Assembly: GCA_022710685.1 (NCBI GenBank)
Contig: JAKLGM010000004.1
Coordinates: 1 to 54,557, forward strand
Source: Patescibacteria group bacterium
GTDB lineage: Bacteria; Patescibacteriota; Patescibacteriia; Patescibacteriales; UBA12465
Direction of reading: 5' to 3'
Length of the DNA stretch: 54,557 nucleotides
Each line of letters opens with the position of its first letter. Positions within the stretch are counted from its first letter, which is position 1. The notes below the pieces were generated by a model, which had not been told where the DNA came from, ran no database searches, and worked only from the letters and a program-made list of their open reading frames with translations. The position numbers and the translations under genes were made by a program. Positions 1 to 54,557 of this stretch are shown piece after piece.

Positions 1-134
1 CTATCAGCGCTGATAATCTCGCCAGAAAAAATATCGGCTAGCTTGACGCCCAGTCCAGTCTTGCCGCTGGAGGTGCAGCCTAAAAGAACGACGACTTTAG
101 GCTTATTATCTTTGGTATTTTTTATCTTATTCAT
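1..134 (-). CDS. miaA: tRNA dimethylallyltransferase MiaA, N-terminal part (cut by window edge)
   Basis: Only the first ~44 codons lie in the window; the gene continues beyond position 1. MiaA transfers a dimethylallyl group to N6 of A37 in tRNAs reading UNN codons. After a short basic leader the translation shows a hydrophobic strand, then a P-loop (GCTSSGKT, residues ~19-26) and the family signature GEIISAD, which is diagnostic of MiaA (usually GPTASGKT...GEIISADS). The ATG at 134-132 overlaps the end of miaB by 8 bp, implying translational coupling. The Cys-Thr in place of the usual Pro-Thr of the P-loop is a mild deviation. The family is clear despite the short piece; pairing with miaB, the next enzyme in the pathway, supports it. 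Confidence 0.85.
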
Positions 135-1437
135 ATTGGGCTACAATTTTTCCGCTTAAAGCGAAATCTCTGACTTTATCAATCTTAACCAAGGCAAAAC
201 AGCCGACCAGGTCACCGCCAGTAGCACCAGAGATCTGGACCGTCTTGTAGCTGCGAGTCTTGCCATACCATTCTCCTTGTCGATTCTTGCCCTCCACCAG
301 AACCGCAACTACCTTATTTTTATAATATTTATTATTAGCCAGCGCGGTTTGCTGCAATACCTGGTCTAATATCTTTTCCCGTCGTTTTTTTTCTAAGCGC
401 GTAACATCATCCTTCATTTGATAAGAGACCGTGCCATAGCGTGGGCTATATTGGGAAATATAGGCCATATCGAACTTGATAGTTTTAAAAAGCTTCACGG
501 TATTTTTGAATTGAGCCTCTGTTTCTCCCGGAAAGCCGACGATAACGTCAGTGGTAATAGCCAAAGGCAATTCCCGCTTATACTTCCGGCCGGACTCCCT
601 GATTTTTTTGACTAAATCCTGATAATGCTTAGCGCTATAGCGGCGATTCATAGCTTTTAATATCTGGTCATCGCCGGACTGAACAGCAAAATGGACATGC
701 TCGCAGACCTTGAATAAGCGGCCGATAGCCTTGATTAATTTCAAACTAATATCTTTCGGATGGCTGGAAGCGAAGCGAATCCAAAAATCACCCGGGATAT
801 CATTGATTTTTTCCAGTAAATCAGCAAAATCGCTGGCGCCGGAACGAAAACTGTTAACATTCTGAGCAATCAAGATAATCTCTTTGTAGCCGGATTGGAC
901 CAAGCCTTTTACCTCTTTGATAATCTCCCGCGCTGAGCGGTATTTTTCCCGTCCCCGAGCGTAAGGCACGACACAATAGGAGCAGAAATTATTACAGCCA
1001 TTCCCGATTGGCACATAAGCACTGAAGCTGGACTGATGCTTGGGCGGAACGCCAAAATAATCTTTCAATTCTTTTTCCTCTTTAGCCATAATCTGCGGTC
1101 GAACTTCTTTAATCCGGTCCATTAACTGGGGCATAGCGGTAATCGGCAACCAGATATCAACTTTACCGGGCAACCTTTTTTTGACATCAGGCCGTTCGCT
1201 CAAACAACCGGTGATAATCATGACCGATTTAGGATTCTTCTTCTTAATTCGGTTGACCAAGCCATAGACCCGGTCTTCGGCTGACTGGCGGATACCGCAG
1301 GTGGTAAGGATTACGACATCAGCAGCAAACTCATTCGCCGCCAAAACTAAACCCTGGCTCTCTAGGTAAGAAGCCAGGCGTTCGCTGTCAGAATAATTCA
1401 TCTGACAACCGATGATGATAATATAATAACTCGGCAT
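127..1437 (-). CDS. miaB: MiaB, tRNA-2-methylthio-N6-dimethylallyladenosine synthase (radical SAM)
   Basis: Converts i6A37 to ms2i6A37 on tRNA, acting on the product of the adjacent miaA. The 436-residue protein has the three methylthiotransferase parts in order: an N-terminal UPF0004 domain with cluster cysteines in GCQMN (res 10-14), TTCGIR and GCLSE; a radical SAM core with [17 protein letters not shown] (about res 148-164; the CxxxCxxC cluster); and a C-terminal TRAM-type domain. The GCQMN and QNVNS signatures favour MiaB over MtaB or RimO. Length is normal for the family. The stop overlaps the miaA start by 8 bp; the start ATG abuts the stop of the upstream glycosyltransferase with no gap, so the three genes form one operon. 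Confidence 0.93.
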
Positions 1438-3144
1438 TTATTTAATCAAACTTAATTTATATAAAGCAAAATCTTTATTTAAAACTTTTACCAACTCCAA
1501 GGTCAAGCCAAAAGACGGCAATTTACGACTGCGCAGATATTCATAGTCAGCGTCGGTCAATTGGAAATTAAGATAATAGAGTGGAGCAACTTGAGCGAGA
1601 CGATAGTATAAATTATTCATACTCTCATCATTGAACAATCCAATCAAGACGCGGCGATCCGGCCACAAAACCTTGTCCTGATAACGCGTGATAACCACAG
1701 CGGCCGGCGGCGTCAACGCCATCACCTCTTGATAAAGCTGGCGGTCGACCTGATTGCTGTAGGTCACATTAACGAGCCCTTCCTCTGAACCGAAAAGGAC
1801 AAATATCAATGATTGAACCGCAATGGCTGAAACGACAATCAAGGCGGTAGCGCTACGCAATATACTCAGCCGTTTAGACAGAAATTTTCCCAAATTATCA
1901 ATAAAATAAGCGGCCAAAGGCATTAACCCCAAATAAAGCGGCAACCAATAGCGGGTATAAGAGTTGCCAATAGTCAGGCGCCGAGGATCGGGATTGTCGG
2001 TAAATTTCCAAGAGCCGTAATATAAAACCAGGATGATGGAAATTAATCCCCAGGCCAAAATATAGATTGCATATTTCTTCTTAAACTTTTTCCAATTAGC
2101 CACCAACCAGACAAAACCCAAGGCAGCGAGAGCCGTTAACGCCGGGAACATCTTAACTACATAATTTAAAAACATTGACCAAGATTGCTGCGGCTTAAAG
2201 CCAAAATAGAAGATAGTCTTTCCAACTTGCTTAGCTTTGTCTAACAAAACCAGATTAGATTCGCCCAAATTACCAATAGTAGACAAAGAGCTGTTAATTT
2301 CCGTATAGCCGCCGCGCAAGAACCCGCCATAGAGGGACTGGTTCCAGTAGGCCATAGGAAAGATGGCTAGAAAAAGGAACGCCACAAAAATTAATAGGCT
2401 AAAAATCCGCCAACGGCGCAAATAGCAAAGGGATAAAAATCCTAACAGCGGGGCCAACCATAATAATTCCGAAGTTCTGGTAATAATAGCCAGGCCGAAT
2501 AATGACCCAGCTAGGGCGGCCAGGACAAAATCTACTAAAGAAAATTTCAAGCTCCAGAAACTGACCTTGGCTTTTTTGCTGCCGCGCTCCCACAGAGAAA
2601 ACAAAAAATAAAGGGCCATTAATACCAACGAGACAAAAAGGATGTTGTGGAACATGGACCGCGCTGAATAATAAAGATAGACCGGGAAGCAAGCCAGGAG
2701 GCCAGCCGAAATCAGGGCGATCCGGCGGCTGGCAAATAATTTCTTAACTAAAAGATAAAAAAATATTATTCCCAGAGCGCCAAAGATAGGAGTGAAAAAA
2801 GGAATTACCGCTAGGCCAAAAACTTTGGCTAATGATCCGAAAATCAGGAAGATTCCAGGAAAGCTTACTGGCTTCAGCCAGCCCCAATCACTCCGAAAAC
2901 TGCGCGGATGGACGATATCATTAGCCGAGAGATTATATTTTTCAAAGACGCTTAACTCGCTCGTTTTAGCATATACTTTGGTAAAGAAGTAGTTAGCGGT
3001 CTCATCCGGCGAGGACCATTTGACGTAATCGGCCGATTGGTTAACAAGATTATAGGAGGAGCTTAAAAAAATAAAAATAATGGCTAATATTAACAAAAAA
3101 AGCCAAGTATAAGCGGAGTTAAAATTAAGCTTAAATCTCTTCAT
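1438..3144 (-). CDS. GT-C/GT39-like polytopic membrane glycosyltransferase
   Basis: A 568-residue protein with a first membrane segment at ~14-30, about ten more hydrophobic segments and a C-terminal extracytoplasmic tail of ~110 residues. An acidic Asp47-Glu48 pair (SSPDETANY) sits in the first outer loop, as in GT39/GT83 enzymes that take sugars from polyprenyl-phosphate donors and transfer them to surface acceptors. Acceptor and sugar are not predictable. First gene of the glycosyltransferase-miaB-miaA operon; its promoter (-35 TTGCCA, -10 TAAGAT, 17-bp spacer) ends only a few bases from the ATG. Divergent from another GT-C-like gene. Family assignment rests on topology and the acidic motif rather than overall identity. 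Confidence 0.7.
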   Translation of the reverse strand: MKRFKLNFNSAYTWLFLLILAIIFIFLSSSYNLVNQSADYVKWSSPDETANYFFTKVYAKTSELSVFEKYNLSANDIVHPRSFRSDWGWLKPVSFPGIFLIFGSLAKVFGLAVIPFFTPIFGALGIIFFYLLVKKLFASRRIALISAGLLACFPVYLYYSARSMFHNILFVSLVLMALYFLFSLWERGSKKAKVSFWSLKFSLVDFVLAALAGSLFGLAIITRTSELLWLAPLLGFLSLCYLRRWRIFSLLIFVAFLFLAIFPMAYWNQSLYGGFLRGGYTEINSSLSTIGNLGESNLVLLDKAKQVGKTIFYFGFKPQQSWSMFLNYVVKMFPALTALAALGFVWLVANWKKFKKKYAIYILAWGLISIILVLYYGSWKFTDNPDPRRLTIGNSYTRYWLPLYLGLMPLAAYFIDNLGKFLSKRLSILRSATALIVVSAIAVQSLIFVLFGSEEGLVNVTYSNQVDRQLYQEVMALTPPAAVVITRYQDKVLWPDRRVLIGLFNDESMNNLYYRLAQVAPLYYLNFQLTDADYEYLRSRKLPSFGLTLELVKVLNKDFALYKLSLIK

Positions 3145-3154
3145 AATTACTCTT

Positions 3155-3183
3155 ATCTTAGCAATACCTGTTTATTTTGGCAA
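3155..3183 (-). promoter_or_regulatory. Promoter of the glycosyltransferase-miaB-miaA operon
   Basis: Read on the minus strand: TTGCCA (3183-3178), 17-bp spacer, TAAGAT (3160-3155) preceded by TGC, i.e. an extended -10. Predicted transcription start is ~4 bases before the ATG at 3144, giving a nearly leaderless mRNA. Confidence 0.6.
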
Positions 3184-3190
3184 TGTTTTC

Positions 3191-3199
3191 TGATATGAT
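3191..3199 (+). promoter_or_regulatory. Extended -10 promoter of the 642-residue membrane protein
   Basis: TGATATGAT matches the extended -10 consensus TGnTATAAT with one change. It ends 7 bp before the ATG at 3206, so the predicted start of transcription coincides with the start codon (leaderless mRNA). A -35 is weak. Lies back-to-back with the minus-strand promoter at 3155-3183. Confidence 0.5.
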
Positions 3200-3205
3200 G
3201 GAGAT

Positions 3206-5134
3206 ATGACAAAATATCTAAAAAATCACCCTCTAGAATCTATTTTATGGCTAATTTCAGCCCTAATTATAGCTTCCGGCAGTATCTACAAGCTTTATTC
3301 CCTGAATCTGGTTGGAATTATCGTTTCCCTGCTCCTCGCCTTAATATTGTGGGTATTTTTTATTAAGATAATAGCTAAAAAGGAAGAAGATATTGCGACA
3401 GAAAATAAGATAAAAGAACCATTAAAGCTTCCGACCATTATTCTAACAATAATTTATATCCTGCTTTCTCTGGCCGCTTTCTATGTCTTATATCGCCATC
3501 GCTCCGGCTCGGCCCTAGTTTCCCCCTGGACGGTGACACCAGATTATTTTTTTCTCATCTATTTTGTCTTGACCGGGATATTATTATTGCTAATTAAACT
3601 CAAAAAAAATAACCCCTGGAATCAAGCATTAATTCTGGCGCTATTCTCTCTCCACTACCTACTATCTTTTTCAATTGCTGTTTTAATTTATCGTATTGGC
3701 TATGGCTATGATCCTTTTGTCCATCAATCAACCATGGACCTGATTGACCGGCAAGGCAGCGTTACACCCAAACCATTCTATTATCTCGGTTATTACGGAC
3801 TCTTAACTGTCATCCACAAAATTACCAGCCTCAGCTTGGTCTGGCTGGATAAATTAGTGGTGCCGGTGCTAGCGGCCGCTTTTTTGCCGCTAGCCTTTTT
3901 CCGGTTAGGCCAAAAATATTGGCCGGAAAAAAACAATAGTCTGACTCTGCTCCTCCTGCTCCTAATGATCCCTTTTAGCCTATTTATCCTCAGCACGCCC
4001 CAAAACCTAGCCTGGCTTTTCTTGCTCCTTAGCATTTGTTTCGGATTGATTAATTTCCGCACTGGCTTGATATTGGCTTTAGCTACTTTAGCTCTCCACC
4101 CCTTAGCTGGAATACCAGCCTTGATCCTGGCGTCAAGCTTTGCCCTTAGCCATTATCAGAAAAAAATAAAAGCTGTCTGGCTAAAACTACTAAACCTAAC
4201 GCTCTTTCTCGGCGCCAGCCTGGCTTTGCCAATCGCTTTTTTGGCCTCAGGCCAAGCTAAGCTTAACTGGAGCCTATCTAATTACCAGTCCTTTTTACTG
4301 GCTCTTTGCCCCTCATTGAGCTTGCCGGGTAAAGAAAGTTGGATTTTGAACCTAGCTTATTTCTACGGTAATAACATCCATCTGATCATTATTATTCTAG
4401 TTATTTTCGGCTGCCGCCAGCTTTACAAAAAACACCACGGCAACAGTCAGCTAGCCAAACCATTATTTTTGGCCGTAGCCCTCGTCTTTTCCTACCTGTT
4501 CTTGTCCCAACTGTCTTTTAATTTAATATCCTATGAACAAAATGACTTTGCCGAGCGCCTATTGCTAGCGGCTATAATTTTACTCTTGCCGTTAATGGCC
4601 TTGGGGCTGGCAGAGTTAAATAACCGGATACAAAAGCAAGACCGACCGTACCGCCTGATTATAACTCTGGCTCTGCTCCTGACTATCACTGCTTCGCTAT
4701 ATTTTTCCTACCCCCGCCAGGATAACTATCATAGTGACAAAGCTTACGCTGTCAGCCAAAGCGATTTAGAGGCGGTCGAATGGATCGAAAAGCAAACCAC
4801 TAACCCTTATATCGTTTTAGCCAACCAACAAACCAGCGCTATGGCCCTCCGGCAATTCGGCTTTGGCCGTTACTATGGCGGCCAGTACTTCTACCCGATT
4901 CCGACTTCCAGCCCGCTCTACCAATATTTTCTAGATATGGTCTATCAGAAAGCTGACCGCGCCACCATGGAAAAAGCTATGGACCTAACCCAAGTAGACG
5001 AGGCCTATTTCATCCTCCCCAAATATTGGTGGGCCTTCCCTAAAGTCCTAGCTGAAGCCAAGCTTTCAGCTGATTCTTGGGAAAAAATCGGCTCTGGCCA
5101 ACTCTATGTCTTCAAGTACTCCAGAAGACCTTGA
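3206..5134 (+). CDS. Polytopic membrane protein, GT-C-like glycosyltransferase candidate
   Basis: A 642-residue protein with about 13 hydrophobic segments and a C-terminal soluble part (~from residue 510). After an N-terminal membrane bundle a loop carries GYGYDPFVHQ (Asp169 and His173), resembling the acidic first-loop motifs of GT-C enzymes such as STT3 and PMT relatives; the soluble tail begins with AVEWIEKQT, a pattern seen after the last membrane helix in many such proteins. Likely role: transfer of a lipid-linked sugar on the outer face of the membrane; donor and acceptor are unknown. It is transcribed divergently from another GT-C gene. A plain polymer-export or unknown membrane protein is the alternative. 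Confidence 0.55.
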   Translation: MTKYLKNHPLESILWLISALIIASGSIYKLYSLNLVGIIVSLLLALILWVFFIKIIAKKEEDIATENKIKEPLKLPTIILTIIYILLSLAAFYVLYRHRSGSALVSPWTVTPDYFFLIYFVLTGILLLLIKLKKNNPWNQALILALFSLHYLLSFSIAVLIYRIGYGYDPFVHQSTMDLIDRQGSVTPKPFYYLGYYGLLTVIHKITSLSLVWLDKLVVPVLAAAFLPLAFFRLGQKYWPEKNNSLTLLLLLLMIPFSLFILSTPQNLAWLFLLLSICFGLINFRTGLILALATLALHPLAGIPALILASSFALSHYQKKIKAVWLKLLNLTLFLGASLALPIAFLASGQAKLNWSLSNYQSFLLALCPSLSLPGKESWILNLAYFYGNNIHLIIIILVIFGCRQLYKKHHGNSQLAKPLFLAVALVFSYLFLSQLSFNLISYEQNDFAERLLLAAIILLLPLMALGLAELNNRIQKQDRPYRLIITLALLLTITASLYFSYPRQDNYHSDKAYAVSQSDLEAVEWIEKQTTNPYIVLANQQTSAMALRQFGFGRYYGGQYFYPIPTSSPLYQYFLDMVYQKADRATMEKAMDLTQVDEAYFILPKYWWAFPKVLAEAKLSADSWEKIGSGQLYVFKYSRRP

Positions 5135-5159
5135 CCAATAACTATTTTACGTATATAAT
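5131..5159 (+). promoter_or_regulatory. Strong sigma70-like promoter of the 70-residue protein
   Basis: TTGACC at 5131-5136, exactly 17 bp, then a perfect TATAAT at 5154-5159. The -35 overlaps the stop codon of the upstream gene. Predicted start near 5166 leaves a ~40-base leader without a Shine-Dalgarno sequence. Confidence 0.75.
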
Positions 5160-5206
5160 ATGAGCCTGTCCTTTTCAATATTCACTAACCCTAAATCCCA
5201 AGTCTA

Positions 5207-5419
5207 ATGATTGTCGCTTTGAATGAAAGAAACCAGTTGGTAGAAGTGCTTGACGCTTCCAGAGAGAAACAAGAAGCTGTAGTAAGAGAAATCGTCTTAA
5301 AAGAAGGCAAAATCGACTACACGGCCCAAACCGTGAAAGAAAATGTGCCACTAAACAGCCTAAAAGACGTTTCAGCTTCTCTGAGCGCCCAGGCCGCCAT
5401 TAACTACCATCTGCAGTAA
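5207..5419 (+). CDS. Small soluble protein of unknown function (70 aa)
   Basis: I do not recognise this protein. It has no signal peptide or membrane segment, is rich in Glu, Lys and Val, and reads as a beta strand (MIVALNERNQ), a helix (REKQEAVVREIVLKEG), further strands and a Ser/Ala-rich tail. It is its own transcription unit: a near-consensus promoter 48 bases upstream of the ATG and a strong hairpin terminator 15 bases after the stop. Such a dedicated promoter-terminator unit argues that the short frame is a real and probably well-expressed gene. No function is proposed. Confidence 0.65.
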   Translation: MIVALNERNQLVEVLDASREKQEAVVREIVLKEGKIDYTAQTVKENVPLNSLKDVSASLSAQAAINYHLQ

Positions 5420-5433
5420 AAGCCCCCAAAAAC

Positions 5434-5465
5434 AAAAAGACCCGAGAGCAATCCGGGTCTTTTTT
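5434..5465. terminator. Bidirectional intrinsic terminator
   Basis: Perfect inverted repeat AAAAAGACCCG (5434-5444) / CGGGTCTTTTT (5454-5464) with a 9-base loop. It has a T-tract on both strands and lies between two convergent genes (5207-5419 + and 5479-7923 -), so it probably serves both. Confidence 0.85.
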
Positions 5466-5478
5466 CTATTTATTGTTT

Positions 5479-7923
5479 CTATTTTTTCTCCCAATAGTTG
5501 AAAATCGGCCCAACTGTCAGGGCCAAGTCATTGCCCCGTTTTTGAATCAGAAGCAAGAGTTTGACATCGGTCAAGTCCTCCATTATCGTCCGACCGCCCT
5601 GGCCGCTCAAACGGAAGAACTTTGTGCTATTTTCATCAACTTTGAATTCTTTAATCATCTTATCAATAAATTGGATGTCTTCGCCGCTCAGCTGTTCTGA
5701 TTTTAGTTCCCGTTCCATCATCTTCTTGAGAGCCTGCAGCCTATAATCCAAATCATTCAGACTGACCGAAACTTGGTTGACATCCCGATCTAAGCGCAAA
5801 GCCTTAAACATTTCCCGCACCATATTATTGTTAGCGATCAACTCGTTAATCAGCGGGATATTAGGCTCAACGTAATTATAATCCATGAACTTAGAACCGC
5901 CGGTCAAATTTTCCGGCTGGCTATATTTCTGATATAAGCCGAATTTGTCAGCCGGCAACTGTAAGTTAGCCCAAGTCGCTAAAGCCCGATTAGTTTCCTT
6001 CCCTGTCCAAGCGGAATTACGGCTATAGACCGGCTTATAATTCTCAGGATTTTCCAAGGATGATTTTAGGGTTTTGAGAGTCGCCCAATAATTATTATTA
6101 TACCAAGTCTTGTTCAAGGCAGCGACCCGGTCTCGCAGCGCCTTTATTTGGTCACCATAGCGCTGATAGTTGGTATTCTCCACAAAGTAAGAATTTTGGG
6201 CCGGAATCTGATATATTAAATTGATAATATCCAAAGCAAAGCCGATACAGCGCTGCCAGACGCCACCTAAGCGGCAAGCCGTGGTATTGCTGGTTTTAGG
6301 AGCGCCGCTACCCTTATAAGTAGAAACGGCCGGGGCGCTGAGTTGAGAAAAGACATAATCATTGGGCCAATAAAATTCTGCTAGCATCTTTACTCCCAAC
6401 TTCTCCTTGTTCTTGGGATCCTTCTTGTCTAAAGCGCCATAAGCATCCAAAAATTCCAATCCGGCTATTTTGCTTTGCAGTTTAGAAAAATTATCAGGAG
6501 CCTGGGGGTTCTCTACCCCAAAAACCTCTTCCACCTTATAACCCGCGCCGAATAATTCATTCAAGGCATCACGATAGTTAACCAAGGTCACATCATCCCG
6601 CAAGCCCTTGAAGAAGGTCAACACCTTATAAATCCGGGCCCATTGATTCTTGATAACGTTGTCGTTAAAAACATCCTGAGAAATATAAGCCGCAGCAACG
6701 GCCTGAATGCGCCAATCTTCCACGTCCAAAGAACAGGCCGGACAATCAGCATTCTTGTAGTACAAAGGGAAAACAGTATTAAGCCAACGAGTAGCTAGAT
6801 AAAAATTATTTAACTTAGCATTGGTGCGATATTCTTCCGGCACCACGAATTCTTTGTAGTCACGATTATAGAGCATGACCGGGGACTTCAAGACAGCCTT
6901 ATGCTCTCTAATCTGCTGCACTTCTTTTAAAACATCAACTTTCAAGTATTGCGGTAAGTTAAAGGCAAAATCTTCCGACTCCTGTAAGGTGAACTTGCTC
7001 TTGTCACTTAAATCATTCTTGGTGTTTATCTGCCCCTCAGCCGGTTTCAAAATCTCAATCGCGGTAGCAAAATAAGCCATTTCCAAACGAGCGCCTTCCA
7101 AAACAGTGTCATTTACATCTCCAATTTGAGCTAAACGGTCATTATAGCGGGCCTTGGCCGTATCAAATAAATTATTGGAAATATCCCACAAATTACCATA
7201 AAAGACGTTTTCTTCCACATCCTTAAAGGTCTTTTTCATGGTATTCTGATAATTATAGGTGATAAAATCGGCAGTAACCAGCGTCGGAATCTGCTTGCGG
7301 CTTAAGGTATCATAAACGCTATAGAAATTATTCAGCTTCTTGGCATCAGGATTCTTGGGATCATTAGAGAACGGATTACTAATAATGGCAAACCCATTAT
7401 TATTCAGATCGCCCAAGACCTTGTCCAAGCTCAACTTTCGGGCAATATCATAATAGTTAATAACATCGGCCTTGGTGTTAAGGGGCAAAGAATAATCATC
7501 AATCTTGACCTCCATGGAACTATCAAGCGCTTGATAGAAATCGGAAAAACTTAAATATTCTACTTCCTGGCTCAAATCCGTCGAAGAAGCTTGATTCAAT
7601 CCGGCATTCTCATTGCCCGGCAAATTGGCCGTTAACTTCGCTTGTTCTAATTCAGCCGCCAATCTTTCCGCGTCGGTCATGCCGGTAGAAGTAGCCGCTG
7701 GAGCCGGCGATTTTTTAACATATTTTTGAAATAGCCAAAAACCGCCGAATCCAATTCCACCTAAAATAATAATAATGACTAGCATGCCGACAATTTTTTT
7801 GACCATCTCCGGCGACTCAGAGCTAAAGTCTTCGGCGGCGGCGGTAAAATTCGGACTCGGAGCCGGCACGGGCGCCGTGGAAGTCGGGGCTGAACTTTTT
7901 TCCGCTTCTACTTTTTCAAACAT
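5479..7923 (-). CDS. Membrane-anchored DUF3160-like protein
   Basis: An 814-residue protein: Pro/Ala/Ser-rich cytoplasmic N-terminus (1-38), one membrane helix (~43-66), a low-complexity linker, then a large mostly helical outer domain. The segment around IPTLVTADFITYNYQNTMKK (res ~220) resembles the signature of DUF3160, in which a conserved 'TSD...HxY' type segment occurs; biochemical function of that family is unknown. Two cysteine pairs (around residues 395 and 560) could form disulfides outside the cell. Third gene of an operon with a nucleotidyltransferase and mltG (12-bp gap), which places it with cell-envelope genes. The DUF3160 assignment is from pattern memory and needs a profile search; the topology is clear. 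Confidence 0.6.
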   Translation of the reverse strand: MFEKVEAEKSSAPTSTAPVPAPSPNFTAAAEDFSSESPEMVKKIVGMLVIIIILGGIGFGGFWLFQKYVKKSPAPAATSTGMTDAERLAAELEQAKLTANLPGNENAGLNQASSTDLSQEVEYLSFSDFYQALDSSMEVKIDDYSLPLNTKADVINYYDIARKLSLDKVLGDLNNNGFAIISNPFSNDPKNPDAKKLNNFYSVYDTLSRKQIPTLVTADFITYNYQNTMKKTFKDVEENVFYGNLWDISNNLFDTAKARYNDRLAQIGDVNDTVLEGARLEMAYFATAIEILKPAEGQINTKNDLSDKSKFTLQESEDFAFNLPQYLKVDVLKEVQQIREHKAVLKSPVMLYNRDYKEFVVPEEYRTNAKLNNFYLATRWLNTVFPLYYKNADCPACSLDVEDWRIQAVAAAYISQDVFNDNVIKNQWARIYKVLTFFKGLRDDVTLVNYRDALNELFGAGYKVEEVFGVENPQAPDNFSKLQSKIAGLEFLDAYGALDKKDPKNKEKLGVKMLAEFYWPNDYVFSQLSAPAVSTYKGSGAPKTSNTTACRLGGVWQRCIGFALDIINLIYQIPAQNSYFVENTNYQRYGDQIKALRDRVAALNKTWYNNNYWATLKTLKSSLENPENYKPVYSRNSAWTGKETNRALATWANLQLPADKFGLYQKYSQPENLTGGSKFMDYNYVEPNIPLINELIANNNMVREMFKALRLDRDVNQVSVSLNDLDYRLQALKKMMERELKSEQLSGEDIQFIDKMIKEFKVDENSTKFFRLSGQGGRTIMEDLTDVKLLLLIQKRGNDLALTVGPIFNYWEKK

Positions 7924-7935
7924 ATGATTATTTTT

Positions 7936-8748
7936 TTATTCTAAATATTTTTGCTTATTTTTTGTATGCTCCTCATAGGTTTTACTGAAGACGGTAGCGC
8001 CGGTATCGGGCCGGGAAAGAAAATAATTATAATCCGTATAAGTCGGATAAATAGTAGCGGTTAGGGCGTTGAGGCCGGGGTTAGCAATCGGACCCGGGGG
8101 CAAGTCACGATGCAAGTAGGTATTGTAAGGGGAGTCAATGCGAGTGTCTTCATAGCTATATTGAGCCTTATTTTCCCCTAAAATATAGGCTAAAGTGGCG
8201 CAAGACTCTAGGGCTTGGCCATTTTTGATCCGATCCCAAAAAATGCCAGCAACTATCTTCATGTCAGCTACGCTGGTCACCTCTTTTTCTACGATTGAAG
8301 CCATAGTCACTATCTGGGGTAAGGTCTTTTTCTGTCGCTGGATTTCTTTGAGCATCTCCGGTGTCAACTTAGAATCAAAATTACTCAACATTTTACGCGT
8401 AATTTCCTCAGCCGTACTGGAAGCAAAGATCCGATAGGTGTCAGGGAATAAATAACCCTCCAAGCTGGCTCGAGCCGGAGCATCGGTCAGGAAAGCATAA
8501 TCATCGCGCCAATCACCAACCTTGTAATCGGATAATTTTTGATCTAATTTCAAGCCCTGCTCTTTCAAATAATTATCAATCTGCTTGTTATTCCAACCTT
8601 CAATTACCGTGATGGTCTTTTCCACCGGAGCTGCAACTTGAGCCCTGGATTTAGCCTGCTGTCGTGGCTGATAGACGTTCTTGTAATAAGCGACGACCAG
8701 GATAATTATAATTAGAAAGACGAGCAAGCGTCGGACTACTTTGAACAT
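7936..8748 (-). CDS. mltG: Endolytic murein transglycosylase MltG (YceG-like)
   Basis: Cleaves nascent glycan strands at the membrane, probably setting strand length. The 270-residue protein has a membrane helix (~7-22), a LysM-like subdomain (res ~45-90) and the catalytic YceG domain: LEGYLFPDTY (96-105), catalytic Glu154 within ASIVEKE, and SPYNTY...LPPGPIANPG (206-225). It is shorter than the ~340 residues of E. coli MltG, mainly in linker regions. In the stretch normally reading DPTVIYG it has CATLAYILG, so one conserved acidic position is a cysteine. The start overlaps the end of the upstream nucleotidyltransferase by 13 bp, indicating coupling. Confidence 0.9.
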   Translation of the reverse strand: MFKVVRRLLVFLIIIILVVAYYKNVYQPRQQAKSRAQVAAPVEKTITVIEGWNNKQIDNYLKEQGLKLDQKLSDYKVGDWRDDYAFLTDAPARASLEGYLFPDTYRIFASSTAEEITRKMLSNFDSKLTPEMLKEIQRQKKTLPQIVTMASIVEKEVTSVADMKIVAGIFWDRIKNGQALESCATLAYILGENKAQYSYEDTRIDSPYNTYLHRDLPPGPIANPGLNALTATIYPTYTDYNYFLSRPDTGATVFSKTYEEHTKNKQKYLE

Positions 8749-9203
8749 AGTTTTTTCTTTTTTAGGGCCGCCTCAGCGATTAATTTGGAGCTAGCTCTAA
8801 TCTTGCGACCTAAACCGTCAACCATCTGGATGCCCAACTTTTGGCAGATACCGAATTCCGGCACATCATTCAAGCTCTTGCGATCGCCGCCGTTAGCGAA
8901 AACATCGGGTCTGACCTTAGCTAATGACTTACAAACCGTCTTGTCTTTATCAACCGACAAAACCACCTTATCAACCCAACGCAAAGCAGCCACGATTTTC
9001 ATCCGATCCGCTTGACTCATAAAAGGCACCGAACCCTTCAGTTTGACCTGAGCGTCATTATTGACTATCGCCACTAACTTGTCGCCCAGCTTCTTGGCCC
9101 GCTCCATCATCTCTAAATGACCGACATGGAGGGGATTGAAATAACCGGAAACCGCCACAACTTTAGGCTTCTTTTTGGCTGATTTATTAATAACTTTATT
9201 CAT
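8736..9203 (-). CDS. HxGH-type nucleotidyltransferase (cytidylyltransferase-like)
   Basis: A 155-residue single-domain protein of the nucleotidylyl-transferase superfamily, which activates a phosphorylated alcohol or sugar with CTP or ATP. The ATP/CTP-binding motif HVGH (26-29, in GYFNPLHVGH) and a late RASSKLI segment in the position of the ISSTxI motif are visible. Closest resemblances are glycerol-3-phosphate cytidylyltransferase and the C-terminal half of HldE; the substrate cannot be decided. The GGDRKS segment (~105-110) is typical of the RfaE/HldE side. First gene of an operon with mltG, so a cell-envelope precursor is a reasonable guess. Confidence 0.75.
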   Translation of the reverse strand: MNKVINKSAKKKPKVVAVSGYFNPLHVGHLEMMERAKKLGDKLVAIVNNDAQVKLKGSVPFMSQADRMKIVAALRWVDKVVLSVDKDKTVCKSLAKVRPDVFANGGDRKSLNDVPEFGICQKLGIQMVDGLGRKIRASSKLIAEAALKKKKLCSK

Positions 9204-9240
9204 AAATACTAATGATTAATTATATTATAACGATATTCTA

Positions 9241-9249
9241 ATTATAACA
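9241..9249 (-). promoter_or_regulatory. Extended -10 promoter of nucleotidyltransferase-mltG operon
   Basis: Minus-strand TGTTATAAT is a perfect extended -10 (TGnTATAAT). It leaves a ~30-base AT-rich leader before the ATG at 9203. No good -35 is seen. Confidence 0.6.
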
Positions 9250-9274
9250 TTTTTACCCGATTATGACTATAAAT

Positions 9275-10216
9275 TTACAATCTTTTCCGCTCCCGGCTAT
9301 CAATATACCGCTTTAACGCCTCTCGCGATGACAGCCAGTCCCGTCTTTCCTTATGAGCCTCCAACTTTCCCTGACGGGCTAATAAATTCAAATATTTTTC
9401 AGAATAACTTGAACTGCGACTAAGTTCCGACAAGCTGACAAACTCCTCTTTCCCTGCCTCCGGGCTTAACATCTTTAAATAAATGTCGACGGACCTTTCC
9501 ACCGCTCGAGCCACAAACTGAATTAAGGGTCTAAGATCGCCGGCATCGGCCTGTCCTAAAACCGTATAGTATTTCTTCCGATCATTCTTCAAGATTATCG
9601 CCAAAGGATATTTGGCTTGCATTAAAATAATATTCATCAGCAATCGGGCGGTTCGGCCATTACCGTCAAAAAAGGGATGAATACTGACTATGCGATGGTG
9701 AACAATTGCCGCTAATTCAATCGGGTGCAATTTTTTCCTGTTCCGGCTAATCCAAATTATTAGGCCATTCATTAACCGAGGAACTGACAGAGCTGAAGGT
9801 GGCGTATGCTTTGACCCGCCAATTCGCACTGGTCCAGTGCGATATTGTCCCGCCCAATTCTTATCAATATTTTGCAAAACTAATTGATGGAGAGAACGGA
9901 CTAGTTTTTCTGAAAAAGTATGCCTTTTGTCTTTGTTTAATAAATCATAAAGGTAATCTAGGGCCTCTTTGTGATTATTGGCCTCCAGATGGTCTTTTAA
10001 AGGCTTGCCTTTAATAGTTAGCCCCTCATTAATAACCAGGTAAGTCTCACGCAAAGTCAGGCTATTTCCCTCAATAGCATTAGAATTATAAGTCATCTCA
10101 ATTTCAAATTGCTCCTTAATCTTGCGGACAGCCGAAGACGCCAGTGGCCGAAAATTATTCAAGGCCTCTTTTTTGGAATCAATTCTGTTTTGTAATTTTT
10201 GATCTAAATAAAGCAT
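9275..10216 (-). CDS. Fic-domain protein (putative AMPylator) with C-terminal helix-turn-helix
   Basis: Fic enzymes transfer AMP (or another nucleotide phosphate) to a hydroxyl side chain of a target protein. The 313-residue protein contains the full motif HPFFDGNGRTAR (res 180-191; catalytic His180, Arg191) and, N-terminal to it, SNAIEGN (45-51), which fits the inhibitory helix motif (S/T)xxxE(G/N); it is therefore a class II, self-inhibited Fic protein. The last ~70 residues look like a winged helix-turn-helix. Its target is unknown; such proteins act as housekeeping regulators, toxins or transcription regulators. It is a single-gene unit whose promoter is embedded in a perfect 20-bp palindrome, suggesting tight and possibly self-exerted repression. 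Confidence 0.9.
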   Translation of the reverse strand: MLYLDQKLQNRIDSKKEALNNFRPLASSAVRKIKEQFEIEMTYNSNAIEGNSLTLRETYLVINEGLTIKGKPLKDHLEANNHKEALDYLYDLLNKDKRHTFSEKLVRSLHQLVLQNIDKNWAGQYRTGPVRIGGSKHTPPSALSVPRLMNGLIIWISRNRKKLHPIELAAIVHHRIVSIHPFFDGNGRTARLLMNIILMQAKYPLAIILKNDRKKYYTVLGQADAGDLRPLIQFVARAVERSVDIYLKMLSPEAGKEEFVSLSELSRSSSYSEKYLNLLARQGKLEAHKERRDWLSSREALKRYIDSRERKRL

Positions 10217-10224
10217 AATATCTC

Positions 10225-10279
10225 TTAGAGCTTAATATGGTATATATAATAAAACATATTATACCATATTAAGCTCTAA
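10225..10279. promoter_or_regulatory. Large palindromic operator over the fic promoter
   Basis: Perfect inverted repeat: TTAGAGCTTAATATGGTATA at 10225-10244 and its exact reverse complement at 10260-10279, separated by 15 bases. The right arm covers the promoter spacer and part of the -10; the left arm lies in the transcribed leader, ending 8 bases before the ATG. It could bind a dimeric regulator or fold into an mRNA hairpin that would close off the ribosome site. Confidence 0.75.
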
Positions 10280-10285
10280 AGTCAA
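10258..10285 (-). promoter_or_regulatory. Promoter of fic
   Basis: Minus strand TTGACT (10285-10280), 16-bp spacer, TATAAT (10263-10258) with TGG directly before it (extended -10). Almost the whole element lies inside the palindrome at 10225-10279. Confidence 0.75.
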
Positions 10286-10295
10286 TTATACGAAT

Positions 10296-10318
10296 AAAAG
10301 CCCGAAAAACGGGCTTTT
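10296..10318 (-). terminator. Intrinsic terminator of asnS-tyrS
   Basis: AAAAGCCCG (10296-10304) / CGGGCTTTT (10310-10318), 5-base loop, located 19 bases after the tyrS stop. T-tracts flank it on both strands. Confidence 0.8.
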
Positions 10319-10336
10319 ATTTATAAATACTAAATA

Positions 10337-11542
10337 TTATTTTTTAATCCTAAACCACTTCAACTTGCCGGCTTTCAAAACCAGCCCCGAATCAGAAAGT
10401 GCAATATTATCTTCCAATCCTTTTTTGACTTCGCCTTCAATCTTGACCCCGCCCTGCTCCACCAAGCGCTTGATATCGCTGTTACTGGTGCCGGCCAGGC
10501 ATTTCTTCAAGACATCAAACAAAGAAACAGTATCGGAACCAAAACTAATTTCTTCCATCTCATCCGGCACTTCCTTCTTCTGAAACTTCTGGACAAAAAT
10601 GTCTTGAGCTGCCTGCGCCTTCTCAACGCCATGGAAAATCTTGACGACCTCAAATGCGGCTCGCATCTTGGCATCACGCGGATTACTGGTCTTCATTATC
10701 TCATCAATCTCATCTAGCGGCAGGCGGGTATTATTCACCAGAAAAACCTTGATCATTTCATCGGCCTGAGCCATGATGCCGCCATACATATCCTCCGGAG
10801 AAAAATCCAAGAAAATGCCAGTGCCTTTAGACTTTGACATCAGTTCGCCTGTGACCGGATTCTCCATCAGGTTAACGGCCACCACGAATTTATCCTTATT
10901 ATTAAATTTCTTCAACAAAGTCCGACCCATCAAAGCGTTGAAGATCTGATCGGTGCCGCACATTTCAACATCCACATCCATCGCCACACTGTCATAACCC
11001 TGCATGAGAGGATACATGAATTCATGGACGAATATCGGCCGCTCTTCTTTTAGTCTCTTCTGGAACATATCGCGCTCCAGCATCTGCTGGACAGTGACAT
11101 TAGAGGCTAAATTGACCACATCTTCCATGGTTAGTTTAGACAGCCAATCATGATTGTACATGATCTTGGCCGGATTTTCCTTAGCCGAAAAATCCATCAA
11201 AGGCTTAATCTGCTCCACCCAGCTTTTGACGTTCTCTAATACCTCTTCCCGGCTCAATTGTTTCCGGGTAGTAGCTTTGTCGCTCGGATCACCAATGCGA
11301 GCAGTGAAATCGCCGATTAAGACGATAACCTCGTGCCCTAATTGGCGGAATTCTTCCAGCAACATGTAGTTCTTGGCATGACTTAAGTGCAAGGCTTTAG
11401 AGGTCGGATCAGCGCCGATATAAAAGCGCAGTTTCTCGCCGCTTAACAGCTTTTTCCGGAATTCTTCTTTGGTTGGCAAAATTTGGACCACGACGCCGCG
11501 GTCCAATACTTTGTCTACCATTTTCGGATCTATTTGAGACAT
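10337..11542 (-). CDS. tyrS: Tyrosyl-tRNA synthetase
   Basis: Class I synthetase charging tRNA-Tyr. The 401-residue protein shows YIGADPTSKALHLSH (HIGH-like motif HLSH at 52-55), the tyrosine-pocket region MQGYDSVAM (180-188) with CGTDQ downstream, the KMSKS equivalent MSKSKG (235-240), and a C-terminal S4-type RNA-binding domain (~340-400). Length is normal. It follows asnS with a 17-bp gap and is closed by a hairpin terminator, so both synthetase genes are read from the promoter upstream of asnS. No T-box leader is visible. Confidence 0.96.
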   Translation of the reverse strand: MSQIDPKMVDKVLDRGVVVQILPTKEEFRKKLLSGEKLRFYIGADPTSKALHLSHAKNYMLLEEFRQLGHEVIVLIGDFTARIGDPSDKATTRKQLSREEVLENVKSWVEQIKPLMDFSAKENPAKIMYNHDWLSKLTMEDVVNLASNVTVQQMLERDMFQKRLKEERPIFVHEFMYPLMQGYDSVAMDVDVEMCGTDQIFNALMGRTLLKKFNNKDKFVVAVNLMENPVTGELMSKSKGTGIFLDFSPEDMYGGIMAQADEMIKVFLVNNTRLPLDEIDEIMKTSNPRDAKMRAAFEVVKIFHGVEKAQAAQDIFVQKFQKKEVPDEMEEISFGSDTVSLFDVLKKCLAGTSNSDIKRLVEQGGVKIEGEVKKGLEDNIALSDSGLVLKAGKLKWFRIKK

Positions 11543-11559
11543 ATGTTTATGATAAATTA

Positions 11560-12936
11560 TTAGAACTCGGCATTTTTCGGAGTCCGCGGGAACGGAATAA
11601 CATCGCGGATATTGGCCATGCCGGACAGATACATAATAGCTCTTTCAAAACCCAAGCCAAAACCAGCGTGAGGTACGGTACCGTATTTTCTAGTATCTAA
11701 ATACCACCAATAATCTTCGGGCTTCATTCCCAATTCCTTGATTCTCTGTTCCAGCAACTCATAGCGCTCTTCTCTTTGGCTGCCGCCGATAATTTCACCA
11801 ATGCCTGGCACCAAAAGATCCATAGCCGCCACGGTCTTGCCATCATCATTCTGACGCATATAGAAAGCTTTGATTTCTTTCGGATAATTAATCAAGAAAA
11901 CCGGCTTGCCATAAATCTTCTCGGTAATATAGCGCTCGTGCTCAGTCTGCAAGTCAATTCCCCACTTTACCGGATAGGCGAATTTTTCACCGCTCTTGGT
12001 TAATAGATCAATCGCTTCCGTATATTCCAAACGGACAAAATCAGAATTCAATACATTGTTAAGGCGCTCCAATAATCCAGTATCGATAAACTTGTTGAAA
12101 AACTCCATTTCTTCCGGCAACTCTTTCAAGACATAGGCGATTAGATATTTGATCATTTTCTCAGCTAAAGCCATATCATCATTTAAGTCTGCGAAGGCCA
12201 TTTCCGGTTCCATCATCCAGAACTCGCAGGCATGACGGGTAGTATTGGAATTTTCCGCCCTAAAAGTCGGACCAAAGGTATAAACCCGGCCTAAGCCGCT
12301 GATCAAAGTTTCAGCCTCTAACTGGCCGCTGACAGTCAGGCCGACTTTCTTGCCAAAAAAATCCTGGCTATAGTCAATCTTGCCGCCCTTGTCTAAATCC
12401 AAAGTGGTAACCTGAAACATCTCACCGGCACCCTCAGCGTCAGAACCAGAGATGATAGGAGTATGAATATAATTAAAACCTTCTTCTTGAAAAAATTTGT
12501 GGATAGCATAACTCAAAGCTGAGCGTAAACGGAAGACAGCGGAAAAAGTATTGCTGCGGCCGCGCAAATGAGCAATGGTGCGTAAGAATTCAAAGCTATG
12601 GCCTTTCTTCTGTAAAGGATAGTCTGGAGCAGCCGCACCCAGAATGGTTACCTTTTTAGCCTTCAGCTCAAAAGGTTGGCCAGCAGCCGGCGACTCTATC
12701 AAAGTACCTTCCACCTCCAAAGAAGAACCGATGGTTAGCTTCTCCAACTCGGCAAAATTAGGGATTTGGTCATCAAAAACAACCTGCAGGCTCTTGAAAA
12801 AGCTGCCATCATTGAGCTCGATAAAGCCCACGCCCTTGGAATTACGGACAGTCTTGACCCAGGCTCCAACCTTCAACTCCTGGCCTAAATAGGTCTCAGG
12901 AGAGCGGTATAGGGCTTTAATGGAAGTATATGACAT
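11560..12936 (-). CDS. asnS: Asparaginyl-tRNA synthetase
   Basis: Class IIb synthetase charging tRNA-Asn directly, so asparagine need not be made on the tRNA. The 458-residue protein has an N-terminal OB-fold anticodon domain (~17-105), the linker [20 protein letters not shown], motif 2 ([12 protein letters not shown]) and motif 3 ([13 protein letters not shown]), and ends with RTPKNAEF, the usual AsnRS C-terminus (AspRS ends differently). The ATG start is kept because the OB fold begins right after it. First gene of asnS-tyrS; transcribed from an extended -10 promoter at 12974-13001. Confidence 0.96.
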
Positions 12937-12973
12937 AGTGTTAAAAACTAGTAAATTAATGCTTTATTCCCCT

Positions 12974-13001
12974 AATATAGCATAAATAGCAGAAAAAACA
13001 A
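12974..13001 (-). promoter_or_regulatory. Promoter of asnS-tyrS
   Basis: Minus strand TTGTTT (13001-12996), 16-bp spacer ending in TGC, TATATT (12979-12974): extended -10. Leader of about 30 bases without a Shine-Dalgarno sequence. Confidence 0.6.
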
Positions 13002-13010
13002 GGGGAAAAT

Positions 13011-13037
13011 AAAAAACCCGGCACTTTCGTGTCGGGT
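13011..13037 (-). terminator. Intrinsic terminator after the T9SS-type gene
   Basis: ACCCGGCAC (13016-13024) pairs with GTGTCGGGT (13029-13037) with one G-U pair and a 4-base loop; on the minus strand it is followed by six T. Serves the gene ending at 13101. Confidence 0.85.
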
Positions 13038-13100
13038 CTTCTTTTCGGCCAGCTCTTGGAGCTAGCGGAAAAGGATTAAGGTTTTTTTGCTTTGCTTTGC

Positions 13101-14309
13101 TTATTGGATCACCAGCTTTTTGCTAGTGACGCCGCCGTCAGCTTCCACTCTTATGAAGTAGACTCCGGGCGACAATGAACTGCCATCAAATTTCAAGGTT
13201 TCGTTGCCCACGAATCCCTGGAACACATTTACGACCCGTTGCCCAACGAGGTCGTAGACAGCAACATTCACGTTGGTAGAAGTAGTAAACGAGAGATTAA
13301 CGGACACCTGGTCAGCGGCCGGATTGGGATAAACGGAAAAGTCTTGCAGGGACTGGATTTCTTCCACGCCAGAGGTAAGGTCCATCTTGAGAATGAAGCC
13401 CGAATTGCCTACGCAGTAAACACTGGCTTTATTATCATTGGGAGCGCAAATTCCTCTTGTGCCTGTATTAGGATGAATATTCTCCCAGGTTGATCCATTA
13501 TAACGAACTATACCGCAAGTCATACCGGCTGCCAAAATGTCGGAATTACTAAATCCAAATAGTCCCTGAACAGTTCCATTATTATATTCCTGAGTCAAGC
13601 TGCCACTAGTCTTATTGTATTTGTAGAGGCAGGTGCCAGAGATATAAAAATTTTCATTATCGGGAGACCAAATGCCATTTAAAACTGCAGGACCATTAAT
13701 TCGCTTTACTTCGGTAAAAGTGCTGCCATTATAATGCAAAATTATGCCATCATTAGGGCTGGTGTTATCGGTTCCGACAAAATATAAGTCAGATCCAGAT
13801 GTGCCCCATATTCCGCCAAACGCAAACGTAGCATAAGTGTTGTAAACCGAAGTCCAGGAGGAACCATTATAATGGTAAATTCTACCGTAATTTCCGCTAA
13901 CATAAATATCATTAGCTGAAAAGGCAATAATCTCATCGAGATAATTGGTGGTACCAATATTTGAAACGGTAGCGGAAGACGATCCGGTATAATGAACGAC
14001 TGTCCCGTTGTTGCCGACAGCCCAAGCATCAGAAGGACCAACAAAAGCAACGTCATACAAATAATCGGTAGTAGAAGTGTTAATTAATGACCAATCAGAT
14101 CCATTACATTTTATCATGACTCCTCCTTCGCCAACGGCTAAGCCATTATTGGCATCAAAGAAATCAACCGCATAGAGATCATTGGTGTTAGGGTCGGGAT
14201 TAGTGGGATATTCAAAAGCGATTCCTTGGGCAAAGGTAAATGGGCAAACAGTTATCAGCAAAATGACAAAAAAGGCCTTAATTTTCGAGAAAAAACTGAC
14301 TTTCTTCAT
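13101..14309 (-). CDS. Secreted beta-propeller protein with T9SS type A sorting domain
   Basis: A 402-residue exported protein: signal peptide (~1-27, ending TFAQ), then about seven ~40-residue repeats of the form 'D-x-Y-x-V-G-x-x-G-x-I-x-H-Y-N-G-S-x-W' making a beta-propeller (res ~30-315), then a C-terminal domain (325-402) with YPNPA, VYDLVGQRV, LSPGVYFIRV and a KKLVIQ end. The last part is the type A sorting domain that directs Bacteroidetes proteins through the type IX secretion system. No T9SS component gene lies in the window. It has its own promoter and terminator and is monocistronic, which suits a transferred gene. Ligand unknown. If T9SS is absent, the protein may simply be released or retained by another route. 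Confidence 0.85.
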   Translation of the reverse strand: MKKVSFFSKIKAFFVILLITVCPFTFAQGIAFEYPTNPDPNTNDLYAVDFFDANNGLAVGEGGVMIKCNGSDWSLINTSTTDYLYDVAFVGPSDAWAVGNNGTVVHYTGSSSATVSNIGTTNYLDEIIAFSANDIYVSGNYGRIYHYNGSSWTSVYNTYATFAFGGIWGTSGSDLYFVGTDNTSPNDGIILHYNGSTFTEVKRINGPAVLNGIWSPDNENFYISGTCLYKYNKTSGSLTQEYNNGTVQGLFGFSNSDILAAGMTCGIVRYNGSTWENIHPNTGTRGICAPNDNKASVYCVGNSGFILKMDLTSGVEEIQSLQDFSVYPNPAADQVSVNLSFTTSTNVNVAVYDLVGQRVVNVFQGFVGNETLKFDGSSLSPGVYFIRVEADGGVTSKKLVIQ

Positions 14310-14362
14310 TTTCTTAAGATTTTTTGGTTGTAAAAGAGACTATTAATATTACTTGTAACTAG

Positions 14363-14391
14363 AACCTATCACAAATTATTATATTTGTCAA
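14363..14391 (-). promoter_or_regulatory. Promoter of the beta-propeller gene
   Basis: Minus strand TTGACA (14391-14386), 17-bp spacer ending in TGA, TAGGTT (14368-14363). The perfect -35 overlaps the TGA stop codon of the giant gene (14388-14390). Leader of ~46 bases. Confidence 0.6.
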
Positions 14392-17300
14392 TAAATACAT
14401 CCGGCACAATTAAGCCCAGTAAAACCAGCGGAGCAACAACCAGCCGTATCGGGACAAGTGCTGGCCAAACCAGCACACTTATAGAAACCCCAATTATCCA
14501 CCGCTTTTATTCTGATCTGATATTGCTGGTTAGCTCCTTGTGGATTGTAATAGTGGATAAAACGATAATTAGTGGAAGGATCAATCTGCGTGGTTGTAAC
14601 GTTGCCATTACCATTATCATCAAAATCAACAAATAATTCTCCGACTGGGAGTTGCTCCGAATCAATATCAACACCAAAACTAACAGTATAAAAGTCGGAA
14701 GTATTTATGGGATACAAACCATTAACTGGAACTATCTCAAGGCCCTCACTATTCCTTACTTTTATATTATATATTGTTGGGTACACACCACAGAAGCAGG
14801 TATTGCCAGGCACTGGATTACTTAAACAGGAAGAGGCACGGGCGCTACCATTACCGTTACAAGGAGGAATAGAGCCGGAACAATTAATACCAGCCATACA
14901 ATCATAGGAGTAGCCAGAAACGCCGCTACCCTTTAAGAATATCTGTTTTAAATTACTGGCTGGATATGTGAATGTTCCTGAATGGCCATATGGACCCTGA
15001 ACCAAAGCATTAACACTTAAGTTAGTAGAAACATATTTACACATATCAACTCCTGCATTTAATTGGCCTCCGTTATTACAACTATAAGGCCAGCCGGCCT
15101 TACCAGCCCCACTACCAACCTGGTAACCAGGAACATAGTCATTACCGCTAGAGCCGTAAGGGGCTTTATCCAAAGATCGGTTATAGTTGTTCATAGCACC
15201 AGTGAAAAACGGAGAAGTGGTTGCCGTAAAAGAAGTAAGTCTTTGCACCCAAGGTTTATCCATCTTAAGGAACTTGGTACATTTAGGAGTAAAGGAAGAA
15301 CTTAATTTAAATGTCCCGAGCGGCGGATTGTCATCACGGTCTATTAAATTAGTTCCAACTTCACTATCGTGTGAATGACCGGAAGTGCCATTATATTGGT
15401 AATAACCAGCGCTATTAACTAATATCCAGGCATCCCAACCTCCCGGGCCGCCAGTATATGATCCACCAGCGACATAAGCGTTAGATGTATTCCAAGAGGG
15501 CCAAGTTGAATTTGTGTATTGAGGGTTTGTGTAATAAGAAGCGCAACCGGCAGTATCCCCAATATTAGCACTAGCGTCATTAGGATCACACATAGCTAAG
15601 ACACCAATCCCTTGCCCCATTGGTATACAATAATAATCAGTACTACACTTATTATTACCTTCGCGATGCCATCTCATAACAAACCTCTCATATCCGGTCG
15701 GACAATCTTGTTGACCCTGAAAACCAGACCAGAAAGAGCAACCATTATTAGAATCATCAACGGCTGTTAATAAGAAAGCTGATCGTCTTTCCGTAAACTC
15801 AAAGTTCGTGCTCATCTCAGCGCAATAATAAGAATCACCATAAATGCTGCTAAAACCAGAGCTAGCGCCAGTAGAGGCTTGGCTGCTCTTCACATTTTCA
15901 ATTGGATACCACATCAAACACACATCAGGATTCTTTGGATCATGCTCTAAACAATAACCATAAATACCATTGCTAACCACGCTTTCCGCCGCACTCTTAC
16001 AGGTCAAGCTGTCCTGCTTCGGATATAAGCGACACTCTTTAGCAATATAAGAATTATCAGCTACTTCTAACACTGGCTCTATATTGATGTCGTCAAAATA
16101 GACCTCGTTGCCTATTGATGCACTACCGCTACCAGCAGACAAAATTATATTTAAATCATTAAAATTAGCTTGAGGCACAAACTTATACACCTTTCTCTGC
16201 CAGCCAGAACCGGAAGTAATATACATCCAGCCAAAATTAGAACCAGTTGAAGGTTCGGCGAGAACAGAGGCCCCCTTCCCGTTAGAATCATCAATATTAA
16301 CCAAGAAGTTAATATAATATTGTCTGCCTTGTTTAAACGGATATGATGCCCTTATTACCACGCCGCCGCTAGAATACGGCTGGTCTCTATCAATCATCAG
16401 AAGCCCTTTACCATGAGCTGGATAAGAAATTGTAGTAGAAGGAATCAGTTCAGACGAATCAGACATTATATAAGCATTGGCGTTAGAGGAGTTCCAAGTA
16501 GTCCAAGTACCAGGGGAATTGTAAACACCAGAACCAGGGAAATCCGGACCATTCTCAAAATCCCAATGCATATTTGGATCCTCGCCCACCTCACTCATGT
16601 TAGACAGATAATAATAGTCTAATTTAGAGTAGCCGGAAATATTCCTATCAGCGCCGGAATTAAAGGTGTGCTGAACTTCATCATTCTTAATAAAGCTCTG
16701 GCAACGACCAAAGTCATTAAGCTTGTCGCATTCGCCTAAGGCATAACAAGTTTCCTCGCCAGTATTAGGATCAATACCGATACTCATGCAAGCCAACCAC
16801 CTGGAACAGATACGGTTAGGTTGGACCTTAATTAATACATTAGAATCGCAAGTAGAATCAACTAGCGGATCGCAAGTCGCAGGCAAACCAGCAGAATAGG
16901 AGCCGCCATAGGCCCGCCAATTAGACTTAACCAAACCATTAGCCCCTTCCTGGCGTCTTTCATTGAATAAGATACAGCCATTGTCAAAGTTTACCTCACC
17001 ATTACAAGATTGCTTGTCAACCTTGCTTGATAACCGGTAGTCCACTACGGTGCCACGGATATTAATCTTCTTGCCATTAGCGCCGCCATAGAGGGTACAG
17101 CTAGTATTATTCAACGAGCTAAACAGGATGTTCGTGTTAGGGGCGCTAGCTCCGATTACTATTTGGTTAGTAGCCGGTGCAAAAGAATTATCAGCCTGCA
17201 GCTGTCTAATTGAAGCCGGGCAATTCAATATCACCGGAGTGATTGAGGCGGTAGTTTCAACCGATAGGCTATACAATTTATTCTTTAACAAATAGACATC

Positions 17301-20300
17301 CTGCTTCTGCAAAGTAAGGGTCGTGCCACCAGATGAAATCGTACCCGAACTCCAGCCATCGCCACTAATTCCATCACTATTAATATCACTCCAAGTTGGA
17401 TTTACTACAATATTTGGCGAGAATTCGCTTACCGGATCAATATATTCAGTACAAGCCGAGGCTTTGTATTCGCACAAACCGACATTACTGCTTGGTTGAT
17501 AAACTAAATTACCGCCGCCCAGACCAATAGTCTTCAAAGAATCAACCGGGCAAAGATAATCGTTCTTGTCCAAAATACATTTACCTAAACCGCAATCTTC
17601 ATCCTTAGTACAAAGCTTGTTCTGGGTCTCAATTATATTGCCAACTAAATCAACATTGATCCCTGGGTTAACATCCGGATCAAAATCGCAACGCTTCACC
17701 GGCTTCTTATACCATTTCTTCGGCAGGTTCATACCGCTGGCATTCAAAGACTGACGCCATTCGCAGACATTCTCGCCCGGATCCTTAAAGTAGCTAGGAG
17801 AGCCATCCAGATATTTCCATTCTTGGCAACCGACTTCACCCTCGCCGCAAAGAGTGGTGGCATATTTGTCCGGGTTATTCTTGACGTAAACATCTTGATA
17901 GATATTTTGGACAGAAACGTCAACGTTGGTGTTAACCTGGTCGCCTAAACGGCTACAGCCTTTATCCACGGCCGTACACTGATTTTTGACTTTGCCTTTA
18001 TTATTCTCATAACGGACATAGGCCATCCGGTCAGCCGGAATCTCAATACAATCCGGGCCATCGCTCGGGTCACAATTATTATCCGGGGTGCCATTTTCTT
18101 GATAGGCTTCCTGCTCGGGATTGGCCGAGTTGCCGGTAATAACCATCAATTCGCAACCAACCGCGTCATCAGTGCACAAATTGGTGAAGTTACGGAGATA
18201 GTTATAATTGTTAGAATTATCCGTATAGGATTCGCAACCAATATTATAGTTAATACCCTGATACTGGTCGAACATGTCATAGTAGCAAGAATTCGGAGTG
18301 GACCAGCTATCCTTAATTAGGTAGTAACGATCGCTAATTTCATTTAAAACTATATTATCCAACAAGACGTTGCCACTGGCGCTGATAATCAAAGCTTCCT
18401 GCTCAGTCACCTCATGGTCTAGAACGTCTAGGTTGGCCTGATAGACGCGCCATTCGCCATTACCGACTACGCTAACCGAAGAATTCTGTTCGCCGGTCTC
18501 AAATTGGGACGCCACAGAGCCATTGGCCAAATAGATGTTAATGCTAACATTGCTGTTGGCTTTAGCTAAGAATTTTACGGTGTAGGCCTTGCCCTGACTG
18601 ACATTATCAACATTGATGCCGATACCATGTCCTGGCAGAGCGGTGCTAGTCTGAGCTTTGACGCTCTTAATGATCTTCTGCCACAAACCCTTGACCGTGG
18701 CCAACACTTTGTTGGCGCCATGGCTATTGCTAGAAACGCTAACGGCCTCCAAATCAAAGTTGGGAACATTAGAACAATTGTTGCTAACAAAATTATATTG
18801 TAAAGAATGGCCATTACGATTAATGGAGTCGACATTCAAAGCGGAAGAATCGGCGCAATAACTGGCCCAGGCCTTATTGTCTTCAAAGCTAAAGCTCTCC
18901 ATAGACCGGACATTGTTGCCATAATTACCATTGTATTCGCGGCAACCATTTTCCGCCGCAGTACAAGTCAGACCCTCACCCGGAATAGCTTTGTAGATGC
19001 AGCCATTCTGGTTGCTGTCCCAAACGCCACGATTTTTACAAACATTACAGACACCATCCTGAGCATTCCAGTTCTTGTCCGAACCGGTACAAGCCGCCTG
19101 GCTCAAAGTTTCGTCTACCGGAGCTTCAGTCAAGCGATATGGGTGGCAGTTGTCAGCGCAAGTTATAGTAGTGGAATATAAAGCATAGAAAATAGCGCCG
19201 GCCTTATTATAGAATTGACGGCAATCAGAATTATAGGCCGCATCATTAGCCGGAGTATTATAGATAACTGGATCGCAAACGGTCACGCCGCCGTCAATCT
19301 GGTTGTTATTGCCGTCAAAAGATCCGGAAGTTAACACCGGCTTGTCATTAGACGCCTGAAGATTAAAGGGCTGTAATTGATAACCGGCAGTACCGATATT
19401 GCCCCAACTATAGAAAACGCCGCAAGCCGCTTCTTCCGGCTTCACGCATTGGCGCAGATAAGCATAATATTCCTTGGCTTCTCCGCCCTGAACCACTTCG
19501 TCTAAATTGGTAAACTCAGAACAGCCAGCCGCAACGGCCCGGCATTTTCTGGCAGTAGCAGGGATAAAGACGGCAGCCTGTTTGTAGTTAAAGACGCCTT
19601 CCTTCTGGACATAATAATCATAACCGACGCATTCGGAACGGCAAGCATCGGTCGCGGTAGTCTTGGCCGGAACTGAGAAATTATTTCTCACGGAAGTATA
19701 AAAATTACAACCGGCTTCTTCTCCGTTACATAAGCGGGCATAACCCAAGCATTTAGCCGGAGCCGTGCTCTTTAAACGGTAATCCGGATTCAAGCCGGTA
19801 GGATTAACATAGCAATCCGCCGCCAAATAATTCGGAATCAATTTTTGGTAAGCTAAGTTGGTAGTATAATAATCAGAATAAGTAGTGCCTTGTTTTGCCA
19901 TTTCCACCTTGACCCGGTCAATAACGCAAGCCGAGGAATTGACGGCAAAATAAATTTCATTGCTAGAAATATTGATCGGATAGTTATAGGATACGTAATA
20001 ATACTGCCAGTCTGGGCCAGAATATAACGGAGCCTCTCTGTCATCTACGGACGAAGCGCCCAATATCAAGCTATCGCCATCATTACAATCCTTAGCATAG
20101 AAAGAAACAGTATAAACCTGGCCGGCGATATTGTAGTCGTTGGGACCGACTGCTAAACGGCGCTTGAATGGCTCGCTTAATTTCAGGGCGATATTGCTGA
20201 AATAGCCCGGGGAGGTAGTGGTAGCATTATTCGGAGCCACTACTCCGGCCAAATCAATATTGTTAGTCCAATCGCCGGAACTTAAATCACCCTCCATGTC

Positions 20301-22484
20301 GCCATTATGGATGAAGTTATGGCCGGCATCAGGCTGGATGCGGATAAACTCGTTACAGCCTTCTACCTTCTTGTCGCAAGTTTCTACTTTTTTAGAAAAA
20401 TAAATCTGCTGCAGCGGCGCCCAAGCCACCTTGTCAGTGCTAGTGGTATAAGTGCCATAGCTGGAATAGGGGCGGCAACCCGCATTATCAGAAGTACAGG
20501 TGCTATAGTCTAAAGTATTTTCCAGATAGGAAGCTATCTTGCCGTTTGGTTTGACAAAATTCTGGCAAGTATTGAAAACTGCATCGCAAGAGTCTGAATC
20601 AAAATCCCAGGTCCGTTTTTCTTCAGTACAATAGCCATAAGCTTCGCAGGTGCCGTCAGTCTTTTCTTTAATACAGCTTTGTTCATCAGCACAGTAATCC
20701 GGATTGCGGGTAATAATTACCTGGCCCGGAATCGTCTGGGTGCTAATACCGCCATTGCCATCATCGGTCTCAATTTTTTGTTCCGGCACCAAAGTCTTTT
20801 CTAAAATCTGACCGCCGGCACCTTGGCGCTTACAATAATTCAAAGGGGCTTTCAAAACCCAGTTCGGGTCAACTAATCCTTGGCACCAAGCCGCTGGGGT
20901 AAAGCCTTGGCTGAAATCATTATAATTATCATCAGGATCAAAGCAGGAAACCATATCCAACATGGTAACGTTGACGTTGTTCTCTTCCGCCTTTAACAAA
21001 GCAGTTTCCCAACCGACCGGAATGATACGGAATTTTCGCAGGATCAAAAGGTTGCGCAAAGAATAACCTTGGTTATAATCAACGTCCCGTTTTAAGCGCC
21101 AATTCTTCTGCAAGAATCCTTCATTCAAAGCTTCGGCCACAGTCTTCCGATCTTCAATGCCCTGACGGAATTGGTCATCAATCACGCAATTAGTCGCTCC
21201 CATATTCTGCGGATCCGGACAAGTCGCTAAATCGCCCAAAATACTATAATCACCGCGCGTATCAAATTTAGGCTGGATGACTTGAGAGAGATTAGCCTGG
21301 ACCGAAGACATGCCCTTGAAACTGTTAGGATCGCAGTTAGGATCATCCAAACAAGGTGCGCCGCTATTAGTGGTGGCAACGCTCACCGGTTCGCATTTGC
21401 ATTCTTCATTACAAGTATAGCCCGAAGCGCACTTAGATTGATTTTGATCACCGCCTTCCACGTCGCATTTGTTGAGCGGCGTACGATCGCAAACCGTATA
21501 AGTACCGTTAAACCAATCCTGAAAATATTCATCATTGATAGCCGCTTTGTCAGCGCTATAAAGACCTAAAGTCAAAGCCGACAATGCCGCATTCGGATTG
21601 CCGGATAATAATTTCGCTTTAGCTTTATTAAAAGCCGTAATGGCTAATTGGTTCAAAAAGACGTTGGCCGCATCCACTAATGTATCGCCGGTAAACTTAC
21701 CGACGTTCTGCATCAATGAGGCATCAGCCTGCTTCTTCTGTTCTTCCGCTTCACCCGGAGCGCCTTTTAACTTGCCGCCGATATCGCGGACATCCAGCCA
21801 GCCTTTTTTGGCACTCAATTCCTCCTGCGATTTGTTGTAAGCAGTAGAGGTTGATTCTTTCAAGCCGCTCATCACTGTCAAAGCCATATTGACGCCATTG
21901 CCGGTAGGATCAAACATCGTGCTCAAGTCCTTCAAGAACGTCGGGCTGCGCATGGAAGCATATTTTTCATTGATATCATCTTTCCAAGCCTTAGTCATCT
22001 TGCTGAAGGTACAATAGGCATCCTTCGGACGGCTATACCCAGCTGCGTCAACCAAGCCCAAGCCGATGCTTAGTTTGACATTCAAATCGGGTTCGCAAAA
22101 ATTTACTCCAGCCGCCTGGGCATACTGATCGATAAAATCACCAGCCGCATTGTCAGCAATATCTTCCAGATAAGAGCCCCAGCCTTTTTCCACGAATAAT
22201 GGCTTCTGACCTTCGCCGCCGGAACCGATATAGGTGGCCGTATCATAGGCTATCTTATTCAAGGCTTTGGTAACCGCTGATTTCAAAGCCTTAGACCCCA
22301 CTTTAGTGATGGCGTCTTTCAACTTAGTCTTCAACTGGGTCCAAATACCCATAAAGACGCCAGTCGGACCGCCGATGACGTCTTGAGATTGGGCCTTGCT
22401 GGCCGGGATGAGAGAGAAAACAAAAACCAAAACTAGTACAAACGATACTATTTTGGAATAATGAAAATGGCTTGGCTTTTTCAT
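14388..22484 (-). CDS. Giant exported cysteine-rich modular protein (~2,698 aa)
   Basis: Not a recognised family as a whole. Starting at the ATG at 22484 (an in-frame TTG at 22511 would only add nine residues), it has a signal peptide ending near PASKAQ, a helical N-terminal region of ~300 residues, then a long region with roughly 100 cysteines in total. At least a dozen copies of a short motif C-x(5,6)-[GA]-C-x-x-[FYWL] recur between ~15535 and 20515. Four beta-sandwich, carbohydrate-binding-like modules are interspersed (about 19895-20335, 18335-18905, 17035-17420, 16075-16571), and the C-terminus has an Ig/PKD-like segment followed by a compact EGF-like knot. The product is probably a disulfide-stabilised surface or secreted structure, perhaps an adhesin. 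The helical N-terminal region resembles, from memory, proteins near type IV secretion genes in this radiation. Preceded by a thrombospondin-3 gene, probably cotranscribed. Confidence 0.8.
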   Translation of the reverse strand: MKKPSHFHYSKIVSFVLVLVFVFSLIPASKAQSQDVIGGPTGVFMGIWTQLKTKLKDAITKVGSKALKSAVTKALNKIAYDTATYIGSGGEGQKPLFVEKGWGSYLEDIADNAAGDFIDQYAQAAGVNFCEPDLNVKLSIGLGLVDAAGYSRPKDAYCTFSKMTKAWKDDINEKYASMRSPTFLKDLSTMFDPTGNGVNMALTVMSGLKESTSTAYNKSQEELSAKKGWLDVRDIGGKLKGAPGEAEEQKKQADASLMQNVGKFTGDTLVDAANVFLNQLAITAFNKAKAKLLSGNPNAALSALTLGLYSADKAAINDEYFQDWFNGTYTVCDRTPLNKCDVEGGDQNQSKCASGYTCNEECKCEPVSVATTNSGAPCLDDPNCDPNSFKGMSSVQANLSQVIQPKFDTRGDYSILGDLATCPDPQNMGATNCVIDDQFRQGIEDRKTVAEALNEGFLQKNWRLKRDVDYNQGYSLRNLLILRKFRIIPVGWETALLKAEENNVNVTMLDMVSCFDPDDNYNDFSQGFTPAAWCQGLVDPNWVLKAPLNYCKRQGAGGQILEKTLVPEQKIETDDGNGGISTQTIPGQVIITRNPDYCADEQSCIKEKTDGTCEAYGYCTEEKRTWDFDSDSCDAVFNTCQNFVKPNGKIASYLENTLDYSTCTSDNAGCRPYSSYGTYTTSTDKVAWAPLQQIYFSKKVETCDKKVEGCNEFIRIQPDAGHNFIHNGDMEGDLSSGDWTNNIDLAGVVAPNNATTTSPGYFSNIALKLSEPFKRRLAVGPNDYNIAGQVYTVSFYAKDCNDGDSLILGASSVDDREAPLYSGPDWQYYYVSYNYPINISSNEIYFAVNSSACVIDRVKVEMAKQGTTYSDYYTTNLAYQKLIPNYLAADCYVNPTGLNPDYRLKSTAPAKCLGYARLCNGEEAGCNFYTSVRNNFSVPAKTTATDACRSECVGYDYYVQKEGVFNYKQAAVFIPATARKCRAVAAGCSEFTNLDEVVQGGEAKEYYAYLRQCVKPEEAACGVFYSWGNIGTAGYQLQPFNLQASNDKPVLTSGSFDGNNNQIDGGVTVCDPVIYNTPANDAAYNSDCRQFYNKAGAIFYALYSTTITCADNCHPYRLTEAPVDETLSQAACTGSDKNWNAQDGVCNVCKNRGVWDSNQNGCIYKAIPGEGLTCTAAENGCREYNGNYGNNVRSMESFSFEDNKAWASYCADSSALNVDSINRNGHSLQYNFVSNNCSNVPNFDLEAVSVSSNSHGANKVLATVKGLWQKIIKSVKAQTSTALPGHGIGINVDNVSQGKAYTVKFLAKANSNVSINIYLANGSVASQFETGEQNSSVSVVGNGEWRVYQANLDVLDHEVTEQEALIISASGNVLLDNIVLNEISDRYYLIKDSWSTPNSCYYDMFDQYQGINYNIGCESYTDNSNNYNYLRNFTNLCTDDAVGCELMVITGNSANPEQEAYQENGTPDNNCDPSDGPDCIEIPADRMAYVRYENNKGKVKNQCTAVDKGCSRLGDQVNTNVDVSVQNIYQDVYVKNNPDKYATTLCGEGEVGCQEWKYLDGSPSYFKDPGENVCEWRQSLNASGMNLPKKWYKKPVKRCDFDPDVNPGINVDLVGNIIETQNKLCTKDEDCGLGKCILDKNDYLCPVDSLKTIGLGGGNLVYQPSSNVGLCEYKASACTEYIDPVSEFSPNIVVNPTWSDINSDGISGDGWSSGTISSGGTTLTLQKQDVYLLKNKLYSLSVETTASITPVILNCPASIRQLQADNSFAPATNQIVIGASAPNTNILFSSLNNTSCTLYGGANGKKINIRGTVVDYRLSSKVDKQSCNGEVNFDNGCILFNERRQEGANGLVKSNWRAYGGSYSAGLPATCDPLVDSTCDSNVLIKVQPNRICSRWLACMSIGIDPNTGEETCYALGECDKLNDFGRCQSFIKNDEVQHTFNSGADRNISGYSKLDYYYLSNMSEVGEDPNMHWDFENGPDFPGSGVYNSPGTWTTWNSSNANAYIMSDSSELIPSTTISYPAHGKGLLMIDRDQPYSSGGVVIRASYPFKQGRQYYINFLVNIDDSNGKGASVLAEPSTGSNFGWMYITSGSGWQRKVYKFVPQANFNDLNIILSAGSGSASIGNEVYFDDINIEPVLEVADNSYIAKECRLYPKQDSLTCKSAAESVVSNGIYGYCLEHDPKNPDVCLMWYPIENVKSSQASTGASSGFSSIYGDSYYCAEMSTNFEFTERRSAFLLTAVDDSNNGCSFWSGFQGQQDCPTGYERFVMRWHREGNNKCSTDYYCIPMGQGIGVLAMCDPNDASANIGDTAGCASYYTNPQYTNSTWPSWNTSNAYVAGGSYTGGPGGWDAWILVNSAGYYQYNGTSGHSHDSEVGTNLIDRDDNPPLGTFKLSSSFTPKCTKFLKMDKPWVQRLTSFTATTSPFFTGAMNNYNRSLDKAPYGSSGNDYVPGYQVGSGAGKAGWPYSCNNGGQLNAGVDMCKYVSTNLSVNALVQGPYGHSGTFTYPASNLKQIFLKGSGVSGYSYDCMAGINCSGSIPPCNGNGSARASSCLSNPVPGNTCFCGVYPTIYNIKVRNSEGLEIVPVNGLYPINTSDFYTVSFGVDIDSEQLPVGELFVDFDDNGNGNVTTTQIDPSTNYRFIHYYNPQGANQQYQIRIKAVDNWGFYKCAGLASTCPDTAGCCSAGFTGLNCAGCIY
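15535..20515 (-). repeat. Short cysteine-pair repeats within the giant protein
   Basis: Encoded copies include (by position) CTSDNAGCRPY (~20490), CDKKVEGCNEF (~20360), CRAVAAGCSEF (~19530), CVKPEEAACGVF (~19430), CTAAENGCREY (~18950), CTDDAVGCEL (~18160), CTAVDKGCSRL (~17960), CGEGEVGCQEW (~17840), CEYKASACTEY (~17460) and CNGEVNFDNGCILF (~16990). The common form is C, five or six residues, G or A, C, two residues, aromatic or large aliphatic. Spacing between copies is irregular because beta-sandwich modules are inserted among them. Confidence 0.75.
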
Positions 22485-22513
22485 GTTATTTAAATTGATA
22501 TTTATAAACAAAT

Positions 22514-23206
22514 TTATTCAGCACTAGTATTGGAGCCGATAGTCTCTTTATAGCTCTTGATGAGTTCTTCGTCTGTAATGCCATCCAAAACACTTTTCTC
22601 CATGCCGCTATCTAAAAGCATCTGGCGCAAAACTGAAGTATCGGCCTTCCCGGCCATCATATCATTAAGTAATTGCTGCTCTTCGTCGGTTAAATCTACA
22701 CCGCTGATGCTTCCGGTGTCCGTAGTAGTTTGTTCCAAGAGATCATCCGGAGAAGCAACGGTAGAATCGTTAGAATTATCAACGACAGCCTGAGAGCAGT
22801 TCTGCCCGGCCGGGCAATTCGGATCAGTGCCGTTTAAAATTTCTTCCTTGTCGGTAAAACCATCGCTGTCGCTGTCTTCAATATAAGGCGAGGTCATATA
22901 AACATTGGCTTCATCGGAATCACTCAAGCCGTCGTTGTCACTATCCATCTTAGTTTTGTCAGTCTCGGTCACAGTTTGACCGGCTTTATTTTTTTCTAAA
23001 TTAGCAATCTTTTTGTCATAGTCCAAAGGACCATAAATATTGCTGCGAAATTGTAAAATGCCAAAAACCATTATCAAAATGGTAAAGGCGCCCAAAGAAA
23101 ACAAAGAGATTTTTTGCTGCTTAGTTAAAAGCTTAGGAGAAGGATTGCTCTCCAAATTATAATCCTCACCAGTTTCTGGTGGAAATTGATTTTGTTCATT
23201 ATTCAT
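22514..23206 (-). CDS. Membrane protein with thrombospondin type 3 calcium-binding repeats
   Basis: A 230-residue protein with a cytoplasmic N-terminus, one membrane helix (~34-53) and an outer part with two thrombospondin-3-like repeats, DSDNDGLSDSDE and DSDSDGFTDKEE (about res 88-125), each an acidic DxDxDG calcium loop, followed by a Cys pair (CPAGQNC) and an acidic helical tail (LTDEEQQLLNDMM...). Calcium probably stiffens the outer stalk. It ends 29 bases before the giant cysteine-rich gene and is probably cotranscribed with it, so it may anchor or assist that protein. Promoter overlaps the end of ksgA. Function beyond this is unknown. Confidence 0.75.
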   Translation of the reverse strand: MNNEQNQFPPETGEDYNLESNPSPKLLTKQQKISLFSLGAFTILIMVFGILQFRSNIYGPLDYDKKIANLEKNKAGQTVTETDKTKMDSDNDGLSDSDEANVYMTSPYIEDSDSDGFTDKEEILNGTDPNCPAGQNCSQAVVDNSNDSTVASPDDLLEQTTTDTGSISGVDLTDEEQQLLNDMMAGKADTSVLRQMLLDSGMEKSVLDGITDEELIKSYKETIGSNTSAE

Positions 23207-23214
23207 ATGGCTTT

Positions 23215-23246
23215 ATTATACCATAAAACCGGAAAAATTGGCAAAC
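23215..23246 (-). promoter_or_regulatory. Promoter inside the end of ksgA, driving the thrombospondin-3 and giant genes
   Basis: Minus strand TTGCCA, 18-bp spacer ending in TGG, TATAAT (23220-23215): extended -10 that coincides with the ksgA stop. Predicted start is ~2 bases before the ATG at 23206, i.e. an almost leaderless message. Confidence 0.6.
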
Positions 23247-24055
23247 AAATTCAGCCAATTTTCCAGGGATAATTCCTGCGCCCTAATCTTAGGATTATGA
23301 CCTGATTTTACTATGATATTTTCCACTTCCGCCATGGGTAAATGCAAGCCATTGGCCAGATTATTTTTGAGCATCTTGCGCTTGGCGCTATAGGCGATTT
23401 TAAGGAGGCGAAAAAACAGTTTGGCGTCAACTTGGGGCTGATTAGCCGAAGCTTTTCGGACAATTTTGATTAAAGCGCTGTCCACCTCTGGCTGAGGCCA
23501 AAATGCCGTGGGCGGCACTAAAGAAATAATTTCCGCCTCAGCGTAAAATTGGACCGACAAAGCCAAAAGACTCATTTGCGGCGGCTGGGCTACGATGCGC
23601 TCGGCCACTTCTTTCTGCAGCATCAAGACCATAGTCTCGGGCGGTTGAGCTGAGGACAAAAATTTGCGGAGAAAAATAGAGCTGATGTTATAAGGCAAGT
23701 TTGCTACTATCTTGTAATTTTGACCGGCGAAAAAATCATCGCGGAAATTCAAAATATCTTCGTTGATGATAGAAACATTTCTAATACTCTTAGACAAAAA
23801 TCCGGCTGTCAAAATCCCGGCCAGCTTCTTGTCCAGCTCCACGGCAATGACTTTTTTGGCAGTTTTAGCTAGTTTTTCGGTCAAAAATCCCAATCCAGGA
23901 CCAACCTCTAGCACCGTGTCAGCTTTAGTAACTTGAGCCGCTAAAATGGCTTGATCATAATATTCTTCCTCCACTAAAAAATTCTGGCCCTTAGATCGCT
24001 CCGGGCGGACGCCATAGATGCGCGACAGTTCCAAAGTTTTATTTAATAAGTTCAT
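23216..24055 (-). CDS. rsmA: 16S rRNA dimethyladenosine transferase RsmA/KsgA
   Basis: Dimethylates two adjacent adenines in the 3'-terminal hairpin loop of 16S rRNA (A1518/A1519 in E. coli) during small-subunit maturation. The 279-residue protein has SKGQNFLVEE at the N-terminus, the SAM-binding motif I EVGPGLGFLTEKL (~50-62), the acidic VELDKK, the catalytic NLPYNIS motif (~120) and the C-terminal PPTAFWPQPEVDSALIKI segment. Length is typical. Follows leuS with a 44-base gap containing a hairpin. Confidence 0.95.
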   Translation of the reverse strand: MNLLNKTLELSRIYGVRPERSKGQNFLVEEEYYDQAILAAQVTKADTVLEVGPGLGFLTEKLAKTAKKVIAVELDKKLAGILTAGFLSKSIRNVSIINEDILNFRDDFFAGQNYKIVANLPYNISSIFLRKFLSSAQPPETMVLMLQKEVAERIVAQPPQMSLLALSVQFYAEAEIISLVPPTAFWPQPEVDSALIKIVRKASANQPQVDAKLFFRLLKIAYSAKRKMLKNNLANGLHLPMAEVENIIVKSGHNPKIRAQELSLENWLNLFANFSGFMV

Positions 24056-24068
24056 AATGCTATTAACA

Positions 24069-24095
24069 AGAGAACCACCGATAAGGCGGTTCTCT
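24069..24095. terminator. Terminator-like hairpin between leuS and rsmA
   Basis: AGAGAACC (24069-24076) pairs with GGTTCTCT (24088-24095), one internal mismatch, then two more pairs. The long T-run follows on the plus strand, although both flanking genes are on the minus strand, where the tail is only TTGTTAAT. Termination of leuS may be partial. Confidence 0.5.
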
Positions 24096-24099
24096 TTTT

Positions 24100-26508
24100 T
24101 TATTTAATCACGATGTTCAATAATTTATTTTTGACAAAAATTTTCTTGATGACCTCTTTGCCCTCCAACCATTTTTTGATAGTCTCATCGGCCTGAGCTA
24201 AAGTCAAAACTTCTGATTCAGCAATGTCCGCCGGAACGCTTAAGTTAGCTCGGACCTTGCCGTTAATCTGGACGACCAAAGTAATGGTTTCGTCTTTAAT
24301 TAGAGCCGGATCATAGGCTGGCCAAGGACTCTGGAAAATACTATAATTTTGGCCAATTTTAGCCCATAATTCTTCAGATAGGTGTGGCGCAAAAGGAGCT
24401 AATATTTGCAAGAAGCGAGCATAGTTAGCCTCATTTAATTTCCCGCCGGCATCAGAAATAGCATTGACTAAAATCATCATGGCCGAGACCGCCGTATTGA
24501 ATTTAAATTCCAAAATATCTTCCGCTACTTTCTTGATAGTCTTGTGTAATAAATTTACCACGACCGGCGCATCAGCTTCCGGCGACAAAGCGATGTTATA
24601 AATCCTTTCCAAAAATTTCCGGACTCCGACCAAGCCATTAGTGCTCCAAGCTCCGGCCTCACTGAAAGGACCCATAAACATTTCATACAAGCGCAAAGAA
24701 TCAGCGCCATATTTCTCTACCACCTCGTCCGGATTGATGACGTTACCCCAACGCTTAGACATTTTGCGACCGTCTTCACCCATAATCAGACCAACAGCTT
24801 TTAGTTTGGCGAAGGGCTCTTCCGAGCTGACCACTTTGATATCATAAAGGAATTTATGCCAAAAACGGGCATAAATCAGGTGTCTGGTGGCATGTTCCGC
24901 CCCGCCCACATAGAAATCAACCGGAGACCAATACTTCTCTTTTACTGGATCAACTAAAGCTGAATTATTTTTGGGGTCAATGTAACGCAAATAATACCAA
25001 GACGAGCCAGCCCATTGCGGCATTGTATTGGTTTCTCTTTGGGCCGGACCGCCGCACTTTGGGCAAGTCGTATTAACCCAATCAGCAATTGTAGCCAAAG
25101 GCGATTCGCCGGTACCGCTCGGTTCATAGCTTTCAACTTCCGGCAGTGTCAATGGTAGTTGATCATAAGGGACGGCGACCGTGCCGCATTTAGCGCAATG
25201 GATAATCGGAATCGGCTCACCCCAATAGCGTTGACGCGAAAAAACCCAATCTTGCAATTTGTAATTCACTTTTCTGTTTCCTTTTTTCTCCCGCTCTAAC
25301 CACTCTATCATCCGGGTCCGCGCCAGAGCTGAATCTAAATCAGAAAAATTACCCGAATCAACTAATATACCGTCAGCGGTGAAAGCCACCGATTTATCAA
25401 TGATTTCAGAGTTTTTAGGCATTATCACGGGCTTAATAATCAAATTATATTTTTGCGCAAATTCCCAATCTCTTTCATCGTGAGCTGGGACAGCCATAAC
25501 AGCCCCGGTGCCATAAGAGTTTAAGACGTAATCAGCGATGAAAACTTTGACGGCTTCACCATTAAAAGGATTAACCGCTTCCACTCCGACAAGCTCCACT
25601 CCAGTTTTATCTTTATTTAAATCAGTCCTTTCCAAATTACTTTTATTTTTTACCTGCTCAATATACGCTTCCACCTCAGACCAATTTTTTATCTGATCCT
25701 TCAACTCCGCTACCAACTTGTTCTCCGGCGCGATAACAACATAGGTGCAACCGAAAATAGTATCAACCCGAGTAGTAAAAACTTTGATAGATAAGTCCGT
25801 ATTTTTAAGGGAAAAATCGATTTCTGCCCCTTCGCTCCGGCCAATCCAATGACGCTGCATGTCCTTAATCGGTTCCTCCCAATCCGGCAATTTTTCCAAG
25901 TCAGCTAAAAGTCTGTCGGCATAATTGGTAATACGCAGAACCCATTGACGCATCGGCTTCTGTTCTACCTGGCTGCCGCAACGTTCGCATTTACCATCCT
26001 CTAAATCTTCATTAGCCAAACCAGTCTTGCATGACGGACACCAATTAATTGGTTCGTATGATTCAAAAGCCAAGCCCTGTTCAAACATTTTTAGGAAGGT
26101 CCATTGCGTCCATTTATAGTACTCCGGATCAGTCGTATTAACTTGGCGCTCCCAATCATAGGTCAGGCCTAAAAGCTCTAATTGACGGCGATAATTGGCC
26201 ATATTGACCTCGGTGGCTACCCGAGGATGGATCTTATTTTTGATAGCATAATTCTCCGCTGGCAAACCGAAAGCGTCAAAACCCATCGGGTGCAAAACGT
26301 TATACCCCTGCATCATTTTCAGACGAGCGAAAATATCAGTGGCGATATAGCCTTTAGGATGGCCGACGTGCAAACCCTCGCCCGAAGGATACGGGAACAT
26401 ATCCAAAATATAATACTTCGGTTTTTCCTGACCGTCGCCAACTTTATATAGTTTAGTTTTCTGCCACTCAGCCTGCCACTTCTTTTCCAAATTTTGATGA
26501 TCGTACAT
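24100..26508 (-). CDS. leuS: Leucyl-tRNA synthetase
   Basis: Class I synthetase charging tRNA-Leu. The 802-residue protein has FPYPSGEGLHVGHPKGY (HIGH motif HVGH), a CP1 editing domain with VFTTRVDTIFGCTYVV and GTGAVMAVPAHDERD, the catalytic KMSKR motif (in GRKMSKRWGN, ~residue 580) and the C-terminal anticodon domain ending in a KNKLLNIVIK strand. Two CxxC pairs (CPSCK...CERCG around residue 165; CAKCG...CPKCG around 440-480) suggest bound zinc. Lies 6 bp after xthA and is probably read from the promoter upstream of ldt. Confidence 0.97.
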   Translation of the reverse strand: MYDHQNLEKKWQAEWQKTKLYKVGDGQEKPKYYILDMFPYPSGEGLHVGHPKGYIATDIFARLKMMQGYNVLHPMGFDAFGLPAENYAIKNKIHPRVATEVNMANYRRQLELLGLTYDWERQVNTTDPEYYKWTQWTFLKMFEQGLAFESYEPINWCPSCKTGLANEDLEDGKCERCGSQVEQKPMRQWVLRITNYADRLLADLEKLPDWEEPIKDMQRHWIGRSEGAEIDFSLKNTDLSIKVFTTRVDTIFGCTYVVIAPENKLVAELKDQIKNWSEVEAYIEQVKNKSNLERTDLNKDKTGVELVGVEAVNPFNGEAVKVFIADYVLNSYGTGAVMAVPAHDERDWEFAQKYNLIIKPVIMPKNSEIIDKSVAFTADGILVDSGNFSDLDSALARTRMIEWLEREKKGNRKVNYKLQDWVFSRQRYWGEPIPIIHCAKCGTVAVPYDQLPLTLPEVESYEPSGTGESPLATIADWVNTTCPKCGGPAQRETNTMPQWAGSSWYYLRYIDPKNNSALVDPVKEKYWSPVDFYVGGAEHATRHLIYARFWHKFLYDIKVVSSEEPFAKLKAVGLIMGEDGRKMSKRWGNVINPDEVVEKYGADSLRLYEMFMGPFSEAGAWSTNGLVGVRKFLERIYNIALSPEADAPVVVNLLHKTIKKVAEDILEFKFNTAVSAMMILVNAISDAGGKLNEANYARFLQILAPFAPHLSEELWAKIGQNYSIFQSPWPAYDPALIKDETITLVVQINGKVRANLSVPADIAESEVLTLAQADETIKKWLEGKEVIKKIFVKNKLLNIVIK

Positions 26509-26514
26509 AAATGA

Positions 26515-27297
26515 TTAGAGGTTAATTTCCAGGCCGACCGGACAATGATCCGAGCCTAAAACCTTATCTAAAATATAAGCTTTTTTAAGATATTTCTTCA
26601 TTTTATCGGAAACTAGGAAATAGTCAATCCGCCACCCGACATTGCGCCGCCGGGCTCCAGCTCGAAAGCTCCACCAAGAATATTGAACCTTTTGCCCTTC
26701 TAAAAACCGGAAAGTATCAACTAGACCGCTAGCCAAAAATTTTTTCATATCACTTCTCTCCTCTAAGGTATAACCGGCGCTTCCCTCATTCTCTTTCGGC
26801 CGAGCCAAGTCAATCGGCTCATAAGCAACATTAAAATCACCAGTGATGACCACTGGTTTTTTGCTCTCCATTTTTTTTATCTCCCGCATAATAGCCGCAT
26901 TGAATTTCTGCTTGTAAGCCAAGCGACTCAAGGCGTGATTAGAATTAGGAAAATAAAGATTAAGTAGATAGAAACGGGGTAAATCTAGTATTTGGATTCG
27001 ACCTTCATGATCAAATTCATCCTGGCCAATACCGGTTTTTACCTCTAATTTGTCTTGTTTTTTCAAAAAAGAATCTCTGACGAGCAAAGCAGTGCCACTA
27101 TAACCTTCGCGCCTGGCGCCGTTAGCAAACAATTGGTAGCCGGGAAATTCCAGGGCAGCCTTTTCCAGCTTGGCAGCAGAAATTTTTATCTCCTGCAAAC
27201 AAACTATATCCGGTTTGGCAGTCGCCAAAAAATCAATCAAGTTGCCCTTGCGCATTATCGCTCTTAGACCGTTAACATTCCAAGAAATTATTTTCAT
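26515..27297 (-). CDS. xth: Exodeoxyribonuclease III (AP endonuclease)
   Basis: Cuts DNA 5' to abasic sites and removes 3'-blocking groups in base excision repair. The 260-residue protein has all the EEP-fold motifs: ISWNVNGLRA at the N-terminus, LQEIKI (metal-binding Glu), LYFPNS, GDFNVAYEPIDLA, RIDYFLVS and the C-terminal GSDHCPVGLEI (catalytic Asp-His). Length is standard. It follows the L,D-transpeptidase with a 7-bp gap and precedes leuS. Confidence 0.96.
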   Translation of the reverse strand: MKIISWNVNGLRAIMRKGNLIDFLATAKPDIVCLQEIKISAAKLEKAALEFPGYQLFANGARREGYSGTALLVRDSFLKKQDKLEVKTGIGQDEFDHEGRIQILDLPRFYLLNLYFPNSNHALSRLAYKQKFNAAIMREIKKMESKKPVVITGDFNVAYEPIDLARPKENEGSAGYTLEERSDMKKFLASGLVDTFRFLEGQKVQYSWWSFRAGARRRNVGWRIDYFLVSDKMKKYLKKAYILDKVLGSDHCPVGLEINL

Positions 27298-27304
27298 AGT
27301 TTGA

Positions 27305-27895
27305 TTAAAATATTTTTACTTCAGTCCCAACCTCCGCCCAATTATAGATCAGCTGTGCCGGGCCGACACCAAGCCGGATACAGCCATGCGATGCCGGTTT
27401 GCCCAAACTATCAGCCCCTTCTTTCTGCCCCCTACCCCACTCTGGCAATTCGTGGATTCCCACCCCCTGGGCGCTTAAACCGAGCCAATAGGGCATATAA
27501 ACGCCATAACTCTGGGATTTCGGCCGGGGCAATTTATTTTTGACGACAAAAGTGCCTTTTGGCGTCGGGGTGCTTTTCTTCCCGGTAGAAACCACATACT
27601 CGCCCATATCAACGCTACCTAAAAAATATTTTAACTTCTGGGTCTTGGTATCAACTTCAATCCGTTTTTTTAGTTTAGCTCCCTGGCCGCGCAAAGGATC
27701 ATAATAATTTTTGACTTCTAGCCCATCCGAATAACCATCAGCATCAGAGTCGGGATCGTCTATTTTAGTCTGAAACTTGGCCTCCAAAATATCGCTCAAA
27801 CCATCAGCATCTAAATCCAAATCAGCCGCCTGAACGGCGGTGAAAAAAAATAAACTAAGCGAACAGATTAACAGCGATAAAAGACGCTTAAACAT
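27305..27895 (-). CDS. L,D-transpeptidase (YkuD) with N-terminal thrombospondin-3 repeats
   Basis: YkuD enzymes make 3-3 peptidoglycan cross-links or attach proteins to the wall. The 196-residue protein has a signal peptide (1-23), two acidic calcium-type loops (DLDADGLSDILE and DSDADGYSDGLE, ~25-60), then the catalytic domain: GIHELPEW and, 20 residues on, SHGCIRLG (catalytic Cys in HGCIR). The thrombospondin-3 part replaces the LysM or other wall-binding domain often found. First gene of ldt-xth-leuS; divergent from the dsbA-like gene. Two cell-wall genes and an unrelated repair/translation pair sharing one operon is usual for this compact genome. Confidence 0.9.
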   Translation of the reverse strand: MFKRLLSLLICSLSLFFFTAVQAADLDLDADGLSDILEAKFQTKIDDPDSDADGYSDGLEVKNYYDPLRGQGAKLKKRIEVDTKTQKLKYFLGSVDMGEYVVSTGKKSTPTPKGTFVVKNKLPRPKSQSYGVYMPYWLGLSAQGVGIHELPEWGRGQKEGADSLGKPASHGCIRLGVGPAQLIYNWAEVGTEVKIF

Positions 27896-27914
27896 AGTTT
27901 TTTTACCAAAAAGA

Positions 27915-27923
27915 TGGTATAAT
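27915..27923 (+). promoter_or_regulatory. Extended -10 promoter of the dsbA-like/por operon
   Basis: TGGTATAAT is a perfect extended -10, set in the longer string ATGGTATAATA that also occurs at the fic and thrombospondin-3 promoters. Start predicted near 27930, leader ~25 bases, no Shine-Dalgarno. Confidence 0.7.
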
Positions 27924-27926
27924 AAA

Positions 27927-27955
27927 ATTATAATTTAATCAGCCTTTTTTAGCAA
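27927..27955 (-). promoter_or_regulatory. Promoter of ldt-xth-leuS
   Basis: Minus strand TTGCTA (27955-27950), 17-bp spacer, perfect TATAAT (27932-27927). It overlaps the oppositely directed promoter at 27915-27923, so the two probably compete for polymerase. Confidence 0.65.
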
Positions 27956-28683
27956 TGGCTCTAGAAGATAGAATCGCCGTTTTACGGCAGAAATTAGCTA
28001 ATCCGCCGCACCCTCATTGGTATAAAACCTGGTGGGGAGTTTTGATGTCTCTCCTCTTGTTTTTTCTAATCAGTTTTATCCTGGCTAGCGCCGCCTATGT
28101 TTTCAAAACTGCCAGTGACATTAACAACAACCAGAACTCTTTGGCCTTGTTAGAAAAAACCCAGCAAGAGCGCGCCATCATTGAAGGCCAAAACAATTAT
28201 TACCTTGGCACCACTTCTCCTAAAGTGGTGATTATAGAATTTTCCGATTTTGCCTGCCCCTACTGCAAAGCCAGCCATGAAGCTGTCCGAGAGTTAGGGC
28301 TGAAATACAAGAACGAAATCAAAATTATCTACCGCGACTTTTTGGGCCACAGCAACTCCCTGGACCTGGCTTTAGCCGGACGCTGTGCCGGCGAGCAGAA
28401 TAAATTCTGGGCCATGCACGACAAACTATTTTTGAATCAAGACAATATAACCCTGAGTTCTTTACCTATCCTAGCGCAACAGATAGGCGTCAGCACCAGC
28501 ACTTTTAATAATTGCCTTAAATCGCAAAAATACCTGCCCTACATCCAAGCTGATATGGCAGCAGCCGAAAAGATGAAAATCACCGCTACTCCCACCTGGA
28601 TCATCAACGGTTATCTGGTAAAAGGAACTCTAGACCGAGATGGCCTGGACAGCATTATAAAAGAAATATTAAACATTAAATAA
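27955..28683 (+). CDS. Membrane-anchored DsbA-like thiol oxidoreductase
   Basis: A 242-residue protein: short cytoplasmic part, one membrane helix (~29-50), then a thioredoxin-fold DsbA-type domain outside the cell. The active site is CPYC (101-104, in FSDFACPYC) and the cis-proline loop is TATPTW (~212-217), as in the BdbD/DsbA_4 group that introduces disulfides into exported proteins. It leads the operon that also holds a cysteine-rich pilin-like protein and a cysteine-containing hydrolase-peptidase fusion, which are plausible substrates, and the giant cysteine-rich protein is a few genes away. The por gamma gene starts 1 bp after its stop. No DsbB-like partner is seen in the window. Confidence 0.88.
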   Translation: MALEDRIAVLRQKLANPPHPHWYKTWWGVLMSLLLFFLISFILASAAYVFKTASDINNNQNSLALLEKTQQERAIIEGQNNYYLGTTSPKVVIIEFSDFACPYCKASHEAVRELGLKYKNEIKIIYRDFLGHSNSLDLALAGRCAGEQNKFWAMHDKLFLNQDNITLSSLPILAQQIGVSTSTFNNCLKSQKYLPYIQADMAAAEKMKITATPTWIINGYLVKGTLDRDGLDSIIKEILNIK

Positions 28684-28684
28684 T

Positions 28685-29263
28685 ATGATTCAAATTCGTC
28701 TCCACGGCCGTGGCGGTCAAGGCGTTGTTACCGGCGCTGAACTTATAGCTCTCAGCGCATTTGACCAAGGCCTCTACGCCCAAGCCTTGCCGGCTTTTGG
28801 CGTAGAAAGAAGTGGCGCTCCGATCCAGGCTTTCGCCCGCATCAGCCCCGAGCCAATCATCGTCCGCGAACATATCTACGAACCTGATTTTATCATCATC
28901 CAGGACGCCAGCTTGTTAGCCGTCACTGATGTTTTGTTCGGCGCCAATAAAAAAACTATCATTATCGTTAACACCAGCCAAGGCGCTAAAACCATGGCCG
29001 CCCAAATTAAACAGCAAAAGATCCAGAGCTTCATTCCGACCGAAAAACAGATAAAAACCATCGATGCTACAAAAATCGCGCTAGCTATACTGGGACAAAA
29101 TCTAATGAATACTGTCATTCTCGGAGCTTTTGCCCATATCAGCGGCTTGATTAATATCAAGTCTTTGAATCAAGCTATCGCCGCAAAATTCGCCAGCAAG
29201 GGCGAGGCAATAATCAGTAAAAATCAAAAGGCCGCTGATGCTGCCTATAATCAACTAGCCTAA
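28685..29263 (+). CDS. porC: Pyruvate/2-oxoacid:ferredoxin oxidoreductase, gamma subunit
   Basis: The 192-residue gamma subunit of the four-subunit enzyme that oxidises a 2-oxoacid (probably pyruvate) to acyl-CoA and CO2 and reduces ferredoxin. It opens with IRLHGRGGQGVVTGAELIA and continues with PAFGVERSGAPIQAFARIS, both signatures of the POR gamma fold that helps bind CoA. Order in the operon is gamma, delta, alpha, (two unrelated genes), beta. It starts 1 bp after the dsbA-like stop. Confidence 0.92.
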   Translation: MIQIRLHGRGGQGVVTGAELIALSAFDQGLYAQALPAFGVERSGAPIQAFARISPEPIIVREHIYEPDFIIIQDASLLAVTDVLFGANKKTIIIVNTSQGAKTMAAQIKQQKIQSFIPTEKQIKTIDATKIALAILGQNLMNTVILGAFAHISGLINIKSLNQAIAAKFASKGEAIISKNQKAADAAYNQLA

Positions 29264-29269
29264 AATCAT

Positions 29270-29533
29270 ATGGCCAAATCTTTAATTGTTAAACCAAACT
29301 CTGCTCTTAAAAATAAGACCGGATCTTGGCGCACTTTCCGGCCCGAAATTCTTTTAGACGCTTGCATCGGCTGCGGCACCTGCGCCAAAGTCTGCCCCGA
29401 AGGCACTATCGCCTTGGCTAAAATCAATGGCCAGACTAAGGCTCGCATCAACTACGACTATTGCAAGGGCTGTGGCATCTGCGCCGCCGAATGCCCGGTC
29501 AAGGCTATAATCATGAAACCGGAAACAAAATAA
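29270..29533 (+). CDS. porD: Pyruvate/2-oxoacid:ferredoxin oxidoreductase, delta subunit (2[4Fe-4S] ferredoxin)
   Basis: An 87-residue ferredoxin-like subunit with two complete cluster motifs, CIGCGTCAKVCPEG and CKGCGICAAECPVK (CxxCxxCxxxCP each), carrying electrons from the TPP site to free ferredoxin. The N-terminal ~30 residues (SLIVKPNSALKNKTGSWRTFRP) are the usual POR delta leader that docks on the other subunits. Spaced 6 bp from gamma and 4 bp from alpha. Confidence 0.93.
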   Translation: MAKSLIVKPNSALKNKTGSWRTFRPEILLDACIGCGTCAKVCPEGTIALAKINGQTKARINYDYCKGCGICAAECPVKAIIMKPETK

Positions 29534-29537
29534 AAAT

Positions 29538-30719
29538 ATGAAGCAAAATAAAAAATTACAAATTTTAGAAGGTTCCCGCGCTATCGCTTTAACTGTTAAA
29601 AACATTGAACCAGGTGTAGTCTCAGCCTACCCCATCACCCCGCAAACCCATATAGTGGAAGATTTAGCCAAGTTTCAGGCTGACGGCCAAGCTAATTACC
29701 AATATGTCAGGGCGGAAAGTGAGTTCGCCGCCGCCTCAATCATCTTAGGCGCCAGCGCCGCGGGCGAGAGAGTCTATAGCGCTACCAGCTCCCAGGGCTT
29801 GCTCTTAATGGCAGAGGTTCTCTTTAATATTTCCGGCTTGCGCTTGCCGATAGTAATGACCGACGCTAACCGCTCTATCTCCGGACCGATTAACATCTGG
29901 AATGACCACCAGGATGCTATGGTGATAAGGGACAGCGGCTGGATAATGCTGTTTGCCGAGAACCACCAGGAAGCCGTTGCACAGCATATCATGGCCTATA
30001 AAATTGCCGAGAGCACCAAACTGCCGGTCATGGTCAACGTAGATGGCTTCATCCTGACCCATTCCTATGAACCGGTTTGGATTCCAGAAAAAAAATTAAT
30101 CCAAAAATATTTAGGCAAATATAAACCGGCCCGAGGCACCTATCTAGACCCCCAAAATCCGGTTACCTTGGGCGCTTTTGTCTCCCCTAATGACTACATG
30201 GAAATCAGGCAGGAACTACATGAGGATTTGGTCAAAAGTCAGAAGACCATTGACCAAGAATATCATAATTACCAAAAACTATTTCACCAGACTAAAACTA
30301 AAAACCAAGATACTGACAACGGTCTCCTGGAATATGTCGGACCAGTCAAGCCCCAAGCAATTATTGTCGCTATGGGTTCAATGCTCGGGACTATGCGCGC
30401 AGCTATCAAAGAGAACAAGCTAGAAAAGAAAATCGGCCTGCTCAAAATCCGCTGCTATCGCCCTTTCCCGCGCCTAGCTGTCCAAAGAATCATTAGCCGC
30501 TCCAAGAATATCGCTATAGTGGAAAAAGCTATCAGTTTAGGCCAGGAAGGACCGCTGACTTTAGACATCAAATCCTTGCCAAACAGGCCCCATAACATCA
30601 AAAACTACATCGTCGGCCTGGGCGGACGGGACGTGACTAGAGGGGTGATAAAAAAGATAATAAATGATATAATGAAGCCAGGGACAAAACCCGAAAAAAG
30701 CCAATTTATTAGCGCTTAA
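29538..30719 (+). CDS. porA: Pyruvate/2-oxoacid:ferredoxin oxidoreductase, alpha subunit
   Basis: A 393-residue subunit forming the pyrimidine-binding side of the TPP site. Recognisable segments are the N-terminal SAYPITPQTHIVEDLA, RAESEFAAASIILGASAAGER, YSATSSQGLLLMAEVLF, RSISGPINIWNDHQD and the VNVDGFILTHSYEPV stretch, followed by the C-terminal domain that contacts CoA (GLLKIRCYRPFP). The next gene in the complex (beta) is not adjacent: two membrane protein genes intervene, which is unusual. Confidence 0.93.
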   Translation: MKQNKKLQILEGSRAIALTVKNIEPGVVSAYPITPQTHIVEDLAKFQADGQANYQYVRAESEFAAASIILGASAAGERVYSATSSQGLLLMAEVLFNISGLRLPIVMTDANRSISGPINIWNDHQDAMVIRDSGWIMLFAENHQEAVAQHIMAYKIAESTKLPVMVNVDGFILTHSYEPVWIPEKKLIQKYLGKYKPARGTYLDPQNPVTLGAFVSPNDYMEIRQELHEDLVKSQKTIDQEYHNYQKLFHQTKTKNQDTDNGLLEYVGPVKPQAIIVAMGSMLGTMRAAIKENKLEKKIGLLKIRCYRPFPRLAVQRIISRSKNIAIVEKAISLGQEGPLTLDIKSLPNRPHNIKNYIVGLGGRDVTRGVIKKIINDIMKPGTKPEKSQFISA

Positions 30720-30723
30720 AAAT

Positions 30724-30882
30724 ATGCATAAAACACATTTCAAATTAAAAACCAAGAAGGAATTAAAGACGGCTGATCAACCAATAATTCTAAGAGGGTG
30801 GCCAGAGTTTTTTGTTATCGTCTTCATTCTGACCTTCGTCATCCAATTATTACTCCTTATCTTGATGAATTGGAAATTCTAA
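30724..30882 (+). CDS. Small single-span membrane protein (52 aa)
   Basis: ATG at 30724 lies 4 bp after the porA stop and the frame closes at TAA 30880-30882. The first ~30 residues are basic and hydrophilic (MHKTHFKLKTKKELK...), then RGWPEFF leads into one long hydrophobic helix (VIVFILTFVIQLLLLILM) ending NWKF. Positive-inside charge suggests the N-terminus stays in the cytoplasm. I do not recognise a family. Tight spacing on both sides within the operon supports its being a gene; it may act with the pilin-like protein that follows. Confidence 0.55.
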   Translation: MHKTHFKLKTKKELKTADQPIILRGWPEFFVIVFILTFVIQLLLLILMNWKF

Positions 30883-30912
30883 GCTTTGTTTCAAAAAATA
30901 ATTCAAATATTT

Positions 30913-32175
30913 ATGAAGAGATTTTTATTTAAATACAAAAAGCTGGTCCTGGGATTTTTCTTGGTTGCTGTCCTAGCTTTGATATTAGCTGCTCCGGCTC
31001 TAGCCCAAGATGACGACGAAGAAGTAACGCCAGTAAAATTTAATCCACAAGTGACAATTCCGGGATCTATCTTCAAATCCGGCGGATCGGTATTACTAGA
31101 AAATAACACGGCGCCAATCGCCAAATATATCAGCGCTATCTACAACTACGGTGTCTCTATCGTCGGCATTTTAGCATCCCTGATGCTCATGATTGGCGGC
31201 ATTATATGGCTCACCGCCGCCGGCTCCAGCAGCAAGATAGAACAAGCCAAGGAATTCATTTTTAGCAGTTTGACCGGCATGGCTCTTCTGTTAGTGGCCG
31301 TCATTCTGCTCCGCACTATTAACCCAGCGCTCGTAGAATTCCGCAACCCAACTCTCACGACTATTGACAAAGTAGATCCCTGCTGTAATTCCCTGCGCGG
31401 ACCGACGTTTGAGGTAACTGTAACCCAAACGCCGGAAAGATTAATCTATAATTGCGCCCCGCCCAAAGAATTAGACGGCGATGATGCTGAGGTAGAAAAA
31501 TGTACGGGTAAATCTAAATGCCAAATTTCTCCCGAAAGCACCGAAACCGCCCCTAAATACGGCTGCGTTGACCCAGATCGATATACTTGCTGTGAATATG
31601 AGTCTGACATAGGTGACGACGAAGAGTCTCTGTTTAGCTGTATGTCAGTTGAATCTGCTAAAGGCGAAACCTGTCCTACACCAGCAGAAAAAGGAATGGG
31701 CATGGTAACTTACTCTTCTAACAGGCAAATTGAAAAATATTATTGCCAGACAGGCGTAATTGTCGGATTGAAGGTAAACGGCTGTAAGGTAGATTGCAAT
31801 GGCAAAGACAAAGGAGAACTTTGCAATGGCTTGTCAGACGGCGGCCGCTGTTATGGCACTGACGACCTTTTGACTTGTCGCTTTGGCGGCGCCAGAAAAT
31901 CCCTAGGAGATATCTGCGGCAACACTGACGCTACAACCAGATGCATGCCCGGCGGCTATAGCGTCTGGTCAGGTGATCTTTTTGAGGGTCACTGCGATGA
32001 CAGTCGTTGTTTGGATCACGATAACACCGTCACTAGCGGCGAAGAATGCGACGCCGACGGCGAAACTGAACTAGCCTGCTGTTATTTTGCGCCAGACGAA
32101 GGCTATCTATCTTCTTGTTCTGAAAAAGATATATACAAAAAATGGTATCCAAAAGAAACCGGCACTGCTAACTAA
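30913..32175 (+). CDS. T4SS_pilin-type membrane protein with cysteine-rich outer domain
   Basis: Start chosen at ATG 30913 because a signal peptide begins there (MKRFLFKYKK, hydrophobic core, APALAQ cleavage region ~27-32); a TTG at 30886 would add nine residues. The 420-residue product then has the double-helix T4SS_pilin (VirB2/TrbC-like) module at ~65-142: KYISAIYNYGVSIVGILAS, MLMIGGIIWLTAAG, then FSSLTGMALLLVAVILLRTINP. The remaining ~270 residues hold about 24 cysteines, including CC pairs (PCCNS, TCCEY, ACCYF), and no known fold that I can name. Typical VirB2 pilins are ~100 residues with no such domain. It may be a membrane scaffold for a disulfide-rich outer module. It sits between por alpha and beta. 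Confidence 0.75.
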   Translation: MKRFLFKYKKLVLGFFLVAVLALILAAPALAQDDDEEVTPVKFNPQVTIPGSIFKSGGSVLLENNTAPIAKYISAIYNYGVSIVGILASLMLMIGGIIWLTAAGSSSKIEQAKEFIFSSLTGMALLLVAVILLRTINPALVEFRNPTLTTIDKVDPCCNSLRGPTFEVTVTQTPERLIYNCAPPKELDGDDAEVEKCTGKSKCQISPESTETAPKYGCVDPDRYTCCEYESDIGDDEESLFSCMSVESAKGETCPTPAEKGMGMVTYSSNRQIEKYYCQTGVIVGLKVNGCKVDCNGKDKGELCNGLSDGGRCYGTDDLLTCRFGGARKSLGDICGNTDATTRCMPGGYSVWSGDLFEGHCDDSRCLDHDNTVTSGEECDADGETELACCYFAPDEGYLSSCSEKDIYKKWYPKETGTAN

Positions 32176-32194
32176 AGCTAATCGTATCAACTCT

Positions 32195-33100
32195 GTGACT
32201 AATCTAACAAACATTTCATCCGGGCATAATGCCTGCGCTGGCTGCGGCCAATTGGTGGCGGTTCAGGCGGTAATGCGCGCTCTGGATAAAAATACTATCC
32301 TGACTAACGCTACCGGCTGTCTAGAAGTTACCACTACTGCCTATCCCAATAGCGCCTGGGGTTTGCCTTGGCTTCACTCCTTGTTTGAAAACTCCAGCGC
32401 TTTAGCTTCCGGCGTTAGAGCTGCTCTCAACCAGCAAAATAAGAAAAATATAAAAGTCGTAGCTCAAGGCGGCGACGGCGCTACCTACGATATCGGCATC
32501 GGGCTGATTAGCGGCATGTGGGAAAGAGGCGATAATGTCCTCTATATCTGCTATGACACCGAGGCTTATTCCAATACTGGCATCCAAGCTTCCGGCTCCA
32601 CCCCTTATGGTGCTTCCACCACCACCTCTCCCAATAGTGAATGTGGAGAAAATAAATCATGCCCGCTCTCTCCCGGCACCAGACAAAACAAAAAAGACAT
32701 GATCGGTATTGCTCTAGCCCATAATCTAAAATATGTGGCTCAAAGCACGGCCGGCTTTCCAGATGACATTACCAATAAAGTAAAAAAAGCCCTCTCAATT
32801 GAAGGCCCAAGTTATATTCAAATTTTGTCCCCTTGCGTTCCAGGTTGGAAAATCGGCCTAAACCAGGCGGTTAAACTAGGAAAACTGGCGGTCCAAACCG
32901 GCCTTTATCCCTTGTTGGAATATGAGAATGGCAAACTAGTTAACAAATCCAACATACCCCAGCCGCAACCAGCTGTCACGGAATATCTAGAAGCCCAAGG
33001 CCGCTTCAAACACCTATTTAAAGAAGAACGTTATCAATCTGATTTAAAGCATATCCAGAATTTAGCTGACGAGAATATCGCTAAATACGACTTGAAATAA
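32195..33100 (+). CDS. porB: Pyruvate/2-oxoacid:ferredoxin oxidoreductase, beta subunit
   Basis: The TPP- and [4Fe-4S]-binding subunit. I use the GTG at 32195 (301 residues): an in-frame ATG at 32087 lies inside the preceding gene and would add 36 residues unlike any beta subunit, whereas the GTG start puts HNACAGCGQ near the N-terminus as in the family. Cluster cysteines are CAGC, GCLEV and PCVPGW; TPP/Mg binding is GGDGATYDIGIGLISG; YDTEAYSNTGIQASGSTP is characteristic of pyruvate-specific enzymes. Together with alpha, gamma and delta it gives a complete oxidoreductase that would feed acetyl-CoA to the ADP-forming synthetase at 40786-42813. Confidence 0.9.
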   Translation: MTNLTNISSGHNACAGCGQLVAVQAVMRALDKNTILTNATGCLEVTTTAYPNSAWGLPWLHSLFENSSALASGVRAALNQQNKKNIKVVAQGGDGATYDIGIGLISGMWERGDNVLYICYDTEAYSNTGIQASGSTPYGASTTTSPNSECGENKSCPLSPGTRQNKKDMIGIALAHNLKYVAQSTAGFPDDITNKVKKALSIEGPSYIQILSPCVPGWKIGLNQAVKLGKLAVQTGLYPLLEYENGKLVNKSNIPQPQPAVTEYLEAQGRFKHLFKEERYQSDLKHIQNLADENIAKYDLK

Positions 33101-33106
33101 ACTAAA

Positions 33107-34837
33107 ATGGAAAAGAAAAACAAAAAAGCCTACTTCTACACTGGAAGAATATTATTATTTTTCTTGTTTTTTTTGTTGGCAGCAAGGCCTACTCAGGCCG
33201 CAACCATCACAGCCGATGGCCAGGTTGACTGCCCCTCAGTAACACCAACAGAAATTTTGGTTTATTTCCATGGTTTAGTTTGGCCAACAAGCACCCAAAA
33301 TGGAGACCAGTGGACAGTGCAAGAAAGCATTAGCACTTTTTATACCGAACTTAATAAAATAAGAGCGTCTCGTCCTGGAGTTGCCGCTGCCCACTACAGC
33401 TATGGCGCCAACGCTCAAGCGGCAATCAACAACGTTAGATCTCAGTGCAATATATCCGGAGTCCTGCCCATAACTCTAGCCGGCCATAGCGCTGGTGGCA
33501 GCTCTCTGAAATCAGCCGGGGCAATCGCCGACAAGATAATAATACTAGATGGTATTTACTGGTCACCAACCCCGCTTTATAGTTATTGCTCTAAAATAAG
33601 GCTAGTGGATGGATACTCCACTCAAAGCAACACCACCCCCCTAGTAACAGAGTGCAGCGGTAATGCTAGTTTTAAATACGTAAAATACCAAGATATTGGA
33701 AACCCTGGCCATTTTGCTATCAGAAAATACTTGAGTACTTTTTATTTGGACTCTGAAATAACTGCGGGCGGAACAGCCGGAGCAACAACAAAGCCTAAAA
33801 AGCCATTTGAACTATTCAATCCACTCTTAGACCTGCAAGTCAATATCCCCGGGATAGAAAAATTAGCCTCAGAAACTCCGGCGGCCTGCACTACCAGCGA
33901 TGACAACATTACGTCTTGCTCTCTCCCCTGGATTTCTGTCTATATCAAGGCAATATATAATTATTCCATGAGCATCGTAGGAATCTTAGCTGCTTTTGTG
34001 ATAATGATTGGGGGAGTTATTTATCTAACATCTACTGGCAATGCCAATCGGATTAAGAGCGCGCAATCCTGGATTACTGGCGGACTGACCGGACTGTTAA
34101 TAATGTTTACCTCCTATGTACTCCTAAACGAAATTAATCCGGACCTTATTAAATCTAATCCGATAGACCTACAGATTGTTCGAGATGAATTTGTACAAGA
34201 TCCGAATGATATAAATCTTGGAGATCTGCCTGTAGGCTCAGGCGCCGGATCTGGTGAAGTCTTAAATGATGGAGTTCCTTTTTTTAACCAATGTAATGCT
34301 TCTTGGAGAGATTTTCCTTACGACGGTAAATCCCCCTATCAGTGCGGCGGCGGAGATCCAGGATACTCAGTCGACGGCGCCAAAGTAAAAGGAAACACTC
34401 TATGCTCCTCGTCTTGCGGAGTAAATAGTGCTGCTATGGTATTAAAATATTATGGGTATGAAGTTACTCCTCCTCTTTTGGCTAATTGGTTAGTCGACAA
34501 TAAATATAGAGGTACAAATGGCACTTGTTCAGGAACATCCTTCCAGGGTATACAAGATGTTATTAAAAACTATGGACCCGATATAAAAAGTGAGTATGTC
34601 AAAGCAAATAATTATGTCGCGGCGTTACAGGCTGGTAAAAAGATAATATACTTAATGAGGGGGCCGTGTCCATTAAAAAAAAGTCAAGGTGGCCACTATG
34701 TAGTTTTAACTGGCGTAAAAACCGGATCCGGTAACTCTATTATTAATATTAATGATCCATTCAGAGGCCAAAGAAAACAAGCCAGCACAAGCGATATAAA
34801 TACTTGTTGGGCTGGGGGCATGGCTTTTTATCAATAA
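33107..34837 (+). CDS. Fusion: alpha/beta-hydrolase-like domain + T4SS_pilin segment + C39-like peptidase
   Basis: A 576-residue exported protein with three parts. After a signal peptide or anchor (~13-31) comes an alpha/beta-hydrolase-like region (~45-215) with VYFHG (oxyanion loop), nucleophile elbow GHSAGG (Ser128), candidate acid Asp148 or Asp168 and NPGH (His202). Next is a T4SS_pilin double-helix module (~275-345: YIKAIYNYSMSIVGILAA, GGVIYLTSTGN, GGLTGLLIMFTSYVLLNEINP). Last is a papain-like C39 domain (~385-576) with SSCGVNSAAM (Cys437), GGHYVVLTG (His530) and NDPF (Asp550). It is last in the operon and ends 1 bp from the convergent rnhA. Plausibly a cell-surface hydrolase or wall or peptide processing enzyme held by the pilin-type anchor. 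I know of no described protein with this order of domains. Confidence 0.8.
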   Translation: MEKKNKKAYFYTGRILLFFLFFLLAARPTQAATITADGQVDCPSVTPTEILVYFHGLVWPTSTQNGDQWTVQESISTFYTELNKIRASRPGVAAAHYSYGANAQAAINNVRSQCNISGVLPITLAGHSAGGSSLKSAGAIADKIIILDGIYWSPTPLYSYCSKIRLVDGYSTQSNTTPLVTECSGNASFKYVKYQDIGNPGHFAIRKYLSTFYLDSEITAGGTAGATTKPKKPFELFNPLLDLQVNIPGIEKLASETPAACTTSDDNITSCSLPWISVYIKAIYNYSMSIVGILAAFVIMIGGVIYLTSTGNANRIKSAQSWITGGLTGLLIMFTSYVLLNEINPDLIKSNPIDLQIVRDEFVQDPNDINLGDLPVGSGAGSGEVLNDGVPFFNQCNASWRDFPYDGKSPYQCGGGDPGYSVDGAKVKGNTLCSSSCGVNSAAMVLKYYGYEVTPPLLANWLVDNKYRGTNGTCSGTSFQGIQDVIKNYGPDIKSEYVKANNYVAALQAGKKIIYLMRGPCPLKKSQGGHYVVLTGVKTGSGNSIININDPFRGQRKQASTSDINTCWAGGMAFYQ

Positions 34838-34838
34838 A

Positions 34839-35249
34839 TTATACACCCCGATCCATGGCCTCATTGGCCAGAGCATCAGCCGCAGCATTGAATTCGCGGC
34901 GGATGTGAGTGTAAGATATTTTTTTGAAGCTTAAAGATAAATTGTGAATCTCTAAAAACAAGGGCGCCAAGTCCTTGTTTTTTACTTTATACTCCCGTTT
35001 CAACTGCTTGACGACTAACTCACTATCAAGATAGAAATCTAATTCCTGCCCACCCAACTCTTTAGCCTTTTTCAAAGCGGCGATAACCGCCTTATACTCA
35101 GCTTGATTGTTAGTCACCACGCCTAAAAACTCCGAAATCTTGTCGATTACTTCCTTTTTGCCATTATAAATCACCACGCCCAAACCTCCAGGTCCAGGAT
35201 TGCCGCGGGCGCCGCCGTCAGTATAGATAATCAGTTTTTCATTGCTCAT
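34839..35249 (-). CDS. rnhA: Ribonuclease HI
   Basis: Degrades RNA in RNA-DNA hybrids (R-loops, Okazaki primers). The 136-residue protein has the complete catalytic set: YTDGGARGNPGPGG (first Asp), NNQAEYKAV (Glu), YLDSELVVKQL (Asp) and the C-terminal NAAADALANEA (Asp). Length and motifs match the short bacterial/archaeal form without a hybrid-binding domain. Lies 6 bp downstream of recJ, with which it forms a DNA repair and replication pair, and converges with the operon ending at 34837 with a single base between stop codons. Confidence 0.95.
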   Translation of the reverse strand: MSNEKLIIYTDGGARGNPGPGGLGVVIYNGKKEVIDKISEFLGVVTNNQAEYKAVIAALKKAKELGGQELDFYLDSELVVKQLKREYKVKNKDLAPLFLEIHNLSLSFKKISYTHIRREFNAAADALANEAMDRGV

Positions 35250-35255
35250 ATTTAT

Positions 35256-36992
35256 TTACTTCTTTATTAAATCAATGATTTTCATCTGGACTTCGCTCTT
35301 GCCATTATAGTTATTGATATCCAGATAATAGGCGACATCAACTTTGTCGCCGATATTCAAGTGGCCATACTCGGCGCTCTTGAAAAAACCCAAGGCCCAT
35401 AGACTGCGAGAGGAATCGGCCAAGCGTAATTTCAAATGCTCCCGACCGCTGCCTAGGGTAACCATATCCATAATAGTCAGGCCATAGGAAGCGAACTTAG
35501 GCTGAGGATTGTTCTGGCCATAGGGCGCTAACGAAGCGATATTCTGAGCCAGAGACAGGTCAATTTCGGCTGGGGTCAAAACTGCGTCTAATTTTAACTT
35601 CGGTGCTAATTCCATCTTTCCTAGCTTCTCTTCGGCTAAAGCAGCAATCTTCTGCCGAAAATTATCCAACTTCTCTTTTTCATAGACCGAAAAGCCACAG
35701 GCTGCCGGATGACCACCATACTTGTCTAAAAACTCCTGGCAATCTTCAATCGCGGCTATTAGATTAAACTCCTCGATACTCCGGCCCGACCCCTTGAAGC
35801 CGTCTTGCGACCGGGTAATAATCAAAGTTGGACGATAGTATTTCTCACTGATCTTCCCGGCCACTAAACCGATAACTCCTTCGGTCTTAGTATTATATTC
35901 CAAATCGCACAAACCGATAATTATAGCCGGGATATTGTTAGGATCAATCTGTTTTTCTACCAGAGCCATAATATTAGCGGTCACTTCCTGGCGCTCAATA
36001 TTCTTTTCGTTTAACTCATTAGCTAAACGCTTCATTTCGTCCGGATCAGAAGATAATAATAATTCCAAGGCATTATTAGCATGACCTAAGCGGCTAGCGG
36101 CATTTAGGCGCGGGCCGAGCTGGAAACCGATATTCCAGGCGTCCAAAGCCAGACCATTGTCCAGCTTAGCGGCGCTAATCAGCTCCCGGACGCCCAATCT
36201 CTTAGTGCGGTTCAAAACTTCCAAGCCCTTTTTTACCAAGATCCGATTCTCGCCTAAAAGCGGCACCATATCAGACACTGTGCCCAGAGCTACTAAATCC
36301 AGACTGCGCTCTAATAAATATTTTTTCTGCTCGTCGCTTAACTTAGCCCGTGAAACTATAGCCTGAAGCACCTTAAAAGCCACACCAACCCCAGCCAGAC
36401 TCTTACTCGGATAGGTATTGGCGGCATCGGTGCAATTAACAAACAAGCACTTCGGACGCAAAGACTCATCTTCGGGCAAAGCATGATGGTCGGTTACGAT
36501 GACCTTCAAACCCAAGCTCTTGGCGTATTCAATTTCATCATGATTGCGCGTTCCCGTATCGACGGTAATGACCAGCTCATAGCCCTCAGCGGCAATTTTC
36601 TCTAAGGCTTCTTTGTTCATGCCATAACCTTCGGTCACCCGATCCGGCAGATAGGTCCCGACTGAGGCTTTTAGAATTTTCAGAACATCCCAGAGTATAG
36701 CGGTAGAAGTAACGCCGTCGGCATCGTAATCGCCGTAGATCATTATCTTCTTTCCGGCTTTGATATGATCGATGATCAGAGTCACGGCATTAGCCATGTC
36801 GGTAAATAAAAAGGGATCGTAGCGCTCTAAATAACTGTCGGAAAAAAACTCTTCGTTAAAAAAATCTTCAATCTCCACTAAGTCGTTTATCCCTCGATTA
36901 GCCAGAAGCTGTAACACTACCGGCGGATGAGACGGGTTAGCAGCGATAATTGATTCGGGAACCGGGTCTTTCAATTGCCAAATTTTGGGCAT
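35256..36992 (-). CDS. recJ: Single-stranded-DNA-specific exonuclease RecJ
   Basis: 5'-3' exonuclease on single-stranded DNA used in recombination and repair. The 578-residue protein shows the DHH-family motifs YGDYDADGVTS (86-96), VDTGTRNHDEI, VTDHHALPE (~res 165) and VALGTVSDMVPL, the DHHA1-type GSGRS segment (GFKGSGRSIEEF) with GGHPAACGFSV, and a C-terminal OB domain. Length is normal. Cotranscribed with rnhA. Confidence 0.95.
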   Translation of the reverse strand: MPKIWQLKDPVPESIIAANPSHPPVVLQLLANRGINDLVEIEDFFNEEFFSDSYLERYDPFLFTDMANAVTLIIDHIKAGKKIMIYGDYDADGVTSTAILWDVLKILKASVGTYLPDRVTEGYGMNKEALEKIAAEGYELVITVDTGTRNHDEIEYAKSLGLKVIVTDHHALPEDESLRPKCLFVNCTDAANTYPSKSLAGVGVAFKVLQAIVSRAKLSDEQKKYLLERSLDLVALGTVSDMVPLLGENRILVKKGLEVLNRTKRLGVRELISAAKLDNGLALDAWNIGFQLGPRLNAASRLGHANNALELLLSSDPDEMKRLANELNEKNIERQEVTANIMALVEKQIDPNNIPAIIIGLCDLEYNTKTEGVIGLVAGKISEKYYRPTLIITRSQDGFKGSGRSIEEFNLIAAIEDCQEFLDKYGGHPAACGFSVYEKEKLDNFRQKIAALAEEKLGKMELAPKLKLDAVLTPAEIDLSLAQNIASLAPYGQNNPQPKFASYGLTIMDMVTLGSGREHLKLRLADSSRSLWALGFFKSAEYGHLNIGDKVDVAYYLDINNYNGKSEVQMKIIDLIKK

Positions 36993-37069
36993 ATTTTAAT
37001 TTAATTTTGATTTATCTTTTTATTATAACAATAAAACAACAAAAAATATACTTTGACCCTGATGAAATA

Positions 37070-37095
37070 AAAAGTAGCCAATATTGGCTACTTTT
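37070..37095 (-). terminator. Palindromic intrinsic terminator after the 32-aa gene
   Basis: Perfect palindrome from 37070 to 37095 with core AGTAGCCA / TGGCTACT; A-run on one side and T-run on the other in both directions. Terminates the lepA-small peptide unit and may shield recJ. Confidence 0.8.
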
Positions 37096-37124
37096 TTGGA
37101 ATAATAAGCCTGGGTAACAAAAAA

Positions 37125-37223
37125 TTACATGAAAGACATGCTCACCGTCCAAGAAAGCATGGAAATAACCACCATCAAAGAAATCACGATCCAAACGATT
37201 TTAACGACTTTTTTTCTTTTCAT
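37125..37223 (-). CDS. 32-residue single-span membrane peptide
   Basis: ATG at 37223-37221, TAA at 37127-37125. The product starts with a basic MKRKK cluster and continues as one hydrophobic helix (VVKIVWIVISLMVVISMLSW) with a short TVSMSFM tail. The basic N-terminus predicts an inside-to-outside insertion. It is 9 bp after lepA and is followed within 30 bp by a perfect terminator, so the unit lepA-peptide ends here. An AAGG sequence lies upstream, one of the few Shine-Dalgarno-like sites in the window. Family unknown to me; the size and context resemble small conserved membrane peptides of this radiation, but I cannot verify that. Confidence 0.6.
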   Translation of the reverse strand: MKRKKVVKIVWIVISLMVVISMLSWTVSMSFM

Positions 37224-37232
37224 ATGTTTATT

Positions 37233-39041
37233 TTACCTTTTTAATATCTTGACAAAAGTATCGGGCGGAATCTCTACGCTGCCTTTGCCCGCCGCCATCA
37301 TCTTCTTTTTACCCTTCTTCTGCTTTTCCAAAAGCTTGCGCTTGCGGCTGACATCGCCGCCATAGAGCTTGGCGGTCACATCCTTACGCATGGCCGATAA
37401 TCTTTCGGCCGCGATGATTTTGCCGCCGATAGCCGCCTGAATCTTAATAACAAACATCTGGCGCGGCAAAGTATCTTTCAATATATTGACGATATCCTTA
37501 CCCTGGCGGAAAGCATCATCGCGATAGACGATGGTCGCCAGCGACTCCACAATATCTTCAGCCACTAAAATATCAAGCTTGACCACATCAGCCGGGCGAT
37601 AATCCAGATAATCATAGTTAATGGAGGCATAACCGGCGCTGACGCTTTTTATCTTGTCATAGAAATCAGTCAATATCGCGGCCATCGGAATTTCATAGTG
37701 CAATAGAACCCGCGGCTGATCAGTTTCCACTGAGATGTACTCGGTGTTTTTGTAAACGCCGCGCTTCTCTTGGGCTAGCTTGATAATATTGCCCATATAT
37801 TCTTTTGGAGTAATGATATCCAGGGACACCCAAGGCTCTTCAATTGATAGTAGTTCTGAAGGATCGGATAATTTCTGCGGCGTGCGGATAATTTCCTCTT
37901 CTCCGCCCTTCTTCAAAACCTTGTAAGCGACGCTCGGGATGGTAACGATGATATCCAGGTTATATTCCCGGCGCAATCTTTCTTGGAAAATCTCTAAATG
38001 GAGCAGCCCCAAGAAACCACAACGAAAACCAAAGCCTAAAGCTTCAGAATGCTCCGGCTCATAAGCTAAAGCGCTATCATTGAGCTTTAATTTCTCCATG
38101 GCTTCGCGTAAATCCTGCAAATTATCACCTTCGCTCGGGAAAATACCGGCAAATACCATGGGTTTGACCTCCTTGTAGCCAGGCAAAGGCTCAGGCTTAT
38201 CTCCAGCTTCATAGGGGAAAGTGATAGTGTCGCCGACACGGCACTCGCCCACGGTCTTGAAGCCGGTAACGATATAACCGATACTGCCGCTCTCTAACTG
38301 GCCAGTGGGAAAATAGTCCGGCCGGAAAATACCGATATCTAAGACTTCGCTCTCGGCGGCGGTAGCAATCAATCTAATCTTATCTTTCTTCTTGATAACG
38401 CCATCAAAGATTCGGACATAAGCTACCACGCCTTTATATTCATCGTACTTGGAGTCAAATATCAAAGCGCGTGGCTGTTTAGCCATTTCGTTGCCTTTGG
38501 GGGCATGGCCGTATTTGATAACTGCATCTAACACTTCCTCCACGCCCGCGCCAGTCTTACCCGAAGCGCAGATAATCTCATCTTCGCTGCAACCCAATAG
38601 TTTTATAATCTCATTCTTGGTCTTGGGGACATTGGCGGCTGGTAAATCTATCTTGTTGACCACTGGGATAATGGTGAGGTCTTGCTCTAAAGCTAAATAT
38701 AAGTTAGCTAGAGTTTGCGCTTGGATACCCTGAGTACAGTCCACCAACAAAACAGCCGTCTCTACTGCGGCTAAAGAACGGGAAACTTCATAAGAAAAAT
38801 CCACGTGACCCGGAGTATCAATTAAATTCAATTGATAACCCTTGTAATCCATAGTCACCGGCTGCAATTTGATGGTAATGCCGCGCTCTCTTTCAATATC
38901 CATGCCATCCAAGATCTGATCTTTCATCTTCCGCTTATCAACCGTCTGAGTAACCTCAAGCATCCGGTCAGCCAAAGTAGACTTCCCATGATCAATGTGG
39001 GCCAGAATAGCAAAATTCCTAACTGCTTTATTATTTTCCAT
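37233..39041 (-). CDS. lepA: Elongation factor 4 (LepA)
   Basis: Ribosome-associated GTPase that helps back-translocation and subunit biogenesis. The start at ATG 39041 gives 602 residues, the normal length, and begins MENNKAVRNFAILAHIDHGKST; an earlier in-frame ATG at 39089 would add 16 residues unlike the family. Visible are G1 AHIDHGKST (14-22), the switch I segment ERERGITIK, G3 DTPGHVDF, G4 NKIDLP, domain III/IV segments (GFRCGFLGLLHLEI) and the LepA-specific C-terminal domain with GGDVSRKRKLLEKQKKGKKKM. Upstream is a promoter and a leader hairpin. Confidence 0.97.
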   Translation of the reverse strand: MENNKAVRNFAILAHIDHGKSTLADRMLEVTQTVDKRKMKDQILDGMDIERERGITIKLQPVTMDYKGYQLNLIDTPGHVDFSYEVSRSLAAVETAVLLVDCTQGIQAQTLANLYLALEQDLTIIPVVNKIDLPAANVPKTKNEIIKLLGCSEDEIICASGKTGAGVEEVLDAVIKYGHAPKGNEMAKQPRALIFDSKYDEYKGVVAYVRIFDGVIKKKDKIRLIATAAESEVLDIGIFRPDYFPTGQLESGSIGYIVTGFKTVGECRVGDTITFPYEAGDKPEPLPGYKEVKPMVFAGIFPSEGDNLQDLREAMEKLKLNDSALAYEPEHSEALGFGFRCGFLGLLHLEIFQERLRREYNLDIIVTIPSVAYKVLKKGGEEEIIRTPQKLSDPSELLSIEEPWVSLDIITPKEYMGNIIKLAQEKRGVYKNTEYISVETDQPRVLLHYEIPMAAILTDFYDKIKSVSAGYASINYDYLDYRPADVVKLDILVAEDIVESLATIVYRDDAFRQGKDIVNILKDTLPRQMFVIKIQAAIGGKIIAAERLSAMRKDVTAKLYGGDVSRKRKLLEKQKKGKKKMMAAGKGSVEIPPDTFVKILKR

Positions 39042-39065
39042 CGTTTTGATTAATATATAAATAAA

Positions 39066-39085
39066 GCGACATAAGTCTATATCGC
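39066..39085 (-). promoter_or_regulatory. Leader hairpin upstream of lepA
   Basis: Minus-strand GCGATATA and TATGTCGC pair through 8 positions (one G-U) around the loop GACT, followed by TTTATTTAT. It lies between the predicted start site and the lepA ATG. It may be a weak terminator for the murJ transcript, or a leader element of lepA. Confidence 0.4.
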
Positions 39086-39101
39086 TCATTTTTACCCCAT
39101 T

Positions 39102-39130
39102 ATATTAAAGGATTTTAGTATTTCGGTCAA
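39102..39130 (-). promoter_or_regulatory. Promoter of lepA
   Basis: Minus strand TTGACC (39130-39125), 17-bp spacer, TAATAT (39107-39102); a TATAAT sits 3 bases further on. Start near 39093-39097, leader ~55 bases. Confidence 0.5.
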
Positions 39131-39137
39131 ATCGCCT

Positions 39138-40781
39138 CTATATACCCCGGACTTCGCCCTGGTCTCCCACTTTGACCTTGCGCCAGGACAATTTGCGCTT
39201 AATAAGTCCGGAAAAATCATAGAATTCCTCGCTCCGGAGCAAGGCGCAAACCAAGAGATAGACGATGGCGCCAAAAATAGCCGCGACCGTACCCTGAGTC
39301 AAAACGCCGGAGAAAGTAGTCATATCAATATAAGGCCAAACCAGATTTTTCATGAGTTGGACCATGAAGCCAGCAGCCAAGCCAGCAACGGAAAATTTAA
39401 GGGCAGACGATAATATCTTGGCTTGGTCCAGATTGCCAACCTGGAAATAAAGGGCCAGCCATAATAAGATAAAGTTCAAGATAGTGGACAGCGAGAAGGC
39501 TAAAGCAAGGCCGGCAACACCCAATCGCGGGGCGAGCCAGAGCGATAGGAAGATATTGATAATCACCACAATGATACCGATGATAAAAGGGGTACGAGAG
39601 TCTTGCCGGGCATAAAACACTCTAGTCTGGAGCGGGATAATGGCTTGAGCAAATAAACTCAAAGCAAAGAATCCTAAAGAATCCATAGTCAAAACCGTAT
39701 CCTCCCAATCAAAAGAACCGGTGCCTAAGATGATACGGATAATCTGGGCGCGCAAGGTAATCAAAAGAACTGTCGCCGGAATGATAAAGAAGAGTATTTG
39801 CCTGGTCGCCGAAGAAAAATGTCCGATCATTTTTTTGTCATCCTTAGCTGCGGCAGCTAAGGCCGGAAAAGCGGCGACTGCAAAAGAGATGCCAAAGATG
39901 CCGACCGGAAATGACTGCAGATTATTGGCGAAGTTAAAGACGGACAAAGAACCGCTGGCTAGCTCGGAAGCGATAACTGTAATAACCACCAAATTAATCT
40001 GGGATATTGCCAGGCTCAATGTCCGCGGAACCATCATCCGCGCAATCTTCGCCAAATTTTTATTTCTCCAATCAACAAAAAGGCGATAGCGGAAGCCAAA
40101 ATTATAAACGGTCGGTAATTGGACCAACATATGCAGGAAGGCGCCGGCCACCACACCCCAGGCTAAACCAGATATTCCCATAAACGGCACTAGCCATAAA
40201 GCGCCAACAATAATACCGACATTATACATGATCGGGGCTAACGAATAGATTAAAAAACTCTTGAAAGATTGCAAAATACCACCTAATATACCCGATATTC
40301 CCAAAAACAACGGCGACAGGAACATGATTCTAGTCAAAACCACTGTGGTTGACTGGGCGGCCGGAGAAAAGCCAGGAGATATCAGCCGAACCAAACCTGG
40401 AGCGAAAATAATACCCACAATGCTCAGGGCGGCTAATACCAATAAAAATATATTTAAGAGATTATTAGCCAGGTCCCAGGCCTCTTGATTCAAATATTTA
40501 AACAAACCGACGCTCTTGTAGCTTTTGAAATCTTTAATTAGCCCGGTAAAAACCGGAATAAACCCAGCCGATAAAGCACCCAAGACTAGAAGATTATAAA
40601 TCAAATCCGGTAAACGGAAAGCGCTATAATAGATATCCAAAGATTCACCGGCGCCAAATTGGCCCGCTAAGATACGATCGCGGATCACTCCCAGAAAACG
40701 CGACAGCAAAGAAGAAACGCCGACCAGCGCGGCGGCAATCGTAATACTGTTAGTTTGACGGCTGAATAAACGATTAAACAT
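39138..40781 (-). CDS. murJ: Lipid II flippase MurJ (MviN family)
   Basis: Flips the undecaprenyl-linked peptidoglycan precursor across the membrane. The 547-residue protein has 14 predicted membrane segments and the MviN start: SRFLGVIRDRILAGQFGAGESLDIYYSAFRLPDLIYNLLVLGALSAGFIPVF in broken form, with conserved Arg and Asp residues in the central cavity helices (RIMFLSPLFLGISGILGGILQ). Length is standard. Located 4 bp after the acetyl-CoA synthetase gene and probably cotranscribed with it. With MltG, MurE-like and the L,D-transpeptidase it shows that this organism makes peptidoglycan. Confidence 0.92.
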   Translation of the reverse strand: MFNRLFSRQTNSITIAAALVGVSSLLSRFLGVIRDRILAGQFGAGESLDIYYSAFRLPDLIYNLLVLGALSAGFIPVFTGLIKDFKSYKSVGLFKYLNQEAWDLANNLLNIFLLVLAALSIVGIIFAPGLVRLISPGFSPAAQSTTVVLTRIMFLSPLFLGISGILGGILQSFKSFLIYSLAPIMYNVGIIVGALWLVPFMGISGLAWGVVAGAFLHMLVQLPTVYNFGFRYRLFVDWRNKNLAKIARMMVPRTLSLAISQINLVVITVIASELASGSLSVFNFANNLQSFPVGIFGISFAVAAFPALAAAAKDDKKMIGHFSSATRQILFFIIPATVLLITLRAQIIRIILGTGSFDWEDTVLTMDSLGFFALSLFAQAIIPLQTRVFYARQDSRTPFIIGIIVVIINIFLSLWLAPRLGVAGLALAFSLSTILNFILLWLALYFQVGNLDQAKILSSALKFSVAGLAAGFMVQLMKNLVWPYIDMTTFSGVLTQGTVAAIFGAIVYLLVCALLRSEEFYDFSGLIKRKLSWRKVKVGDQGEVRGI

Positions 40782-40785
40782 GAAA

Positions 40786-42813
40786 TTAAGAAATTAAGCG
40801 CCAATCAGCGACTAAAGCGCCGCGGCGTAAAACAAAAACCGGGTTAAGATCCAACTCTTTTATCTCGTTATGGCTCCGAACTAATTTGACAACCTGGCCG
40901 ATCAATTTGACTAAAGCAGCAATATCATAGCCTTTATCTCCGCGCGCGCCGCGGAGCAAGTTATAGACCTTCAAATCCTTAAGGGCCGCTAAAATAATCT
41001 TAGAATTATCTTCAGCTAAAAACATCCGAGCGTCTTTAATAATCTCCGTATAAATTCCGCCCCAACCAATAACAATCACCGGGCCGAAGTTAACATCGCG
41101 CTTGCAACCGATTATCAACTCTAAACCATCTTTGACCATTGTTTGAGCCACGGCATAGTTGCCCGCCTGTTTCAGCAGCTTGTTTCCTGACAAAATCTTC
41201 TTCAACCCAGCCGCATTAGGAATATTCAAATGAATAGCTTGGGCTTCACTCTTGTGGACTATCTTGGGGCCGACAATCTTGACGGCGGCCGGATATTTCA
41301 ATTGGGAAAATTTCGTTACAGTTTTGACTGTCTGGATCCCGCTTTGAGCTAACAATTCCTGTGATTCCAGATAATCCCACAGCCCCGGCTTCCGGCCATT
41401 AAAATTCGCCTTTGCTTCTGGATTATAAACCGCCAAAGACTTCTTCTGCTTCTGCCACTTCAAATAATGTGCCAGGACTCGAATGGCCTCTTCCGGGTAA
41501 TCAAAATTAGGCACCAAATAATCCGCCAAGACTTTTTTGCTAGCGCTAATAGCCAGCGCGCCCATAAAACTGGTAACTACCAATTTATCAGGATATTTCA
41601 AGCTATACTGGCCGATAATCTCGGCAATATTCTGGCTATCGGTGCCGCTTTGCGGCGTCAAAAGCACCAACAAGGCAGAAACGGCCGGTTCAGCTAATAA
41701 TGCCTCCAGCGCCTGGCTATAACGTTCGCTCGTAGCATCCCCTAAAACATCCAAAGGATTGCGCGCATGACCGAAGCTCGGTAATATCTTCGCTATCTTC
41801 TTGGATACTGCCGGACTTAAATCCGGCAAAGCCAATCCTTGTTCGGCCGCCTCATCAGCGCTCAAAACTACCGGACCGCCGGCGTTAGAAATAATATGCA
41901 AGCCTGAGTTCTTTAAATCCAATGGTTTTTTTACTAAGCGCATCAAGTTAAACATTTCATTCAGATCGCGCAAAACAATTGCCCCGCTCCGCCCTAATGC
42001 CATAACGGTGATAGCGGCATCACCCGCCAAGCTTCCTGTATGGCTCTTGGCAGCAGAAATACCGGAACTGGTGCGACCAGCTTTCAAGATAGCTACCGGT
42101 TTTATCTTAGACAAACGAGAAACTAGATTCAGCCATTTAGAACCAGAGCTAATCTCTTCTAAATAGAGCACCACTAAATCAGTTTTCTGATCAGCGAGTA
42201 AATATTCGAAAAAATCAGTTTCATCCAAACCAGCCTTGTTGCCAAGACTGACAAAGAGAGAAAAGCCGATATTTTTGTTAGCGGTCCAATCTAATACAGC
42301 GCTGCCGATAGCTCCGGATTGCGACAAGAAGGCGATGTTATGGCCCTTCTTGATTTCCTCCTTTTGCATCTTGGCAAAAGTCAAATTCAAACGGGAGTTA
42401 TAATTTATTAGCCCCAAACAATTAGGGCCCAAAATATTCAAATTATATTCCCGCGCCAAAGCCTTAATCTCCTTTTCCATTTTTTGACCAGCCGCACCAG
42501 CTTCGCCAAAGCCAGCCGAAATGATGATAACATTACGACAATCAGCCTGAGCGATTTTCTTTAATTCAGCTAAAACTAAGGGGGCCGGAATGACCACCAC
42601 AGCTAAATCAACCTTACCGGCTAACTCCGAAATAGAGCTATAAGCCTGATAGCCTAAGATTTGGGATTCTTTCAAATTTATCGGATAGACATTTCCGGAA
42701 AAACCGGCTTGCTTCAGGTTGCTCAAAATCTGCCAACCTAGCTTGGCCGGATTAGAGGAGGCACCGATAATAGCGACTGATTTTGGCTCCAAAAATGAGC
42801 TGATTTGATTCAT
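40786..42813 (-). CDS. acdAB: Acetyl-CoA synthetase, ADP-forming (alpha-beta fusion)
   Basis: Converts acyl-CoA + ADP + phosphate to acid + CoA + ATP in one step, the terminal substrate-level ATP reaction in archaea and some anaerobic bacteria. The 675-residue protein carries both subunits in one chain: CoA-binding domain (FLEPKSVAIIGASSNPAKLGW, ~1-130), succinyl-CoA-ligase-like domains with SHTGSLAGD (phospho-histidine region, ~residue 255), and a C-terminal ATP-grasp domain (~455-675; PAAVKIVGPKIVHKSEA, LIIGCKRDVNFGPVIVIG, LDLNPVFV). Works with the pyruvate oxidoreductase in the same window. The ~15-kb distance between them shows that the pathway is not one operon. Confidence 0.92.
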   Translation of the reverse strand: MNQISSFLEPKSVAIIGASSNPAKLGWQILSNLKQAGFSGNVYPINLKESQILGYQAYSSISELAGKVDLAVVVIPAPLVLAELKKIAQADCRNVIIISAGFGEAGAAGQKMEKEIKALAREYNLNILGPNCLGLINYNSRLNLTFAKMQKEEIKKGHNIAFLSQSGAIGSAVLDWTANKNIGFSLFVSLGNKAGLDETDFFEYLLADQKTDLVVLYLEEISSGSKWLNLVSRLSKIKPVAILKAGRTSSGISAAKSHTGSLAGDAAITVMALGRSGAIVLRDLNEMFNLMRLVKKPLDLKNSGLHIISNAGGPVVLSADEAAEQGLALPDLSPAVSKKIAKILPSFGHARNPLDVLGDATSERYSQALEALLAEPAVSALLVLLTPQSGTDSQNIAEIIGQYSLKYPDKLVVTSFMGALAISASKKVLADYLVPNFDYPEEAIRVLAHYLKWQKQKKSLAVYNPEAKANFNGRKPGLWDYLESQELLAQSGIQTVKTVTKFSQLKYPAAVKIVGPKIVHKSEAQAIHLNIPNAAGLKKILSGNKLLKQAGNYAVAQTMVKDGLELIIGCKRDVNFGPVIVIGWGGIYTEIIKDARMFLAEDNSKIILAALKDLKVYNLLRGARGDKGYDIAALVKLIGQVVKLVRSHNEIKELDLNPVFVLRRGALVADWRLIS

Positions 42814-42814
42814 A

Positions 42815-42843
42815 TTGACAAATATTATAAAATATGTTATTAT
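42815..42843 (+). promoter_or_regulatory. Near-consensus promoter of the 88-residue membrane protein
   Basis: TTGACA (42815-42820), 17-bp spacer ending in TGT, TATTAT (42838-42843): perfect -35 with extended -10. Predicted start near 42850, 20-base leader. The best promoter in the window; it begins 2 bp from the start of the divergent acetyl-CoA synthetase gene. Confidence 0.75.
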
Positions 42844-42870
42844 AGGGTTATCATTAAAACCAGTTTTACC

Positions 42871-43137
42871 ATGAAAAAAAGAGGAATAACCGGCGCCACA
42901 ATCTGCTTGTTTTTAGCTGGCGCTATCCTGGGCGTTTTTCTCGGCCTTCTGACCGACAGCGTAATTTGGGGGATAACCTTAGCCATCCCCACCATCGCTT
43001 TTTTGATCATCAATGACCGGAACTTGAAAAAAAAGTTCCAGCAGGAAGAAAGTGAAATGATTAAATCTCATTTCGTCAATGGATCTTTCCTGCGCCAAGC
43101 GATGGCTGAATACGAATCGCTGATTGCCCGGAGTTAA
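42871..43137 (+). CDS. Small two-span membrane protein (88 aa)
   Basis: The ATG at 42871 gives MKKRG followed by two adjacent hydrophobic helices (TGATICLFLAGAILGVFLGLL and SVIWGITLAIPTIAFLII) and a charged C-terminal tail (NDRNLKKKFQQEESEM...AEYESLIARS) that looks helical. An earlier in-frame ATG at 42805 is upstream of the promoter and therefore not used. It is a monocistronic unit with the strongest promoter in the window and a clear terminator, so it is likely abundant. I recognise no family. Confidence 0.7.
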   Translation: MKKRGITGATICLFLAGAILGVFLGLLTDSVIWGITLAIPTIAFLIINDRNLKKKFQQEESEMIKSHFVNGSFLRQAMAEYESLIARS

Positions 43138-43153
43138 AAGAAATTAATTTCAC

Positions 43154-43185
43154 ACGACTTTCCCTAAAAAGAAAGTCGTTTTTTT
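43154..43185 (+). terminator. Intrinsic terminator of the 88-residue gene
   Basis: ACGACTTTC (43154-43162) / GAAAGTCGT (43171-43179), 8-base loop, followed by seven T on the plus strand. The T-run overlaps the end of the convergent 71-residue gene. Confidence 0.85.
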
Positions 43186-43399
43186 ATACTTTCTTCTCCC
43201 TAAAAGCTAATAAAATCATAGCATCTAGCACCCAAAGGAGCAAGACAAGACTAATGTTAAGATAATTAACTACGCTCCAAGGTTTGATTATTTCCATCAA
43301 GGCAAAAAGCCCCAAAGCGCCGGAAAGGACATAAAAAAACTCCCAGCAAAACTGATGGAATTTAGAGCCGCTAATAAATTTTATCCGCTTATTTAACAT
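43184..43399 (-). CDS. Small two-span membrane protein (71 aa)
   Basis: A 71-residue protein with two hydrophobic helices (about 20-38 and 47-64: FFYVLSGALGLFALMEII and LNISLVLLLWVLDAMILLAF), a basic N-terminus and a basic tail (REKKV). Its start overlaps the end of the 484-residue gene by 11 bp, so the two are translationally coupled and may work together. No family recognised. Its stop lies right at the terminator T-run of the convergent gene. Confidence 0.6.
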   Translation of the reverse strand: MLNKRIKFISGSKFHQFCWEFFYVLSGALGLFALMEIIKPWSVVNYLNISLVLLLWVLDAMILLAFREKKV

Positions 43400-44843
43400 A
43401 CTCTTTTAATTTTTGGATCAAGCTTTTCCCCGTCAACTCCAATCGTAGCGACTTGATCTCGGCGCCGGTAAGGCCGTTCTCCGCTAAAAGGCCGGGAATA
43501 GAAATCATAAAATTAGATTTGCCTTTCTGCCGATAGACATCAGTCAAATCCATCTCCACCGTGGCTTGGCGCCAAATGCCCAGGCTGACCGGCGGCGTAT
43601 AATCAGCAATAATATATTTTATCCGAGATAAATCCAGTTGGCTATCAACTTTTTTGACGTCCGGATTAAAGAGGGTCTTTTCCGAGAAAGAAAAAGTGCC
43701 GCTAGTTTCTACAACCACATCCGAACCGGAAAGGCTAACTTCATTAATCTCTTGGCTCTGGACAAAAGGCCACAAATACTGTTCATAGGTCTCATTTATA
43801 TAAAAATCCTCATTATTCAAGCTAATAACGCCAACTCCAGCCGGATCAGCGGCTTTGACTTTTACAAAGCTGCCCTTAGTCCAGATATTAACACTCTGGG
43901 CTGGGCGATTATAGAGCCAAAGCCGGGAAATAAAAGCTAAATGGCTTTGGGTGCTTTTGATATTCTGGCTAAGCAAATCATCATTAGTTTTGACCTCCAC
44001 CTTGTAAACTCCAGCGGTTAAATTATCTAAATTAATATTAATATTCCTCGATGGATTTAGCTTCCCATTGTCTTCTTTAATACCATCATCAGCCAAGTCA
44101 TATTCCGCTACTGCCTGGCTGAGAGAATTATAGACATAAATCTTTACCGGATCGCCGTTCTGATCGGCATTCTGGTTCAAGTCTAAAAAATCAACGGAAA
44201 AATTTAGTGGCTCGTTATCAATATAAGAATAAAATTGGTAGGAACCGCGCAAGTCGGGCAAATTTTTAATATTGCTCTCGGCTTGATACCCCTCTAGCTT
44301 AAAAGGAAAGCTGTGTTGATAATTATAGAAGGCTAACTCATCCAACTGCGGCGGATTAGCTAAAAGCTCGGACACGCTTTTATACTTCTCTTCCTTCTGC
44401 AACAGCAGCAATCCGTTATCACTCCGGCTAGGCCATTGTTGCGCTAAGCGGTCGATGATAAAATTGCTGACCGGAGACAAGCGATAGTTCCGTAACACCG
44501 GGTCTACCATAACTCCAGCTTCAATAATCGGATATGACTCATAATCAAAGCCGCGATAGACAATGGTCATCTTAGCTGACTCAAAGCGCCGCGGGGTAAA
44601 CAGAGAAAAATAAACCGGATCACCTATTATCCTCAAATCAGTGCTAGTGCTAATGACCCTATCCGCTGGGGTGAAGCTGCCGATGAATCCCTTGCCCCCT
44701 AGCCAATTATGGCCCGACTGATGAAAACTATAGGTCATATGGCCGCTCGGAACTAGCGCTAGCCAAACCAAAATCAGAGCCAAAAGGACCAGCCCTGACC
44801 AAAGACTCCAGCGAATTTTCTGCCGCCATGACCAATTTTTCAT
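43389..44843 (-). CDS. Membrane-anchored extracytoplasmic protein of unknown function
   Basis: A 484-residue protein with a short basic start, one membrane helix (~11-32), then a long outer region with alternating beta segments. Visible are two segments resembling beta-sandwich or Ig-like folds (e.g. LTAGVYKVEVKTNDD and VTSTT-like strand patterns) and several Tyr/Asn-rich loops. There are no cysteines of note and no catalytic motif. I do not recognise a family. It has its own extended -10 promoter, ends by overlapping the 71-residue membrane protein, and lies downstream of the rpoBC terminator. Possibly a surface or envelope-assembly protein. Confidence 0.7.
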   Translation of the reverse strand: MKNWSWRQKIRWSLWSGLVLLALILVWLALVPSGHMTYSFHQSGHNWLGGKGFIGSFTPADRVISTSTDLRIIGDPVYFSLFTPRRFESAKMTIVYRGFDYESYPIIEAGVMVDPVLRNYRLSPVSNFIIDRLAQQWPSRSDNGLLLLQKEEKYKSVSELLANPPQLDELAFYNYQHSFPFKLEGYQAESNIKNLPDLRGSYQFYSYIDNEPLNFSVDFLDLNQNADQNGDPVKIYVYNSLSQAVAEYDLADDGIKEDNGKLNPSRNININLDNLTAGVYKVEVKTNDDLLSQNIKSTQSHLAFISRLWLYNRPAQSVNIWTKGSFVKVKAADPAGVGVISLNNEDFYINETYEQYLWPFVQSQEINEVSLSGSDVVVETSGTFSFSEKTLFNPDVKKVDSQLDLSRIKYIIADYTPPVSLGIWRQATVEMDLTDVYRQKGKSNFMISIPGLLAENGLTGAEIKSLRLELTGKSLIQKLKEYVK

Positions 44844-44870
44844 AAGGAAAAATAAGCTAAATATAACTCT

Positions 44871-44879
44871 ATTATAGCA
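44871..44879 (-). promoter_or_regulatory. Extended -10 promoter of the 484-residue gene
   Basis: Minus strand TGCTATAAT is a perfect extended -10, about 28 bases before the ATG; leader ~21 bases. The upstream region is the T-rich tail of the rpoC terminator, with no clear -35. Confidence 0.6.
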
Positions 44880-44894
44880 AAAAACAGCCTAACA

Positions 44895-44923
44895 AAAAAG
44901 CGCCTAAATCCAGGCGCCTTTTT
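44895..44923 (-). terminator. Intrinsic terminator of rpoBC
   Basis: GCGCCT (44900-44905) / AGGCGC (44912-44917), 6-base loop, followed on the minus strand by TTTTTTGTT. Located 16 bases after the rpoC stop. Confidence 0.85.
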
Positions 44924-44938
44924 GTTAATATCTTCAAA

Positions 44939-47900
44939 TTATTGATAAATCTCTCTCTTTTTCTTGCCTTTGTAGCCAGTACCGGAGGGGATCAAACAAC
45001 CGATGATGACATTTTCTTTTAAGCCCTCCAAGTAATCAACCTTGCCGGAGACAGCAGCTTCAATCAGAACGCGCGGGGTCTCTTGAAAGGAAGCGGCGGA
45101 CAAGAAGCTGTCGGTAGAAAGTGAAGTCTTGGTGATGCCCAAGAGCAAGCGCTGGCCACTAGCTGGCTTTTTGGCTGTCTTGTTGGCTTCAGACAATACT
45201 TCTTCTTCCACAACCTCACCCGGAAGCAAAGTAGTATCGCCGGTCTCCTTAATCAAATAACGGGAGAACATCTGGCGCGCGATAATTTCCACGTGCTTGT
45301 CATTGAGCGGTTGGCCCTGGGAAGAATAAACGTATTGGATTTCTTTGATAATATATTTCTGGGTGATCAAGCGGCCGCAAAGCTCATATAGTTCTTTGAG
45401 GTTAAAGCTGCCTTCGGTCAAACGATCGCCTTTCTGGACGCGTTCGCCATCTTTGACCCAAATCATGGTACCGCGCGGAATTACAAACTCCTGAATGGCC
45501 TCTTCTTCCTTACCCTTTTCATCTTTGACGGTATAGCATAATTTCAAAACTTTATCCTGAGAGCTGTTAACCATGATTTCCTTGCCGTCCTTGTCCTTGA
45601 TAACTTTCTGGCCGAATTCAATCTTGATCAAGCCATCAACATCAGCAATCAAAGCCTTCTTCTTCGGCGGTCGAGCTTCAAAGATTTCTTCCACGCGCGG
45701 CAAACCTTGGGTGATATCGTCAGCGCCGGCCACACCTCCAGTATGGAAGGTTCTCATGGTAAGCTGGGTGCCCGGCTCGCCAATGGATTGGGCAGCAATA
45801 ATGCCGACGGTGGTTCCTAGTTTAACTGGCTTGTTATAAGCCAAGTCATAACCATAGCAATGAGCGCAAACGCCTTTATGCAATTTACAGCTCAAAACCG
45901 AGCGCAAACAAACTTCTTCAATATCCTTATCCTTAATCGTCTTGATCACATCGTCGTTAATCAGTTCCCCGGCCTGCAATAAGACCTTGCCCTTAGTATC
46001 AACTAAATCCTTGGCTAAGAAGCGGCCATTCATCTTCTTAAATAAATCATCGCCAACTTCAGCGCATTCTTTGCGGGTAAATACCAAGCCTTCGCTATCG
46101 CCGCAATCTTCTTCGGAAATAATGACATCCTGGGCCACGTCAACCAAACGACGGGTCAAGTAACCGGCGTTAGCCGTTCTTAACGCCGTATCAGACAAAC
46201 CTTTTCTGGTAGCGTGAGTGGAGATAAAGTATTCCAAGACGCCGAAACCTTCTTTAAAGTTGCCTTTGACTGGCAATTCAATAATGGCGCCGGAAGGAGA
46301 GGTCACCAAACCTTTCATGCCTAAGATTTGAACCGGCTGAGACCAAGAACCGCGAGCACCAGACTCAATCATGGAATAGAGCGGCAAGACGTCAACCAAG
46401 CTCTTCTTACAAATATCAGCAATCTTTTCCTTGGCGTTAGTCCAAGTTTCAATCACCTTATTATAGCGCTCACTTTCGGTCAACAAGCCTTCTTCATATT
46501 GTTCTCTGATTTTTTCTACATCCTCATTCGCCTGGGTGATCAAAATATTCTTTTGCGGCAGATCCGGTAAATCACCGAAGCCCCAAGATAAGCCAGACTT
46601 AGTGATAAAGTCAAAGCTCTTATTCTTCAAGCTATCAATGAATTTGACGGTTTCATCTTCGCCATAAATCGCCAATGATTCACGAATCAAGGTCTTCAAT
46701 TTACCCTTGCCCACAACTTCGTTGATAAAACGAAGCTTGGCCGGGATAATGGTGTTAAAGATGGCGCGGCCGACAGTAGTTCTCTCTAATTGGCCACCAT
46801 TGATTTTGATTCTAATCGGTTCGTGTAAAGAAATGAATTTATGATCGTAGGCTAAAATAGCATCATCCTCACTAAAGAATGATTTCAATTCTTCATCTTT
46901 TTTGGTATTAAAATCAGCATCATTATAAGTGATATAGTAAGCACCCCAAACGATATCCTGTGACGGGGTCACGATCGGATCGCCGGTAGCCGGTTTCAAT
47001 AAATTATGGCTAGACAACATGATATCACGGGCTTCAGCCACGGCTTCCTTGGTAAGCGGCACATGGACGGCCATTTGGTCACCATCAAAGTCGGCGTTAA
47101 AAGCGGTACAAACCAACGGATGAATCTGGATAGCCTTACCTTCGATCAATACCGGCTTGAAAGCCTGGATACCTAAACGATGCAAGGTCGGAGCGCGGTT
47201 CAATAAGACATAAGCACCTTTGACGATTTCTTCTAAGATATCCCAAACCTCGTCATGGCCAGCTTCAATATAACGCGAAGCGCTTCTGACATTATGGACA
47301 ATTTCTCTCTTAATCAATTGGGAGATGATAAATGGCTTGAATAATTCCAGGGCCATGATCTTCGGCAAACCGCATTGATCCAAATTCAATTTCGGGTTAA
47401 CCACGATAACGGAACGACCGGAATAATCCACGCGCTTACCCAATAAGTTCTGGCGGAAACGGCCCTGCTTACCCTTCAAAGTGTCAGCCAAAGATTTCAA
47501 TTGTCTCTTCTGACCGGTTGAAGCGGTAACGGTCTTGGTATTGCGGGAGGAGTTATCCAACAAAGAATCAACAGCTTCCTGTAACATGCGTTTCTCGTTG
47601 CGGCAGATAACTTCCGGAGCGTTCAAATCGATCAATTGCTTTAAACGATTGTTGCGATTAATAACGCGGCGATACAGGTCGTTCAAATCAGAGGCGGCGA
47701 AACGACCGCCATCCAAAGCGACCATCGGGCGTAAATCTGGCGGAATTACCGGCAAAACGCCTAACACCATCCATTCCGGGCGGATATTATTATTTCTAAA
47801 ATTCTTTAAAAGCTTCAAGCGCTTGATTAATTTTTCGCGCTTAGCTTCCTGAGCATCGGTCAATTTATCTTCTAGTTTGGCAATGCTCTTCTCTAAATTA

Positions 47901-48643
47901 ATCTTAGACAAAAGCTTGCGCACGGCTTCAGCGCCGATGCCAGCCTCAAACAAATGGCCGAACTTCATGCTCAAGTTCTGATATTCCTGTTCAGTTAATA
48001 TCAACAAAGGTTTTAGGTCTTTCAACTCTTTTTTAGCTTCTTCAAAATCGGTTTCCAATTTAGTCATCTTTTCTTCCTTGGCTTTCAAAGCCTGATCTTT
48101 GTCGGCCTTGTCTTTGGCATCCTTATATTCCCGATCGTAAGCGTCCTCAATATTCTTTTTCTTGCTCTTATATTCTCTTTTGATCTGATCCAAAGTCGCC
48201 TCTTTCAAGCCTTCGTCAACATCTGTAACGATAAAGTTAGCAAAATAAACCACCTTTTCTAAAGATTGGATGCTGAGATTAAGGATCAAGCCGATTTTAG
48301 AAGACAAGCCGCGCAAGAACCAAACATGGGTAGCCGGAACCTGCAAGGTAATATGTCCCATGCGTTCGCGGCGGATAACGCTGCGAGTTACTTCCACGCC
48401 GCATTTGTCGCAGACCACGCCTTTGTAACGGATCTTTTTATATTTACCGCAGGCGCACTCCCAGTCCTTGGTCGGACCAAAAATGCGTTCACAGAACAAA
48501 CCATCGCGCTCCGGTTTCTGGGTGCGATAGTTAATGGTTTCCGGGCGAATAACTTCGCCATGGCTCCAAGCGGCAATTTCTTCCGGGGAGGCCAATTTGA
48601 GCCGAATGGCGTCGAAGTCGCTAGTTCTGATAGGATTAAGCAT
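44939..48643 (-). CDS. rpoC: RNA polymerase subunit beta'
   Basis: Catalytic largest subunit. The 1,234-residue protein has the N-terminal zinc finger (CACGKY...VVCDKCGVEV, ~res 56-77), a coiled clamp-helix region (~150-280, highly charged), the rudder and lid with RQNLLGKRVDYSGRSVI, and the metal-binding NADFDGDQM (516-524) that holds the active-site Mg. The bridge helix and trigger loop follow (QILGMKGLVTSPSG, THATRKGLSDTALRTANAGYLTRRLVDVAQDVI). A second zinc site CLRSVLSCKLHKGVCAHCYG is conserved. It is at the short end for bacterial beta', in line with reduced insertions. Read with rpoB (22-33 bp apart). Confidence 0.98.
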   Translation of the reverse strand: MLNPIRTSDFDAIRLKLASPEEIAAWSHGEVIRPETINYRTQKPERDGLFCERIFGPTKDWECACGKYKKIRYKGVVCDKCGVEVTRSVIRRERMGHITLQVPATHVWFLRGLSSKIGLILNLSIQSLEKVVYFANFIVTDVDEGLKEATLDQIKREYKSKKKNIEDAYDREYKDAKDKADKDQALKAKEEKMTKLETDFEEAKKELKDLKPLLILTEQEYQNLSMKFGHLFEAGIGAEAVRKLLSKINLEKSIAKLEDKLTDAQEAKREKLIKRLKLLKNFRNNNIRPEWMVLGVLPVIPPDLRPMVALDGGRFAASDLNDLYRRVINRNNRLKQLIDLNAPEVICRNEKRMLQEAVDSLLDNSSRNTKTVTASTGQKRQLKSLADTLKGKQGRFRQNLLGKRVDYSGRSVIVVNPKLNLDQCGLPKIMALELFKPFIISQLIKREIVHNVRSASRYIEAGHDEVWDILEEIVKGAYVLLNRAPTLHRLGIQAFKPVLIEGKAIQIHPLVCTAFNADFDGDQMAVHVPLTKEAVAEARDIMLSSHNLLKPATGDPIVTPSQDIVWGAYYITYNDADFNTKKDEELKSFFSEDDAILAYDHKFISLHEPIRIKINGGQLERTTVGRAIFNTIIPAKLRFINEVVGKGKLKTLIRESLAIYGEDETVKFIDSLKNKSFDFITKSGLSWGFGDLPDLPQKNILITQANEDVEKIREQYEEGLLTESERYNKVIETWTNAKEKIADICKKSLVDVLPLYSMIESGARGSWSQPVQILGMKGLVTSPSGAIIELPVKGNFKEGFGVLEYFISTHATRKGLSDTALRTANAGYLTRRLVDVAQDVIISEEDCGDSEGLVFTRKECAEVGDDLFKKMNGRFLAKDLVDTKGKVLLQAGELINDDVIKTIKDKDIEEVCLRSVLSCKLHKGVCAHCYGYDLAYNKPVKLGTTVGIIAAQSIGEPGTQLTMRTFHTGGVAGADDITQGLPRVEEIFEARPPKKKALIADVDGLIKIEFGQKVIKDKDGKEIMVNSSQDKVLKLCYTVKDEKGKEEEAIQEFVIPRGTMIWVKDGERVQKGDRLTEGSFNLKELYELCGRLITQKYIIKEIQYVYSSQGQPLNDKHVEIIARQMFSRYLIKETGDTTLLPGEVVEEEVLSEANKTAKKPASGQRLLLGITKTSLSTDSFLSAASFQETPRVLIEAAVSGKVDYLEGLKENVIIGCLIPSGTGYKGKKKREIYQ

Positions 48644-48676
48644 ATATTTGATAGAAATTAATTAATATAATAGGAA

Positions 48677-51600
48677 TTATTCTTCATTGCTCTTAATCGT
48701 CAGACCGGACAAATCTTCAACTCCTGGCTCTTTCTCGGTCATGGCTTTATATTCCTCGGCTAAATCGGCAGCTGGTTCGACGACGGCAGCCGCATTATTC
48801 TTGTCATATTGATTCTCCGCTGCAATCAGCTCTTCTTCGCTCAAGCGCGGGGTACCGCCCAAGAGCTCCACATTCAAGCATAAACCTTTTAACTCGGAGA
48901 CTAAAACGTTAAATGATTCTGGGACGTTCTGTTTCTGGATCTCTTCACCTTTGATGATGGCCTCATAAGCCTTGCTCCGACCGGTAACGTCATCGGATTT
49001 AATGGTCAAAATTTCCTGCAAGGTATGAGCAGCGCCATAACCTTCCAAAGCCCAAACTTCCATTTCACCGAATCTCTGGCCACCGAATTGAGCTTTACCG
49101 CCCAAAGGCTGCTGGGTGATCAAGGAGTAAGGACCGATGGAACGCTGGTGGATCTTGTCTTCCACCATGTGGTTCAATTTCAACATGTATTTGATACCAA
49201 CCGTAATAGCGTGATCATAAGCTTCGCCATTCTTGCCATCATGTAATTTGACCTTGCCATTTTCCGGCAAACCGGCGCGCTTTAATTCATTCTTAATATC
49301 ATCTTCATGCAAGCCATTCAAAGCCGGAGTAGCGACGCGATAGCCTAAGCGCTTAGCGGCAAAGCCCATATGAGTCTCGAGCAATTGGCCCAGGTTCATA
49401 CGAGAGATAATACCTAAAGGTGATAAAATGATATCAACCGGAGTGCCATCTTCCATGTAAGGCATATCTTCCACCGGAACGATCTTGGAAATAACACCCT
49501 TATTACCATGGCGGCCGGACATCTTGTCACCGACTTGGATCTTGCGCAGATTAGCGACGGAAACCTGGATGGATTTCAAGACGCCGGTAGACAGCTTGTC
49601 GCCTTCTTCGCGGGAAAAAATCTTGACGTCAACCACTTTGCCGTGCTCGCCGTGCTCTAAGTAGAGGGAAGAATCGCGGACATCCTTGGCTTTTTCGCCG
49701 AAAATGGCGCGTAATAATTTTTCTTCAGCGCTTAACTTAGTCTCGCCCTTCGGGGTAATCTTGCCGACCAAGATGTCACCAGAAGAAACTTCGGCGCCGA
49801 TTCTGATAATGCCGTCTTCATCCAAATTCTTCAATTTTTCTTCTGAGATGTTCGGGATATCATTGGTGATAATTTCCGGGCCCAGCTTGGTATCACGGAC
49901 ATCGATTGTATAGTTCTCAATGTGAACGGAAGAATAGACATCTTCTTTAACCAAACGTTCCGAAATAATGACCGCATCTTCGTAGTTATAACCTTCCCAA
50001 GTCATAAAAGCGACCAAGACGTTGCGGCCTAAAGCCAACTCGCCATTGTCAATCGCCGGACCATCAGTCATAACCTGACCCTTTTTGACTTTCTCGCCTA
50101 CGTCAACAAGCGGATGCTGGTTAATACAGGTCAGGGAGTTGGAACGTAAAAACTTATTCAAATTATAGTGGTTGATCTTGCCTTTCTTGTTTTCCACTTC
50201 AATCATGCCAGCATCAACTTTGATAACCGTACCTTCTTCTTCGGCCAAAACCACGTGGCCGCTGTCGCGCGCGGCACGAGCCTCAACGCCAGTACCCACA
50301 ATCGGGGCCTCGCTCTTAATCAACGGGACAGCTTGACGTTGCATGTTAGTACCCATCAAGGAGCGTTGACCATCATTGTGTTCCATGAACGGAATCAAGG
50401 AGGTGGCAATGGAAATAATCTGGTTAGCGGCGACGCCGACCAAATCAATATTTTCCACATCTTCAGTAGCCGGCTTACCATACTTTCTGACATCAAAACG
50501 GCTCACCAAAAAATTACCATCCTTGTCCATCGGGATAGTGGCGTCAGCCGTGATATATTTTTCTTCTTCAAAAGCATCTAAATAGATAATCTCATTAGTC
50601 ACGGTGTGCTTGCCCTTCTCGTGCTTGACCTTACGGTATGAAGTTTCCAAAAAGCCATAGCTATTTAATTTAGAATAGCTGGCTAAGTGGCCGACCAAAC
50701 CGATATTCGGACCTTCCGGAGTAGCAATCGGACAAATGCGGCCATAGTGGGTAGTGTGCACATCGCGGACATCAAAACCGGCGCGTTCCCTGGTCAAACC
50801 GCCCGGGCCCATAGCTGACAAGCGACGCTTGTGCTCCAACTCAGCCAACGGATTAGTCTGATCCATGAATTGGGACAACTGAGAGGACATGAAAAATTCC
50901 TTGACCACGCCAATCACCGGACGAGCATTGATTAATTTATTCGGGGTCAAAGAGCTGATATCAGAAGTACTCATCTTGTCCTTGATGATTCTCTCCATAC
51001 GAGCCAAGCCGACGCGGAAACGATTCTGGATCAAACCGCCGATAGCGCGGACGCGGCGATTGCCCAAATGATCAATATCATCCTCTTCACCTTTAGTAAT
51101 ATTTAATTTGATAACTTCGCGCACGATATTAACTAAATCTTCGCGGCGCAAAATTCTGTTCTCCTTGTTAATCACCAAATCTTCACCAAAACGGCGGTTC
51201 AATTTGTAGCGACCAACGCGGCCGAAATCATAACGATCAAAACGGAAGAACATGGAATGGATCAAAGAACGGGCATTATCAGCGGTAGCCAAATCGCCCG
51301 GACGAATGCGGCGATAGACTTCCTGCAAACCTTCAGCTTCGTCGTGAGAAGCATCTTTAGCAATAGTAGCTTCAATATAGCTAGGCTCATCAGCCTCTTT
51401 AACATTATCAACATCCTTAAAGAGCTTCTTGATTTCTTCATCGGCCACAATACCAAAAGCCCGCATCAAAGAAGTCACAGCGACTTTTCTCTTGCGGTCA
51501 ATTCTGACCCAGATAACCTTGTTCGGGTCAGTTTCAATTTCCAGCCAAGCACCGCGATTCGGGATAATCTTGGCACCATAGTATTTCTTGCCTTTAATGA

Positions 51601-52054
51601 AGTCGGAAGTGAACATGACGCCGGCAGAACGGATGAGCTGGGATACAACGACTCTTTCAATGCCATTGATAATAAAAGTGCCCTTGTCGGTCATCAAAGG
51701 AAAATCACCCAAGAAAACTTCTTGTTTGATTTTTTGGCCGGTTCGTTTGTTGAGTAGAGTAGTTTTGACGCGCAGCGGAGCCTCATAGGTAATATTCTTG
51801 GCACGGCTTTCCACTTCGGTAAATTTCGGCTTATCCAAATAATAGTCTTCAAAATACAATTCCAAGTCACGGTTGTTAAAATCAGTAATCGGAGAAATCT
51901 CATCAAATAATTCCGCTAGACCTTCTTCCAGGAACCAGCGATACGAATCCTTTTGGATCTCGATTAAGTCGGGCATCGGCATGGACTCGGTGGAGTCGGC
52001 AAAATAGCGACGCTCTTCCAACTTAGTCAAAGACTTGGAGCTTGTAGTAGCCAT
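48677..52054 (-). CDS. rpoB: RNA polymerase subunit beta
   Basis: Second largest catalytic subunit. I choose the ATG at 52054 (1,125 residues; MATTSSKSL...), because the family starts near the [11 protein letters not shown] segment; an upstream in-frame ATG at 52090 adds a Gly/Arg-rich stretch that is probably leader. Recognisable are the rifampicin pocket ([43 protein letters not shown] in pieces), [17 protein letters not shown], the [12 protein letters not shown] and [13 protein letters not shown] motifs, and the C-terminal anchor [27 protein letters not shown]. The C-terminal tail beyond residue ~1,070 is acidic and variable. A ~200-base leader precedes it. Confidence 0.97.
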
Positions 52055-52320
52055 ATTTTGATATAGCCGCCCCCTCCCTACAATAATCATAGGCGAGCGG
52101 GTAGCAATTAGTTTATGTAAAAAAGTAAAAAATGAAACGAGGGTAAGGCGAAAATTATCGCCGACAACAAAAAAATCCCAACACCAATCAGGGCTTGAGT
52201 TTAAACAGCTTTGATTATTTAAATAGAATTAGTCACTTTTAAAAAATTAATTGTTTAAAAGTATACTTAATAGTATTATATTCCTTGATTTTTGTCAATA
52301 CACAAGTTATCCACAATAAT
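52055..52320 (-). promoter_or_regulatory. rpoBC promoter and ~200-base leader
   Basis: Longest gene-free stretch of the window. Minus strand: -35 TTGACA (52298-52293), 17-bp spacer, -10 TACTAT (52275-52270); start near 52263. The leader contains a small hairpin (GGCGA/TCGCC, 52148-52163), a T7 run and a GGGAGG-like purine block ~20 bases before the ATG. No L10-type ribosomal protein gene lies upstream, unlike in many bacteria. Confidence 0.7.
52307..52315 (+). promoter_or_regulatory. DnaA-box-like 9-mer
   Basis: TTATCCACA is a perfect match to the DnaA-box consensus, 8 bp upstream of the rpoB -35. A second, two-mismatch copy (CAATACACA) lies just before it. Chance occurrence of one perfect box in a window of this size is not small. 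Confidence 0.35.
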
Positions 52321-53781
52321 CTAAAGGCGTAATAATTCCTCCCGAGCGACCTTCCGGTCGTCCCAGGGCATTTTAGCTCCTTTTGCCAGGCAAATCGCTT
52401 GTTCACTACCCTTCCCGGTCAAAAGGACAATATCGCCAGCTTCGGCTAGGCTAAAAGCCTTGATAATGGCCTCACGGCGATCCAATATCTTAAAAAGATC
52501 CCTCTTTACCACCTTCCCGGCCTTTTCAGCCCCCAAACTGACCTCCTCCATAATAACCAGGGGGTCTTCGTCGTAAGGATCTTCATTCGTAATAATCACA
52601 ATATCAGCCTGGGTCCCAGCAATTTCTCCCAAAATCGGGCGGCGACTCTTGTCACGACCGCCGCCAGCCGAACCTAAAACATGGATTATCTTCTGATGCG
52701 GTACCAGCTTGATCGCCTCATATAATTTATTAACAGCCTTGGGCTCGAAAGCATAATCAACCACCACGGTAAAATTCTGGCCCTCGCTGATCATTTCCAG
52801 GCGGCCGGTAATGCCTTTAATATTTTCTAATCCTTGTTTAATCTGTTTTAATGTCATCCCCTGGCTCAAGCCGGCAGTCACAGCATTCATGGAATTAACA
52901 GCGCTGAAGTCTCCCAAAAGACGCAAATTAATTTTAATATTCTTATCCCTCTCTGCCGGGGCCAGAGAAAAATCAGCCGGCAACCAAACTTCAAAAGACG
53001 TTCCTTGGCCCGAAACTACAATATTGCCGCCCTTGATAATTTCCACTGTCTGCTTGATTTCTTGATTATAAGTTAAGTCTTCGGATTGATCGCGGTACAA
53101 GCCACAAGTATAACCGATTTTTTCTTCCGCCCAGAAACCCAAAAAATAATTAGCTTCAGCGTCGTCGTAATTGGCGATGATAGTTTTCTTGACCCGATTA
53201 TAATTTAATTTTTTCAATTGAGTTTTGGGTTGATGCACTATCTTGTAGTCATCCACATACTTAGTCTTGCCCCGCTTCAAATGAGCGAACAACTGCCCTT
53301 TGGCCAGCTTATAATTTTCAAAGCTACCATGGGATTCAATATGTTCAGGATAGAGACCGGTAAAGATAACAACATCATAATTAATGAAGCGATGGCGGAA
53401 CTGCCTGATGCCCTCAGAGGTCGTTTCAATAATGGCATATTGGCATTTGTTATCCACCATTTGGCGCAAGATCCGTTGGGTGAAAAAACGCCCAATCATG
53501 GTCATTTTCTTGTCATTCAGCCATTCTTTCTGGCCGTTGTTAAACATGGCCGTGGAAGTATAACCCACCTTGTAGCCGGCGGCTTCTAAAGTTTTAGCAA
53601 TCAAAAAGACACTGGAAGTTTTTCCGGTAGTGCCAGTTACGCCGATAACTATCAAACGCTCGCTTGGATGGCGATAGATAACTGCTCCCAACCAATTGAG
53701 ACAAAAATGATAAAGCGGCTGTAGGCGGGAAAAGAATTTAGCCGGCAAGAAGCGCTTGATTAAATGTAATATTTTATCCAT
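52321..53781 (-). CDS. MurE-like Mur ligase (UDP-MurNAc-peptide synthetase) with atypical specificity motif
   Basis: Adds the third amino acid to the peptidoglycan stem peptide in an ATP-dependent reaction. The 486-residue protein has the Mur P-loop GVTGTTGKTS (47-56), ETTSEGIRQFRHR, the lysine-carbamate segment NYKLAKGQLF (~156-165), and in the C-terminal domain GRLEMI, VVVDYAFEPKA and GSAGGGRDKSRRP. The loop that reads DNPR in diaminopimelate-adding MurE is here EDPYDEDP (400-407). Ahead of the P-loop only ~45 residues are present, including a basic amphipathic stretch, so the usual UDP-binding N-terminal domain is largely missing. The added amino acid cannot be assigned from this motif. 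Lies 11 bp after ftsK. Confidence 0.85.
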   Translation of the reverse strand: MDKILHLIKRFLPAKFFSRLQPLYHFCLNWLGAVIYRHPSERLIVIGVTGTTGKTSSVFLIAKTLEAAGYKVGYTSTAMFNNGQKEWLNDKKMTMIGRFFTQRILRQMVDNKCQYAIIETTSEGIRQFRHRFINYDVVIFTGLYPEHIESHGSFENYKLAKGQLFAHLKRGKTKYVDDYKIVHQPKTQLKKLNYNRVKKTIIANYDDAEANYFLGFWAEEKIGYTCGLYRDQSEDLTYNQEIKQTVEIIKGGNIVVSGQGTSFEVWLPADFSLAPAERDKNIKINLRLLGDFSAVNSMNAVTAGLSQGMTLKQIKQGLENIKGITGRLEMISEGQNFTVVVDYAFEPKAVNKLYEAIKLVPHQKIIHVLGSAGGGRDKSRRPILGEIAGTQADIVIITNEDPYDEDPLVIMEEVSLGAEKAGKVVKRDLFKILDRREAIIKAFSLAEAGDIVLLTGKGSEQAICLAKGAKMPWDDRKVAREELLRL

Positions 53782-53792
53782 GGAATTAATCT

Positions 53793-54557
53793 TTATTTTG
53801 AGAAAAACATCCCCTCATCCTCATCGTCTGAAAAAGCTCGAAGCGATGCTGGTTTAGATTCTTTCGGTTCGGCTGGAGTCGCAGCTGATTCCTCTGCCTT
53901 AATCTCCTCTGGCTCAAATTCTTCCGACTCAAAAGCCAAAGTTCCATCATCGCCCTCATCTTCGGAGTCAAGATAAGAATCCGGCGCGGTCGCATCAGCT
54001 TTGCTGTGCAGGGGCATGCCAGCCGTACCTGAAGTAATCTGATTAGCATACTGCTCCTTGGAAACTAAAACTTCCCGCGGCTTGGCGCCGTTTGAAGGAC
54101 CGATAATGCCAGCCTCTTCTAGACCGTCTAAAATACTAGCGGCGCGGCCATAGCCGATACGCAAACGGCGTTGCAATAAAGAAGTAGAAGCCCGGCCCAT
54201 ATTGATAACTATTTCCTTAGCCTCGGCTGATAATTCATCTTCGTCACCAAAAGTTCCGTCTAAACCGACACCGGCAACACCAGAAACTTTCTGGCGCTCA
54301 GTAATACCTTCGATATATTCAGCCTCGCCTGATTTTTCCTTGATATAAGAAGTGATACGATTAATTTCGTCATCGCTCAAAAAAGCGCCCTGCAAACGTT
54401 TTGGCTTGGCCATTTCGGCGGAATTAAACAACATGTCCCCCTTGCCCAATAATTTTTCGGCGCCGGAGCAATCCAAAATAGTCTTAGAATCAATAGCGGA
54501 AGCGACCGAGAAAGCAATGCGGGCCGGGATGTTAGCTTTAATCAAACCAGTGATGAC
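53793..54557 (-). CDS. ftsK: DNA translocase FtsK, C-terminal part (cut by window edge)
   Basis: The N-terminus lies beyond the window; 255 residues are visible. FtsK pumps DNA at the division septum and helps chromosome resolution. The start of the visible part, VITGLIKANIPARIAFSVASAIDSKTILD, is the end of the RecA-like motor, then GAEKLLGKGDMLF, and the gamma winged-helix domain (ELSAEAKEIVINMGRASTSLLQRRLRIGYGRAASILDGLEEAGIIGPSNGAKPREVLV in segments) that reads KOPS sites. After the gamma domain there is an unusual acidic tail of ~85 residues ending DEDEGMFFSK. Followed by the MurE-like gene. Confidence 0.95.
   Translation of the reverse strand, partial: VITGLIKANIPARIAFSVASAIDSKTILDCSGAEKLLGKGDMLFNSAEMAKPKRLQGAFLSDDEINRITSYIKEKSGEAEYIEGITERQKVSGVAGVGLDGTFGDEDELSAEAKEIVINMGRASTSLLQRRLRIGYGRAASILDGLEEAGIIGPSNGAKPREVLVSKEQYANQITSGTAGMPLHSKADATAPDSYLDSEDEGDDGTLAFESEEFEPEEIKAEESAATPAEPKESKPASLRAFSDDEDEGMFFSK

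Follow-up and report, generated by a model that had tools for sequence, protein, structure and literature searches.

How the ultrasmall Patescibacteria recognize and hold their partners is a central open question. In S. epibionticum, the only species tested genetically, the T4SS proved essential to epibiotic growth (PMC12102498, PMC12857230); the second of these sources is a review that also covers the VirB5-VirB6 stalk. A dedicated survey of Patescibacteria T4SSs found no PrgB-like adhesin, and its accessible part does not describe the giant protein analyzed here (PMC12102498). The idea of cysteine-rich attachment proteins is not new in general, since such proteins were reported in Peribacteria (PMC4736985). 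Here, we analyzed a giant cysteine-rich exported protein that is near-universal in the class ABY1, is encoded in the T4SS locus, and combines CBM-type modules with a putative docking domain shared across classes, which together make it a concrete adhesin candidate. Within searchable papers, this protein family appears to be new, as do its presence throughout the class and its location in the T4SS locus; we found no earlier description in the papers searched, a set with incomplete coverage and without preprints.

The giant gene and its relatives

The window, i.e., the whole stretch of 54,557 nucleotides that was analyzed, is contig 31 of an 885,608-base MAG of Ca. Falkowbacteria (class ABY1), a tiny and probably host-dependent bacterium. 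On the minus strand, a single intact ORF without internal stop runs from the ATG at 22484 to the stop at 14388, and the plus strand over 14388-22484 contains many stops; the very large cysteine-rich ORF that an earlier note on this DNA had placed at these coordinates is thus real and lies on the minus strand (Table 1). The protein has 2,698 residues and 104 cysteines, a cysteine share of 3.85%; across the 30 remaining ORFs of the window that reach 150 aa, the share is 0.94%. It contains 13 adjacent C-x6-C pairs where chance would give 3.1 (none of 10,000 shuffles reached 13), in agreement with the roughly 100 cysteines and repeated cysteine-pair motifs noted earlier. The note had also called the protein exported, and its N-terminal hydrophobic segment, followed by the nearly invariant alanine A33, matches a Sec signal. 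Such a segment is present in 79 of 81 giants and any further TM-like segment in 3 of 81; the window giant carries the export signal at its N-terminus, has no other membrane segment, and lacks an LPXTG anchor.

Table 1 Features of the giant gene and of its surroundings in the window
Feature	Position	Strand	Basis
Complete gene, stop included, for the giant exported protein of 2,698 aa with 104 Cys	14388..22484	-	ORF reading; homologues
Signal peptide, residues 1-33, nearly invariant Ala 33	22386..22484	-	Hydrophobic segment in homologues
GNTD, helical (predicted), residues 34-305, two near-universal Cys (130, 158)	21570..22385	-	Profiles, model
Variable Cys-containing linker, residues 306-390, cysteines unconserved	21315..21569	-	Alignment
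ABY1-specific Cys core, residues 391-720, top conservation	20325..21314	-	Alignment, model
Beta-sandwich module 1, residues 714-864, CBM16-like; least conserved across genomes	19893..20345	-	Model, fold match
Cys block 2, residues 889-1190, with C-x6-C pairs and mostly invariant cysteines	18915..19820	-	Alignment, profile comparison
Beta-sandwich module 2, residues 1191-1384, CBM22/CBM4_9-like	18333..18914	-	Model, fold match
Cys block 3, residues 1400-1690	17415..18287	-	Alignment, profile comparison
Additional beta-sandwich module, residues ~1955-2140, a homologue of modules 1 and 2	16065..16622	-	Profile comparison
Variable C-terminal part, residues 2240-2698, without membrane segment or LPXTG	14391..15767	-	Alignment, sequence
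TSP3-repeat protein (TSP3_bac) of 230 aa with a single TM segment, immediately upstream of the giant	22514..23206	-	Pfam
ksgA, conserved flank of the T4SS locus	23216..24055	-	Locus comparison; PMC12102498
Membrane-anchored DsbA-like thioredoxin (CPYC), PF13462 and PF01323	27955..28683	+	Pfam
T4SS_pilin domain with a fused Cys-rich tail (5.6% Cys), potential partner	30886..32175	+	Pfam
T4SS_pilin-like segment (below cut-off) and C39-type peptidase domain, possible partner	33107..34837	+	Pfam

To name the family, we searched Pfam, NCBIfam and PDB sequences. NCBIfam and PDB sequences gave no match to the giant, and the sole Pfam match, CBM_4_9, is below threshold (25.6 bits for module 2 of the window against a curated cut-off of 25.9). 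Hence the earlier statement that no family name fits the whole protein holds for these three collections. Pfam and NCBIfam likewise returned no enzymatic or toxin domain, no known adhesin family and no match of the F-type TraN family model. SLH or other described S-layer domains are also absent by these two collections, though an undescribed S-layer type is conceivable.

A scan of genome contigs with the single protein as query gave no match, and an alignment-based scan found 182 stretches that encode a relative. Among the best 80 of these 182, the nearest named relatives are Ca. Falkowbacteria, and the more distant ones are Kerfeldbacteria, Uhrbacteria and Kuenenbacteria, all of which we take to belong to class ABY1. 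Homologues were found in 54 of 60 relatives and in 180 of 192 ABY1 genomes, usually with a length of 2,500-3,800 aa, and the complete ones have medians of 2,735 aa and 101 cysteines (87 ORFs, duplicates kept). Because tens of independent genomes contain single open frames of the same type (~2,500-3,800 aa), the giant is not a composite of mis-assembled frames, a possibility that the earlier note had raised and that is hereby refuted. VirB4 is present in 14 of the 18 ABY1 genomes without the giant. When we read the loci of 12 genomes without it, most contigs stopped at or before the expected place of the giant, one of them ending in a fragment of 1,296 aa with 42 cysteines; the counts therefore overstate how often the giant is truly missing. 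A 26,141-aa open frame in genome G136 was rejected as a giant, since it is a run of masked N. Outside ABY1, the single-protein search matched no genome of the phylum sample.

Cysteine blocks and beta-sandwich modules

When 32 giants were aligned, 59 of the 104 cysteines proved to be conserved at 80% or more, and many are invariant. The best conserved parts are the Cys core and the Cys blocks, and the most variable are the beta-sandwich modules. Profile comparison inside the protein revealed two kinds of repeated unit, beta-sandwiches at ~783-863, 1293-1383 and 2052-2137, and Cys blocks at ~631-716, 917-994 and 1411-1518. The conserved cysteine pairs probably form disulfides, and the DsbA-like protein encoded near the giant, a proximity conserved within the family, is a candidate oxidase for them.

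AlphaFold gave a good model of residues 690-1700 (pLDDT 85.1, pTM 0.74), which Foldseek matched to carbohydrate- or receptor-binding beta-sandwiches and to reelin repeats. By VIA, residues ~714-864 are CBM16-like (Z 12.5, rmsd 2.6 over 127) and residues 1191-1384 are CBM22-like (Z 13.6, rmsd 2.3 over 135). The several beta-sandwich modules that the earlier note had read from the sequence thus reappear in a confident model with fold matches. At E ≤ 0.01, CBM_4_9 matches 47 of 58 copies of module 2 and 24 of 60 copies of module 1. In the model, modules 1 and 2 have the CBM beta-sandwich fold, and they may bind glycans, although the CBM fold alone is no proof of sugar binding. The model of residues 34-770 is middling: the N-terminal domain is all-helical with a pLDDT of roughly 50-80, and residues 413-613 in the Cys core are mostly above 90. 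Neither the N-terminal domain nor residues 413-613 gave a clear PDB fold match by Foldseek or VIA, and we claim no new fold for residues 34-770 because their model is long and mixed.

The T4SS locus and the N-terminal domain

In ABY1, the giant gene usually lies in a compact block, which has the order ksgA-TSP3-giant-(c8)-VirB6-c2-PrgI-TrsD-VirB4 and constitutes the chromosomal Patescibacteria T4SS locus; a VirB8-like candidate follows VirB4 at the end of the block. The c8 gene encodes a membrane protein of ~200 aa, the VirB6-like protein is polytopic, and c2 occurs in one or two copies. TSP3 is located directly upstream of the giant in 29 of 34 ABY1 loci, and VirB6 at most four genes downstream in 22 of 34, several of the others stopping at a contig edge. 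The median gap between TSP3 and the giant is 15 bp (n = 69), and that between the giant and the next T4SS gene is 42 bp. VirB4 (P-loop_TraG) and PrgI were named by Pfam in the MAG, VirB6 by PF04610, which matches 7 of the 43 members of its family, and TrsD and VirB8 by size and position after PMC12102498. The block is split in the MAG, with the T4SS part on contig 23 behind a groEL-like gene, and the T4SS contig of a same-genus genome is arranged likewise; in a few other loci, the giant also lies apart from the T4SS block. The location in the T4SS locus suggests that the giant serves the machine in contact or adhesion, and the presence of the gene in this block together with its near-universality in the class makes the giant a good candidate for the part that makes outside contact.

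The earlier note had singled out the N-terminal ~300 residues as a separate helical domain and possible conserved core. This domain (GNTD), predicted to be helical, is indeed the most widely shared part of the giant: a profile of residues 1-330 reached 9 genomes outside the class, and a profile extended with some of these reached 28, so that GNTD occurs in at least 28 sampled genomes outside ABY1, a lower bound. There it sits in smaller exported proteins of about 280-1,150 aa. All 19 new GNTD matches, which were absent from the profile and previously unseen, share one slot, adjoining the VirB6 gene or 1-3 genes away from it (GNTD was scored on the ORF itself in 17 of them and by match position in L186 and L190). 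The slot is kept across many families of the phylum though the ectodomain is wholly different. In some genomes outside the class (L163, L169, L183 and L188), a second large exported protein is encoded between GNTD and VirB6, which suggests that docking domain and ectodomain are separable. The VirB5 Pfam model matched 0 of 27 GNTD copies at E up to 5, no other Pfam model matched them, and PDB sequences gave no match to GNTD either.

Possible roles and comparison with known systems

As the best explanation, to which we assign about an even chance, the giant is a disulfide-stapled multi-CBM adhesin for surface contact that belongs to the chromosomal T4SS of ABY1 and docks through its N-terminal domain. 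The giant would be exported by Sec, and a DsbA-type oxidase would close the conserved cysteine pairs to yield a stiff scaffold. GNTD would then dock on the inner-membrane platform of the T4SS and so keep the protein at the cell surface; we propose docking through GNTD because the giant, having no LPXTG or further TM segment, needs another surface anchor. The docking partner would most likely be the VirB6-like protein encoded just downstream, given the slot seen across the phylum. The rest of the giant would form an extended chain whose disulfide blocks present variable modules of modelled CBM fold, and these modules may bind glycans of a partner cell or particle. In ABY1 the ectodomain would be fused to the docking domain, and in some other Patescibacteria it would be a separate exported protein beside it. 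The target of adhesion may be a host, particles or glycans generally. Of the host-attachment or cell-coat role that the earlier note had considered, the CBM-fold modules favor surface binding, whereas the cell coat, though conceivable, gained no specific support.

Several observations weigh against a T4SS-docked adhesin. The gene neighborhood is no proof of one machine, since the housekeeping gene ksgA is equally close; the operon of the MAG is split, with its T4SS half on another contig; and GNTD has a middling model without a fold match. In ABY1, 2 genomes lack both the giant and VirB4 against 0.7 expected, which is not significant (p = 0.14), and in one single-contig genome, 96% complete, TSP3, the giant and VirB6 are present and VirB4 was not seen. 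In addition, imaging of two ABY1 families showed their cells either free or attached to 'lake snow' particles (PMC9166423). The lake-snow cells, the retention of the giant in the genome where VirB4 was not seen, the separation of the gene from the T4SS block in the MAG and a few other loci, and the CBM folds would suit a coat or particle-binding protein (for lake snow or envelope polysaccharide) that acts independently of the T4SS and whose membership in the gene block is incidental. We regard this as rather doubtful; the persistence of GNTD in the virB6-side slot across families with different ectodomains argues against it.

A different possibility, which we consider somewhat unlikely, is that GNTD is a functional equivalent of VirB5 that forms a stalk or tip complex on VirB6. 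The giant would then sit at the tip of a pilus or channel of VirB2 type instead of being just an adhesin anchored close by. An exported helical domain encoded near virB6 in 19 of 19 independent matches would fit, since VirB6 is the docking site of VirB5 in other T4SSs (PMC12857230). Patescibacteria are reported to have VirB2-like pilins (PMC12102498), and T4SS_pilin proteins are encoded in the window. However, none of the 27 GNTD copies matches VirB5, and a folded protein of 2,700 aa would be unusual at a pilus tip; the fold comparison, made on a middling GNTD model, gave no clear match and weighs little either way. More tentatively than the T4SS-docked adhesin, we propose as possible a broader reading in which GNTD is an undescribed phylum-wide structural part of the T4SS, acting on VirB6 as VirB5 does, to which class-specific ectodomains are attached, the giant disulfide-stapled multi-CBM recognition arm being that of ABY1; if true, the ABY1 giant would be the missing contact element of Patescibacteria T4SSs. 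Finally, a location within the T4SS locus would suit a protein that the T4SS itself secretes, as a very large substrate or effector. However, the giant brings an export signal of its own at the N-terminus, the searches revealed no enzymatic or toxin domain in it, and a conserved copy is present in nearly every ABY1 genome, making this role very improbable.

The proposed T4SS-docked adhesin resembles PrgB and the Gram-positive T4SS adhesins (pCF10) in being large, Sec-exported and encoded with VirB6, PrgI and VirB4, with a proposed contact role; unlike PrgB, it has no LPXTG and no sequence similarity to it, is probably cysteine-stapled, and is chromosomal and near-universal in its class. GNTD is comparable to VirB5, TrwJ and IcmX, which form a stalk or tip on VirB6, as it is exported, predicted to be helical and encoded next to virB6, but it differs from them by the lack of a VirB5 profile match, by its larger size and by its fusion to a 2,400-aa ectodomain in ABY1. 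The large cysteine-rich extracellular proteins of Peribacteria (PMC4736985) come from another class of Patescibacteria and are likewise exported, with a proposed role in attachment; they comprise about 20 paralogues including a 14-gene cluster, and neither a T4SS locus nor a shared N-terminal domain is described for them. Giant1-5 of Apilactobacillus kunkeei (PMC12863079) are also exported surface proteins of very large size that a small genome encodes and whose predicted parts include glycan-binding ones. They differ in their beta-solenoid and helical rods and their paralogous array, and no link to a T4SS is described for them. At the level of the fold, modules 1 and 2 of the giant model resemble CBM4/9, CBM16 and CBM22, but here the modules are enzyme-free and strung between putative disulfide blocks.

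Neighbours of the giant protein

The immediate downstream neighbour of the giant is a beta-propeller protein carrying a T9SS type A sorting tail, a kind of tail that is unexpected in Patescibacteria. A propeller protein with a tail of similar appearance occupies the equivalent position in another genus (L038:4369-5607), and a relative is also present at locus L134. An L,D-transpeptidase lies in the vicinity of the giant's block.

Features in the window and at loci of other genomes (L-numbers)
Location	Strand	Feature	Remark
window 13101-14309	minus	beta-propeller, sorting tail	Por_Secre_tail, E 1.3e-15
window 27305-27895	minus	L,D-transpeptidase (YkuD)	TSP3-like repeats N-terminal
window 30886-32175	plus	T4SS_pilin domain, fused Cys-rich tail	tail ~280 aa; 5.6% Cys
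window 33107-34837	plus	hydrolase-like N-terminal part, weak T4SS_pilin segment, C39-type peptidase domain	single ORF
L163:10954-13329		second large exported ORF	non-ABY1
L169:12052-15915		second large exported ORF	non-ABY1
L183 and L188		second large exported ORF	non-ABY1

ORFs with a T4SS_pilin domain or a weak segment of that type

Of all ORFs in the window that are 150 aa or longer, the T4SS_pilin fusion has the highest cysteine content. The hydrolase-like label of the peptidase-bearing ORF was judged by eye.

The giant and its counterparts in other genomes

In the single-contig genome G180 (locus L074), ksgA, the TSP3-repeat protein, the giant, VirB6 and c2 were all found, and a search of the whole genome returned no VirB4. 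An ABY1-type giant also occurs on a contig titled Deltaproteobacteria (L156), which is probably misbinned. Some genomes outside ABY1 have a second large exported ORF, of 791-1,287 aa and with as many as 34 cysteines, placed between VirB6 and the protein that carries the N-terminal domain; the four tabulated may represent class-specific ectodomains.

Follow-up and report, generated by a model that had tools for sequence, protein, structure and literature searches.

VirB2-like pilins have been described in Patescibacteria, where, according to the accessible part of a survey of the phylum, they occur as tandem pairs or arrays in the company of few VirB1 homologues, and the same part of the survey concludes that pilus biogenesis seems not to need VirB1 (PMC12102498). 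These T4SS_pilin proteins are two-helix hairpins, and both the hairpin and the tandem arrangement recur at the locus reported here, but the hairpin studied here is fused to large outer enzymes, and a fusion of pilin and hydrolase is not mentioned in the accessible part of PMC12102498. The membrane-anchored VirB1 enzymes of Gram-positive T4SS, such as PrgK and TraG of pIP501, share with our protein the membrane anchor, outward-facing wall enzymes and often two catalytic domains, as far as the available sections of PMC12857230 describe them. They carry SLT, CHAP, MUR or LytM heads and are encoded in T4SS loci, whereas our protein combines a C39 head and an esterase-like domain with a VirB2-type hairpin and is encoded in a por cluster, in which no other virB-type genes were recognised. 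Since both head and locus differ in this way, we propose a VirB1-like function and not VirB1 membership. Modular type IV pilins such as PilB of Streptococcus sanguinis carry exchangeable functional modules on a pilin, some of them with peptidase domains, in the account given by the accessible text of PMC8179133, and this idea is common to both systems; PilB-type pilins have a class III signal peptide and a single N-terminal helix, however, and represent another pilin fold and machine. The first-pass annotation of the DNA had called the combination of two catalytic domains and a pilin-like module unfamiliar from described proteins, and no report of such a protein, or of the gene position it occupies, was found in the literature searched either, of which the coverage is thin for subscription journals and preprints.

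The gene is located at positions 33107 to 34837 on the forward (+) strand of the window, i.e., of the whole 54,557-nucleotide stretch of DNA that was analysed, and forms a single open frame with an ATG start. The ORF and its Pfam matches define a 576-aa protein composed of a signal peptide, an alpha/beta-hydrolase-like domain, a pilin-like hairpin and a C39-like peptidase domain, and the three modules previously assigned to one frame do lie in one uninterrupted ORF. In a script check all residues named in the first-pass annotation were found where it had placed them; of the three catalytic triads it spoke of, at most two are present. The signal peptide (residues 1-31, 33107..33199, +, with an approximate cleavage boundary) is indicated in sequence and hydropathy by a hydrophobic stretch at residues 8-26. 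Hydropathy also predicts TM segments at residues 290-308 and 322-340, separated by a short stretch (311-321) with Arg315 and Lys317. As two TM segments follow the signal peptide and Arg315 and Lys317 lie between them, both outer domains should be non-cytoplasmic, provided that the signal peptide works. The predicted topology with the hydrolase-like and the C39 domain on the outer side of the hairpin agrees with the earlier view of two catalytic-type domains flanking a pilin-like membrane module. The protein contains 12 non-catalytic cysteines, and their even number in each outer segment (four in the front domain, two before the hairpin and six besides Cys437 in the C39 part) fits with disulfides and with a DsbA neighbour. 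The full-length AlphaFold model referred to below was computed from seven alignment rows and has a mean pLDDT of 49.2.

The window belongs to a genome of 885,608 bases in 36 contigs (89% complete), and the nearest named relatives found were Candidatus Falkowbacteria MAGs (L040, L041). The first gene of the conserved cluster (27955..28683, +) encodes a membrane-anchored DsbA-like thioredoxin, as judged by Pfam (Thioredoxin_4, CPYC) and hydropathy. It is followed on the same strand by three genes that we take, from their sequences, to encode the porG-like subunit of a 2-oxoacid:ferredoxin oxidoreductase (28685..29263), a porD-like ferredoxin subunit (29270..29533) and a porA-like subunit (29538..30719). 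Next comes a hairpin gene at 30886..32175 (+, ATG at 30913), a position designated slot 1, and then an ORF presumably for the porB-like subunit (32087..33100, +); the true porB start probably lies inside this ORF, since the slot-1 gene ends only within it. The slot-1 protein has a signal peptide, a pilin hairpin with a T4SS_pilin score of 30.2 bits, above the cut-off of 26.6, and 24 cysteines after the hairpin, which bears out the previous description of a neighbour with a T4SS_pilin hairpin and a Cys-rich outer domain and identifies a conserved partner gene. The gene of the 576-aa protein occupies slot 2, after porB, and a convergent gene that we assume to be RNase H-like (34839..35249, −) forms the right-hand border of the cluster. 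The window also contains what we take to be murJ (39138-40781), the presence of which indicates that the cell makes peptidoglycan. Elsewhere in the window, 14388-22511 forms a 2707-aa ORF with a signal-like start, and fragments of its relatives are found near leuS-side genes in several family loci.

A match was found in 36 of the 39 genomes of the same GTDB family (own included), and 38 stretches taken from relatives were compared. The gene order in the family is dsbA, porG, (porD), porA, hairpin gene, porB, hairpin gene, convergent RNase H, recJ, lepA and murJ. In all 28 family loci showing both porA and porB, one or two hairpin genes lie directly between them (script count), and the order dsbA-porG-porA is kept in 28 of the 29 loci showing dsbA and porA. 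A hairpin gene after porB and before the convergent RNase H gene was present in 20 of the 27 loci with both borders and missing from the other seven. An oxidoreductase operon interleaved with pilin-hairpin genes is thus seen at 27955-33100 and at every family locus with porA and porB. All 36 slot-1 proteins scanned (window included) matched T4SS_pilin, none of them matched a Pfam wall enzyme at E<=0.01, and the mean number of cysteines after the hairpin was 18 (35 proteins). Slot 1 may not be wholly enzyme-free, because the slot-1 proteins of L070 and L076 carry the CHYGG domain described below. Outside the family, L042 has dsbA and two hairpin genes that no por gene separates, and in L044 (Magasanikbacteria) a DsbA-like gene precedes a hairpin gene with a tail that is CHAP-like by eye. 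Among 40 further class loci, picked by hairpin score, a same-strand DsbA-like gene lies within two genes of the hairpin in 15 and within five genes in 20. The porA of G005 (L041:951-3152) encodes 733 aa, compared to 393 aa in the window, and has an insert of ~300 aa that is intein-like by eye (Cys start, VHN-C end).

The hairpin of the 576-aa protein (33929..34135, +; helices 275-308 and 313-343) was assigned from a Pfam match below the cut-off, from the model and from its 75% identity to the module of the sister genome G004. Residues 275-340 scored 19.4 bits against T4SS_pilin (PF18895), below the curated cut-off of 26.6, and the G004 orthologue scored 26.6 bits, exactly on the cut-off, for which reason we call the module pilin-like only. 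Hydropathy and the full-length model, in which both helices reach a pLDDT of about 81-86, agree on a two-helix hairpin after the signal peptide, as in T4SS_pilin proteins. The double helix formerly described as VirB2/TrbC-like is therefore well predicted as a hairpin, while its Pfam score falls short of the family. The length of 576 aa and the two outer domains argue against a plain major pilin. The low score, together with the best structural match, which is the F0 c-subunit hairpin 1a91 (Z 6.7, rmsd 3.3, 75 residues), would also suit a generic two-TM anchor with neither pilin ancestry nor pilin assembly. We regard this as possible but doubtful, as T4SS_pilin matched 58 of 63 proteins of the wider class (62 hairpin proteins from 40 loci and the window's; best match 8.5e-13) in addition to all of the slot-1 proteins, and a small VirB2-like array is present in the same genome. 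This array consists of six small tandem ORFs (126-162 aa) on contig C36 of the window's own genome, G000 (L083:5323-8190), and the hairpin query matched at least five places in it. A P-loop TraG-type ATPase ORF is located on a different contig (C23) of this genome.

The N-terminal domain (residues 32-219, 33200..33763, +) is a probable alpha/beta hydrolase on the basis of AlphaFold models and VIA-align searches. Ser128 (33488-33490, +) is part of a GHSAGG elbow (residues 126-131), Asp168 (33608-33610, +) in RLVDGYST (165-172) is a candidate acid and His202 (33710-33712, +) is found in PGHFAI (200-205). A putative triad could be completed by Asp168 or Asp148 and by His202, with the model having a pLDDT near 30 from about residue 150 on. 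The full-length model places GHSAGG between a strand (122-127) and a helix (128-137), as in a GxSxG elbow. The single-sequence model of the domain (mean pLDDT 50.9, blocks up to 86) comprises the model elements strand 18-24, strand 61-67, helix 72-82 and strand 91-96 leading into the elbow, and the full-length model repeats the same core with blocks up to 89. Both runs yielded a beta-alpha-beta-alpha-beta-elbow-alpha-beta succession with Ser128 at the elbow and the last third of the domain unmodelled. Alpha/beta hydrolases topped both aligner lists for this domain: with the single-sequence model carboxylesterase PA3859 (3cn7) gave Z 6.9, rmsd 3.5 and 102 residues, and with the full-length model Z 6.5, rmsd 3.1 and 99 residues, and monoglyceride lipase 3jw8 gave Z 6.6, rmsd 5.9 and 135 residues or Z 6.5, rmsd 3.4 and 100 residues, respectively, with all VIA-align Z scores of the domain below 8 and hence in the range that the tool itself calls unreliable. 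The lists also contain integrin I domains, receiver domains and caspases, and Foldseek returned nothing at E<=0.001 for either model (top rows KaiC, carboxylesterase 1auo and unrelated entries).

Pfam gave no match to this domain even at E 10, which means that the label hydrolase rests on motif and fold; the domain is hydrolase-like and a member of no named Pfam family. PDB sequences contained nothing convincing (best serine hydrolase 1vkh, E 0.66), and no convincing relative was found in PHROGs, IMG/VR or phages. Among 379 genomes of the phylum, the window itself excepted, no match was better than E 0.003, and four weak hits had E values of 0.004-0.007 (frames of 122-874 aa, two with stops). 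The earlier proposal of an alpha/beta hydrolase thus holds for the elbow with Ser128, a plausible His202 and the fold core in two models, and finds no counterpart in a Pfam family or a homologue. The same lack of relatives could mean that the domain is no active hydrolase and instead a binding or decayed domain, or that the gene is an assembly chimera. We consider this somewhat unlikely in view of the position of Ser128 at the elbow of a strand-helix core in both AlphaFold runs and of the hydrolases heading both aligner lists, and a chimera is disfavoured by the single open frame between porB and the RNase H gene, as in G004. The esterase-like domain is absent from G004 and G007, and the contig-cut G005 protein has a Cys-rich front that, by eye, does not resemble it; from these sequences the domain seems to have been gained in the window's lineage.

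The Peptidase_C39_2 domain (PF13529; residues 390-551, 34274..34759, +) was recognised by Pfam with an E value of 2.4e-12 and 48.1 bits, compared to a curated cut-off of 24. When eight diverse C39 domains of Patescibacteria were aligned, no more than six columns proved invariant, among them those of Cys437 (SSCGVN, 34415-34417, +), His530 (GGHYVV, 34694-34696, +) and Asp550 (NINDPF, 34754-34756, +), the set named in the first-pass annotation and conserved in 8/8 domains. Gln395 in FFNQC precedes Cys437 (script check), and the Cys/His/Asp set with a Gln in front is common to Peptidase_C39_2 proteins and the window's domain. Judged by its sequence, the assignment as a C39-like cysteine peptidase is solid; in the full-length model this part has a pLDDT below 52 per ten-residue block, and the order of helices and strands alone fits C39. 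No close viral or phage relative was found (two weak phage records, E 0.003 and 0.01), and a comparison with plasmids gave three Enterocloster C39 peptidases and two others at E 2e-4 to 0.02. Among the C39 relatives examined in Patescibacteria, the hairpin occurs in L098, L099 and L108 only and the hydrolase in none, so that, of the three-module order for which a survey had been proposed, the hairpin/C39 part is found elsewhere and the hydrolase part is restricted to the window's protein among the C39 relatives examined. The L098, L099 and L108 fusions of pilin hairpin and C39 belong to other Patescibacteria families and are smaller than the window's protein.

The slot-2 proteins of the family were scanned with Pfam (24 besides the window's, with L047 and L082, which are cut by contig ends, left out). 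A wall-type domain was present in 15 of the 24 at E<=0.01 and in 20 at E<=0.1, five of these at E 0.01-0.1 only; seven exceeded the curated cut-off and four had no wall domain. The heads are of the types C39_2 (two, plus the window), VanY/M15, NlpC/P60, SLT or SLT_3, and 3D. On a tree of lepA, recJ and porB with 23 rows, 21 of them labelled with six types, the head type changed at least nine times, compared to five changes if each of the six types had arisen once. The tree is of a quick kind (L055 covers 19% of the columns; L047, L075, L081 and L082 are not in it), and the labels were assigned by hand from the Pfam scans, those of L056, L058, L059, L061 and L073 on E values of 0.02-0.05 and CHYGG by eye; L048 and L074 were omitted from the count. 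Close sisters can carry different heads, as in G012 (M15) and G010 (NlpC/P60). The presence of different wall-cutting enzymes at the same gene position of relatives suggests an exchangeable wall-cutting tool.

Exchange has also occurred within the label C39. The hairpins of the window and G004 are 75% identical but their C39 heads only 32%, whereas the G004 head is 61% identical to that of G007 and 54% to that of G241, although the hairpin identities of these pairs are 54% and 49%, respectively; the window's head was therefore replaced. At the DNA level, the flanking genes and some short weak matches aside, the window gene and the G004 gene resemble each other in the hairpin region only. The C39 part has a GC3 of 0.306, a value that only 3 of 546 equal-length segments match or undercut, but this is no proof of recent import, since the GC3 of the older C39 in G004 is low as well (0.335). 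Base composition as an argument for horizontal import of the C39 part is suggestive only.

Fusions of a pilin hairpin with a wall enzyme are common in the wider class, and the window's protein is consequently one member of a large modular set. Pfam tallies among the 63 proteins were SLT (6), Amidase_2 (4), C39_2 (4, window included), M15_4 (3), GDSL esterase (2), and lysozyme, M23 and 3D (one each). In L154 and L176 the GDSL esterase lies behind the pilin hairpin (Pfam), with 3D-like and SLT-like stretches by eye, so that an esterase paired with a wall enzyme is seen again there. L160 has M15_4, a hairpin and an NlpC-like tail, i.e., two enzymes flanking a pilin; the tail is shared with L170 at E 2e-11 and matches the NlpC set weakly in a profile comparison (probability 61). 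A further domain with SISD, CHYGG, A-[VI]-D and HxH motifs, which has no Pfam name and is LAS-metallopeptidase-like by eye only, is present at the C-termini of the hairpin proteins L052, L058, L059, L063, L070, L076, L158 and L173. Its identification as a VanY/LAS metallopeptidase (H...D...HxH) was rejected, as the profile match to the VanY set (E 0.015) lies at a different place, and a vany-nl profile match was merely the tail of the shared hairpin.

We consider it fairly probable that the 576-aa protein is a Sec-exported, membrane-anchored envelope hydrolase in which a VirB2-type hairpin carries outer esterase/lipase-like and C39 enzymes, encoded in a slot with exchanged heads; most likely it is a membrane-tethered peptidoglycan hydrolase with an added esterase-like domain. 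The signal peptide would direct Sec export, and the two-helix hairpin would serve as a conserved membrane module for docking. The C39 head would then most likely cut peptide bonds of adjacent peptidoglycan, in the cell's own or a foreign wall, like the domains that replace it in relatives, and the front alpha/beta-fold domain, a probable esterase or lipase, may remove ester-linked groups or lipids. We infer peptidoglycan as the substrate from the company that the C39 head keeps, i.e., VanY/M15, NlpC/P60, SLT and 3D in the same slot. An enzyme pair acting on surface peptides, wall material or pilin partners had been envisaged before, and these replacing heads point to wall material. Slot 2 would keep the hairpin while its wall-cutting head is exchanged between lineages, and the slot-1 protein would carry no enzyme on the same hairpin but an outer domain rich in cysteines. 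The membrane-anchored DsbA encoded at the cluster head would oxidise the even cysteine sets and is the likely disulfide source for both hairpin proteins. The VirB1-like job of such a protein might be local opening of the wall for a surface machine or a contact site.

A more far-reaching version, in which the slot-2 proteins are pilin subunits with exchangeable wall-cutting heads that form a short surface structure together with the Cys-rich pilin of slot 1, i.e., the VirB1 job fused onto VirB2, appears speculative and somewhat improbable; the window's protein would be its extreme form, one subunit attacking acyl and peptide bonds by means of the added esterase. It is unlikely that the enzymes are the tool of an epibiont that opens a host or prey cell, wall as well as lipids, and not its own wall: hosts have been suggested as the target of Patescibacteria phospholipases and lytic transglycosylases (PMC11665869, in its accessible part) and the heads change fast, as expected with changing hosts, but the two TM segments anchor the protein and no release signal was seen. 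C39-type domains are also known to process leader peptides and other proteins. That the window's domain is a processing protease for exported peptides or for the Cys-rich partner in slot 1, in the way that ABC-exporter C39 domains trim leader peptides, is quite unlikely: the ABC-exporter family Peptidase_C39 does match (37 bits, cut-off 22) and slot 1 always adjoins, but the NHLM exporter model matches at E 0.14 only, none of the cluster genes was recognised as an ABC exporter, and VanY, NlpC/P60 and SLT in the same slot of relatives are no leader-processing domains.

Read as a membrane-tethered wall hydrolase, the protein and its relatives, with a fixed slot, a kept hairpin and five kinds of wall enzyme swapped on it, provide a concrete link between VirB2-type proteins and peptidoglycan cutting in Patescibacteria. 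Wall hydrolases are mostly missing according to a T4SS survey, and the slot-2 heads are candidates for them. The slot-2 proteins would also place a second, independent example of modular pilins next to the type IV pilins. The hairpin genes are constantly interleaved with a pyruvate-type oxidoreductase operon and a DsbA gene, which marks the cluster as an operon of its own.
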